From contig NC_033630.1 of the NCBI RefSeq assembly GCF_001540865.1, positions 7,618,089 to 7,682,088 of the forward strand: 64,000 nucleotides of DNA, given 5' to 3'. This stretch comes from Ananas comosus. Lineage: Eukaryota > Streptophyta > Magnoliopsida > Poales > Bromeliaceae. Within the stretch, counting starts at the first letter, position 1. Every line of letters begins with the position of its first letter. The notes beneath the pieces were generated by a model. That model saw nothing but the letters and a program-made list of their open reading frames with translations, made no database searches and was not told the origin of the DNA. This document shows positions 1 to 64,000 of the stretch, piece after piece. The position numbers and the translations under genes were made by a program.

Positions 1-624
1 AAAATACTTCTTTTTCCCCTAACTTAGGGCAAATAAGAAAAGTTGGTGATGGTAGAAGGGTATATTTAAAAGGGCAAATTAATAATTTCACAGAGATAAC
101 GACTATTGCTAATAGTTCGCTAACAAAATTTAACTCTATTGGTATATTTGAAATAAATTGAAACGTAAAAATAATATTTTTTAATATTAATCTTCTAAGA
201 GGGATAAATCAGAAAGTTAGAAACTTTTCAGGAATACATAAGCAATCTCCCCTAAATTTTTTTATCTCGGTCAAAACGAATTATTTTAGTTTTTCGCTAG
301 AATAACCCGTTAACAAAGTTCTCATGCACTGCAGAAATAGAATTTATTCCAAGGGCAAGGGAATTTAAAAAAGTCTCTTCTCCCTAGAATCCCCTGCTGC
401 CTCGCTTAGCGCGCCTTTTACTTCGTAAACTCTGTACCCTCCCTCTTATCGATCTTCTCTTCCTCTCTTAGTTAAGGTGTTTTCTACTCCGAAAATTTCC
501 CTTTATTCCGATGTAGTTAATCATAATATTTAGCAATATAATTAACAATATTATTTCTTAATCATAATATTTAGCAATGTAATTAAACAACAAAATATAC
601 AATATTTCAGTATAGCAGGTATTG
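1..624. other. AT-rich intergenic, no gene seen
   Basis: AT-rich sequence with short A/T runs and no credible open frame or structured repeat. I see nothing that supports a gene or RNA here. It ends at the target-site duplication of the fold-back element that follows. Confidence 0.6.
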
Positions 625-633
625 TATGTGTAA
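625..633. repeat. 9-bp target-site duplication, left copy
   Basis: TATGTGTAA here is repeated exactly at 2608-2616, directly outside the two inverted-repeat ends of the fold-back element. Confidence 0.85.
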
Positions 634-2607
634 GGCCAATTTGCATAAAAAATCCCCAAAGTTTGAGGTGTTGCAAAACTGGGCTGCCTTTTTCGATTTT
701 GCAGATTCGGTCCGAATTTTTAGCAAACTGACCAAAATATTCTTATTATTTTTTCTCTCTCCTCTTTCTCTCTCCTTTTTTTTGTCTCATTAATTTTTTT
801 TTTCTCTTACCGAAGAAGGCAGCGGAGGCAGAGGCAGAGGCGGAGGCGGAAACTGCCCGCCTTGCCTCTCACCCTCATGCCCTCGCCCTCACCCTCGCCC
901 GCGCACCACCCCGCCTTCCTCGCCTCCGACCCCGCCGAGGACGCATTGCGACTCTTTTTTTTTTTTCCCCTCTCCGACCTTCCTCCACCATCTCCGACGA
1001 TGACGCCTCTCTCGCCCTCTCTCGCCTTTCCCCGCCCTTCTCGTCCTCTCCCTCTCCCTTCTTCTCCGCCGCCTCTGACGATGACGCATTTTCGCCGACG
1101 CCGACACCGACACCGCGGAGGTCATTGCAGCGCCACAACCTTGGAGCGGGAGGTCCTTAGCGGCGTAGTCGCCGGCGCCGTGACCGTTGGCAGAGAGGGG
1201 TGACAAAAAAAAAAATTATAGTAGAAGAAAGAAGAAAAAAAAATAAAACAAAAAAAATAGAAAAAAAAAGATGAAGATAAAATTGTACCGTTAAAATAAA
1301 ATTGCACTGTTTTAAAAAAATGTTGCACTATTATGGGCATAAGTTGTACTACTTAAAATATAAACTGCACCTTTTAAGATAAAAATTATACTCTTTAAAC
1401 GAAAATTATACTCTTTGGGAGATATTTATACTGTTTCTCTTCTTATTGCACTCTTTGAGATGTAAACTGTATCCTTTAAAATAAAAGTAACACTCTTTAA
1501 ACGAAATTTGCACTCTTTGAGAAATATTTACATTGTTTCTCCTCTTGTTGCACTCTTTGAGATGTAAACTGTAGACTTTAAGAGAAATTTACACTATTTC
1601 TCCTCTTGTTGCATTATTTTTTCTCTTGTTGCACCGTTTCTCCTCTTAAAGAGTGCAACAAAAAGAAAAAACAGTGTAACAAGAGAAGAAACAGTGCAAT
1701 AAGAGGAGAAACAGTGTAAATATCTCTAAAGGGTGCAGTTTATATCTGAAACGTGCAACAAAGATAAGAAACAGTGTAAATATCTCTCAAAGTGTGCAAC
1801 TTTCGTTTAGAAAGTGTAACTTTTATCTTAAAGGATGCAGTTTACATCTCAAATAGTGTAATAAGAGAAGAAACAGTGTAAATATCTTCCAAAGAGTGTA
1901 ATTTTCGTTTAAAGAGTAACTTATGTCCATAATAATGCAACGTTCTTTCAAAACAGTGAAATTTTATTTTAACGGTGCAATTTCATCTTCATCTTCCTTT
2001 TACTATAATTTTTTGTTTTTATATTTTTCTTCTTCCTTCTTCTACAATTTTTTTTTGTCACCCCTCTCTACCAACGGTCACGGCGCCAGCGACAACGCCG
2101 CTAAGGACCCCCCGCTCCGAGGCTGCGGAGCTGCAGCGACCTCCGCGGCGTAGGCGTCTGTGAAGATGTGTCGTCGTCGAAGGCGGCGGAGGAGGAGGGA
2201 GAGGGAGAGGACGAGAAGGGCGGGGAAGGGCGAGAGAGGCGTCGTCGTCGGAGACGGTGGAGGAGGGTCGGAGAAGGAACAAAAGAGTCACGGTGCGGCC
2301 TTGACGGAGTCGAAGGTGAGGAAGGTGGGGGGATGCGCGGGCGAGGGCATGAGAGTGAGAGGTGAGGCGGGCCGTTTCCACCTCCGCCTCCGCCTCCGCC
2401 TCTGCCTCCACTGCCTTCTTCGGCGAGAGGAAAAAAAAATGAACGAGAGAAAAAAAAAAAAAAAAGGAAAGAGAAAAAGGAGAGAGAAAAAGTAATAAGG
2501 GTATTTTGGTTAGTTTGCTGAAAATTCAAACCGAATCTGCAAAATCGAAAAAGATGGTCCAGTTTTGCAAAAGCTAAAAATTTGTGGATTTTTTATCCAA
2601 ATTGGCC
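634..2607. mobile_element. Non-autonomous MULE, giant fold-back element
   Basis: The ends are long inverted repeats beginning GGCCAATTTG; about 120 bp of each terminus can be paired by eye, and the symmetry continues inward. A GC-rich Arg/Pro-like block at about 860-1200 is mirrored by one at 2060-2410, and an array of TGCACTCTTT-like units at 1330-1640 is mirrored at 1650-1920, so the whole 1974 bp can fold into one hairpin centred near 1640. A perfect 9-bp direct repeat TATGTGTAA flanks it (625-633 and 2608-2616), the size typical of Mutator-like elements. No transposase frame is visible. The open frames on both strands in the GC-rich arms are low-complexity mirror images and are not treated as genes. 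Confidence 0.85.
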
Positions 2608-2616
2608 TATGTGTAA

Positions 2617-4216
2617 TATGCAAAGAAAATGACATACTACACCCATAAGGGCCAACTTGGCATTTTAAAAAAAAATCAATCACTTTTTTCAACTATTCAT
2701 CTTTTCTTTCAAAAAAGTTACCAAACATCATTTAGCTTATTCCAGAGAATTAGCAAAATTATGACCAAACAAGAAAAAAAAACCTATTATTCCTCTCAAT
2801 CCTAGAAAATAAATGTACTCGAATTTTAACCTTGAAGATTTTATCTCATTTCCAAATGCAGCCTAAACTCTTAAAAAAGTTTCACTTCAGTCGTATATTT
2901 ACCAGTAAAGGAAACTTGTTGCATACACCTTATGCATTTGTACAATCTCGAACCATCCATATATCGACTCTTTTTGCCATCTTATAATTCAACCTTATAA
3001 TTCAACCTTACCATCCATTGAGTTGCAATCTATTATCTACTTAGAAATCACGTGGTTTAATTAATAGTATGTTATGGATGAAGAAATGAGGAATTCATTG
3101 TTGGAAATAATTCTATTCTTTTAGTAGAAATATTTTTTTTTTTAAACATTTGATTTTTAAAATAGTGAAGAATTCTTTTTGAAAAATGCAAGCAAGAAAT
3201 AATATTTCAAGTATAATAGAGATAATGAAATTAGGTGAGGCTTGTAGGTCAAGGGGTGCTATGAATTGTCTTAGAAAGAAGGTTGCCCTTTCTACATACA
3301 AGGCTTTTGTAATTACTTCTAACGATTCAACAATTACAGACCATTTCGTTAGCACGTCTTCAAGGCAGTACATTGTGAACTAAGAAGGCTTTTAGAGATT
3401 TAGCAAAACATCGAAGGAGTAATAGAAGAAAAGGAGCAGAAGCAGTGGAAAAGAAAAAGAATCGAGGAAGAGTTAGTTGTAAACCTCTGCATATTAAGCT
3501 AAACAAAATTAAAAGAATAAAAATAGAAGATAGGGTTAAAGTATTACGGCGAGTAGCCCAAGACTGTCTGTGTGGTAAGTGGATGGTACCGCTTGTGCTT
3601 GTGCTATGCATGCGTGTGATAAGTGAATGACACCACTCTTTTTATCACCTAAGCAAATGACCAGAGATAGTGAAGAATATAAAGCACTATCACTTTTCAT
3701 GAGTTTTCCATTTAGGATTAAACTCATATTTAGTAAGTGAAGGAAAAACTTTCAAGCAGAACCCATTTGATATTGGGCCATCCAAGAGGCCCATAGACCA
3801 AAATAAAATTTTACATCATATTAAAATTGAATAAATACTAATATTCGTAGTATATGTCTGTAAAGTCTTACTTGTCTTTTGAAGGTGAGGACCAAGCAGA
3901 AGAAATAAGCTTTAATTACAAGAAACAAGTACAAGCAATAAGTTTTGATTGAAGATAAGGATTAAACTGAAACATTATTTGAAGTCTGTCTCAAATTTCA
4001 GATTAAAAAGTCAGTTCAGATGCTAATAGAACAGTCTACGTACCCTTGTAGTCTAACCTTTCCATTTCGCCGCTGTCGAGAGCTAATTTGGCATAATCCC
4101 CATGTTTCTATCTAGCTCGAGAATCTTTTCTACTTCGGATGCATGAACCGAATCACTCAGTGATTTTCTTCTTCTTTTTTTTCTTGATGGTATGCTCCTT
4201 TTGTAAATGAGAAATG
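2617..4216. other. Non-coding interval with one dispersed repeat
   Basis: Mostly AT-rich sequence between two transposons. Short frames exist but none has coding character or recognisable motifs. The only structure I can support is the repeat at about 3232-3425. Confidence 0.5.
3232..3425 (+). repeat. Dispersed repeat, copy 1
   Basis: This stretch aligns by eye with 43133-43325 in the same orientation, sharing blocks such as GAGGCTTGTAGGTCAAGG versus AAGGCTTATGGGTCGAGG and GTCTTCAAGGCAGTACA versus CATCTTCAAGGTAGCGCA. Identity is moderate. It could be part of an old LTR, since the second copy lies beside a Copia remnant, but no termini are clear. Confidence 0.55.
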
Positions 4217-4221
4217 GTAAT
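4217..4221. repeat. Copia target-site duplication, left copy
   Basis: GTAAT, repeated at 12020-12024 directly after the 3' LTR. Confidence 0.9.
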
Positions 4222-4795
4222 TGTAGCCATGTGGTGTGTCCACATTGGCGGGTCTTGATTTAACCCGATCTACTTAAGATGTGGATTGTGATTTATCCTA
4301 ATAGGTTTAGGATAATAATAAATTATATGTTTCTTATCAGTTAAGAAACATATCTACTAGAGGATATCTATCATATCCTAGTTCTTATCTTAATCTCTTT
4401 GTGAGATTCAGGATATTTAGGGGTTCCGTTATTCTATATATACGTCCCCTTGTTTCTCCCATCTGAGACGATTGATGTTCGAATTAATTCAATATTCCAT
4501 TATTCTCTCTCTTCTTCCTCTCTGGGATTTCCACCTACGTTCCCGGGGTTTTGGAGTGTGGACATAGAAGAGGACTCTGGTAGCCCTCTTCGATTGGCAT
4601 CCGTCGCATAGATCCGTATCCGATCCGTGGCGTAAGGCGTACGCGAAGGAGAAGACGAGAAACGTGGGAGATCCAGAAGCATCGAGACAAGGACGATTCA
4701 AGAAGGCTTGTGAAACAAGTAATCCGATCCGATTCGGGCTCCCAGATACGTTGGTTATCCGGTTTGTAATTTTCCGCTGCCTATTATTTCCAACA
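4222..4795 (+). repeat. Copia 5' LTR
   Basis: 574 bp with TG...CA ends, paired with 11446-12019. It contains a TATA-like box and ends just before the primer-binding site. Confidence 0.95.
4434..4442 (+). promoter_or_regulatory. TATA-like box in Copia 5' LTR
   Basis: CTATATATA about 210 bp into the LTR, conserved in the 3' LTR. It is the best candidate for the element's own core promoter. Confidence 0.55.
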
Positions 4796-4797
4796 AT

Positions 4798-4808
4798 TGG
4801 TATCAGAG
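4798..4808 (+). other. Primer-binding site (initiator Met tRNA type)
   Basis: TGGTATCAGAG starts two bases after the 5' LTR. This matches the usual Copia minus-strand primer site complementary to the 3' end of initiator methionine tRNA. Confidence 0.9.
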
Positions 4809-5048
4809 ACTGCATGCTTGTTTTCGCCTTATGATCATGCCTGTGATGTTTTTTAGATCGCATTCGTTAATCAATTTTAGTAGATTGGTTCTACAAATTT
4901 TTTTTCGTTTTCTATGTGAATCGATTAAAAAGAAGAAGGGAAAACTAAATTAGTTTTAGTTCTCCTAAAATTGATTATAAGATATGCGTCTTTTTTTTTA
5001 AGTTAGTATTTTTTAAACATACGTTGTTTTCGTGCAATTTTTTTTACT

Positions 5049-6090
5049 GCAAGCGGGCTTGACGCGACCTGCTGCGTGCGGCGGTGCGCACCTACACGCA
5101 GTGTGTGGGCTCGGCCCGCTGAGGGCGGCGGCGCGCGACCCCACACATCGCGCGGGCTCGGCCCACTGCGGACGCAGGAGCGCACCGCGCGCATCGCGCG
5201 GGCTCGGCCCGTTGCGGGCGTGGCGCACACCGCGCGCATTGCGGGCGCGGGCTCAGCCCGCTGCGGGCGTGGCGCGCACCGCGCGCATCGCGCGGGCTCG
5301 GCCCGCTGCGGGTGAGGTGCGCTCCCACGCGACCTGCGCAGGCGTGGCCTGCTGTGGACGCGGGCCGCACCCGCGCAGCCGCGCGGGCCGGCTGCTGCCG
5401 GTGTAGGCGCGCGCCGCGCATCCGCGCAGGCTCGGCCCGCTGCGGGTGCGGGGTGCTCCGCCCGCCCCGCCGGCCAGGCCGCTGCAGGCGCGGGCGCAAC
5501 CGCGCGAACGGCGCGGCCTGGCCCGCTGTGGCCGCGGGCGCACCGCACGCGCCATGCGGGCCCGGCCGCTGCGGGAGCGGAGCGCAACCGCCCTCACCGC
5601 ACGGGCCTGGCCCGCTGCGGGTGCGGGCTCGCAAGCACGGGCTCCGCGCAGGTCGGGCCACTGCGGGCACGGGCTGCACCCAAGGCACCGAGCGGGCCGG
5701 CCCGCTGCGGTCACGGCGGCGCGGCGAGCGCACCGAGCGGACCCGCAGCGCGCGCGCGCGCGCCCATGCACAGCGCACAGGCCGGCCCACTACCTGTGCG
5801 CATATGGTCCAGCGTGGCCGCCGTTGCGGGTTGGCAGGCCCTGCCCAGCCGCGGCGCAAGCGGGGCGCACCAGACCCACCCGCACGGGCTTGGCCCGATG
5901 CGGACTGCTGGCTGCCGGCCGCACCCGCGGGCCTAGCCCTGCCGCAGGGGCAGGCTGCACCAGGGCGCACCGAGTGGGCCCGGCCCACCCGAAGCGCGCA
6001 GGCCAGGCCTGTAGAGGGCGCAGGAGCGCTCCCGCGCACAGTGTAGGGGGCCTGCTGGCCCGGCCCCAACCAGACGCGCGCTGTGGGCGA
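5049..6090. repeat. GC-rich degenerate minisatellite in Copia leader
   Basis: About 1 kb of very GC-rich DNA in an AT-rich element. It is built from diverged units of about 45-49 bp centred on GCGGGCTCGGCCCGCTGCGG, itself partly palindromic, clearest at 5120-5330 and degrading rightwards. T-runs flank both sides (about 5039-5046 and 6091-6111). Long open frames exist on both strands only because stop codons are rare at this composition; their Arg/Ala/Pro repeats are not evidence of a protein. It lies between the primer-binding site and gag. Confidence 0.85.
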
Positions 6091-6829
6091 TTTTTTTTTT
6101 TTTTTTTTTTTGCCAGCCCGGCTCGCCGCGCACAGTCCAGATTTAAAAAAAAAAAATAAAAAATTTTAAAAAAATTCCTATGTGGATATTTTTTTCCTGC
6201 ATGGTAAATTTTTTTTGGGATACATATTTTTTTAAAAAAAGCATGCATGAGTTGTTTGTTTTATTTATCCTTTATGGGTGTAATTAATGCTCATGTAGCA
6301 TGTGATTGTATATTGTTTCACATATAAGTACTTATGTTATTCGGTGATTTTTTAACAAAATTTAATTTTGGAAAGACGGGTTCGACGTGTGCAGCATTCC
6401 TGTAGATCATTCCTTTTATAATGTACATCTTGTAGTGATGTAGTAGGTTTTAATTATGCAAAAGGTGATGTAATAATTAAGGCCTTATAAAGGAATGTGT
6501 TTTGCGCAGCGTCGACGTTTTTCAAATTAAATTTTGGCATAAGTACTTATTTTTATCTGTGTGATGATATTATGAGATTAGTTCTCCTCATATAAATTCT
6601 TTTTTAAAGAGAAGATATGTTCTTCAAAATAGATGAGTTCCAACTTTTGGATAAGTTTCAAAATTAATAGAAAATTAATAAGGTTGTGATATTTTGAACC
6701 GACACTGGATGATGATTACGAGCATAGCGAAGTTTTCGATCCCGTTGTGTCGAGGATAATATTCCAATCTTGTTAATTTTTTCGGAATATGTGCCTAATG
6801 TCCAAACCTATTTTTTTGAATGTAGTGAA

Positions 6830-7560
6830 ATGACTTCCAAGAACATCATAGCTGATCTCACCAGGGGTGATAAGCTAGATGGAAAGAATTATGATATTTG
6901 GCATAGGAAAATGCAATACCTGCTCAATGAATAAGGGGTTCTAGAAACCCTTTCTGTCAAAAGAGTTCTGCCTGCTGAAGGCATTGCTTCTGAGCATGAT
7001 AAAGAGATCTATAACAAATGGGTCAAGGAGGATCGAACTGCTCGGTATACTTTGTTGTGTGCCATACAAGACGACCTCATTGGATAGTTTGAGATCTTTG
7101 AAACTGCCAAGGACATGTGGGACAATTTGAATATTACTTTTGGTCAAATTTCATCTACGAGGCTACGTGCCTTAAATCTCAAGTTTCTACAGTATATTAA
7201 AGACCCGAAGCATTCAATGGCTGAGCACCTTCGTGTGATGATCGCCATGATTCGGGACCTTAAGACTGCTGGAAACGAGCTCACTGATGAGCAACAAGTT
7301 CTAGCAGTGATTCGTTCACTGCTTGATACTGAATGGTCCCAGATGAAGCTCCTGATGACGCACGGTGAGAACATTAAAACGTTTAATGACATCTCGCGCC
7401 ATCTCGAGCTCGAGGCAGAGCGCTTAGAAGTGAACCGTTCTGTCGCTCTTGTTGCACGCTCGGAGAAGCGCAGTGGGATTGCACCCAAGCACAAAAAGCA
7501 TCACAACAATGGAGAGAAGAAACAAAATCAAGCTCCCTGTGGTGGAGTTGGAAAGCTTTG
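6830..7560 (+). pseudogene. Copia gag remnant
   Basis: The frame opening at ATG 6830 encodes a Copia-type capsid region (start MTSKNIIADL, then KNYDIWHRKMQYLL). It is broken by in-frame TAA at 6932-6934 and TAG at 7085-7087, then stays open through the capsid helices to about residue 240. Both stops are one C-to-T change away from glutamine codons, as expected from methyl-cytosine deamination. The CCHC zinc knuckle expected after the Lys-rich stretch (about 7490-7540) is missing, and the sequence jumps directly to pre-integrase sequence. Confidence 0.85.
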
Positions 7561-7594
7561 TAGAGCCATTTTTGACAGAGATCGCCTTGATATT

Positions 7595-8508
7595 TTCTTT
7601 CATGGTACTTTATTTGGATATGGTACATTAGTTGATTGTTTCTTTAAATTAGATTTGTAGGATGATTTATTTGCATTTGCTTCTCCTTCTTTTTCATCTA
7701 TTCTCTGTGATGAATCCGTTAAATGGCATGCCAGATTAGGCCATATAGGTCAAGAAAGAATGAATAGATTGGCTCGAGAAGGCTTTTTTTGGGGTCTCTC
7801 GCCAAAGTTGACCTATCTGTGTGCGAGCCTTGTCTGGCTGGGAAGGCATGTAGAAAGCCTTTCAGTAAGGCTACTCGTGCCTCTCATTCTTTAGAGCTAA
7901 TCCACTCAGACATTTGTGGGCTAATGAATGTGAGGGCCCGGCATGGTGCTTGCTATTTTCTCACATTCATTGATGATTATTCCCGTTATGGATATGTGTA
8001 TTTGCTTTCTCGCCGATCTGAAGCTTTAGATTGCTTCAAGCGCTTCGTTGCGGAGGCTGAGAATCAAATAGAAAGAAGTGTAAAGGTGCTTCGCACTCAC
8101 CGAGGTCGTGAGTTCTTGTCTGATCAGTTCAAGACTTACTGTGAGCAAAAGGGCATTAATAGACAGCTCACTATTCCTGGTACTCCGCAACAAAATGGTG
8201 TTGCAGAGCGAAGGAATCGTACTCTATTAGACATGGTTAGGTCGATGATGGCGCAAGCGCAACTTCCCATAAATTTTTGGGGAGATGCTCTTTTGACTGC
8301 AGCCTACATCCTTAATCGAGTCCCTAGCAAATCAGTGCATCTACCCCATATGAGTTGTGGAGCAGTAGAAAACCAAGTTTACACTACTTACGCTCTTGGG
8401 GTTCAGCTAGATATGTTCACAGCCTCTCACATAGATTCGGAAAACTCGGCCCTAGAGCGAGCAAGCATGTGTTCATCAGATACCCTGAAAATTCGAAGGG
8501 CTATGTGA
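7595..8508 (+). pseudogene. Copia pre-integrase and integrase remnant
   Basis: A pre-integrase HHCC zinc-binding region (KWHARLGHIG, later CEPCLAGK) leads into an integrase core with HSD, TPQQNGVAERRNRT and NFWGDAL motifs. There is a frameshift near a T-run at about 7783-7790. The second catalytic Asp, normally in a T/SDRGGE context, is His here (RTHRGREF, about 8096-8115), and a further frameshift near 8345 separates integrase from the downstream frame. The protease that should precede this region is deleted. Confidence 0.88.
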
Positions 8509-10200
8509 TGTATGGTGAACACCCAGATGGTGGTATGACTGAGATTGAGTCTCGTGATGTGGAATTCCTAGAAGGGGATTTTCCAAGCATTGGTGAAATG
8601 CGAAGAGACGTCAGATTGTATGAGTTACAGGACGACGCTACCCCATCTGCGGTTGAGGGTGATCGATCACTTCCCGAAGTCGCTGAAGGAAGTGGTAGCG
8701 ATCCTCCGGCTAGTGGGAGTGCTTCTTTGAGTGAGAGCATACCCTTGGAAGTCGGCAGATTAGACCCTCCATTACGCAGAAGTGAACGTGGACATATTCC
8801 TCGTCGACATTTTGAGATCGAAGGGGATATTTTCATGTGCACTCTGCTCGATGATGATGAGCCTGCTTCTTATAAAGAAGTATTACAGACGTCAGCTTGT
8901 AGTGAGTGGATGGCTGCTATGAAAGATGAGATGGACTCCATGAGCAAGAACCAAGTATGGGAATTGGTTGACCTTCTGCCTGGGCGCAAGTCTATTGGAA
9001 ATAAATGGGTTTTAAAAATTAAGCGCAAGGCGGATGGATCAATCGATAAATATAAGGCTCGGCTCGTGGCTAAGGGCTACACTCAGAGGCAAGGGGTAGA
9101 TTACAACGAGACGTTTGCTCCCGTTGTTCGATTTGCCTCTATTCGCTTGATTCTAGCCTTAGTGGCACACCTAGATTTGGAATTGTTCCAAATGGATGTC
9201 AAGACAGCTTTTCTCAATGGAGAATTGGCGGAGGAGATCTATATGGATCAACCTGAGGGTTTTGTACTCAAAGGTCAAGAAGACAAAGTTTGTTGTCTTA
9301 AAAGATCCATTTACGGTCTCAAGCAGTCGTTGAGACAGTGGTATTTCAGGTTTCATGAAGCCATCATCTCTATCGGTATGTCCATGATAGAGGAGGACCA
9401 CTGTGTATATGTCAAGAAGACAGAGAATGGGATTTTGTTTCTTTCTCTATACGTCAACGATATACTATTGGCTGGAAATGACATGGAGTTAATCAATACC
9501 ACTAAGGAGTGGTTGTCTCTCAATTTTGAAATGAAAGACATGGGTGAGGCGAGCTATGTGCTTGGAGTGAAGGTCATCCGTGATCGCTCTAGAAAGTTTC
9601 TTGGTTTGTCTCAAGAAACTTATATTAAAAAGATTCTAGAGCGTTTTAGGATGCATCATTGTAAGCCCGTTGACACTCCAGTGGAAAAGAATCACACTCT
9701 GAGTCTTGATCAGTGCCCTAAAACGGATAAAGAAAAGGAGCAAATGAGTAGGGTTCCTTATGCGAGTGCAATTGGCAGTTTGATGTACGCTATGATGTGT
9801 ACTCGACCTGACATTTGCTTTGCTGTTAGCTTGGTAAGTCGTTACCAGAGCAACCTTGGACCTATTCATTGGCAAGCGGTCAAGAGAATCCTTCGATATT
9901 TAAAAGGAACCAGTGATCTTGTTCTCTGTTTTCAAGGTAGGGACTTGAGATTGAAAGGATATAGTGATGCTGATTGGGGCGGTGATAGAGATGAGCGCAG
10001 GTCCACCTCAGGCTATGTGTTTGGAGGCGGCGCAATTTCCTAGTATAGTAAGAAGCAAGGCTGCGTTGCCTTATCTACCATGGAAGTGGAGTACGTTGCT
10101 TGTTCAGCGGCCATTCAGGAGGCTGTTTGGCTGAGGAGATTTCTCAGCGTCTTCGACTTTGTGATTCGAGTCGAATGAAACCCTTGTTTGAGATGGTTCT
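8355..10200 (+). pseudogene. Copia reverse transcriptase and RNase H remnant
   Basis: A long open frame (to 10043) holds the Copia reverse transcriptase: WVLKIKRKADGS, YKARLVAKGYTQ, FQMDVKTAFLNG, YGLKQS and a palm motif reading YVND instead of YVDD, so a catalytic Asp is Asn. The RNase H domain follows (GYSDADWGGD, STSGYVF), then TAG at 10042-10044 replaces what is normally a Trp codon. The frame continues beyond the stop (YSKKQGCVALSTMEVEY) to about 10190 before decaying. Reverse transcriptase sequence is otherwise well preserved. Confidence 0.92.
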
Positions 10201-11445
10201 CTGACAGCATGGCTGGCCGGAGTATGTGAAAGAATCAAATATCATGCAGACCAAGCATATTGTATATCCTATTTCACTACATTCGAGAGATGTTGGCTAA
10301 GCGACGGCATCTCAGACTATCTCCACCACTAGGATCGGTGGCTGATCGCCTTGACCAAGCCAATAGCCTAGCTGTATGTTCCAGCCATGTTAGGAGTTTG
10401 GTCTTCGTGAGGTTTGATATGGACATATTTTGTATCTTACCGCTTTATTAATGAAATTAGTTTCCTTTTATGTGATTGCGTAATTGATAGGCACATATCG
10501 TTAAGTCACAGGACCTCACGTCGCCACTCACCACGGTGATCGCCCTGACATCTAATGTGGTGAAGCGGATGAGACCTAGATAATCATATTTAAACTTGAT
10601 AGTTGTAATATGTTACTTTGTTCATATATTGTTGATGAATGAAGGTCGATATAATTTAAAGTCGCCTTAATAGTTTAAGATGAGACCAAGTGTTGGATAT
10701 GAAATTTCTCGTGTGAAATTTCATATCGAAGTCCTGTATAGTACCGGACTAGTGCTTACAAGGTTAGTGAGAGATGACTCTGAGTTGTGGTTGTTAGATT
10801 ATCTTAGTTGGTACCTAGACCTAAGGTTCGTATGGTTTCTTAGAGCTGTGGACATTGACCCTTTGAGATGGGAGCTCCGGCCATAGCATAATCATATCTG
10901 TATGTTCTGCGACCAGTTAGTAGAGTGACATAAGTTCTTCCCTCTATGTCACTTGTTGAGCACTAACACCTTTTTGTGCGCATCGACTTAGAATAATCTA
11001 TGAAATGGACGGTCAAAGTAACTTAACTTAGGCATGTATCCAGGGTCGCATGAGAAAATACGATCTGCGCGAGCATCGTCTAGTGAAAGTGCTTGGACTC
11101 AATATGATTAAGTCAGGCGCTGTAGAGATGTTTCGAAACACACCACGCGAAATCTTCATGACTCAGTGCGCCGAGCGGTTATCTCGTTGTGTTACTTGAG
11201 ATAATCATGAGTACAGAATAACGGTGTGGTCGAGCCGTCATTACAGAGAGGGACTGGATGCTTGATCTGAGTGTGTGTTGGAACGTCTAAGGCATAGACA
11301 AATTAGTTAGTGATGTACTATATTAGTTGGGTGGTGACTTAATATAGCACCCTGCATTGTTCTTTTCGTCAGTCGCACGCTTCATTACCCGTATGAAGAG
11401 ATGAATGAGTGAGAGAGAATTGGCCAATGTGGCCAAGTGGGAGAT
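10201..11445 (+). other. Copia 3' non-coding region with polypurine tract
   Basis: About 1.2 kb between the RNase H remnant and the 3' LTR, with no coding support. A purine-rich stretch AAGTGGGAGA at 11435-11444 immediately precedes the 3' LTR and is the probable plus-strand primer. Confidence 0.75.
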
Positions 11446-12019
11446 TGTAGCCATGTGGTGTGTCCACATTGGTGGGTCTTGATTTAACCCGATCCACTTA
11501 AGATGTGGATTGTGATTTATCCTAATAGGTTTATGATAATAATAAATTATATGTTTCTTATCAGTTAAGAAACATATCTACTAGAGGATATCTATCATAT
11601 CCTAGTTCTTATCTTAATCTCTTTGTGAGATTTAGGATATTTAGGGGTTCCGTTATTCTATATATACGTCCCCTTGTTTCTCGCATCTGAGACGATTGAT
11701 GTTCGAATTAATTCAATATTCCATTATTCTCTCTCTTCTTCCTCTCTAGGATTTTCACCTACGTTCCCGGGGTTTTAGAGTGTGGACATAGAAGAGGACT
11801 CTGGTAGCCCTCTTCGATTGGCATCCGTCGTATAGATCCGTATCCGATCCGTGACGTAAGGCGTACGCGAAGGAGAAGACGAGAAACGTGGGAGATCCAG
11901 AAGTATCGAGACAAGGACGATTCAAGAAGGCTTGTAAAATAAGTAATCCGATCCGATTCGGGCTCCCCGATACGTTAGCTATCCGGTTTGTAAGTTTCCG
12001 CTGCCTATTATTTCCAACA
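11446..12019 (+). repeat. Copia 3' LTR
   Basis: 574 bp, colinear with 4222-4795 with about 17 substitutions and no obvious indel. It ends CCAACA and is followed by the second GTAAT target copy. Confidence 0.95.
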
Positions 12020-12374
12020 GTAATAAAACCAGGACGTACTTCTATTTGCATTGAAGTTTTTAAAGATTCTGTTATTTTATTTATTTATTTATTTATTTGT
12101 GCCTGGCCTTTTTTGAGAAACATGGAAACATGGAAGGAGTATGGCTGTGAGAAGAGATGCGATGTTCCAGGATTTTTTTTTTTGTTTTTTTGTTTTTTTT
12201 TTCTACATTGGTTTTTGGAATCATGCAGGTCGAATAACAATGCTTGCTAGCCAATGAATGCCGCTTTTTCTAAAAAAATAAAAACAGTAATTTATTACTT
12301 AGACACCATAATTATCACAGTTGCCCAATAATCTTCTTTTACAATACGAATTAAAGAAGTTAGATTAGTAAAAA

Positions 12375-12600
12375 CCAACAAACAATTACAGGATTGCTAC
12401 CTAGCATTATTTGCAAGCGAATCTACTTTCTTCACCTCTCTATTGATGTGCAGGATTTTAACTTCTGTAGAAGTCGAAATGAGTTGTTTGTAGTACTTGA
12501 TGAAGTTTCTAATCCTTCAGATACGCTGGTCGTCTCCTTTTAAAATGATGATGAGGACAAGCGAGTCACCCTCCAACCAAATACAGCAACATGGAAACCT
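12375..12600 (-). pseudogene. RNase H-like (RVT_3) fragment, probably LINE-derived
   Basis: Read on the minus strand, this gives a degenerate frame with LEGDSLVLI, WRIRNFI-like and HINREVKKVDSLANNAR segments. That order resembles the C-terminal half of the plant RVT_3 RNase H-like domain found in non-LTR elements. At least two stops interrupt it, so it is a fossil. Assignment is by motif memory only. Confidence 0.45.
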
Positions 12601-12867
12601 ACGTTTTGTTTAAAAAAATTAATTAAAGAAATATAAGTTTATAAATGTGAGAAAAGATAAAGTTAAGTTTCGGCATCAAGGAGTTCTTTTTTTTGGCATT
12701 TATTTTTGAGAAACTTGGAAGCAATTTGCCATAAAGTGGAAGCAATTACCGAAACATTTTTAAAAAACCTTAACACTGGAAGCAAGTCCACAAACAAGGA
12801 GCTCACTTCTAGTACAAGCGTTCTCCTTTTTCAAAGATAAAAGTTAAAAAGGATTAAATTTGTAATA

Positions 12868-13080
12868 TCCCAAACTTCAAAACCCTTGAAGAGTTTTGGC
12901 TAGAGTGTCGAATTCTGAAACATAACATTAAAGTTTTGGAGCTTGAGCACGAAAGTTGAGGGACGTGTTCTGTTTCTTAGGAACTTGTGAGTTGGTTCCA
13001 GAACACATGTTTCGGAACAGTACAAAGTGTAGGCTTCATAATCTAAGTAGTTGAGTATCAATACATATATTAAAGGCTCA
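12868..13080 (+). repeat. Possible Gypsy LTR 5' fragment
   Basis: Starts TGTAATATCCCAAAC, a beginning typical of plant Gypsy LTRs, after non-matching flank. No partner LTR or coding region could be attached to it, so the call is tentative. Confidence 0.3.
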
Positions 13081-13620
13081 GTGTTACTGTGGCCTACGTG
13101 GCGCTTCCTCGGCGCCCCCCGCTTGCCCCGCGTTGTGTGGGTGCTCCGCGCTCGCCCCGCGTTGCGTGGGTGCTCGGAGGGGTGCGTGTCGCCCTCCCCG
13201 CACCACCCAGACCCTGTCTCCTGACGCCGCGGGATGTGGGGCGTTGCTCCCTACCCGTACTCGCGGGCCCACGGTGTTGCAGGAGCCCTAGCTTCCCCGG
13301 TGTACACCGTGTTCCAACGCCTCTCTCTGCGGTGGTCATCGCGGTACGCCTCCGCGCGTGCACCGTACTCGCCTACCTGAGCATACCCATGGCCATCGTC
13401 ATCCTTCTCCTCGCCGGCGCCACATGTGGCCTGCTTGGTGGCCATAAGTTTTATCTGGTATGTGATCATCGCACTCTACTCTACAACGCTTGCCCTGTCT
13501 GCCCTTCGCCCCCTTCCTCTCTTTCTCTCAGTACGCGGTAGTACGCCTGGTTCCCCAGGGCAGCCTGCCCCGTTTCGAGCCAGCCCCATCCCCTCTCCCT
13601 CTCCACTTGCAGCAACGGCC

Positions 13621-13628
13621 TATAAATA
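13621..13628 (+). promoter_or_regulatory. TATA-like box upstream of the 179-aa ORF
   Basis: TATAAATA in a locally GC-rich promoter-like stretch, about 690 bp before the ORF start at 14315. A possible splice acceptor (TGCAG) lies 10 bp before that ATG, which would fit a 5' UTR intron. Function is inferred only. Confidence 0.35.
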
Positions 13629-14314
13629 TCCAGGTGCCTATGTGCAGAGATGCCGCGGGTTGGTTGGCTTTGTTTATGAGCTTTAGCCTTTTGATTCTAC
13701 CAATCCCCTGTGCTTCTGGCCCTCTGTTGGGACCAAGGCTTGGACAGTTGGGTTTGCACAAAAAAATTATTGGGGTTTGGGGTTCCTAAGGTCGGTGCTT
13801 TGTCTTTTGCTTCCTTGGTTGGCTGCTGCTGTACCCTGTTCTGGTCTGAGGTTTGTGGAGTCTAATTTATGAAATTGTATATACAAAACTCGGGGTGCCT
13901 AATGTCGTTGCTTTGCCTTTTGCCTAGGTTGTGCGCTGCTCTGTTCTTCTCGGTGCCTAGGCCCCTTACCTACTATTTGTCCTCTCGACCCTTTTTGGTG
14001 AGTGGTAACCCAGCCTGCTCTTTAAAAAACACGATAAATGTATGCATTTTTCATTAGATGCCGCTACGGTGCTTACTAGGCCCCTGTAGTTTTGAAAAAA
14101 AAAGTTTAGAAAGGTTGCCGAAAAACAAAAGGGCCCGCCTATTTTCTATAATTATGGTATACGTCGCCCTCTAATTTGTTAACGCTTCCCCCCGTATGGA
14201 TGTTCTGGTGTTCCGTGGGGCCCCTCTGCCTGCTGCTTTTCCTAGGTTCTCTTCGCACTTCTGCATAGTTTTTCTGTATTACTCAATTTTTTCTTTGAAC
14301 TGCAGTTTTCCAGA

Positions 14315-14854
14315 ATGTCGATCGTTCAGTTGTCTTTTAGTAGGTTACTTGACGAAATATGCCAGAAATTGGGTTTCCGGGTCCCTGATTGTGTTGCCAC
14401 GGTCGGTGGTGAAGGCTGGTATGTTGCGTATATAGACCTGCCTATCGCTCGCAACGGGGCAATTGTCGAAATTGCCCGTTGCTGGGGTGCTGCATCCCCT
14501 TATTTTCTTCTTGCGAAGGATGATTCCGCATGTGTAGCTATTCATCGAATGAAATCGGAGCTGGACCTTCATATAAAAGATATTAATTATGATGACTGTA
14601 TAATGTATAAAAGCATGTATGATAATGTTATGGTTCAGTCTAACAACCTCCTTGACCAGCTAAATAAATTGAAGCGTGAGCACAGCGTCCTCAGGGATTG
14701 TTACGCTTCGTCTATTGCCGAAAAAGTTCGGTATATAGATGAGAACTTGAAATTGGCCCGCGCGGTTGCTGATCAGCGTACGACCATCGAGCGCCTCCAT
14801 GCAACCTGTACTGCGATGGCGACCGATCCCTCTGAATCAAGCTCGGGTTCTTAG
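14315..14854 (+). CDS. Hypothetical protein, 179 aa, with C-terminal coiled coil
   Basis: A complete ATG-to-stop frame whose ATG lies in a fair context (CAGAATGTCG) after a T-rich stretch and AG. The N-terminal 70 residues (LLDEICQKLGFRVPDC, WYVAYIDLP, AIVEIARCWG, then a helix AIHRMKSEL) show an alpha-beta-beta-alpha pattern loosely like a double-stranded RNA-binding domain; this is a guess from pattern, not a match. Residues about 100-165 are heptad-like (NNLLDQLNKLKREHSVLRD...) and could form a coiled coil. The C-terminus is acidic and Ser-rich. I do not recognise the family. Repeats on both sides suggest it could belong to an unclassified mobile element rather than a host gene. Confidence 0.5.
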   Translation: MSIVQLSFSRLLDEICQKLGFRVPDCVATVGGEGWYVAYIDLPIARNGAIVEIARCWGAASPYFLLAKDDSACVAIHRMKSELDLHIKDINYDDCIMYKSMYDNVMVQSNNLLDQLNKLKREHSVLRDCYASSIAEKVRYIDENLKLARAVADQRTTIERLHATCTAMATDPSESSSGS

Positions 14855-14989
14855 CCCTGTGCTTCTACCTTGGCCTCCGTACTGTGCTGTAAGCTTCTGC
14901 GTGCTTCTGTCGGGGGGCTTCAACTCTTTTTTGTGCTCTTGGGTTGATGCCCATAACTTATAATATTTTGCATGTCCCCTTTTCGTTAA

Positions 14990-15165
14990 ATGTGCTCTGT
15001 ACTATAAGCTTGGCTTTTCCTCAGCTCTTTTTCGCTTTTTTGTAAAAATGCCTCTTTTTGGCTTTTCTGTAAGATGTTCTATGTACTATAAGCTTGGCTT
15101 CCCTTTAGCTCTTTTTTGTAACCAAAAAATATCCTATGTACTATAGGCTTGCCTTTGGAGTTTAG
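14990..15165 (+). repeat. Short tandem copies after the 179-aa ORF
   Basis: Three imperfect copies of a unit containing TGTACTATAAGCTTGGCTT followed by an AGCTCTTTTT-like run, spaced roughly 60-80 bp. They may be part of the ORF's 3' untranslated region. Confidence 0.5.
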
Positions 15166-15483
15166 GTTTGTTTTTTTTTTTGGACTTAGAATATGCCGCA
15201 TGCTTTGGGTGACTGTTTGCTTTTATGTATCCCCCTGTCGAGCTGCATGGAGTTTGTAGTATCTTTAATTTGCTGAAGTCATCTCAACATTTGTGAAGTG
15301 TAATGGAGTTTTTCTTTCGCGCTCTATTTTTTTACAACGGGTGGACTTTGGATGGCCTTTTTCGCTAGGCAACCAGCCCCTCTTATGTAGCCTGGGAGCG
15401 GTGGCGATTTGATGATGTTGGATGATGGGGAGTTGTCTGAGCAAAATATTCTGATTTTCACTATTCGCCTTTCCTTGGTTGCC

Positions 15484-15486
<3 letters not shown>

Positions 15487-15548
<62 letters not shown>

Positions 15549-15549
15549 N
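15487..15549. repeat. (TA)n microsatellite ending in an N
   Basis: About 60 bp of pure TA dinucleotide followed by a single N at 15549. The sequence changes character completely after it (transposon leader, GC-rich), so this is probably an assembly join of unknown true length. Confidence 0.8.
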
Positions 15550-15550
15550 C

Positions 15551-15867
15551 AAGGCCGACGAAATCGCAAACCCGAGGCTCGGGTCGCGCGGTCTGCGGCT
15601 CTGTACCGGTACAAGCCCGATGGCTGTACCGGTACAACCATCAACCCTTGTACCGGTACAAGGCCAGTCTTGTTCCGGTACAAGCCCTGCTGCGGGCTAC
15701 CCGAGAGCTGTCCAATGAATCCAATTTTTGGATTTTGGTACCAAGCTTCAAACCAACATCCTCGGGGTGCGTGCCAGGGGTCGGAACACTATCAACGACC
15801 CTCCAAAACTGTGGGAAAGCTCCAAACACAGATCAAACACTCGAATCTTGCGATTTGCTAAGATCCA
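15551..15867. repeat. Gypsy-related fragment with TGTACCGGTACA palindromes
   Basis: Four copies of TTGTACCGGTACAA-like palindromes occur between 15600 and 15685, set in sequence resembling part of the LTR at 16409-19023 (AAGCCCGACGAAACCGAG-like segments). It abuts Gypsy polyprotein sequence at about 15868 without the expected intervening domains, so the element is rearranged or the join before it is wrong. Confidence 0.6.
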
Positions 15868-16344
15868 GTGTATTACAGCTATGCCGACAAACGGAGGAAA
15901 GATATAGAATTTGCCGTTGGAGACCACGTGTTTTTAAAGATTTCGCCGATGCGAGGGATTAAGCGGTTTGGAATTCGTGGGAAGCTAAGTCCCCGATACC
16001 TTGGACCGTTTGAGGTGTTGGAGCGGGTCGGCGCGGTGGCATACAAGATAGCATTACCACCGAGGCTTGCGGGAGTACACGACGTGTTCCATGTATCGAA
16101 CCTCCGCAAGTATGTTCATGACCCCGATCATGTTCTCTCGTTTGAACCGTCCGAGATTCAAGAGGACATGACCTATGAGGAGTTCCCGGCATACATCATC
16201 GACCGAGTAGTAAGAAAACTACGAAATCGCGAGATTTCGTATGTTAAAATTCGTTGGTGTAATCACGACAACCGGGAAGCTACTTGGGAGCTCGAGAGCG
16301 CGATGAGGGAACATTACCCTCATCTCTTCGATGAGTTGAACTGA
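15868..16344 (+). pseudogene. C-terminal end of a chromodomain Gypsy polyprotein
   Basis: The open frame starts abruptly at SYADKRRKDIEF and runs through the integrase C-terminal GPF/Y-like module (GKLSPRYLGPFEVLERVG), VHDVFHVSNLRKY, and a chromodomain-type ending (VRKLRNREISYVKIRW...REATWELESAMREHYPHLF) to a TGA. This is the 3' end of the pol gene of a chromovirus-type plant Gypsy retrotransposon. Gag, protease, reverse transcriptase and most of integrase are absent from the window, so it is 5'-truncated. The part present shows no stop or frameshift. Confidence 0.9.
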
Positions 16345-16408
16345 GGTATGAGATTTAAGTTAAATTAAGTTAGTTTCGCGGACGAAACTAATTATAAGGG
16401 GTGGAGAA

Positions 16409-19023
16409 TGTAACGTATCAAAATCCGAAAACGATATTCGAACTTTGACCAAATTGGTTAAAGCGTCGAAGGAAAGCGATGAACCAGTTCCTCTTGCATT
16501 CCAACGAGTTGGAAGGGGGAAAAATGAGTTTGGAAAGACTTAGAATGCTTTTTGCACCGACCGGCGCGAAATAGAGCCGAAAAAAAGCGAAAGACAGCAT
16601 TCTGGAGCTGTTGTACCGGTACAAGGTGATGGCTGTACCGGTACAACCATCACGGAACAGTGCTCTGGTTGCTGTACCGGTACAAGGTCACCTTGTACCG
16701 GTACAAGCCCGACGAAACCGAGAAACCGAGCTCTCGTGTTTGGCTGGGCTTCAGACGCTGCACCGGTACAAGGGACCTTGTACCGGTACAAGCCCGACGA
16801 AACCGAGAACCGAGCCCTCGGGTTTGGCCTGCTAATTGGCCTTGTACCGGTACAAGACCCCGTGTACCGGTACAAGAGGCTCCACACAGCCCAGTGAGAC
16901 TTGTTGCAAATAAGAAGAAATAGAGGGTTTAGTTGCAATTATAGCAACATGTTAACACCCCAACCCCTCTCTTTCTCCCTCCCACAGCCACTCATCTCCC
17001 CCTCTCTCATTCCTCTCATTTCTCTCTTTCTCTCTCTAGAACCAAACCCTAGAGCCAAGGAGAAGGTGGAGAGGAGCTAGGAGAAGGAGATTTTGGAGCT
17101 TTGGAGGGTCAAGAAGCTCTCCAACAAGAAGGAGCTTGCTAGGGCTTGGACAAAGGTGAGTTTAATCACTTATTTGAGTCTAGGGTTTGGATTTTAACCC
17201 AAAGTTTTAGGGTTTTGAGCTTGTTTCTAGATTTAGAAACCTTGGGGACCCATGAAACCATGAAATCCGTGGTTTCCATGAAGCCCTCTCATGGTGGATC
17301 ACTAGGGCTCAAAGTAGATGCCCTAGGGTTAGCTCAAATGGGTTAAGTAGGGTATTAGAAAGCTTCTAGGTTGATTCTAAGCTATCTTTTGCCTAGCAAA
17401 GAGATCAATCTAGGGGATGTGCCAAAATGACATTGTTAGGGTTTGAAAATTGGGGCTTTTGCCCTAGGATTTTTCGGGGACAAATTGAACCCGTAGAAAC
17501 CTAATTGGGGGTGTCCTAAACGCGTTGGACAACTCCGTTTAAGCATTCGAAAATGTTGGGAAAATAGTTCATGTACATAGGGCCTAATTGGCACTATTTT
17601 GGTTGTAGGCCACGAGTTCGACGTCCGTGTGGCGCACGAGACTTCACACCTTGCTTCTACTACCCCTCGAGGTGGGTGGTGCATTCCAAGGACATCGGAA
17701 ATCTCTTTATGTCTAAGTGTCATATTTTGAGCATATGAGTATATTTGAGCATTTTGCATAATAGGGTTAAATTGTGAGCTTTTATTTGCATAATGTATAT
17801 TCAATTGCATGTTGAATGTTTGAAAGAATGTGAGAATTATAAATCCTATGTATGCATGATTGTGACAAGAATCTAGAAGGGTTAGTAAACGAAAGTGACA
17901 CTATGACATAGATTTAGCAAGTGGCATTGACGAGTCTAGAACATTTAGTAAACAAGTGTAACATTTGGCATGAGAACAAGAATATAGTACTTAGTAAACA
18001 AGTGTGACATGAGGACAAGAACTTGACAGCGCATATGACACTAGTGATAGCAAAGATTGAAAAGAAAAGAATGGTTGTGATATACGACATTTTTAACCTT
18101 AGAGTTAAGAGTCATTGAGCATGATCTTCCTTAAAGTTAAGGAATGGATGGAATTTGGAATCCTCAAATGTAGGATTTGATCGTACTCACTTTAGTCCTT
18201 GCTCGAGGTTGTGGTAGCTCCCCCTCGGGCGATGTGCTCCGGAGTCGACATCACTGGGTTGTAGCGAGTATCTCCCCAGAGGGCGGTCCCATCGGGTTGT
18301 AGCGAGTATCTCCCCGAATATTGGGATTTTGAGTTGGTGAGTTTGTTGAGGGCGAAACCTACGGGTTAGCCAAGAGATTGGGTAAAGCAACTATGATCTT
18401 GCATGCATCATGAGCATTATATTGAGCATCGCATTTTATATTGTTCAGGCATATTAGCTGCATTTGTTAGATGGTTACTTACTTTCCTTTATTCTATTAT
18501 GCCTGATTAGACCTAGTGGGATAGTCGGCGTGGTTGGTTGCCGAACCTACTGGGAACTTCGTTGTAGTTCTCACACCCCTATTTCCACAGAGCCGGGACC
18601 CAGCGAGCCGGCGGACGATCGCGGTAAGGGCGTCGCGCCCTAGATAGAGACCGCCCGAGTTGTTCATTTACCTTAGTTGCATACCCTTTATCATATCATC
18701 TTTTGTACCTCGATGACGAACTTACTTTAATGAATGATGTAAGGGATATTTACTTTAAATGTCAAGAGTTATATTTTGGGTGAAATAAGATGTAAAAAGA
18801 AATGATGCAAAGTTGTAATAGATTCTATAGGTGTAGCTGTTTACTTTCACTCTTGGCTATTGCTTGCCCTCGTGCAAGCCATTGTGTATGCTTCCGCTTA
18901 TGCAATTTCTATACTTTATCTGTACCTGTTGTTGAGCCTTGGGCAGACGGAAGAGGCTCTGTCCGTTCGGCGTCTGTTTCACACTCTCGAACCGGCCAAA
19001 AGGATCGGGCTCGGGGCGTGACA
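16409..19023 (+). repeat. Gypsy 3' LTR, 2.6 kb
   Basis: Starts TGTAACGTATC directly after a purine tract (AAGGGGTGGAGA, 16397-16408) that follows the polyprotein stop, and ends GGGCGTGACA. Length 2615 bp, large as in Tekay/Del-type chromoviruses. It carries eight CCGGTACA-containing palindrome copies (16610-16880), then pyrimidine-rich sequence (about 16967-17040) followed by short open stretches that look like non-coding LTR transcript. No partner 5' LTR is in the window, so target duplication cannot be checked. Confidence 0.85.
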
Positions 19024-21350
19024 GGTTATGTTTTGGATAATAATTGTTTTGGATAAGCCAAGACGAGGTTTAATAAACACCCAAATTGAATAAAATTGAC
19101 CGAACCAAGTCAAATTGTTTTGATTTGACTATCTTTTGAATTTTTAGCATTAGCAAATTATTTCTGTTTGATTACAAGAAGCACAACAAAACCGAATCGA
19201 ACTAAGTCATAATTTCACTAATTGCATATGTGGATTAAGAGAATTGAGGGGGACAAATTTCGAAAAAGTAGGACTTTTCTAATTGAAGCATCAAAATTTG
19301 GGACAGACCTCTTCTAACATTTTCCTTGCTGTTGTTTTATCCATTTTTCCTTGCTTCTGTTCTTTGGGGCTGTGATGATATTAAAAAAAAGATAAATGAG
19401 GTTTCGATAGTTTTGTTGCTAGGCAACAAACTCTTGGATGGCCTGGACTTACTTTAAGATTTTGCTCATGCTGGCTTTTGAGGTGGTAAGGATGGAAAAA
19501 AATGGGAAAAAGGAGTTTTGTGTGGACTAATTTCTCTGCAACCAACCCTTGGTTTCCGTTGTCCCTTCCTCGACCTATATGTTAAGGTTGATTCTGCAGC
19601 AGTGTTGATGGGAAAAAATGCAAAAAATAGCTTTCGATAGTCTACTTGCTAGGCTGCCACCTTCTGGTGTTCAGTGTTCCTGCCTCACACTATATCTTAC
19701 AATTAGTTATAAATAAAATCTGGGCCTCCATACATTTTTTTTCTTTTGTATATTCCCTGTGTTTTTATTGTTACCTATGTTTTTATTACTGCTCTCACTC
19801 TCTCTGACTCTCTCATTCACACACACACAAAGAAATATAACATGTTTCTCTTTGTTCCCTATGTTTTTATTGCTGAATTACAACATGTTTCTTTTTATGT
19901 GTGTGCGTGCACATGTGTACCTGTATGTCCTTTAGACTTTGGGCTGTTGTTCTCGATGTTATAGACTTTGTGATTGATTGCAAGAGAGAGTTGAAGGTTA
20001 GTGCTATAAATTTTGGCTTATGAAATTTTCGAGTTTTGGGTTATCTCCTGTGTCTGCTGATTTTTTCAAGATTTTCTTCCCACTTCTAAATAGTGACATT
20101 TTGATAGATTTTACGCTAGATGAATTTCATGATCATTTATCCTCTTCTGCTTTGTTCCCAATGTATTTTCGGCTCCAACTTACTCACATTTTTAAATAGT
20201 TTACTTAGGAATTTTGTCTTTCCTGTGGTCTTTATTGCTCCTTTTGCTTTTAGTCCAGCCCTTATCTTTTCCTTTGTTTCTCTTTACTCCTTTTTGTCCT
20301 ATGCTATGATGAGCTTCCCCTTACATATGAATTATTCGCGATGTACACTGGTCCTGGAGATGCTTTGTGCGCTTGGCTTCATAATGTGCCAACTAATCTA
20401 TTTCTTCACCGGTAAAGGGCGGACTTTGGATGGCCTTTTTCTCTAGGCAACCAGTCTCTCTTATGTAGGTTGTAAATACTTTTGGTGTACATGCCAATTG
20501 TAACTAAATCTCCAGTACTAAGTGTGCAGTGTGCGGCGCCAATTTGATGATGTTAGATGATGGGGATTAGCCTGAGCAAAATATGCTTCTTTTTACTATT
20601 CGGTTTTCCTTGATTGTCTTCTCTATATATTTATGAATAGTTTTATCTTATTTCTATTAAGATTCGATTAACCAATTGCTCTTGGAAATAGTCGGCTTTG
20701 TTTTGAAACTGTAATCACTTTGGCTTTTTCATCCTATGCTATGATGCATCAATCCTTCAATGTTGAATCGTTGCAGTTATTAAGGATTGCGCTATTCCGG
20801 TTCTCTTGGCTGTTCTAGGCTGGTGATGAAAGTATTTGCGGTGGCTCACTTCGCAGTAAATCAGTTACTCTTATTTACTCCAAGGGTCTTTTTGCTGTCC
20901 ATGCGAGGAGTGGGTCACTAAGCAGTGCAAATCTGGCGGCCTTCGCTGTTTGTTGGGTAATATCCGATAGCCATATAAGTCTGAGCAAACTATATCTATT
21001 TTTCCTTCCAGTTTTTCCTCCCTTTAATTTACTCTTATCTACCAAATTATTGGTTATTGATTTGTTATTTGTTTTGCGCTCCCCTTTTTTATATTGGGCT
21101 TTGCATGTATTTTATATGCGCTTACTTTTTTCTCAAGGCTTCAGAAAAATTGTGCGAAATGGAAATTTACAATGCATTTTCTTAAAATTGATTCCTAAGC
21201 TTTAATAATTTTGTTCTTTGGGGTACCTTTTACAGGATCTGACGGCAAACTCCTTTTTCTTTTTCCCCCCTACTTTTTTTGGAATTTCCTGGAAATATAG
21301 CTTTTTTTTTTGGAATGAAGCATGGAGACTTGAAAAAACTTTTTTATTGG

Positions 21351-21378
21351 CGGGGGGGGGGGGGTGGGGGGTGGGGGG
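21351..21378 (+). repeat. G-rich run, potential quadruplex
   Basis: Nearly pure G over 28 bp, interrupted by two T bases, giving at least four G-tracts of more than four residues. Length may be uncertain because homopolymers are error-prone. Confidence 0.7.
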
Positions 21379-23845
21379 ATTATAAAGAACTGTCTAAGCC
21401 TTTTTCTTTCAGAAATTTTTTATAGGCATATTCTATTAGGTTGCAAAATATTCCGCTCCAAAAGTTAAAGTGCTGCTAGCTCTAACTACATTCTACAAAA
21501 AAATTGATTCATTTGCAATTAGGCCAAGCTCACTCACACCATGCAGAAAAACTAATTTACTTAATATTTGCGGCACATGTTTGCCTAAATAGATGTAATC
21601 TGTAAAATCCTTTTTACTTGATGTAATCAGTAAGATCCTTTTTACTTGGCTTCTTATTAAGAATCGTGAATCTGTATTCTAGAAGGTTATTGATGAAATT
21701 TAGTTCGTTGCCTATTGCAATGTCGGTGCGCAATATAGAATGTCTGCTGTTGGATTTATTTAGTTGGCATTCTCCGATATAACTTGGTTACTACATGTGA
21801 TGCAGAATGCATCAGGAAAGTTCGGATTTCCATCAGCCATCATGCATTTGGCTCAGTTTAGCTTAGCAATATGTTAATTCAGCATATTGAATTTAGTATT
21901 TGGGGGGATCATTTGCTGTTCCTGTTCAGTTTCTTCACTTTCCTTGCTTTTGAATGTAATCAAAATTCAGTTTCTTCACTTTCCTTCACTTTCCTTGCTG
22001 TTCAGTTTCGGGGGGATCATTTGCTCTTGAATGTAATCAAAATTTATCTTTCCTATTCTTATGCTATGATGACCTTCCCCTTGAATGTCAGATGGTTGCG
22101 ATGATCGAGAGAGATACGGACCTTCTTGGTTGGTGATGGGTGTACTTTGGATGGCCTATTCTTTAGGCAACTAGTTGCTCTTATTTGTATTCGGAATACT
22201 ATTGATGTGCATGTGGGTTCTTATGTAGTTAGCAATTAATGCCTAGGGAGTCTGAGCAAAGTTTTTTGTTTTTCCTATGTTCTTCGTGTAATTCGAATTG
22301 CCTAGCTAAATTCTAAATTCCCATGCTATATAGCCTTCTTCTTGAATGTCAAATGGTTGCAGTAATTAAGGAAGGCCCGACTTTCTTGGGTGGTCATGGG
22401 TGGATGGGTGTACTTTGGACGGCTTGCTCTATAGGCAGCCAGTTGTTCTTATTTGTACTTGGAATACTTTCGGTGTCCATGTGGTTCTCATGCAGTAATG
22501 CTACTAGCCAAGCCGGCCTCGGCGCCAAACTAATAATGTTTTATGACTAGGAGACTGTGAGCAAGGTATATTTATTTTTCTCATGGATTTTGATTGTCTA
22601 GCTGAATTCTAATTATCTAACTGAATTCTGGTTTATCTTATTCCTCATGGAATTCTGAATGCCTAGCTGAATCTTAATTACCTAGCTGAATTCTAATTTA
22701 TCTAGCTAAATTCTGGTGTGTGAAATCAATAAAAACTCCTTTTGTATGCCTTCTCTGAATTGCTTAGCTGAAATTCCGAAAATGTCTAGCAGTATTCTGA
22801 AATCGGAATTCATAATTCTAAATTGTATCGATTAACCCAAACATTTTTAGATTTGCCAATCTTTGCTTTGGTCAACTGGTGATTTTTCTATGCATACCAG
22901 TTTTTGCCGGAATCTAACTGGTCCATCCATTTTTTTAGGGCCTTCTTTGCATACTTGAGAACTTTGGCAATTTTTTTTTATAATGTAATGCAATTATGGC
23001 AATTTGTGTTGCTGTTTATTGTTTCTAACCTGCACCACAGTTCTATCGGCTCCTTTAATGTTGCCTTAGAACAAGTAGAAGTTTGGATGGCCTACTATAG
23101 GCAACCACTTCCTATTGTTCTTATCAATGGTGGCTATTGGTTATGTACTTATTTGTGGGGGACTGCAGCTATGTGTCTCCGGCTATGGTTCTGGTTGCGC
23201 ATTAGTCATTCTCAGTAATCCGCTGCTCCAAATACTATGTATTTATGACAAGCATTGCCAATCCAACTTTCTTATTGCAGATTTTAGGTGTAATCATATT
23301 GAGATCATTGCAAAATGATTTTGGAAATCATATCGAGATCATCTCAAGATTAGGCATGGTGTTCCTTCGTCTATAAAATCGACCTGGGATAAAACAGCTT
23401 GAAAAATTTTTTGATAAGAACTATGGCCAAAATACCCTAAATTTTATCTGGGAGGTACAGGGCTTCTTTATTTTCTTTTCACATTATTTTGAATCTCTCC
23501 TTACTTTGTAATCATCCTTTATATGTACTTAGTTTTTATAGTTTTGTATGTTATTTAGTAATAAGTTTTTCCTGTGATCTACTTTGTTCTTCATTAAATT
23601 ATCTTGATTATTCTTGGGTTCATGTGATTCTAGTTATCAAACAGTTTGTATAAAAAACTCATCAAATAGTTTGCTTATTTTGATTAGAAGAGAAATATTG
23701 TTTTATTTGTTATTTTGATTGCCCCGCGACCTCGCCCGCCCCTCGGCCGGAGGAGGGGGAGAGGAAAAGGGGGGGAGAGAGAGAGAGAGCCGGAGGGGGG
23801 GGGAGGGAGAGAGAGATCCGGGGGGAGGGGGGGTTGTGATCGTGT

Positions 23846-24057
23846 CAGCGGCAGCAGCTGCCTGCTGCAGCTGCTCTGCAATCAGCAGCAATAGCTGCGT
23901 GCGCAGTAGCAGCAGAACCTTGCTGCTGCTGCTGCTGCTCTGCTTTCACCAGCAGCTTGCTGCTGCAGCTGCTCTGCAAGCAACAACAGCAGCAGTAGCT
24001 TGCTGCTGCTACTGCTGCTGCTGCTACTGCTGCTGCTACTCTGCTTTCAGCAGCAGT
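23846..24057. repeat. Interrupted CAG/CTG triplet tract
   Basis: About 210 bp dominated by CAG and CTG trinucleotides in alternating orientation, preceded by GC-rich GGGGAGAGAGA sequence (23740-23830) and followed by a (GA)n run. Frames on both strands are open but low-complexity (Ala, Ser, Cys, Leu runs) and have no other support as genes. Confidence 0.85.
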
Positions 24058-25768
24058 ATATAGAGAGAGAGAGAGAGGAAAATAAAAGAAAAGGAAAGGA
24101 AGAGGAAAAAAAAGAAAGACAGAAAGATAATAAAATGAAAACATACTTAAGATTTTGCAATAATTTGTAAATATTGATTGAAAAGGGGGGTGAATGTTGG
24201 TTTTTTTTGTTCTTTTTTTTTTGTCTGTGTGTTGACCTTATGTATTAGCCTTTGGCTTAAGTTGGTTTGACCTTGCTCTTGATTTTCTCATAAACTGATA
24301 CATCTTTCTCTACTTAAAAAAATTATCAAAAAAATAAAAGTAGCTTTTTAAGTTGGGTCTTCTTTAATTCTTGATTTTGTTTCTAGCATATCAAATTGAG
24401 CTTGGAGTCTCATTTTCTCACTCTTCTATCTATCACTCCTGACTATGTTAATTAGTACTTTGTATACATTATTTGTTATAACTAATCTGATTGTTGTGCC
24501 TTTTCCCAAACATTTTTATGATCTGTTAGTGACAATCTGATATTAAGGGACTCCAAATGCAGAAAAAAAAAAATGAAGAGACCCGGCTTGGAAATTGAAT
24601 TTCAGTTTTCCGATTTTTCTTTTCTAAACACTCCATTTAGTAAGATTCCTACTTGCAAAAAAGGAAAACATAAAATACAGCTTCGTAGCCACAGCCATCT
24701 TTCTATTTTTTTTGCATTAATTGGGCATGTTTAGTTTGTACTTTATGGAACGACTGATTTGTTCATTTCCATACTCATTCATGTATATTGTTTGGTGTGA
24801 CTTTCGCAAACTTATTTAATGTAGAGCTTTCATTTTTCTTGCAAGCCTTCATTTTATACTACTTAATATTCTACTTGCATAGTTCTAGCATGTGACTAAA
24901 GCAAACTTCCTTCCACAAATAATCTTTTGAGCATGTATATTCTCATTTCTGGTTTACAAATTTTTTTTTTTACACAATTCGTTTGGGTGTAAGTACCTAA
25001 AAAAGGTCGCATATCTTTCCTTTCTTCATTCTGAGGTGCTTCAAGCAAACCAAGCTGAAGATTTGCTTGAGTTCCTTTACATAAAATGGATGGGAAAGAG
25101 ATAAGAATGGAGTTAGTGGAATTCCACTAAGTTGCCTATTTGTAACTTAACCAAACAGAAAGTGGTATTTGTAGTTTAGTCATCCATAGATGGAATTTCC
25201 TACACTGCATTCGATAAGCAAAACCAGTATTCTACATTTCTATAGTCATTCATGTATATTGTTTGGTTTGGCTTCCATGTGCTGATTTAGTATAGAACTT
25301 TCCACTTCTTTTTCAAGCATTCGTTTTATAATACAAATTTTCGAGTTTTGGGTTATTGCATTATCTGGAAGCTTTGCAAATGAGCTAATATCCATTTAAA
25401 TGCTATGCCATGTTTTCCCGTTGTCAACAGCAAGATTTGATACTGTTCATTTTCTTTAAAACCTCTGATCCTTGATTGAATCTTTAGATGATAGTGACGA
25501 ACTAATAATAACTTGGCACATTTGCTTTTTGAGGGGTTGTAAAGAGAAGGTTTGGTGTAGCACCTTGGAAAATTGCTCTTATTTGGGCTAAAATTTTTTT
25601 CGATATACATGTCAGTTGGGAGTCAATCGTCGTACTAAGTGGCTAGGTTTTGGCGCCAATCTAATCATGTTCGATGATCGGGGGAGTCTAAGCAAAATAT
25701 ATTATATTTATTTTCGCTGCTCGGTTTTTGTTACATTGCTATATATAATACTTTTTGTTCTAATTTCT

Positions 25769-28700
25769 TGTCACGCCCCGGAGTCCCTTTCAGTTTAAAA
25801 GATAGCGGAAAAGCGGCTATTTTTTTTTTTTTTTTTTATATATATCTGACCCCAGAGTATGCCAGATCCGCCACAAATATAGGAGATCCACTGTTCACAC
25901 GAACAAAGTCTCCCCTGTATTTGCACGGCATCGCACAAGTACAAGAGTACAACCAGGATACAACCACAACTAGATGAGTATAAAGATAACTATACATTCA
26001 TACATTCACCATTCACATCACAATTTTACATTCAATGTTTAAACAGAAATCCAAAAAAAATCCTTTTAAAAACTGTTTCCTACACGGAAACCTTTATTCT
26101 TTAGAAACGCTACCACGAGGGGTAGAAAACCTTTTAGTTTACCAAATCCAGAAATTCTTTTATTAAAATCATGAAAATTCACATTTTCAAATGTAAATAA
26201 ATACTGAACCATACAAGCTATCTATGCTATATCAACAGAATAGTAAGGGTAGAAACTAAACCGAACAACCTGGGTCGGAAGATCTATCGACCGCTACGTA
26301 CGTATCTCGCGTCTCGTCCCAATACACATCGCCTGCGATACCTGAAAAATGGTGGGGGAGGTGAGAACATGTAAACATGTCTCCCCTCCCAGTGGGTACC
26401 GCAAGCAAAAAGGCGAGGATACTCACCGGATCAGGAAGAGCTATACAACAACACGGGTCAGTGGAAATACAGTAGGAACAATAGTAAACGAAAGAGATGT
26501 ATAAGGTAATGAGCAGATATACTAAATACAGTAGCAATAAACTGACAGAAAGTAAGAACTAAACTGAACAACGGCTACCGCTACTGTAACTGGAACCGAA
26601 AGCATACATGAATATCTACTATAGTAGCATGACAACTATAAAGTAAGAACTGTAAATATGCATGCACGACTGCTACTATAGACATATGCGTCAACTGACG
26701 ATAACCTCAAAAGTACCCAATCTCGCTGCCCTATTGGTTCGAAGACCTCAGGCCCATGCCACACTGCTCAACCTGTACCTGACCCTCGCAATGAAGCCCC
26801 TGGGTCAGAAGCATATACCCTCGCAATAAAGCCCTGGGCTCACGGGTTGGCAATCCAACCACTTTTCCGGAAAAGAACACCCTCTTGCGGTGGATCAGAC
26901 CGCTGGTGTTCGTGAAATGCGTACCTGTAGTGGCGATCAATATAGTATGCTCAAAGATCTTCCATCGGCAACTAGCCGACAATCCAACCCCTCAGGGCAC
27001 ACCGACCGTATAGGCCATCAGTAACTAGTCGGCTACGTATGTCAAGATAGAACTGCAGCAACTCGACCGAATAGGTCATAAGTATAGGATATGAAACTCG
27101 ACCAATCATGTCACAAGTATAGGATATGAGCTCGACCAATCATGTCACAGATATAGGATATGAACTCGACCAATCATGTCACAGATATCATATGCTGATG
27201 AAATCTACTCTACTCCTACACAAGATACTAAACATGGAAACAACCGAGTAGAGTAAATATGGAAATAATATGGGTGCAAGGCTCAATATGTATATGCACA
27301 CAGATAGTAGTAAGAGGGCAAGGGTAAGAAACCATCACGAACGTGCACCACTGTACCGACGTCGGATCGAAGTACCACCTGTACAACTGTCGCGTCTGTC
27401 TCCTGACTGCAAAAGAACGTCAACCGGACCTAAGGAGGGTCCACTGGGTTAGCGTCTAACCCACAACTAAGAAACCCTAAAAGTATAACCCCATAAATAA
27501 ACCCACAAGAATCGGTTTCCCAAACCGATCGTCGTAATACGCCGGAAATCCCGTAATCGCACCGAGACTCTGCCGGGACCCACGGACTATCCCGGAAGGC
27601 ACCGACTCGTACCACGAGTCACCCGCTGCCCCTAAATACAAATTTACGTGTGACTTGGCAGCAGAGACCTTAACTCACTCCAAAACGATTATCGTCGGAT
27701 AATCGTTCCGATCCGGGTTCCCGGAAGTGTCTATTTCGACACCGGAACCCACCGTCGCTCACCCGTCATTTCTGAACTCTCGAAATGATGTGAGTGACCA
27801 GCCAACAAGGCTCGGCGACTACACAATAGCTCACGAAGCATCGTCGGAATAATTCCGAACCAAAACCGCGTTCCGTCGGTGCATTTTGCCGACAAACGCA
27901 CCGGAAATACATTTCCGATCTTTGCAAAGGTCTGGGGCCTTGGACAATCAGTCCAGAGGTCACCCACAGCTCATTCATGCTGCCAACAATAGCCACGACG
28001 AACAAAGTTGCATAAAAGCCCTTCCGAATACCCGAAATCACATTATTTTATGTGTTTTCGGCGCTTTTATGGTCCGTCTACACAAACTAGGAGTCATTCA
28101 GCCAAACCGAGACACCTACTGATAGGTCTCGGCGTGCCGGAGGCCGTGCTCACCTTTCGGAGCAATTCCGGCCACTGTGGGGAGCGCACGAGCGACGCGA
28201 AATTTAGTAAACTGCGCGCAGTCGGGGAAAATCGCGCCAAACAGGCCGATACGACATCTGCTGATCCAAAGTAAGGTGAGCACTGTGATCAGAACTGACC
28301 AACGATCACCGTGCTCACCTCCGGAGGCATCGAAACAGCCTCGGATCTCCGGATAAGCGTGCGCAAACCCAAAACAGCAGCCAAAAAGGCTCGACCTGGT
28401 CGACACCGCCGAAACAGAGGAACGGAGTCTCCCCGACAGAAACTAAGGTGAGCACGATGATCAGAAATTTTCTACGATCATCGTGCCCCCTTCCGCAGAG
28501 ATCGAGAAGCCCTAGAAAGCACAAAACGGCAACCCACTCCCTAAAAACCCTATTTCGGGCTTGGCGGGAGCAAGCTTGCTCCGGCCGGCTTCCGGCGACA
28601 CGGCGGCGCATGCGGGGGCCAGGGATGGGTGCGGGAGAGGTGAGGAATACGGTGCTCACCTCAAGTGGCGGCTGCGGAGGAGAGAACCAAGCCCGCACAA

Positions 28701-29329
28701 GATCCGGCTCGGGTTCCGAGGGCAGTTGCGGCCACGGCGGCGTCCGGGGCGCTCAGGGACGACGGCGGCAGGTCCCCAGAGGCCGGAGGAGTACCTCGGG
28801 TGCGGCCCCGAGCGGCGGCGACGCAAGGAAGGAATTACGAGCTCGGCTCGGACTGAGTTTGCCCAGGGAACCCGCCAGGCGGCTGCAGCGCGGCGGCGGC
28901 GCTCAGGACGGCTCGGGGAGGCAGAGACCGACAACCCAAGGTCAGAGGGGGGTGCCACGGGGTGGCCCAAGGTGGTGGCGACGCGGGGAAGAGGTCGCAG
29001 ACCTGCCTCAGCCCGGGCTCGGTCTGGAAGGCAGCAGGCGGTTGGTGCGGCCGCGGTGGTGCTCCGGGCGACTCGGGGCGGCGGCGGTCGACTACCGAAG
29101 GTCGAGGAGGTGCCTCAGGGTTGGCTCGGGGCGACGGCGACGCAAGTGGGAGGCCGCACACAAGCCTCATCCCGAGCTCGGCTGGGGTGGCCGCAGGCTG
29201 CAGAACCAGCAGCGGCGGCGTAGGTAACGGTGGCAAGCTCTAGCGACCAGCCGGGGGAAGCTCCGATGGGGTCAGGACGACGCTGGGGCAGAGCCTGGAG
29301 GCAACACAGTCTCGGGCCTCCTCTCAACC

Positions 29330-29361
<32 letters not shown>

Positions 29362-30200
29362 TGGAGGAGAAAAAAAGTGATGCGGCGGCGGCCGACCGGC
29401 CGGACTTGGTCAGCGGCGACCAGAAGGCACGCGGCTAGGGCAGGGGAGCAGGGTGAAGGTGGCTGGGGGCGCAGGGGGAACTAGGGTTAGGGTTTCCAAG
29501 CAAACACCTAACATCAACATATATATGTAAGTGTATTTTTGCGGAAAAGTCCTCCAAGACTCAACAATTTAATCCTAGTCCCTCACAGCACGAGTAAAAC
29601 GCGCGAATACCCCTCCACGTGCGATTTCATGCGAAACGGTACATAAAATGTCGCGACTTTTGCGAAAATACCGTTTTGCCAACACCGACCTCTCCTCGAT
29701 CAACGTGCAATCTCCGTAGATCCGTCTGTCCGATTTGCGAACAGATCGCACCAGTACGATCAGCACCTCGGAGACAACAAGGCTGCTATTTCGTTTCACC
29801 TCAAACGGTCGCGGATTCACGACGAAATCCGCTCTTTCTCTAATAGGCCAAATATGACGCACAATTACATATAAAACATGTATTTTCTGATTTTCTCGAA
29901 ATCTGTGCGTCAAACTCAAAATCCGTCAGTGCCATTAGTTCCAGAATAACTGAACCGGTCGAAACGAGCTATTGGATCGCTATGAACGGAGTCCAATACG
30001 CGCCAGAAGCCATCTTCTCCTATTAACTTCTCCGGAAAACCGGAGTTACTATTCACTTAAGTGATTAGTATTTATCACGTAACTTCTCCGTTCTTGCTCA
30101 TTTTCTTCTGAAACTTGACGAGTGTTTATATAATTAGATTACACACATAAACATCATCAACAGAGAGTTTAGTAGCACTGTAAAAATCTCAGTCCTTACA
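25769..30200 (-). mobile_element. 4.4-kb Gypsy LTR, probably solo, minus strand
   Basis: On the minus strand it begins TGTAAGGACTGAG and ends CCGGGGCGTGACA, with TTTCT on both sides (25764-25768 and 30201-30205), as expected for a solo LTR with a 5-bp target duplication. No gag or pol frame is inside. It shares many blocks with the LTR at 46879-50323: GTGAGAACATGTAAACATGT, CAGTGGGTACCGCAAGC and GGAGCAAGCTTGCTC. A GC-rich part (28550-29230) has open frames on both strands that are composition artefacts. One doubt: sequence just outside the right end (about 30206-30240) resembles the internal stretch usually preceding such an LTR, so a truncated 3' LTR is possible. Confidence 0.8.
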
Positions 30201-30205
30201 TTTCT

Positions 30206-32476
30206 AAAGTCAGGAGTTTCGTCGTATTCCTTATTCTAGATTCAACTTAACTAAAGCAAACTTCCTTCCACATTATATTATATACTTTCTAGATGTAATG
30301 GAAGTTATTGCATGAGTTATTGCACAAATAATTGAATATTGCATTCACTTTACAGAATAAGTTTGGTTTTTATTTTGGTTCTTCTCTTCTTCTTTTTTTC
30401 CCTGCTTAATTTGCGAGTATCCTGCTACAAAAAAGAACCTCAAATTTCACTTAATATTAGAATTTATGCTTACTTAATTTCAGCTGGTATTTAATTGGGT
30501 AGTTACTTCATGTTTAAATAGTTCCAATCAATTTAGGTAGAAAAAACATATTTATAGTTTAGTTCCCTATAAAATTTCCTCTTAATGTATGGATCTTGCA
30601 AAATGGAGCTTTCTTTTGCAATATTATCCGAGCCTTTCTCCCTGATTTGTTGTACATAGTTAAGCTTTTTTGAGTAGTGATGGTTTCTACATGGAATAGA
30701 GAAAGTACTGATTTGAGGTAGATTTATTTTCATGTAGTTTTTAAAATATTTTATATGTGTAGATTTCACTGCTGCTGTAGAAATTCAAAAACAATGATAA
30801 ATGAATTGTCCACCTTCCTATTCACGTGGTAAAATTCCTTATTTTATGACTTGCTATCGGACTCTTAAATACCAACCTCTACATAAGATTAATGCTGAAT
30901 CATAGTTCTATCGAAGCTTGCAAATTTGGCCATTTTATATATGCGTAACCTATTGAAGCTTCAATATTATAATATGCAGCTAACCCTGAAGTATTTTCTT
31001 CATTTGAAAGCGTCGATGATAGTCAATACAAGTTATTCTCCTTACTGTGGTGTTCTATGAGAATTATCTTTTCCTGCATATTTTTCTATAAAAATTATCC
31101 CTTCCTACGTTCTTGCAAGTATTATGCAAATATATAATTGATTTTATTAAAAAAACTGCACAGGTGAAATTGCTCTATTTTTCCTTTACTTGCATTTAGG
31201 TATTAACTGCCTAATTATTATATTTGTTAAATGTTAATTTGTTAATTTATTCTAATAATGCACAACTAAATTTTTAACAAAAAGTATATTATACAGGTGT
31301 AATTTTTATTAACCATTTAATTGTTTAATTGGTGATATTTAATAAAGTATTCTTTTAATGTTTGGGAATATAAATTTTTTAATTACATGTATGCCTTAAG
31401 TTTAGCCAAGTAATTAACCACAGTATTATCAATATTAACATACCTTTTTCTAAATTAGTCACCAAATACACACAAATATTTTTTATAGTTGTTTAATGCA
31501 AATACTTATGATTTTCACATAATACAAATTATGCCTTTCAGTTGCTCAGCCCTTCAAGGAAGCTTTTGTATTTATCGAATTCTCTTTTTTTCTATTGCTT
31601 TCCATAACTATTTGCTATAAAGAAAAAGATTTCACGATTATGTTAGGAGGATATTTTAAAGATAATAGAATTATTTAGTCTTGAAAAGCAACAGTTTAGT
31701 TGCTATATAGATAATTTTAAGTTATAGTTTTCTAATTCTGTTTTCTAGATACACCCGACGCATGGATTTTACTAAGTATGAATATATAAAATTTGTTCAA
31801 GCATATGGCATGTGTGCTGCAACACATTGGAGTTTGGCCTTAGGACGTAGCTTACCTATTAGATTTGTTAGGCTTCATCCCGATATGGTGTGGTCCACTA
31901 TATTATTGAACATATTTGACATATTTGTGATTAGTAAAATCTGTGCTCCTGTTGTATTTAGAAAACTCGGATTGGTTAATTATAAGTTAGATTTAGCTGT
32001 ATGTTAGCTGAATAGTTGCTTTTCAACACTAAATAATTCTAGTATCTTCGCAAATTTATTGTGGTGTGCCTGTGTTACCTCTATTCTGGCAGCAAGTGTT
32101 AGTTGGAAGGAACAAATTTGGGCATTCAATTTACAACTGAGATTTTCTTAGATAAGAAAGATAGATGTATATTCTTCACTGTGTGTACAGTGAAAGTATT
32201 TGCATAAAACACTTATTAAAAAATGTTCGTCTGTGCTTGATGCTTTATTTATAAAAAACTATACTTTCCTTTACAACGTTATGCTAAAAAAAAATTAGAT
32301 AGTTATGTTGTAATATACCTATGCTGGTTAAACCTTCATATTTTAATAATAATTCAAATGCAATAAGCAAATGTGTTAATTTACAAATATTAATCAACAG
32401 AATCATTGTGTATTATTTGTTGCAAGCGTTTCCTTTCTCTAAGAAGCTTATCTCTCTTCTTTTTAGGACTTGGTAG
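30206..32476. other. AT-rich interval, no supported gene
   Basis: AT-rich sequence between an LTR and the CACTA element. It shares short segments with 24890-24930 (ACTAAAGCAAACTTCCTTCC), so it probably continues the same repeat environment as the left flank. One short ORF is listed separately. Confidence 0.45.
31762..32007 (+). CDS. Short hypothetical ORF, 81 aa
   Basis: ATG-initiated frame preceded by a T-rich stretch and TTCTAG that could act as a splice acceptor. The predicted protein is hydrophobic in its second half, with Cys residues, and matches no family I know. It may be an exon of a decayed element rather than a gene. Confidence 0.2.
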   Translation: MDFTKYEYIKFVQAYGMCAATHWSLALGRSLPIRFVRLHPDMVWSTILLNIFDIFVISKICAPVVFRKLGLVNYKLDLAVC

Positions 32477-33837
32477 CACTACAAGAAAACATATTATTGG
32501 TGGCAAAAATAATGTGGCGATAAATTTTATCGCCACTATATAGTTACTTTTTGTGGCGATAAAAAAAAATTGCCACCGATTAGTTAACCAAAGTGGCAAT
32601 GCTACTTTTGCCACTAAATAATTATTTTATCGCCACTATTTGGTTATATACGGTGGCAATAAAAAGAATGGCCATCGATTAACTAACTTAAAGTGGCGAT
32701 ACTACTTTCGCCACTAAATAATTATTTTATCGCCACTAAATTATTATTTATGATGGCGATAAAAAATATTGCCACTAATTAATTGACTTAAAATGGCAAT
32801 ATTACTTTCGCCACTAAATGATTATTTTATCGTCATTATTTTGTTATTGATAGTGGTGATAAAAAAATTTTGCCACCAATTAATTAACTTTAAGTGGCGA
32901 TAAAAAAATTTTGCCACCAATTAATTAACTTTAAGTGGCAATACTACTTTCGCCACTAAATGACTAATTTTTACCACTATTTGGTTAGCAATAGTGATGA
33001 TAAAAAAAATTGACGCATATTATTAATAAAATTACAATAAAAATAGAATATTTAAAGCGTTATATCAAAATAATGTATAGTGAAGGTAAAAAACTGTAGT
33101 TGTTAAAAATTGAGGGTGAAAATGTACAGAGACACCTTCAACTTCAGATCATTTTGAAATTGCTCTATGAATTTTAATTTTATTTTGATTTACACCTCTG
33201 AACTTTTTTTGATTATTTTATTTTAGTTAATTTAGTTAAATTTTTAAATTCAAGAGCTTTATTAATTAGTGTTTACCTATTAATTATTTTCATTTATTTT
33301 TTTAAAATTAATTAAATTTAACTTAAATAAATAAATTAATTAATTAATTACAAATTATTAATTAAATTAATTTTTAATTTTAAATTTTAAAAATTAACTT
33401 ATTAAAATTAAAAATTAAAATTAAATGATAGTGAACTTATAAAATTACAACAAATTTTTATTACAGATTTAGCATTACTTTCTTAAAATTTTTTATTTAA
33501 ACTAAAACTTAATTCAAAATTTTTTGATTCAAATTAAAACTCAACCCAAAAGAAAATGCTTGATCCCAACTAAAGCCCAGACCCAAAAAAAATAAAAAAA
33601 AGAGTACGATCAAAACCAAGCTCCGATTTGTGATCGCTTATATATGTAATTCTCTGTTTTTTATGTTTATTAGGCTTCGACCCCAACATAGAGAGAGTGA
33701 TCGCTTGGATTGGGGTTTCGAATACGTACAGTTGGATTTGAAATCAAAACTAAAGCTCTTTCCCTCCTCGAAGACACTGCCCTATAAAAGGACATCCCAT
33801 CGCCCCCGTTCCCGCGATCTCCTCTTCTCTCTGTCTC

Positions 33838-33919
33838 CGTCTCTCTCTCTCTCTCTGTCTCTCTCCCCTTTGAGCTCTCGCGATGGAGCACTCGAAGGCC
33901 ATCGCCCCCATTCCCGCGA

Positions 33920-33956
<37 letters not shown>
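33838..33956. repeat. (CT)n microsatellites in the captured promoter
   Basis: Two CT-rich runs separated by a duplicated segment containing CTCTCGCGATGGAGCACTCG; a third pure run lies at 34147-34187. Slippage or unequal exchange between them likely made the duplicated 5' end. Confidence 0.7.
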
Positions 33957-33960
<4 letters not shown>

Positions 33961-33977
33961 CCCTTTGAGCTCTCGCG

Positions 33978-34144
33978 ATGGAGCACTCGAAGGCGATCCT
34001 CGTGGCTCCCGCCCCCTCTGAAACCCTAGCCGCTTCCCGAGGCGAATCCCTCCTCTCAGCTCTCCTTTACGGTACAATCCCTCCCACGAAACCCTTGATT
34101 CTTAGATCGTGCTCTTCTTCGATCACGATCGCGATCGTGATCAC

Positions 34145-34190
<46 letters not shown>

Positions 34191-34942
34191 GGGGGTCAAA
34201 TATAAGATTACCCATTTTGGGGTTATTGTAGATTTGGGAGCTGGTTAATTTTTTTTTTATAAATATCTAGGTTTTAATATTGATTGGTAATTAGTTTAGT
34301 GAAGAGGTTTTTTTTTTTTTTTTTGGTGCATACATGTTGCTCGATGAAATGTACCAGTGATTTGCGACTTGTATGTAGAGTTGTTTGTTAAATGTGAGTT
34401 TATCAGACTATTAAATGTTGTAAATGTGATGTTTGTGAGCAAATGAGATGGTTGAGCTCGAGTAATCACAAAAGGCCTGCTTGAAATGGCTCGGAAACTT
34501 GAGAGGAGAAACGCACTGTTTATGTCGCTCATTTCAATTAATATGCGTTGTTGTTTGGACGTGAATCGTTGGTTCTGATTTTTATCTTGTTAAATAATTT
34601 AAATTTGGACTCTGTAATCTGATATGATTCCAGTGATTCTTATTTTGATTTTACGACTGATGAATTTAATATTTTCTAGCTAACATATTGTCAAGTAGCT
34701 GGATCGATGACCGAAAAGTTGCTATATCATGTTCATTTCAGTTGCAAAGTTCTTGTTTGTTGTTGAGTAATCACTTTTTTGGAATAGGATTTGCCGCCTT
34801 AGTTTATGATCGAACTTGTTTATGATTTTGTTCATTAATTACAGAGGCCGTCGAGAACCATGCAATCATTCTTACAGAGGACCTTCTCCCAAGCTGGAGG
34901 GTTAGGATCTTGTTCAAAGATTGGGCATTTGATATCTTCTGA
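33978..34942 (+). pseudogene. Captured gene segment, exons 1 and 2
   Basis: ATG at 33978 opens a frame (MEHSKAILVAPAPSETL...) ending at 34071. A GT at 34072 and an AG at 34843-34844 define an intron, and joining the halves keeps frame across the split codon into AVENHAIILTEDLLPSWRVR, ending at TGA 34940-34942 (63 codons). A near-identical ATGGAGCACTCGAAGG segment lies at 33882, a local duplication of the 5' end separated by (CT)n. The upstream CTATAAAA at about 33782 could be its original TATA box. I do not recognise the protein. Whether it is still expressed is unknown. Confidence 0.6.
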
Positions 34943-35635
34943 AGTCCGCTCGGTGAATGGTAATCTTATAATGACTTCGTGCGATCAATCTCGTTTTTCC
35001 CATTGCATCATTTGATATCGGATGGATTCCCTTGATATATGTACACAGAATTACATATCTAAGCCAATCCCTATTGATTCGAATTCTGCGAAAGAGGAAT
35101 TGATGTTGAATTCTAGTAGTTTTTTCTTATTAATTTCATAACAAATGTGAAATTAGATGCGTTCACTCCTCCGATTTGTGATTTGACATGAAAAACAAAG
35201 CTTCTCGAGAGTTCTAGTTTTGGTTATGAGAGATCAATGCTAGTGTTGATGTGTTTCCACCATATTACATGCTTACAAGCTTTGATTGTTGAGTAGTTCT
35301 ACAACAAACGTACAGTAACGTGAATTTTAGGGCATAATTCGTGTAATAATGGTAGAACTCTCATAATGGACTCTGAATATTAATGAATTATAAAAAACTT
35401 AATTGCAGAGTTTGGAAACAAAATTATGCACTCCGATTTACTCTTCAACTCTTGTTTGAATGAACCTCTTCTGTAGCAATGTACCCATTAAGTGTACAAT
35501 ATAGTCAGTTAAGTATACATGCTCATATTGGTATATGCTGTGAATATTTTGAGTGATTAATTGATCTCTGTTCTTCATTTTAGTATCAGCTTTTTAAATT
35601 AATCCTGTTATTGGCGAGTAGATGTGTCTCAACAG

Positions 35636-35942
35636 GTACAAGGAGCTATTCACAACATGCTTAAGATGACCAGGTGAGCTTTGTAATGCTAACCTTATTT
35701 ACTTTTACAAATAAATAATCTATTTGATTGTGTGAACAATGTTGATTCCAAAACATTTGATAAATAGTGAGATCGAACAAAGCTCTTGCGAGATAATGGA
35801 AGAGATCGAGAAATGCAAGGAGTCCGTGGCTGTTAGAAACAACATCTTAGAGGAGGAGAGAGACCGTTTCAAGAAAGCCGCAATGGCTCTATTGGAAATG
35901 CTTAATGGAATCCTATATATAAGTATAGGATTCGTTCAATAA
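35636..35942 (+). pseudogene. Captured gene segment, later exons, coiled-coil
   Basis: A short exon (35636-35672, after CAACAG and before GTGAGC) encodes VQGAIHNMLKMT. It joins in frame to an exon starting at 35769 after ATAG, which encodes a strongly helical Glu/Lys-rich stretch (EIEKCKESVAVRNNILEEER, then FKKAAMALLEMLNG). The frame runs out at 35940-35942. The in-frame splice pattern shows these were exons of a real gene, probably the one whose first exons lie at 33978-34942. The family is not recognised. Confidence 0.55.
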
Positions 35943-37610
35943 GATATCACTTTGATACGTTGGTACGATTTAAACTCGAGACTTTTGGCAGATTCAAGAT
36001 ATAGACATGTACCTTTTAATGAGCTTGTATTTCTTACTTATTACTATACTATAATTACTATACTAATAATAGTAGTAGTCTTAAGACTTTTGGCTTATGA
36101 AGAGGGTTCCGAACCACTTTCCTTTCCGGTAATACGACCCAGGGCAGGCTCTCTCTGATCGAAATGTGGGCTCACTGAAACTCGCATTTTGACAGTGTGA
36201 AAAGAATTGTTGTTCTTTCTTTTATTGTTTAATTTATATAATTTACTTTTCTTTCTTTTGTTTGTTGCAGGAAATGAATTGCTGTTGAAATAGGAGCTGA
36301 AGCATTTTTTTTATCGTTTTTAAGTATTTTCTATTTTCAAAGTTGAGAGAGTTAGGAATGATGTTGAACTGTATATCGAATATTATTACTCTATTGCCTT
36401 TAAATTGATTTTGCTATTATTTTGTTTTTAAGCTCTTGTGGATCAGAATGCAATTAGCCTTTTAAATTGTTGTTAAAAGAATAATTTTATTTATTTTAAT
36501 ATTTTGTTTGTTATTTTGTATATATTCTGTTTATAAAATATAAGCTGTATATTTTTATATTTAGTTTATTATTTTTTTATTATTCGTGGCCAATTGCATA
36601 GTTGGTGGCGATAAAAAGTTGCCTTTTTATTCTTAACTAAGGTGGCGACTGTGATGGTTGCCACTTAAGGTAAATATTTGGTGGCGAAAATGTATTGCCA
36701 CCTTATCTCCATAAAAGGTGGCGGACTAAGAAGGGCCACTAAAAAGTCATATTTAATGGCGACAAAATGTCGCCACGCTATCTTTAATAAGGTGGCGACT
36801 AATAGTTGCCACTAAAAGTTATATTTGGTGGCGACAAAATATCGCCACCCTACCTTTAATAAGGTGGCAACTAACAATGGCCACTAAAAGTCATATTTGG
36901 TGGCGACAAAATGTCGCCATACTATTTTCAAAAAGATGGCGATTTTTCATGCGTCGCCACAATTTCATTTAGCGGCAACACTTTCAGTGGCAGCTTGTGG
37001 CGATTTTAAAAGTCGCCACCTTTTGAAAAGGTGGCAACTTTTTATATATATGGTGGCGACATTATTCGCCACCAATATATAATATTCTTGTAGTGTAGAT
37101 ACTTAGTTAACTTTCGAATTTCCAGATGCTATATTTTCTTTTATAAACATAGAAAACATATAGTTAGGCTTACCTCCTATTAAAAAAAATGCTTTTATCT
37201 TACCTATATGTTGTTTTTTTATGTTGATAACTTATAATGCTTTGCGTTTCTCTTATAAAGGTCTGATGTTTTCAATTGTATAGCTTGATTCAAATAGTAC
37301 GTATCTTAAATACCGAATTATGAATCTTGAATTCTCATCCCTGTCGAATTACTATTTTTCCATTACAGCTTTCCCTTTACACCATCGCTACCATCCTTAC
37401 TTGCGCTTCGTAAATTAGAGTTAGATGTTTTCGAACGTTTAGATACTTTTGCAGTTCGTATGATTTTCGTTTTTGAATTACATAGGAAAAATTAGAATTC
37501 AGCGGACTTCTATATAGAATATAATCTTTAAAATTTTGAATGTTCCAATTTAAAATTCTAAATTGTTATCTTTTAATTATTATTAAAAATTATTTAGAAA
37601 TTACAAATAT

Positions 37611-37640
37611 TTCCCGCCGCGAAGCGCGGGCCTTCACTAG
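37611..37640 (+). mobile_element. Helitron 3' terminus
   Basis: A GC hairpin (CCCGCCGCGAAGCGCGGG, 37613-37630) followed ten bases later by CTAG and then T is the canonical plant Helitron 3' end. The matching 5' TC end was not located; the CACTA element at 32477-37095 may sit inside this Helitron. Confidence 0.7.
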
Positions 37641-37650
37641 TTGTATATTA

Positions 37651-37678
37651 AGCGGGGATAACAAAAGTTATCCCCGCT
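37651..37678. repeat. Perfect 12-bp-stem hairpin
   Basis: AGCGGGGATAAC, four A bases, then the exact inverted complement. It starts ten bases after the Helitron end. Together with sequence up to about 38610 (ending CGAACCAAATGATACC) it may mark a PIF/Harbinger-like miniature element with an AT-rich core. Confidence 0.6.
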
Positions 37679-39254
37679 ATTCCACCAAACAAAATAATTT
37701 TTTGCCGGGATATTTTATTCCGGTCAAACCTTGCTATTCTCGGCTATCCCAAAATAGCAAGGGATTTACTATTCCACCATTTTGATAGAATAGTGCTATT
37801 CCAATGTTTAATTTCAAACTTTATTAAAATTATAAATTAAATTAAAACTAAATTATATAAATATAATATGTCATATATTATAATATATTATTTTTATTAT
37901 AAAATTATTAATTGTACTATATTAATACATATTATTTATATTTAAATATTAAATATTATAATAAATTTTATAATAAATTATATTAAATAATATAAATATT
38001 TATTATTAAATTTAGTTTAAGTAGAATTTTAAAAATTATTAATTATTAATAATAAAAAATTTATAAATTATTAAAAATTATTATTATCAAATTTATAAAT
38101 TTATTATAATAAATTATTTTTATGAATTGTTTCCACCCCTATTCTTATTTTTAAAGTTTATAATTTTAAATTTAAAATTTTATATTTTAAATTTTTGAAA
38201 TTTAAAATTTGATATTTTATATTTTTCAAATTTAAATTTGATCTTAAATTTAAAGTTTGAAATTTAAATTTAAAATTTTGAATTTAAAATTTGAGATTTT
38301 AAATTTTAAATTTTAATTTAAAATTTTATAATTTAAAAGTAAAAAAATTTAAATTTTAAAAAAAATATATATATAAAATTTCAAATTTCAAATTCAAATA
38401 TAATGAGAAGCGTAATATCATTATTTTTTATTTATAACTACCCACTTTAATTATTATTCCATCTTATCTAACCAAACGTTAATTTTTTTATTCCCAGAAA
38501 TAATCCAATTTTCACCAAAATGCAAAATTGATTTAATCCCCGCTTATACCTCAATTTATATCTATCTCTGGAATAACCACTTTTTGCTTATCTCGAACCA
38601 AATGATACCTAAGGGTTTGTGGGATTGTGAGCTAAACTTAGTAACTTGAGATGATTAGTTGTAATTGCCACACTCCCCATTCTATAAAAACATCCCTAAA
38701 TAAATTCCTAACTTTTTCTTTCTCTTCATCGCCCCTACTGTCTTGCTTCTCTTCCCTTCTCGCTCCCACCCTCTTCCCTACCATTTATAGGGAGAAAGGT
38801 GAGCTCTCCTATTTCTCCTCAAGCTACCCCTCCAAAGGATCGAGCCTTGGAAGCATTGGGGTGCGTGGTGGTTTTGCCCTCTTGGAGATTCATTGTGGGG
38901 GAAAACTTTAAGAACTATGTGACTTAATGTTGGACCTTGGGTATAGTTAACGATACGTTCCTTATTTTGAGCTTTCAGTATGCTTAGATGGTATTTTTCG
39001 ACTTGATTTAGAAAATGTGTTGGAAACTATAGTTTCTTTCAAAGCTATTCTTGTTGGTAGGCTAATATAAATTAAAGGAACTATAAAAGTGTTTAAAACT
39101 AAAACAACCAACTTTATTAAATATAATTAAACTTTAGTACACAAGAACTAATTAATATAATTTGACCCATACAAATCTAACAAGTAACATACTCACTATT
39201 TATGGAGTATGAAATAATATAACTCTTCACTAAAACTAATATCATTTCACTAAG

Positions 39255-39976
39255 CCCCTATTTGGTTGCGGTATCTCACCCTTTATACCCAAACAAAAAA
39301 TTTAAAGGGGTGGAATTACTATCGCACCCCTTAACGGTTATCCAGGGAGTGGGGTTAGCAATCCCATCGCTCCCATTAGAATAAGGGTGGCAATAGCTAT
39401 TCCTATCCCTATTTAATTTTTAAATTTAAATTTATAATTTTAAATTTTAAATTATAAATAAAAATTTATAATTTGTAATCTTAAAATTAAAATTTATAAT
39501 TTATAATTTAAAAATTATAAATTTTAAATTTTAAATTGATATATTTAATTTTTTAAATTTAAAATTTAAAATTTTATATTTCTAAATTTAGATTTGATCT
39601 TAAATTAAAAATTTGAAATTAAAAATTTAAAACTTTGAATTTTTGAATTTGATATTTTTAAATTCAAATTTTAATTTTGTATTTTTGAAATTTAAGAGTT
39701 ATATATTTAAATTTAAATTTAAAATTTTAAATATAAAATTTTAAAAATTTAATTCAAATATAATAAAAAGGGCAATATCATTATTTTCTATTTATAACCA
39801 CACATTATCCTTCTTTTTTTCCATTCACTTCAACTAAAATACTATTTTGTTTATACTTGGAATAAACATAATATTCAACCAAACACAAAATTATTCTATA
39901 CCCACCTTATATCTCATCTTATACTTATTTCTGAAACAACTAGTTCTTACTTATATCCAAACCAAATGAATCCTTA
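39255..39976. mobile_element. Probable PIF/Harbinger-like miniature element
   Basis: Left end GCCCCTATTTGGTTGCGG and right end CCAAACCAAATGAATCC are inverted versions of a common GTTTGG-type terminus, enclosing a core rich in TAAATTTAAAATTT words. The flanking TAA and TTA do not match as a direct repeat, so the target duplication is not confirmed. Confidence 0.5.
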
Positions 39977-40382
39977 GAATACTGTTCAAGGGGAAAAAAA
40001 AAAAAAAAGAAAACTACTTTTGTTACTTTTTCTAGTAGGCTATTTCACCTGAGCCCGCTTGTACTATCGATTGTATTGTGTAATTCCTTCGATCCTCACA
40101 AGAAAATACTATTTTGCTTATATTTAGACTAAACCTAATACTTAATCAAGTATAAAATTATTATATACCTACCTTATATCTCATCTTATATTTATTTCTG
40201 AAATAACTAGTTATTACTTATATCGGGACCTAACAAAGCCCTAGAATACTGTTTAAGAAAAAAAAAAAAAAAAGAAAAAGGAGAAAAAAGCTACTTCTGC
40301 TGTTACTTTTTCTACTGGGTTATTCCGCCTTAGCCCGCCTGAACTATCGGTTGTGTTGCGTAATTCCTTCAATCCTCGCAAG
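39836..40382 (+). repeat. Tandem duplication just upstream of the PPR gene
   Basis: Copy 1 (39836-40102) and copy 2 (40103-40382) align end to end. Both start AAAATACTATTTTG, include the right end of the preceding miniature element, an A-run, GTTACTTTTTCTA, and CCCGC...TATCG...TTGTGT-GCGTAATTCCTTC, and end ATCCTCRCAAG. Copy 2 stops four bases before the first ATG of the PPR locus, so the gene's proximal promoter and 5' UTR are doubled. Confidence 0.85.
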
Positions 40383-40395
40383 AAAATGTTCGCGG

Positions 40396-42207
40396 ATGTC
40401 GCCTGGCCTGCAGCTCGCGCCCGCCATCCGTTCTTTAGAAACCTGGAACCGAATGCTCCAGTCCGCGACGCGCGACGGGCACTTCTCCGAAACCCTCCAT
40501 GTCTACTCCTGCCTCTTGAACTCCGGACTCCGCGGCGACGCCTTCACCTTCCCCTTCGTAGCCAAAGCCTGCGCCAAACTGCGCTCCGTCCGGGACGGTC
40601 AGAAGCTCCACGCTCGGACGATCTTGATGGGTTTTCACAGCAACACCTTCGTGCAAACCTCTCTTCTAGACATGTACTCCAAGTGCTCCTGTATTTCAGA
40701 AGCCCGCCGACTGTTCGATGCAATGCCGCACAGAAGCCTGATCTCGTGGAATTGCATGATCTCGGCGTACTGTAAGGAGTCTCAGATCGATGAATCGTTC
40801 AGCCTATTCAATGAGATGCGCGATGTTGGTGTCAATCCCAGCGGCAGTACTTGTGTCGGCCTCGTTTCCGGATGCATGGGCTCAATCTTGGCTCTAAGGC
40901 ATGGCCTTTCGGTTCACTGTTATGCCATGAAAGTTGGGCTCGATAACGATCTGCAGTTTTGCAATTCGATAATAAGTATGTATGCTAAGCTTGGCCGCAT
41001 TGGTGATGTCCGCTTCTTGTTTGACTCTGCGAAGGAGAAATCAATCGTCACGTGGACTGCGTTGGCTGGTGGTTATGCGCATGTAGGAGATTTTACGAAG
41101 GTATTCCATCTCTTCAACCAGATGCGTGGTGTTAATACTGGGCTTGACTCTATCGCATTCGTCAGTCTTATCTCGGCAGGTACCTATTCTAGAAATTTAT
41201 TGATCGCCGGAAGTGTCCATGCCCTTGTGATCGAAACTGGTTTTGATCAGGAAGGAGTTGTTGCTGCTTCATTAATTAACTTGTACGCAAAGTGTGGCGA
41301 TCTTAAATCGTCTCAGAAAGTTTTTGATGCGGTGCGAGAGAAGAATGTGTTCTTATGGACGTCAATGATAAGTGGGTATGTTCAAGTTGGTGATTCGGAT
41401 AAAGCAGTTGCCATTTCTCAGAGTTTGTTAACCTCGACCACGAAACCTAACAAAGTGACCATTTTGGCAATTCTTTCTGCCTGTGCTGACTTTGCATCAC
41501 AAAGTATAGGAGCAACGGTTGAGGAGTACGTAAGAGCAAATAGATTTGAATCAGATTTACAGGTTGTTACTGGATTGATTCATGTGTATTGCAAGTGCGG
41601 AGACATAGAGAGAGCGAGAAAGATATTCAATGGCATCTCTAATAAAGACTTGACACTTTGGAGCACCATGATAGGCGGGTATGCTACTTATGGGAAGGGC
41701 AAAGAAGCTCTTTCTCTCTTTAAGGAGATGCAGAAAGACAAATCCATCGAGCCAGATGCTATTGTTTTCACTCATGTCTTATCAGCGTGCAGCCATTCCG
41801 GATTGGTGGAGGAAGGATTGAATTGTTTCAATAGAATGCTATTGGATTATGGTGTTCAGCCAATTATGGAGCATTATATGTGCATAGTTGATCTCCTCAG
41901 CAAAGCAGGTCACATAGAGCATTCTTTAAGGTTTATTCATCACTTGCCAATTCATGTACAAAATAAGATGTTGGCTCCTATGCTTAGCGCATGCAGAGCT
42001 CGTGATAACAGTCAGTTAGCGGAGCTTGTATTAAAGCAACTGTTAAAAGCAGAGATTCGAGACACTGGACATTATGTAGTGACAGCTAACTTGTGTAGTT
42101 TCGTAGGGAGATGGAAGGAGGCATCAAGTTATAGAAGTTTAATAAGCCAGGAAGGATTGGTTAAGGAACCTGGTTGGAGTCGGATTGAACTAAGCAGCTC
42201 CATATAG
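40396..42207 (+). CDS. PLS-class pentatricopeptide repeat protein, E-type
   Basis: An intronless 603-codon gene. I place the start at ATG 40396 (MSPGLQLAP), the first in-frame ATG; an ATG at 40386 opens an overlapping out-of-frame uORF. From about residue 10 to 500 it consists of roughly 35-residue PPR units, with typical signatures such as TFPFVAKACAKL, SLLDMYSKCSCISEARRLFD, WTSMISGYVQVGDSDKA and VLSACSHSGLVEEG. The C-terminal part resembles an E domain (ending EPGWSRIEL) and stops after SSSI, without the DYW deaminase tail. Plant PLS-class PPR proteins bind organellar RNA and usually act in C-to-U editing in mitochondria or plastids, with a partner supplying the deaminase when DYW is absent. 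The N-terminus is short with basic residues; targeting cannot be settled by eye. The GC-rich 5' part is monocot-like. Confidence 0.93.
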   Translation: MSPGLQLAPAIRSLETWNRMLQSATRDGHFSETLHVYSCLLNSGLRGDAFTFPFVAKACAKLRSVRDGQKLHARTILMGFHSNTFVQTSLLDMYSKCSCISEARRLFDAMPHRSLISWNCMISAYCKESQIDESFSLFNEMRDVGVNPSGSTCVGLVSGCMGSILALRHGLSVHCYAMKVGLDNDLQFCNSIISMYAKLGRIGDVRFLFDSAKEKSIVTWTALAGGYAHVGDFTKVFHLFNQMRGVNTGLDSIAFVSLISAGTYSRNLLIAGSVHALVIETGFDQEGVVAASLINLYAKCGDLKSSQKVFDAVREKNVFLWTSMISGYVQVGDSDKAVAISQSLLTSTTKPNKVTILAILSACADFASQSIGATVEEYVRANRFESDLQVVTGLIHVYCKCGDIERARKIFNGISNKDLTLWSTMIGGYATYGKGKEALSLFKEMQKDKSIEPDAIVFTHVLSACSHSGLVEEGLNCFNRMLLDYGVQPIMEHYMCIVDLLSKAGHIEHSLRFIHHLPIHVQNKMLAPMLSACRARDNSQLAELVLKQLLKAEIRDTGHYVVTANLCSFVGRWKEASSYRSLISQEGLVKEPGWSRIELSSSI

Positions 42208-43130
42208 ACGTTTTCATAAACCCTGCATTTAATTGAGGAGATGCATGGACTTAAGCCTTCTCGACCAAGGCTTACCAACTAATTGAGCTTGAGGCTTCCT
42301 CTGTTGTCGTGAAAGAGATGACAAAGTGAAAGGTTGCAAAAAGAGGGCCATGAAACCTTGTGATCCAACTGTGAAACTAGAAGCTGTCTGTAAGAAGCTA
42401 ATTTGTTTGCCAAAAGGAAGAGAACTCAGGGAGCTGCTAAGATCACGTTCAGTATCATCTGAGTTTTCCAGGAAAATAGAAAGAGACAGCTGGGCAGAAA
42501 AGAAAGAAATATCTGAGGCGATATCTGAGGATGTAATATTATTAGTATTCAATACCTAGTCTTTTGTCAACCTTCAGGCCGGTAAAAATAGCTTGCATCA
42601 AATACATGTGTATTGGTCTTCTATTTACTCTTTTTACTGTGTATGCTGTAATGTGTATATATAGCTTGCAATAAAATTGGCTGGGGGTCATTTTTCCTCT
42701 AGTTTTTGCTCAAAAAAGAAAAAGCTTGCATCAAATATTCCCCTGCAGAACTTTGCTTTGACGATCATAAATATTTTCTATCCTCTTATTTTCTAGTAGT
42801 AGTAATGGCTGAAATTATGTCTGGTTACATGATATGCTGCTTTTAGCAGCTATTAATTGCTTGCTTTTCTTCAGTTCTGGACGTTCAACTAAAAATAATT
42901 TGTCCTCGTACGATATAAAGAAACCAATTTCTTCTATCTTTTGTGTTCTAAATTGTATAACTGATCCATATTACATGCATGTTGGAAGTAAAAGTCTATT
43001 CTATAAGTACAAAATATCTCTTTTAAAATATTTTAAACTGAATTTCTCTAAAAAAAAAAACTGAAAACAGTAAACAACCTTTAGAATCGTGTACAAGAAT
43101 TAACCATAAAATAACTAAAAGGATTAATAG
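42208..43130. other. PPR 3' flank, no further gene
   Basis: Probable 3' UTR and terminator region of the PPR gene (AATAAAATT at about 42670), followed by AT-rich sequence. A 77-codon frame at 42326-42559 lies close behind the gene but shows nothing recognisable and is treated as UTR. Confidence 0.5.
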
Positions 43131-43132
43131 TT

Positions 43133-43325
43133 CAGATAAGGCTTATGGGTCGAGGTGTGCTAGATATTATCATAGAAGCGAAATTGTCTCTCCACGTGCG
43201 AGGCTCCGGTAATCACCTCTAGCGAACAACGACCATAAGCTATCCCGTCAGTGCATCTTCAAGGTAGCGCAATATGAACCATAATAACTCTTGGAGATCC
43301 AGCAATGTAAATAGAATAGTAAATG
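43133..43325 (+). repeat. Dispersed repeat, copy 2
   Basis: Partner of 3232-3425 in the same orientation. It lies between the PPR gene and the Copia remnant and may be LTR-derived. Confidence 0.5.
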
Positions 43326-43651
43326 TAACGGGAAGACTTAGGTTAAAAGCTCGGAGTAAAATTATACAAGTCAAGAAGAAGATGATCAACAGTATATGTC
43401 TCCTTCTCTCCTCCTCTAACCTTCTCCCCTATATAAGATTGGTTGCTGCAACAGGTGGCCAATTGACATTGCCGCACGATGCAGCCAATAAGGAGGCAAA
43501 GGTCCAACAGGCACTTAAATCTTTCTCGAGTTAGCCAATGGATCTATACCCAGGTAACGCAAATAAGGCGATAGCCGTTGGACCAATTCCCAAGATAAAA
43601 GCTAAGATTAAATGAAGAAGAACCAAATTGTGTGCCAGCAGAAAGAGCAGA

Positions 43652-43815
43652 GCGAAGTGGCATCGGACGACAACAGAAAGAGCAGAGTCGAGCGGCATTG
43701 GACGACAACACAAAGAGTCGAGCTGAGCAGCATCGGGCGACAACAGGAAGACCCAAGCCAAGCGGCATCGGGCGACAACAGGAAGAGCCAAGCTGAGTGG
43801 CATCGGACGACAACA
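43652..43815 (+). repeat. 35-bp tandem repeat, about 4.5 copies
   Basis: Units of GRCGACAACAGGAAGAGCC-like sequence ending in a GCGGCATCG-type segment, each 35 bp, with the first and last partial. As 35 is not a multiple of three, the open frames across it are incidental. Confidence 0.85.
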
Positions 43816-44460
43816 GGATGAACTAAGGAAGAAGTTCTAAATCATTATAAATAAATAAAAACTCTAGCATTCCCCCACATGATTTAAAACTTCATATAAA
43901 GAAAACAAAATTATATAATAACTTATTAAAAGATGCTGGATCTCTTGTACCATGCATTCGTTGAAGGTACATTTCGGGTCTAAGCCTTCATTTCGTGGTT
44001 GTCTATGTACATCCGAGGGCACAGTGGTGGATTATGCCTTGAACCATGGTTGGTGAATTGGATTTTCACAAACTGCACACATGGTACAGCCTATTGGGTT
44101 CAATGCAGGTTAGCACTTTTATGGCTATGTGCTGATATCATTGCCTGTGTGTTTTTTTCTATAGTCGCGGCCTCATGACTCCACACACATAGTAGGTCCT
44201 AGAAGGGTGTCTACAAGGTCACACCCTGCATGGTGGATCTCGAAGCCATTCAACCAATGACCTTCCTATCCACTTGTAGATATGAGCACTGCCGCCATAG
44301 GGATAAGGATATAAAGTTAGTGTTTCTCACAACTACCTGTCCGACTTGTTCCTACCGATTGAACTTCCAAAAGGTTGGGTTGTTATCATTGGTAACTTCT
44401 ATTGGGCTAAGCTCTATCCTCCTCGACAATTCTAGGATCACTGTCCTAGATAATCCCTTA

Positions 44461-45579
44461 GGTAGTGTTTGGTTCGGGAATAAGGGGGGGAATAAGCCCT
44501 TGTTCCCCCCTTTGTTCCCAAACGCAATGTTTGGTTCCTGGGAACAATAGTTCCCGGGAATCTGGAACTAGCTGGTATAAGGCTGGAACTGCTGTTCCAC
44601 CCGTTTCCTGGAACAAGCTTATTTCTTGATGAGAACAAGATTAATTAAAATCTAAATTTAATTTTAATGGCAGTAAATTATTAATTAATCTAATTAATAT
44701 ATTTAAATCATTATTTATTACTTTAATAATTAAATAATTTAAATAATTTATTATTTATAATTAAATATTAATAATTAGATAATTATTATTATTAATTTAT
44801 TATTTATAATTAATTATAAATAATTAATAATATTCATTATTTTTTTATTAATAATTATTATTCTTAATGACAATCGATATTATTATTAATTTATTATTTA
44901 TAATTAATTATTAATAATTAATAATAATTATTATTTATTAATAATTATTAATAATTTTTATTCTTAATAATTAGATAATCGATATTATTATTAATTTATT
45001 ATTTATAATTAATAATTAATAATTAATAATAATTATTATTTATTAATAATTAATTAATAATTCTTATTCTTAATAATTAGATAATGGATATTATTATTAA
45101 TTTATTATTTATAATTAAATAATAATAATTATTATTATTTATTAATAAATATTAATATTAATTATTATTAATAATTAGATAATCAATATTATTATTAATT
45201 TATTATTTACAATTAATTAATAAGAATAATTAATAATAATAATTATTTATTAACAATTAATAATAATAATAATTATTATTATTAATTAGATAATCCATAT
45301 TATTAATTTATTATTTATAATTAATTATTAATAATTAATTTTTTATTTATTTTTAAGTAATATTTTTATTACTATTAATTACATAATATAATTTTAATTT
45401 CAAATTATAACTCTTATTCCTCTTGTTCCAATCTAACCATCCAAACACTATTTACCTTATTCCTAGGAACAACCCAATTTTCATCCAAACGCAAAATTGG
45501 TCTAGTTCCTGCTTATACCTGAACTTGTACCTATCCCTAAAACTAGCAGTTCTTACTTATACCCGAACCAAACGCAGCC
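44461..45579 (+). mobile_element. PIF/Harbinger-type non-autonomous element, copy 1
   Basis: Begins GGTAGTGTTTGGTTCGGG and ends CCCGAACCAAACGCAGCC, imperfect inverted termini, flanked by a direct TTA (44458-44460 and 45580-45582), the TWA target typical of PIF/Harbinger. The 1119-bp core is almost entirely AATTATTAATA-like words with no coding capacity. A second, near-identical copy exists at 58477-59658 but is written backwards. Confidence 0.9.
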
Positions 45580-45689
45580 TTAATGAGTTGATCACTCAAT
45601 TTTTTTTACTGATCTCACAAACTCAAGTGCAATCACATCATCCTTCATATTCTACCGAATGAACTTATGTTTTACTTTCATGAATGTAA

Positions 45690-46878
45690 TCATTTTAGTC
45701 TCCACATTCTCTTAGGGCATTTGTCAATTGTAGATATACAATCACAATGCATATATACTGGCGCTATAGGTCGCTTTATCAGTGGCAAATCATGAGGAAA
45801 CTCTCTGATCCACTTAGCTTCTGCTACTATAGTATCTAAAACTATGACTTCGGATTCTATAATACTTCTAGTAATTAAAGATTGTTTAGTTGATTTCCAT
45901 GAACAGTTGCTCCATCAAGAGAAATACAAATCTAGTATTTGACTTCACATCAACCAAGTCACTAATCCAATTAGCATCACTAATAGCCTTCTAATAATGT
46001 AGGATAACCACTATAATCCATAAGAAATAATGCCCTTCAAAAATCTTAAAACTCTTTCTAATGCATTTCAATGCTCTCTGTTTGGGTTATAGGTATATCT
46101 TTTCAATCGATTCACAGCATGGCTAAATCAGGTCTATTATAGTCTACTAGATTTCTCAAAGATACTATAATCTGTGCATTTCTATTCTGACTTATTGGAT
46201 CACCTCTACTTCTCTTAAGCTATTAAGTCATATGGTGTATGTGCACTATGGTGTCACTACAAGTTTAACATCAAAGTGTCCAAATTTCTTTAACAATTGT
46301 TTACTGTAGTGAAATTGGCTTATGACAATTTCATTTGATTTTTAAATGATCTTCATATTGAGGATTACATCTGCTTGCCCAAGATCTTTCATATCAAAGT
46401 TTTCATTGAAATACTTTTTCACACCATTTATCACATTCATATTAGTTCCAAATATTAAAATATCATCAACATATAAACACAAAATCACCATCTGCCCATT
46501 ATGTTCCTTAGAATACCACACATTCATCAGACATATTCACATAAAAACCATTGGATACAATTAAAGAATCAAATTTCAAATGCCGCCGTTTAGGAGCTTG
46601 CTTAAATCCATACAGAGATCTAGTTAATTTGCACAGTTTATTTTCATGTCCAAAAACTACAAATCCTTTAAGTTATTTCTTATAGATCTCTTCATCTAAA
46701 TCGTCATTCAGAAAAACTGTTTTATTATCCATTTGATGAACAATCAAATCATGAACTGATGCCAAGGCAATGAACACTTTAATAGAAGTAATCATAGCAA
46801 AAAGTGCATGCATACATATCAAAATAATCGACACCAAGCTTTTGAGCAAAGCCTTGTGCTACTAATCTAGCCTTATAC
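45690..46878 (-). pseudogene. Degenerate Copia reverse transcriptase/RNase H
   Basis: On the minus strand, from right to left: YKARLVAQGFAQKLGVDY-like sequence at the very edge (about 46800-46878), QMDNKTVFLND, LYGFKQAP, then YVDDILIFGTN and FDMKDLGQADVIL (46342-46527), and RNase H-like GYSDANWISD-type remains (about 45690-46010). Numerous stops and frameshifts make it a fossil. The KARLVAQG motif is cut at 46878 by the Gypsy LTR, showing the Gypsy insertion is younger. The PIF/Harbinger element at 44461 lies in its 3' side. Confidence 0.85.
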
Positions 46879-46952
46879 TGTCACCCCCGGGGGTCCTTTT
46901 GTAAAGCCTTTTTGAATAAAAGGGGCCAGTTTGAAATAAAGTCAGCGAAAAA

Positions 46953-46988
<36 letters not shown>

Positions 46989-49900
46989 CTTATCCCCAAG
47001 GTGTAACAGACCCGCCATAGATACGAAAATCTCTCAGTCCACACTGATAGAGTCTTTCTTGTATCTGCACGGCGTACCAACAAAACATAAACAATAACAG
47101 ACTCATCCACTTACACAAACAACACAATGCGTAAGTCAGATAACCATTCAGCTAACCATCCTTATAATGATGGATGCTCTGAACACTCGTTAGGCATAGG
47201 ATGTTGCCAATGCACATTACAGCAATCAGTTCTATTCTTTAAAAGTGTTTTCCATCCGGAAACTATGTTTTTAAAACTCTAAATATCGATAAATCCAAAA
47301 GTCATTTGAAAACTGTTTTCCATACGGAAACTCACTTTTGAAAAGCCAACTACCACAAGGGATAGATAACCACATATGATAAAATCACAAATATCATCTT
47401 GAATTATTGAGAACAAATAAACATTCACAATAATAAAAAACCACCAAAATCACAGAACAACTGAACCATATATAGTCTAGTTTATTAACCAATAAAAGAG
47501 AGGGTCGAGATAGAAAAACCACAACTGAACAGGTCGGGACCTCTATAGCTTGCTAGCTACCGCGCCTCACACACCGTCCCGACTCCTACCACTAAGATCA
47601 CCTGAAAAATCGCGGGGAGTGAGAACATGTAAATATGTCTCCCTTCTCAGTGGGTACCGCAAGCCGACGAAGGCGTGGTGCACGCACAGGCAAAGGAGAA
47701 GCAACAGATAGATATGCATATAACAAATATAGTAGCCAGTAATGGAGAACAGATATAAACAGGTATGAACAACTACTGCTACAACAAATAAGCATATGCA
47801 TCAACTGTAGATAAATTGAAAACCCAATCACTGTTCCCTATAGATCCGAAGATCGCAGGCTATGTCACAATATGCTCACCCACCGGCATAGAACCTCCGC
47901 AAGCACCTGGCACAAGGCTCACGGGTCGACAACACAACCACTTTTTCGAAAAAGAACACCCCCACGGTGGCCAAATTGCTGGTGTACATGAAGTGCTAAA
48001 TGAGGTATGACGATCGATGCAAAATGCTCAATCCATAGGATGGTAACAAGCTAAGAATAGCAACAACTAACACATGTCCAAGAGATCACTCGGATCACCA
48101 AGCCAATCAACACTGACCAATCAGATCTCACTATAAGCTCATGCGAGATACACCACACCACTCCACTACTGTTATCATATGCAAGAATGAAAGTAGAGAA
48201 CAACAACTGGAAGTCGAGTGGAAATAAGCTTATCTATAGTATGCAAGGAAAGAAAAAAGAGAGATATCACCGAGCTAGTCCATTGTAGCGACTCTAGATT
48301 GAAGCACCCACCTGAACTGGAGAAGAGCCTAACACCCGAGGCTCGCAGGAACGTCGACTAGACCTACGAAAGACCCACCAAGTCAAGGTTCATCGAGCCG
48401 ACTCAACAACACTAAACTCACAATCCCGAAATTGCCGAAATTTTCGGAAAGTCCACCGGAACCATTCCGAACTCAAGGAAGTACCCCGGAAGGTACCAAT
48501 AAGCAACCAAAGTCACCCATTGTTCGTAAAGACACCAATTTAGGTGGTTTAACAGCAAATATAAGTTAGGTTGAATAAAAACATAAACGCACCCGTAAAG
48601 ACAACCGGGTTCCCGAAAATGCCGCTTTCAGCACTAGAACCCTTCATCGCTTATTTGATGTCTCTGAAACTTCGGGACGACAAGGAAAACCAGCCGACAA
48701 GTCTCAGCGACAAAACTAGGGCATCCACAAACCCACCAAGTGAGCCCCACATCGATAAACACGTTATGCCGACAATTTCGTCGGAAATATGCTCTGAAAC
48801 ACGATTCGATCACGCGAGAACGTCGAAGGCTTGGATTCAGTCCAGAGGGTCACATGAGGTGGTCTTACGCTGCCCGAGGTAGCCCATGCTGTCACAATTG
48901 CATGGAGGCCCTCAAACAATACTCAAATAGCATAAACTCATGAATTTACCCACTAAAAAGGCATCATAACCGCGATTGCACGATTTCGAGATCAATCGAG
49001 GGCACCAAGAGCAAGGTCTCATCGCAGCGAAGCCCATGCTCCCTGTTCGAGGCATCAAAAACAGCCGCAGAGCACACAGGGCCCAATAATGAAGCTAGAA
49101 TATAATGCCCAAAGGTGCGACATCGCCGTAACAGCGAAACGAAGCCTTCACGACAGAAACTGAGGTGAGCATGACGATCAGTGATGAGTTACGATCATCG
49201 TGATCCCTTCTGGAAAGATCGGGAGGCCTTGGGTTGCTCGGAACAGTGAGCAACCCAAGAAATACCCTATTTCAGGCTTGGCCGGAGCAAGCTTGCTCTG
49301 GCCGGTTGCCGGCGGCCGGCGGTGGGCGTGCGGCCCAAGGGTGAGTTCGGAGGGGCAGGGGAGTAGAGTGCTCACCTTGGCCGACGACGGGGAGCAACGT
49401 GGAGGAAGCTCGGACTCACCCGAGTTAAGGCTCCGGCTGGGGTGCTTCTTTCAGCGACGGCGGCGACCGGGGAGGCAAGCGGCCGCAACGGCGCGTCCCT
49501 CGCGACCGAATGGAGGCGGCGGCGGCACTCACGGGCGGTAGAGGCGACGCCATGCAAGCTGCGGAGCTGCCTCTGCCAGGGATGGCCCGAGGAGCACAGC
49601 AGGGCGGCGGCGGCGCTCGGCTGCTACAGGGGTCGTCGGGGTGCGACGGTCGATATCCAAAGGTGCCGGAGATGGCATCCGCAAGGTAAGGCCTTCCCCT
49701 CAAGGTTGCTTGTGCTCGGGGAGGAGAGAAAAGGGAAAGAGAGGCTGAGAGAGGAGTGAGGGGAGAAGGTGGCCGGACTGGGCTAGCTGGAAAGGGCTCG
49801 CTTGCGGCTGAGGGGGCGCGCGGTGTGGTCAGGGAAGGGAGAGGAGGTGGCTAGGGCTCGGGGTGGACAAGGTAAGCTAGGGTTAGGGTTTGCCAAAGAA

Positions 49901-50323
49901 GAAACCTTAATGCAACTTATATATAAAGGTGTACAATTGCATGAAACCCCTTGTATGATTCAAATTCCACCCCAAGTCCTTCAGGGCGTGTGTAAAATGC
50001 GGCAACGCACCTCCACTTGCGATCTCTTGCAATTCCATACATAAAATATAGCGACTTTCGCAAAAAGATTCAAAAATGCAATATCGACCTACCGTCGAAC
50101 AACGTGCGATTTCGGACGATCGGTTCATCAGATTTACGAATGGATCATGCTAGCACTTCCGGCACTGCCAGACCTTCAAACCTGCGATTTTGTTTCGCCT
50201 GAATCGATTCCCAATCGCGACAAAAGCCAGCTCTCTCTAGTTCCACATATAAAATACCTATATATATATATAATTCGAATTAGAAATCAAACTTCAAATT
50301 CAAATTATAAGGTACGTATTACA
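46879..50323 (-). repeat. Gypsy 3' LTR, 3.4 kb, minus strand
   Basis: On the minus strand it starts TGTAATACGTACC after a purine tract (complement of 50324-50340) and ends GGGGGTGACA. It belongs to the same family as the LTR at 25769-30200 but is about 1 kb shorter and clearly diverged. It includes a (TA)n run at 46957-46983 and GC-rich sequence at 49260-49720 with spurious open frames. Confidence 0.85.
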
Positions 50324-50363
50324 TCATCCCCTCCTTACAAGAAGTTTCGTCCTCGAAACTTAA

Positions 50364-50640
50364 TCACTTAGCTCCCCTAAACAACTGAGGATACCGCTCC
50401 CACATAGCCGTCTCAAGCTCCCATGTAGCCTCACGCTTCTCGTGGTTTTCCTACTGAACCTTCACATACGGAATACTCCGATTCCGCAGCTGCTTCACCT
50501 CACGTACTAAAATCCGCAACAGAGCCTCATCAAAGCTGAGGTCCTCCCTTAGCTGAACTGTCGTCGAACTTATGACGTAGGACGGATCTGGAATATACTT
50601 TCGAAGCATGGACATGTGGAAAACATTGTGCATTCAAGCG
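50364..50640 (-). pseudogene. C-terminal fragment of a chromodomain Gypsy polyprotein
   Basis: The minus-strand frame MHNVFHMSMLRKYIPDP...REVKQLRNRSIPYVKVQ is the integrase C-terminus and chromodomain region of a chromovirus-type element, and it directly precedes the 3' LTR. A TAG at 50451-50453 replaces the conserved Trp codon, after which ENHEKREATWELE and the normal end follow to TGA at 50364-50366. Everything upstream of VHNVFH is missing; the frame is cut near 50640. Confidence 0.88.
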
Positions 50641-50748
50641 ACGCTCGGGAGAAGAGCCAACGAATTATTATTACTAACTGGACTTAAATATTTTGGACAT
50701 GTGGTTTGAACCCAATGATTATTATTCCTAACGAATCGGGTCGTCACA
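50641..50748 (-). repeat. Start of a different Gypsy LTR
   Basis: The minus strand begins TGTGACGACCCGATTCG, a typical plant Gypsy LTR start, and runs about 108 bp before hitting the truncated polyprotein at 50640. This marks a deletion or recombination between two unrelated elements. Confidence 0.5.
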
Positions 50749-51197
50749 ATAACATTTGAGTTGCAAGCCTATCAGTTAAGTGACATCCATACGAACGTCT
50801 TTGGCTAGAATAAATTGTTTGATATCAGTGGGAGAATATTTTTTCCAGTAGCATGATATCTGATCTGAATGTCTAATCATGATAGCTTCATATAAGATAA
50901 GCCGGATAGCCACAATGGACAGCTCGAAGATTCTATTATGCTGTAAGTCAAATTCTTATCCTTAAATTCCAGTCAATTCTGCACTACTTGTTCTATGAGG
51001 CACCATTCAAGTCAACTAAGGCGGCTTCTAGTTAGGTTAAAACCCAAAATCAAGCCTCTCAAACTATCAATTCATAATTTTCCACTCTGATTTGTCAAAC
51101 TTGATTTTCACACCTGCATAGGCCAGGACACGTCTATCACTTCCCCTTCAAAGACGCTTAGTGAAGGAAAAGAGCGCAAATTTGCAGTGGCGTTGCT

Positions 51198-51206
51198 CTA
51201 TAAAAT
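51198..51206 (+). promoter_or_regulatory. TATA box of the Pin2 gene
   Basis: CTATAAAAT 52 bp upstream of the ATG at 51258, a normal distance for a plant gene with a short 5' UTR. Confidence 0.7.
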
Positions 51207-51257
51207 GCTGTAGAAATTACCTTATTTGCGTTCTCATAATTAACCAGCTCTGACGAC

Positions 51258-52002
51258 ATGGGCCGCACCAGGCTCTCCATGGCTCCTTTTCTTGTGCTAT
51301 CAGGTACTACTCTCTCTTTCCTCTTTGTAACAAATATTCAAATATATCGCGACAAATGCGAGGAGACTCCCCCAACAATATAATAGGCCATTGTGAAATT
51401 GAGCTAAAACTTAATATTTTCTAATTTACACTCCCTCGACTATCGTTTCTGCTGATTTGGGTTATCTTAGTTAATTAAGCTGTGGATTTTATTAAACTAC
51501 TCAATGATTCTGCCAAATTTTGCACCTTTACCTACGTACTTTTCAGCCGAAAAGTGTGAGTTTTTTTAGTAACTAATGATCAATGGCTAACAAAGAGATT
51601 AATCTTCGGAAATCTCTAATTCAACTAACTAAAATAGCTCAAATTAAAGCAAATAAGAGTTGAGATCTGAACCCAAAAAAAATGAAAAAAAAGAGAAACT
51701 AGCGCTTAGCAGGTTATTTCAAAATGGCCTAAAGTTGAGGGGTCTTGTTATATCAAAAAAGTAACTGTTTACGTCGTCTATGGTTAATTGGTTTTTGAAA
51801 CCAAACAGGAATTATTCTCCTGGTGGGACTCTTTCAGAGCAGCGCAAAAGCCGTTGCCTGCCCACAGTATTGCCTGGACGTCAGCTATGTGACTTGCACT
51901 TCATCTGGTGAAGAAAGGCTGCCTGCTAGGTGCAACTGCTGCTTGGCTGGCAAGGGCTGCACTCTTCATCTCTCTGATGGCTCTCAAATGACCTGCTCTT
52001 AA
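51258..52002 (+). CDS. Proteinase inhibitor II (Pin2) family protein, 79 aa
   Basis: Two exons, 51258-51303 and 51809-52002, with a 505-bp intron (CAG|GTACTA donor, AACAG acceptor); the split Gly codon keeps frame and the ORF ends TAA. Too short per exon to show as a long ORF. Residues 1-30 are a signal peptide with a hydrophobic core (FLVLSGIILLVGLF) and a likely cut after SSAKA. The mature part has eight cysteines at 33, 37, 45, 57, 59, 60, 66 and 78 in the pattern CPxYC...C...CNCC...GC...C of the potato inhibitor II family, a single domain held by four disulfides. Such proteins are secreted or vacuolar and inhibit serine proteases such as trypsin or chymotrypsin, in defence or development. 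The intron position, inside the signal-peptide coding region, is typical for the family. No defects are seen. Confidence 0.93.
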
Positions 52003-52526
52003 GAGTGAGTTCACTATATTATGCAACGTTTATCTATTTGCTATTCTTTGATGTGAGAATGGTGTGACCCATATATCTGGCGCCAGTTTACCATGCATGC
52101 AGAAATACATATTCGTTCTCTGAGTCCTCGCGACATTTGTTAGTGTATATCTACGATCTTTTGTTGTGTACTTTGATTATGTTCTTGATGTGGAGTGTTC
52201 TTCGCATTACCGAGTGGTCATGGCTCGTCGTATGTTTGTCGACCACCAAGACCCATGCCGCTGTGCTCTAAGCTTGTGCCAACTGTTGGTGAAAACTCAA
52301 AAATTTAAAGTTTGAATTTTATTCTATTTGAATTTTGAATTATCATTTAATATTCATTGATATTTATTATCTTATTTATTTATTTATTTATTTAATTTCT
52401 TAGTGAGAAAGGAACTGACGGAATATTTCCGTTCTGTTTCTTGCGCCAAAAGGAACTCGTTCCGTTGTCTAGTTCCGCTTCTTTCTCGTAAGAAAAAGAG
52501 CGTGAATTCTCTTTCCCTTTCTTCGN
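52003..52526. other. Pin2 3' flank ending in an N
   Basis: AT-rich sequence with no gene. A single N at 52526 marks a probable assembly join. The polarity change described for the next block most likely starts here. Confidence 0.6.
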
Positions 52527-52936
52527 TTAATATGTAAAATTTAAAATAGTTTATCAAATCATATATATCCGAGGAAAAAAGTTGATTTCAATAATTAAAG
52601 TGATAGTTTTATCAACGCACAAAATGTATAATATTAGAATTATCCGAATGAGACTATAAATAAAAGGGTACGGATCAATAGTTTTAATCTTTTCTTTTTT
52701 TTTATCAAAAAATATAAAATTTCAGAATATTTTAAAATATATAGGTTAGTTTTACTGTTGTATTAATAGGTTTAATTTTCAAATCCGCGCAAATACGTTT
52801 TATAGATTTCTAACCCCAATACCCCCTATAACAGGCGAACGAGACTACGAATATCCATGGTTCAACGCAATACCTCTATCGTGTCCCTGGTAAATATGTA
52901 AAATGGAATGCGAGCTTCGGCGCGCTCAAGTGGAGT

Positions 52937-55900
52937 TACGTGGCAGAGGCGGGGCGGGGCAGGGGAGAGGAGGAGGAGGCGCCGGAGAAGGGGAGGAGGA
53001 GGAGGAGGAGGAGGAGAGTGGGGAAGAAGGAGGAGCGGGGATTCGGGAGCAGCAGCGGCGGGGGCGGCGCCGCGGGGGCGGGGAAGGTGCGCGAGAGATG
53101 CGGCTCGGGGAGGGGCCCCGGGGAGCGCGCAGCCTCGCGGCGCCGCCGCCGCCGCCGCCTCCACCCCAAGAAGCGCCTCCTCCCCCAGAGCACCCTCAGC
53201 GAGCCCCAGAGCCTCGCGGAGGCTGCACGAGAGCTCCCGCGGCGGGAAGCATCCGGGAGGAATCAAGTCCACGAGCACGACAGGAACGCACCAGACAGTT
53301 CACAAGCTGCTTTACGGCTCGAAGCTTGTGAGTTGGCTGGTTGGGAGAACCTAATAATAATGACAAACAATAATGAAAAAAGCTATTGTACAATTATAAA
53401 AAAAATAGCTGTGCGAAGAGATGAAAATAACAAAACTAAACTCTATAAGCGTAGTTTAATTACTAAGATAATTTAAATTACCGAGACGTACCAAAAGATT
53501 CTACAACTTCAACACTAAAAACAGTAGTTAATTGATAGCGATCGATTGCTTTTGGCAACCAAATTTGTTTTTTGTTTTTCACCTTTACATCTCTGGAATA
53601 GACTTGATATCCCGTAAAATTATACGCTTGCCCTTTTGATCATATAAACTAAGTAAAATAAGTCAATCATCTTTAAAAATACAACGAAACATAAACGTGG
53701 AGAATCTTTAGAGGGTTAAAGTCAACATATACGAATACTTGAACCATATTTAGAATTTTTCCGACATTTAAAACAACGTAACATCCGACGAACGTAAGGA
53801 ACATATGAATTTCCTTCGCTACACTAATAGCGACGCCTCTGTCCATCGCCGTTCTGCGTGCCTATGGAGCACGGCAACTAACTGTTTGACACACGACGAA
53901 GACGAGGGTCCCTTCATCGTCTACAAAAACTCTCCTGAAGAGCCAGGTTACTATAGAAAGAACACGAAACAGGCTTACACTACGACACACTCGTCCACCA
54001 TGTTTACCGATTGAGAGACGAGCTACTTAGACCGCTCAGCGAACATTCTCAACGACGTCAAACACCTGTCTTCCAAACTAAGTGACACTTTACGAAAGAT
54101 ACTAGTTCGCATCTTACACCTCAATTATGACAACAATATTAGTAGTATCTAAAGTAAGTTTTATATACCAAAACGCACCAAGGCAAGAACTTCAAGTTTA
54201 CTGATTCTTTATCACTTTTGTACCACTATTACACCAACCAGCGAACAACGAATTCGGAGTTGAATTTTGAATCCTCCGAAATTTTCACAGTCGACCACGG
54301 TATAAACAACTACATTCCTAGAATACAGAATGATCAGTATATACTCAAAGTCCTGTACAAACCGACTCGACTTCGAAGACGTTTTTAAGATAAACTCATT
54401 TTAACAGGTTTTATTCGTGACTAATAAAGAAGTAATAAAGGAGATGACGAAGAACAACGGGTCTACATCTGTAAATCCTATCATCTTCGAGTAAAATCGA
54501 AGGGAATGGTTTTACAGATCTGATAAAAGATGAGTTTTCGTAGTAAAGATTCTCGAAAACGTCAACCCAAATCTCTGTGGCAAGATCTTCACTGTTATTC
54601 GTTCGAGAATTAAACCAAATACCAACTGACTCCGATCAAAAGTCCCAACTATTTTAGAGTAGAACCCCGGATTGGTCGATTAAGAACTCCGACTAGAATA
54701 AAACTGCCGATCGTGAGGCATACACTATTAGTAAACATAAAACATAAAGATCTGGATTATATAAACTTGATAACCGGACGTCCCTACCGGCCAATATGTC
54801 GGGTTGTAAGAACATAGATGAGGTCGACGAGAAAACTTAATAGAAAAACTCAAGCTGGGTCTTTTCTTCGCCGCCCTTTCAAAAAACGCGTCACATTTTA
54901 AACACCATTAATGGAAGAAGCTTGACAATATTGAACGAATTTAAACCGTACTATGCCACCTTGAAAATAGGATAATAAGTCGAGACAGTTTCGTAGACAT
55001 CCTTTGAAGAGATCATCAAAGTCTAACATTATGTCTTTAACGGAAAGGATCGTTTAAAATATGTAAAAAAGTTCCCTTGATACACGCACTGATAGTAATA
55101 AGATGTCGATGGTATTTGTGTTATTACTAGTACTAAAAGTGTGTCCAGAAACTGCTTCGACTGTACGACGAAACACCCTCAAAAGTTTTAGTCTAGTAAG
55201 CAGAGTAATTGTACAAAGCAAAACTACTCTTTGAACACAGATTCTACCTTTCAAGACGTCTTCTGCAAAGTCATCTACTCTTACTATTTTTAGTACCACT
55301 TGAATTAAAACTTCTGTTACTTGAATTGTCACTAACACTCCTACGTCTTCGACTAGAACTCCTACGGGATCTTTTAAAACGATGTCTCCTCTTGTTTCAA
55401 CTTTGTTGATCGCATTCCCTAACCTCCTCCCAATCTTTTCAGATATTCGCGTCATTCGTCATAGAGAAACAACGACGATGGGAAGGTGTCTCACCGTTTT
55501 TCTGACGTCCGCCACAAGACTTCTCTTACAAAGGACTACGGTAAACCCAGTCGCCGTCAATAGACGTAGCTGTATTGGGATCCAACCGTGGAAAAAGGTC
55601 AATAAGAAAGAATATATGACAACGTGGATAAACTGTACCGTCACGGTTGTGGTCCCGGTACCATTAGGATAGGAACGCTTACTAAGATAGTTGTAGAAAA
55701 AACACAATAGAGAAGAGAACTTACCAATATATACGAACGCTACTATGCGACGTCGTAGAATGATATCATACTATATAGGACTTACGTATATCTATACGAA
55801 TCGAGCTACACCGAAAGACGGTAAACGCAATATATATGAAAAGAATAAAAGGTAGAAGTATAAAATGGACTAAAGATAGAATGACAAAGAAAGAGTCTAA

Positions 55901-57011
55901 CCTTGTTTCTACCTATCTCCAGTGTCGACTATGTGTTCATCTACGAGAAGACCTACGACACTTTGTATCAATATTACGACTTGTGTTACTTAAGTCATGG
56001 TCAGGTTCAGCCTGTTACCACAAGAGGTTATGTCATCTACGACGAGTTAGTCACCGATTCTATAACGTCTCTCAACCGTAAGTCACGAAAAACATGGTGT
56101 CTCTCTCGAGGGACCTTCTTGCCCGCATATTGGATGTTCGAAAGGCTCTTTTACCACCTCACGAACACACGTGCCTACGACGGCGCGCACCGAACCTGTA
56201 TGGGTTATAAAGCGTACAATATGTCCATTGCATAAAAAATACCTATCCTCTAAAATCAGTACCAAATATATTTTAGATATCTGTTAACATTTTAGACCTT
56301 AAAAGTGCTTGACAATAGTGATTAACAAACATAGTACAAAGGAGAGATTTCATATACGGTAGATTCTTAAAAAGAGAAAGGGAATTAGACCGTATGTGAG
56401 AAGGGAAATGAATTTCCGCCTCAAACGTTGGAGACGACAGCTGAAGAACGTATCTCAACCAGCTTGTCGTTCTCGGCCGGTTAGACCCTATCAGTGTTCG
56501 AACATATGCTTTCGGTTGTCCCTAGAGCACTTACGACAAGCACTCCGTCTCCTTGACCCAGCTGGACACCATTAAAAATAGACTTTAAGGTAAAGGAGTA
56601 TAATTAATAACAAAGGATTAATACCTCAGACTTATTGCTAAAAGAAAAAAAAAAACTTTACCTCCCCCTTTTTTTACCTTCTATAAAGGACAAGTTAAGT
56701 GCAACAGATACAATCTTATAAATTGATACATAACTAGTCTACTATTAGGAAAATAGAAAATATGTAATAATACAGGAAAATTACAGTTAACAAAGATACG
56801 AATGTCCTCGTTCGTAAATCGTCCTTTTCCTCAAAGGCTTTATTCGAATTCTTCTTTCCATGCGATAGCTTTGTAAGGTTACAACGCTTGTATAACTCTT
56901 TAATAACGAACGTGCACTACGTGGTGCAGTCGTGGGAAAGACGGTTAAGTACAATACAACAATAGCTGTCCAGCTTCACTCCGACTTCTATTTGGATTTC
57001 AGGGTTGTATC
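52937..57011. CDS. RH22: DEAD-box RNA helicase, RH22-like (readable only as plain complement)
   Basis: Taking the complement without reversing, exons are 52937-53269, 53786-54073, 54783-54905, 55146-55582, 55898-56225, 56417-56569, 56807-56858 and 56971-57011, all with GT-AG introns and consistent phases: 584 aa and TAG. The first about 75 residues are Arg/Ser/Pro-rich, like an organelle transit peptide. Then come the Q-motif region (VSWESLGVSERL...RPSLVQ, to 111), motif I AETGSGKT (128-135), Ib-like STPAALL, DEAD at 251-254, an acidic insert (about 280-340), AATLPQSGKK in the motif III position, VCTDAAARGLDIP (motif V) and HRVGRTARAG (motif VI, 515-524), ending in a basic tail (FSRKRSFRNKLKKK). 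Length and motifs fit plant RH22, a plastid ATP-dependent RNA helicase implicated in ribosomal RNA and large-subunit assembly. The gene itself seems intact; only the text polarity is wrong. The symbol rests on remembered similarity. Confidence 0.92.
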
Positions 57012-57465
57012 AAACCTAGCTCTGCTTCCGCCAAGTTTAAAAAAAAAACGGGGAAGAATTACACAAAGAGTAGAATTTTAAAACTGATACTTACAAGGAC
57101 ATATTCACCAATACATTGGAAGTGAACATAAATCTAGAGGACCAGAACCTAGTTCAAAGATTTTTTTTCTTTTTTTTTTCTTCTGTACAAACTTGATAGT
57201 ATACACCTTACGTAATAACGAATACAACTACAATATGTACACTATAATGACTCCATAGGTCAAAAAAATAAAATTAAAAAACCCCGTAACGAACATACAT
57301 AGTCATATATGAGATCGTATCCGAAACAACAACGTGACCTGTACAAACTGTAAAACCCCTTAGTTTAACATTGACCTAAGATAGATACTATTAAACATTA
57401 AATGGAGGAATAAACATTTAAAAGAATAAGATACCTTGATCTTTCTCGACTACAATGTTTAGAAA

Positions 57466-58150
57466 ACTAGAAATTTTTTACCGATTTAATGTCTTTTAGA
57501 GGGACGTTATTGGGCAAAAAAGTGAAAGGGAAGGACTGTAAATTTTTGGATGTGAAACAGGGGGACATTTTACTTTTTACAAGTGTCCCTCAATGCCACA
57601 CATTTTACTGGTAAAACGGGGAACGGTAACAGCAAAAGAAAGGGTAGAAGGAGTCGGCAGGGAAACAAGCTGGCGCTAAGGGTGGAGTTAGCCGGCGCTA
57701 AAAAGAGGTAAAGAAAGACGTGGACGAAGGGAAGAGGAGGACGTGGCAGTGGCGGGAGCTAAAGCCGCTGTCATCCTCTTTTGGTTCCACCCGTTGTCAT
57801 CCTCTTCTCGTTTCTTTCGCTTCCGCTCCGCTGCCTCCTGCCGCTTCCCCTACACCGACTCCCGCTCCGTCACCTCCTGCCGCTCCGCCGATCCGCCGCT
57901 CCGCCGCCGCTCCACCGCTCGGCCTCCCTCAGCTTCGTTGTCCCTCTACCGTCTCCCCATAAAAGCCGTATTTTTATATAAAAAATTGCCTCAGAACTGC
58001 TTTGAGATTGCCATCCCCCACTTCACGTGTAAAAAATAAAATGTCCCCCCGTTTCATATCCAAAAATTTACAGTCTCTTCCTTTCACTTTTTCGCCCAAT
58101 AATGTTCTCTCAAAAGACATTAAATCGAAATTTTTTATATATTTTTCTAC
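57466..58150. mobile_element. Fold-back miniature element with GC-rich core
   Basis: Arms of about 150 bp (57475-57600 and 58020-58145) are inverted complements sharing CGATTTAATGTCTTTT and TGTAAATTTTTGGAT blocks. They enclose a GC-rich core (about 57700-57960) with low-complexity frames. Inverted symmetry survives text reversal, so the element is visible despite the polarity error. Target duplication and family are not determined. Confidence 0.6.
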
Positions 58151-58476
58151 CTTTTTGTAAGTCACACCTTATTCCCTACAGGTACGGACTGTAAAGCCAA
58201 AACTTTTGGGAGAGACTTAGGCTGAGATAACTAACTGTAGGAGCACACCTTCCTACATAAACGTCTCTGTCTTTTTTTCAGATTTTATGTCTTTTGACAT
58301 TATACTTATAAATAAAAAAAAAATAAAAAAGGGAGATTAAAAATTTTTAAATATAAAATTGGTAAGTGTTTAAAATTTAACTGCATAAATTGGGGGAAAG
58401 GCAGTAATAAAACAGAAAAAAAATATGAAATATGATTTTTATTTGAGCTCTTGCTGTCTTTGTATAATCAAAAAAT

Positions 58477-59658
58477 CCGACGCAAACCAAGCCCATATTT
58501 ATTCTTGACGATCAAGATCCCTTTCCATGTTCAAGTCCATATTCGTCCTTGATCTGGTTAAAACACAAACCTACTTTTAACTCAACAAGGATCCTTATTC
58601 CATTTATCACAAACCTACCAATCTAACCTTGTTCTCCTTATTCTCAATATTAAACTTTAATTTTAATATAATACATTAATTATCATTATTTTTATAATGA
58701 ATTTTTTTTGTTCTTTAATTAATAATTATTAATTAATATTTATTATTAATTATTATTATTAATTAATATTTATTATTAATTATTATTATTAATTAATATT
58801 TATTATTTAATTATTATACCTACTAGATTAATTATTATTATTATTAATAATAATTAATAATTATTTATTATTATTAATAATTAATAAGAATAATTAATTA
58901 ATATTTATTATTTAATTATTATTATAACTAATAGATTAATAATTATTATTAATTATAATTATAAATAATTATTTATTATTATTATTAATAATAAATTAAT
59001 ATTTATTATTTAATTATTATTATAGCTAATAGATTAATAATTCTTATTTTTAATAATTATTAATAATTATTTATTATTAATAATAATTACTATTTATTAA
59101 TTAATATTTATTATTTAATTATTATTATAGCTAATAGATTAATAATTCTTGTTTTTAATAATTATTAATTATTATTATTATTATTAATAATTAATAATTA
59201 TTAATTAATATTTATTATTTAATTATTATTATAGCTAACGGTAATTCTTATTATTAATAATTATTAATAATTATTTTTTATTACTTATAATAATTAATAA
59301 ATATTAATTAATATTTATTATTTAATTATTATTATTAATAGATTAATAATTATAAATTAATATTTATTATTTAATAAATTTAATAAATTAATAATTTCAT
59401 TATTTATTACTAAATTTATATAATTAATTTAATTAATTATTAAATGACAGTAATTTTAATTTAAATCTAAAATTAATTAGAACAAGAGTATTTCCTTGTT
59501 CGAACAAGGTCCTTTGCCCATCTTGTTATCAAGGTCGGAATATGGTTGATCAAGGTCTAAAGGCCTTTGATGACAAGGGCCTTTGGTTTGTAACGCAAAC
59601 CCTTGTTTCCCCCCTTGTTCCCGAATAAGGGGGGGAACAAGGGCTTGGTTTGTGATGG
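58477..59658. mobile_element. PIF/Harbinger-type element, copy 2, written backwards
   Basis: Reading the text from 59658 down to 58477 without complementing gives GGTAGTGTTTGGTTCGGG... and ...CCCGAACCAAACGCAGCC, as in copy 1 at 44461-45579, with only a few differences over the last 200 bp. In that reading TAA flanks both ends (text AAT at 58474-58476 and 59659-59661). The core is AATTATTAATA-like filler with different repeat numbers, making it 1182 bp. Confidence 0.92.
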
Positions 59659-59852
59659 AATTTCTTATTCATTCTTGATAAATCAGTACAACGAGGGAGG
59701 TAATTGTGGTATTAAAAACTTTTTTTAAAATTTTAAAATTCTTTCAGTTTATATCTAAAAATCTTCATTTTGTTTATTTTTTTGTATAAATATAGACATA
59801 AAATAGTTTTTTTTTTTTTCGTAGGGGGTAAAGTGGGTCTGTGTGAGATATG

Positions 59853-59854
<2 letters not shown>

Positions 59855-59892
<38 letters not shown>
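59855..59892. repeat. (AT)n microsatellite near the right edge of the block
   Basis: Nineteen pure AT dinucleotides. It is a natural place for a wrong join and is the best, though unproven, candidate for the right polarity boundary. Confidence 0.75.
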
Positions 59893-59894
<2 letters not shown>

Positions 59895-60597
59895 AAATTA
59901 AAAGTTCGAATATCTAGCTAAAGTTCAGAAGGTCTTTGGGGAAAAAATTTTTTTCAAATCTTCAAAACTCGATGCATTTATAAATAAATTTCACAACACT
60001 TTTCTAGCTTTACAATCTAATGGTTAGATTTCAACCTAAACTATAAGCTATATTTATCTCCTTGTAATTTATATTTTTTCATCAATTATATATATTTGCT
60101 AGTTTGTAAAATATTATAAAATTTATTTATAATCATAGGATTGCTCTTAATTATGTACTCTTGCAAAAACTCAAAATTGCATTAATACCCTATATTACTA
60201 TGTACTTACTCTTAAATCTAATTACTACACTAACTACATGTATATCCAAATTTGATGTTTGGTTTGATGTATTTAAATTCAATTATTATAATTGGAACTA
60301 CATGATGAAACCCAACTACAGCAGTTCCAACTGAAATAGTTGGAGAGAGTAGCTTTAAGCAAAAAAAGCTTACTTTTCTAATCATTTTTTTGATAGAAAA
60401 TAATTTTTCTCTACATTGGATGTATTCTCACTGTCATATGAATGTAAAGAAATAAAATTTTAAAAATGCATTTTTCAACTATGTGTAACTAAAGAAATTA
60501 TGTATTGTTACAGCACTTTCTACTACATCTACCCAAATAAGATTCATATAGGCAGCTGCAACTGCTACATTTGTAATTATATGCACATCTAAGTTTC

Positions 60598-60962
60598 AAT
60601 ACAAGCGTGTAAAACTTATCTGAATTGTGGATCATTTTAAATTGACTATATATCCAATTTATCAAAAATTTAATTTTACTATCCAATTTTTTCAATTTGT
60701 TTGATTTAAATCAGTCAACGACGCCTTGACTTCAAACTTTAAATGCACTAGTTTATCTTACAGACTTAGTTAATATATTTCATGCAATTCTCACAACTAA
60801 AAATTTATTAAAATAAGCAGCCAGCTTAAATTTTGAAGTCAGTGACGTTGACCGACGCAAATCAAATAAATTAAATGATTAGATAATAAAATCAAATTTA
60901 GAAAGGTTGGACAGCCGACTCAAAATAATATATAATTCAGATAAATTCTATACATTTTTACC
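60598..60962. mobile_element. Miniature inverted-repeat element, copy 1
   Basis: Ends are inverted repeats (GTAAAACTTATCTGAATT and the complement of AATTCAGATAAATTCTATAC). It aligns in the same orientation with 61597-61901. AT-rich, non-coding. Confidence 0.6.
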
Positions 60963-61163
60963 TAAATATTTTAAAGGTACATGCATAAATACCAACTTTA
61001 CAAAAGAAAAATACATTTTCATATTTTCACTCATGCAAAAACAATTACTCTTCTAAGTCCCTAATATCACTGCATATTATATTTCTCCATTAAGTGGGAT
61101 TAATTAGCCCAACTGTTCTTGTCCTCTTATGTTAAATAATAAACATTACATTACACAGAGCAG

Positions 61164-61192
61164 AAAAAAAAAAAAAAAAAAAAAAAAAAAAA
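61164..61192. repeat. Poly-A run
   Basis: 29 consecutive A residues. It does not follow a recognisable retrotransposon or gene end, so I treat it as a homopolymer. Confidence 0.7.
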
Positions 61193-61339
61193 CACCATAA
61201 ATATATTAACTTCCCACTTCAGTGATGCTCTGCAAAGAAGGGCGCCATTGACGAGCTTTATTGGCTTGTGATTGTGATTGTGAGCTTCTGCTTTTGTGCC
61301 TTTCTCTCTCATGCTTCTCCACCTGAGATTTTATTGTTC

Positions 61340-61379
<40 letters not shown>

Positions 61380-61596
61380 CATGAACATAAGGGGACAAAT
61401 AATACACACAATTTTTGCACTGCTTTTAAAGATCCCAACAAGTACAAAATCATTCATCTTTTTTGTGAAGTGCACGCATGGGCTTCTTTTTTTCTATCAC
61501 TCAATCCAAAATATTTTGTACTTGTGTCCTTTCATGCATGGGCTTTTCGCTCCACAAATCTAATTTTCTTACATAAATTCCATACATAATTTAGAA

Positions 61597-61901
61597 GGTA
61601 AAAATATGTAAAACTTATCTAGAGTATTAATTATTTTGATTTTACTATCTTATATTTTAGAATTTTTAGTTTATTATCTAATTGTTTATCTTACAAGTTT
61701 AATTAGAATATATACTTCGTGTAATTCCCGCAAATATGAATTTATTAAAATAAGTAATAAGCTTATATTTGAAAGTTAAATGTCGTTAACTGACTCAAAT
61801 CAAACTAATCGAAAGATTAGATAGTAAAATCAAAATTTTAAAAGATACAGTAGTCAAATCAAAATGATGTAAAGTTCAGATAAATTCTGTACGTTTTTAC
61901 C
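61597..61901. mobile_element. Miniature inverted-repeat element, copy 2
   Basis: Begins GGTAAAAATATG and ends CGTTTTTACC. Flanks TAATTTAGAA and TAATTAGAA are nearly identical, consistent with a 9-10 bp target duplication and a MULE origin. Its direct alignment with 60598-60962, together with normal-looking sequence to the right, suggests normal polarity here. Confidence 0.6.
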
Positions 61902-62960
61902 TAATTAGAATACGGTCAAAGTCAATTACAATATTTTTTTAAAAAAATAAAGAATAGCCAAATGAATCAAATAATTTTAGCCTAAATTAAGTTAAAATCG
62001 AGATAATACTTTTGAGTTTTTTTTTTTTGTTTTTGTCAAACTATAATTGTACCAATACTCCTCCAAAGTTCGAAATATTACTGATGTTCTCGTAAATATT
62101 AAAAACAGTAATTATCAAATATTCCTATTTGATAGATTATTCCTAAAATTTTATCTTTATCTTCCAACATATTAAAATTTTAACACTTTTCATTGGATGT
62201 GCAATTTTTAGTAAATTTAATACATTTTTATTAAAAAAAATTACTTAAATAAATTAATGTGAAAGATCACACATTTAATAAGGATTAAAACATAATATGT
62301 ATTAATTCATATTTTGCCCTCCAAGAAATAATTAAGGATAAAATTATTATTTTATTAGATAGACTAGTGTTTAACTCTTTTTTAACTCGGATAGAGATAT
62401 TTATAATAAATTCATATATTTAGGAAGGTGTACTTGATATTTTAAATTTTGAAGAATTATCTACAACATTTTGACTCCTTTTGAAATTACCCAGTTAAAA
62501 TAATAAAAAATGTTATATGTACACCTATACATAGGTATAAATCTTGCGCCCCACAAATCTAAAATTTACAAAACTCCTTAAATTTAAAAATATATACCTT
62601 GATAAAATAAGTAGAAAATAAAAGTCATTGGATGAGTGGGGTATAAATTGTAGGGGTAACATTAATCTAACATAATTGTTGAAAACTTCACAAGAAATAA
62701 CAAAGTTAATTGTTTATACATATATAATGGAGTAGAAATATAGAATCAATAGTCCATTATTTTAGTTCTAGTACAAAAAAGAATAAGAAAAAAAAAATCT
62801 CTTTAATCTTGTTTGAAAATATTACTATATAATTCAAAACTGAAAGTAATATATATATATAGTTGTGTGATATAAAAGAAATATTTATAAATATGCTTTG
62901 TTAATTTTTTTCTATTTAGACAGTTAAAAAAAAAAGAAGAAAGAAACTAAATATAATATA
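61902..62960. other. AT-rich interval, no gene seen
   Basis: No open frame with coding character on either strand. It could be intron or 3' flank of the minus-strand gene that follows. Confidence 0.45.
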
Positions 62961-62967
62961 TAGGAAA

Positions 62968-63162
62968 TTAATTAATTACCTTCCCATTATTACTTTGTGA
63001 GTCAACTTGTTTTCGCCCTTTATCAACAACATGATCCACATGAGCCTCATCATCATCATCTTTTCCACCATTTTGTTTCTGAATCGATTCAGATAATTGG
63101 CTCTTCTTCATCTTCTCTTGTTTTCTCGCCCTAAGAGCCTTTGTCACCTCTGATCCCACACA

Positions 63163-63197
<35 letters not shown>

Positions 63198-63582
63198 AAA
63201 TTAGAAAACAGAAACTACAAATATTTAAAAAAAAAATTAATTTGAACTTACATATATAGTGACTATTATATATTGTTTAATAAGTTATTGATCAGTTGTA
63301 AAGTGTCATCAGCAAAATACTATATAAAATTCACCTGAATAATATTTTATGGTCTATGTTGTTGATGTATTGATATTCATAAGAAGATTTTTTTCTTTTT
63401 TTTTTGAACTAATACACGTGCTGTACAATTTATGGTATAAAATTTACCTCTGCATCAATAATTTATAGAAATAATATTTTAAAAACATAATTTATTTTAT
63501 CCAAAAAAATGCATTTGAACATAGAAAAATATACGTACACTAGTTTAACCATATTCACCACCCCTTGAAAAAGAAAACAATA

Positions 63583-63623
<41 letters not shown>

Positions 63624-64000
63624 AGAGCAAATGTTACCTATACATCTGTGTTACTGGCATAAATTTTACATCGTGTATAACATCTACAAAGCTAAAATTT
63701 GCTGACTCATCTTATCAATTATTTTAATGTTAAAAAGTTTTGAAAATTTTAAATTTTTAGATGTAAGATATACAGTATTCTAGTTATTCATAGCCAAGGC
63801 TTTTCATATTCAAATTGAGAAAGTTTTTATTTTATTTTTTATTTAAATTTATTTTCTTAATGAATGAAGCAGATAGTATCGAACTTAACCTTGGAAGGTG
63901 ATGAGTTTGTAGGAGTGTCCGAGGAGGAGCATATCCTTGGGCTTGAGCAGCTTCACGCGCGTCGCTTTTGCACCTCCGCCATCGCCGGGGCCGCAGAGGC
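62968..64000 (-). CDS. PADRE/DUF4228 domain protein, 5'-partial
   Basis: On the minus strand, one exon runs from the window edge (64000) to 63890 and a second from 63149 to about 62968. The intron has GT at 63889-63888 and AG at 63151-63150, and the split Glu codon keeps frame. The protein reads KATRVKLLKPKDMLLLGHSY, then KLITFQEVTKALRARKQEKM and an Asp-rich tail. The VKLLKPKDMLLLG...Y.LIT..EV...L..K...K pattern is the second half of the plant PADRE (DUF4228) domain, found in small proteins often induced by pathogens or abiotic stress; the molecular function is not established. The N-terminal exon portion lies outside the window. After 62980 the frame either reads three more codons to TAA or splices at GT (62979-62978) to an exon I could not find. 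Confidence 0.8.
63166..63195. repeat. Poly-A run in the PADRE-gene intron
   Basis: About 30 A residues as written (poly-T on the coding strand), just upstream of the splice acceptor, where it may serve as the pyrimidine tract. Confidence 0.6.

Follow-up and report, generated by a model that had tools for sequence, protein, structure and literature searches.

Results

Gene and repeat content of the locus

The window, that is, the whole 64-kb stretch of pineapple (Ananas comosus) DNA analysed here, carries on its forward strand a gene for a PPR protein at 40396-42204, in normal orientation and matching the A. comosus protein P0121 at 98.7% over 603 aa; it serves as a control for the text next to it being normal and of pineapple origin. 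P0121 and the deposited helicase P0001 (below) both show slight differences from the window and hence probably come from another assembly. The left part of the window holds an element at 4220-12019, which we take to be Copia-like from its protein, with open frames at 7088-10043 and, on either side of them, 576-bp LTRs sharing 97% identity, and a tandem array at 5003-6165 that is very G+C-rich (78% in 5001-6000), has a period of ~44-45 and bears long open frames on both strands. A search against Rfam found no RNA families in the window.

The text from ~52,527 to ~59,850 makes sense on neither strand. This half-flipped block (52527-59854, both edges being approximate) is readable solely as its plain complement, taken left to right, or as its plain reverse, and when the window was compared with itself as written, the block matched nothing but itself. 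Pfam searches with 10 of the 52 as-written open reading frames (ORFs) of at least 50 residues returned nothing that reached the cut-off, the best of three weak matches having an E value of 0.027.

A complete helicase gene in the plain complement

Complementing the block without reversing it reveals a complete gene for DEAD-box RNA helicase 22 (RH22), running left to right at 52937-57011, as indicated by a spliced model and by the domains of its product. The model comprises eight exons (52937-53269, 53786-54073, 54783-54905, 55146-55582, 55898-56225, 56417-56569, 56807-56858 and 56971-57011), runs from an ATG at 52937 to a TAG at 57011 with 584 codons plus the stop, and has GT-AG borders at all seven introns. 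Its product differs at 2 of 571 comparable residues from the deposited A. comosus protein P0001, which comes from a 160,355-base contig. A tblastn search with P0001 against the plain complement of the window yielded seven pieces within the block (52871-56857), covering residues 1-593 with a best E value of 5.5e-95; the same search against both strands of the window as written gave a best E value of 3.8, outside the block. As written, the exon intervals contain 15-16 stops per frame on the forward strand and 15-50 on the reverse strand. A preliminary description of this DNA had placed a full spliced gene in the plain complement, and searching the half-flipped text for a helicase bore this out, the match being to RH22.

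The hidden protein carries the Pfam domains PF00270 (residues 110-273, E 6.6e-26) and PF00271 (residues 428-524, E 8.2e-22), so that a DEAD domain is followed by a helicase C domain in the order expected for plant RH22. It also has an N-terminal extension; plant RH22 is located in the chloroplast. Among the best 120 of 564 protein matches, the closest was pineapple RH22, and the names given were RH22, RNA helicase, hypothetical and uncharacterized; no other numbered helicase was seen among these 120, whose names are shortened. Among solved structures, those closest to P0001 belong to other DEAD-box helicases, DDX3X ranking first (E 1.1e-28). P0001 is marked partial and stops at the end of exon 7, and the hidden gene appears more complete than this record, which lacks the last short exon. 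That exon (56971-57011) is the least certain part of the model, since it was picked among 30 candidates by its resemblance to the tail of a Typha protein. The interest of the mirrored block lies in quality control; it brings no new biology.

A transposon copy in the plain reverse

Reversing the block without complementing it brings out an element at 58477-59658, which we take to be Harbinger-like. Its ends are GG...CC, and it is bordered by TAA target duplications (58474-58476 and 59659-59661). In this reading, it starts with GGTAGTGTTTGG and ends with CGCAGCC, and TAA stands on both sides. PIF/Harbinger (Tourist-like) elements are characterized by terminal inverted repeats and a 3-bp TWA target duplication, a rule followed both by TAA in the block and by TTA at a normal copy of the same element, which lies ~13 kb upstream on the forward strand (44460-45583) and served as a yardstick. 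Full alignment of this normal copy with 58473-59659 reversed without complementing reached a score of 1885, compared with 503 for the text as written, 505 for its reverse complement and 487 for its complement. Full-length alignment was obtained in the plain reverse only, and the scores of the other three forms arise because the AT-rich core aligns anyway. The known transposon copy that had been claimed for the plain reverse is therefore present (1885 versus at most 505). Comparison of the plain complement of the window with the window itself recovered the same pair, 44460-45583 matching 59659-58473 at 90.7% over 1192 columns, together with weaker matches in the half-flipped sense between the block and normal text at 39837-39974 (71%) and 38261-38459 (68%). 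As the target duplication extends to 59661, the block must reach at least this position. The block also holds an element with ~104-bp terminal inverted repeats at 57482-58127 (repeats 57482-57585 and 58024-58127, 88.6%), which is no test of the half-flip because a plain complement leaves an inverted repeat unchanged.

The gene and the transposon bear on the reading that the plant DNA is truly so, having arisen by parallel strand copying of an unknown kind. Polymerases, ligation and inversion, as far as is known, always leave strands antiparallel; a gene of 584 codons, with 2 of 571 residues changed, and a transposon are both intact in the half-flipped reading; and a pineapple protein from the RH22 gene has been deposited from another contig. 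No point in support of parallel copying was found, and we regard its probability as vanishingly small.

Composition of the block

The CG/GC ratio in 52527-59854 is 289/201 (1.44), compared with 1852/2502 in the left flank (1-52525), and the corresponding (GT+AC)/(TG+CA) ratios are 790/631 (1.25) and 5023/6192. Both block values exceed those of all 452 control windows (7,328 bases each, step 100, all wholly left of the block), in which the maxima were 0.947 for CG/GC and 0.950 for (GT+AC)/(TG+CA). That CG is common and GC rare in the block, opposite to the neighbouring DNA, had been remarked on before and is borne out by these figures (1.44 versus at most 0.947). A 5-mer likelihood score, calculated as the text as written minus its plain complement so that negative values are mirror-like, was lowest among 7.33-kb windows at a start of 52451 (-116.6), and it was at least 66.8 in windows left of the block (mean 125, sd 30). 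In bins of 500 bases, 12 of the 15 stepped from 52527 were negative, as were 12 of 112 outside; single bins can thus mislead, but the whole block cannot.

Four smaller patches were also mirror-like by the 5-mer score. The patch at 11452-12001 belongs to a normal element, being one of its LTRs and 97% identical to the other at 4220-4795; this right LTR of the 4220-12019 element, which alone in the element is mirror-like in composition, is a natural false alarm for such scans. The patch at 26083-26391 overlaps as-written direct matches to 47600-50238, that at 48265-48765 lies inside 47600-50238 as the partner of as-written direct matches, and that at 27339-27922 (0.6 kb, mirror-like score 23.7, with as-written relatives at 47.6-50.2 kb) sits between as-written direct matches to the same region. 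All four patches are taken as probably natural, and no further half-flipped blocks were established within the 64-kb window.

These patches, one of them the LTR of a normal element, would lend some colour to the view that the block is ordinary text in which odd composition and chance similarity mimic a mirror, as would the ability of AT-rich text to self-align in any form (scores 487-505). However, a helicase match at E 5.5e-95 and a transposon score of 1885 are beyond chance, and together with the complete gene model they rule this reading out, leaving it a probability close to nil.

Edges of the block

Composition models calculated along the window locate the right edge of the block reasonably well and the left one poorly. 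A single N at 52526, one of two in the window, likely marks the left edge, and the nearest mirrored evidence to its right is the P0001 match from 52871 and the gene model from 52937. The models favour 52527-52870 as mirrored, an edge at 52870 being worse than one at 52526 by 5.6-20.9 units. The preliminary description had equated the N with the left edge; the presence of an N at 52526 fits this, but the models put it 74-165 bases to the left of the N, a position preferred by 5.7-11.2 log units (best points 52361-52452; 5-95% ranges within 52303-52456). The text carries no contig mark in this composition-preferred range (52303-52456). An unusual stretch rich in CG may cause this offset, or the N may itself be part of the block, and the left edge is bounded to 52,303-52,871.

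On the right, the best points of five models fall at 59830-59924, with 5-95% ranges within 59714-59997, and the edge lies between 59,661 (the transposon target duplication) and ~60,000. An (AT)19 microsatellite at 59855-59892, inside the modelled range, is the likely right edge, the models preferring points at most 69 bases from 59855 by 0.9-6.1 units. Such a repeat is a natural join because it reads alike when reversed or complemented, in all four readings. Short-match tests of the edges with four flank pieces gave nothing usable among the matches listed. A perfect (TA)31 array (15487-15548) runs right up to the other N in the window, at 15549, and 500-base bins in this area have normal scores. 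This second N resembles an ordinary contig join and indicates that the assembly breaks at such an array elsewhere; the N at 52526 itself has no adjoining TA array.

The edges also weigh on the main rival to an assembly slip, in which the half-flip would have been made after assembly, when this copy was stored or cut out, and the public assembly would be correct. In its favour, the one spurious as-written ORF that was searched (52905-53351) matched no deposited protein at E 1e-5 among 7980 candidates scored and thus does not point to an as-written block in the public record, although this is a weak test, as the ORF is of low complexity and need not have been annotated. However, edges at or near an N and near a microsatellite resemble contig ends and would be unexpected for a random cut, and a slip after assembly is in our judgement improbable.

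Discussion

Nature and origin of the half-flipped block

Collectively, the helicase gene, the transposon and the composition uphold the preliminary description of a mirrored block in which neither strand is sensible, as well as its claim that the assembly or the text was corrupted, the fault being one of text handling. To our knowledge, no DNA process makes a reversed, uncomplemented strand, and because known processes never do so, the half-flipped block is a text artefact that does not exist as real DNA. The intact spliced gene and the intact transposon show that the base calls within the block are good and that the half-done flip is the sole fault. We consider, with a probability of roughly 0.8, that the block is ordinary pineapple DNA whose letters were reversed or complemented without both operations being carried out, likely by scaffolding or gap-filling software; a slip at this stage is suggested by the resemblance of the edges to contig ends.

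Flipping a contig requires two operations, reversing and complementing. A single contig or gap-fill sequence, ending at the N (52526) on the left and around the (AT)19 (59855-59892) on the right, would account for the block, and an orientation step may have applied only one of the two operations to it. Some scaffolders put a single N between contig ends that are thought to overlap, and Perl's reverse function does not reverse a string when it is called in list context. Any two (AT)n ends would overlap, properly flipped or not, so that software could join the pieces at the right edge without raising an alarm. The correct reading may be the plain complement in place, in which case complementing was the operation left out; the (AT)n of the block would then continue into the right flank as a single genuine microsatellite, which slightly favours this reading. 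The two possible errors, reversed and complemented, look alike in the text, since they are distinguished solely by how the piece should sit between its flanks.

Implications for genome assemblies

The half-flipped block hides a complete RH22 gene from protein search, and it would equally hide this gene from annotation, read mapping, primer design and presence/absence comparison. Having no proper alignment, unlike an ordinary inversion, it would pass for novel, gene-free sequence. Detection is cheap in any assembly, either by a scan of CG/GC and TG/GT or by searching the plain complement against proteins, and the block is therefore both a warning and the basis of a cheap quality test for assemblies. 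A more far-reaching idea is that the half-flip is a systematic bug, so that all contigs turned by the same step would be unreadable and a class of pineapple genes would be missing from the annotation. We hold this to be possible, if doubtful; were it true, the missing pineapple genes would be wrongly counted as lost or accession-specific.

As a probe of prokaryote genomes, a conserved 28-base stretch of the 16S gene was searched for exact matches only, which covers one short place per genome. Its plain complement had 0 exact matches in bacterial and archaeal genome contigs, and its normal form occurred in at least 119 stretches of the same contigs. The half-flip error is thus uncommon in prokaryote genomes at this one 16S site.

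Among the listed titles and abstract openings on such assembly errors and on scaffolder joins, none describes a half-flipped assembly block, and neither do those listed on pineapple assemblies or on RH22 in pineapple. Excerpts of published work mention further regions of F153 v7 that are potentially chimeric (PMC8774480), contig N50 values of 0.02 Mb for F153 and 0.05 Mb for MD2 (PMC8824783), and the construction of F153 from Illumina, Moleculo, PacBio and BAC data (PMC6022998). Nothing on single-N joins was found in the excerpts of two further papers (PMC6733440, PMC8110574).

Comparison with known systems

Reversed-sequence decoys, as described in an excerpt of PMC11099658, resemble the block in that base content is kept and meaning is lost; however, they are made deliberately for search benchmarks, whereas the block stands within a genome sequence. 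The block is like a mis-oriented contig in being one assembly piece inserted in the wrong orientation and having a gap mark at one end or close to it. An ordinary inversion error is a proper reverse complement and is still searchable, whereas the block has undergone half of the operation and reads on neither strand. The hidden gene shares both helicase domains with plant RH22 and is nearly identical to P0001; the protein does not differ from plant RH22, and solely the form in which the gene is written is broken.
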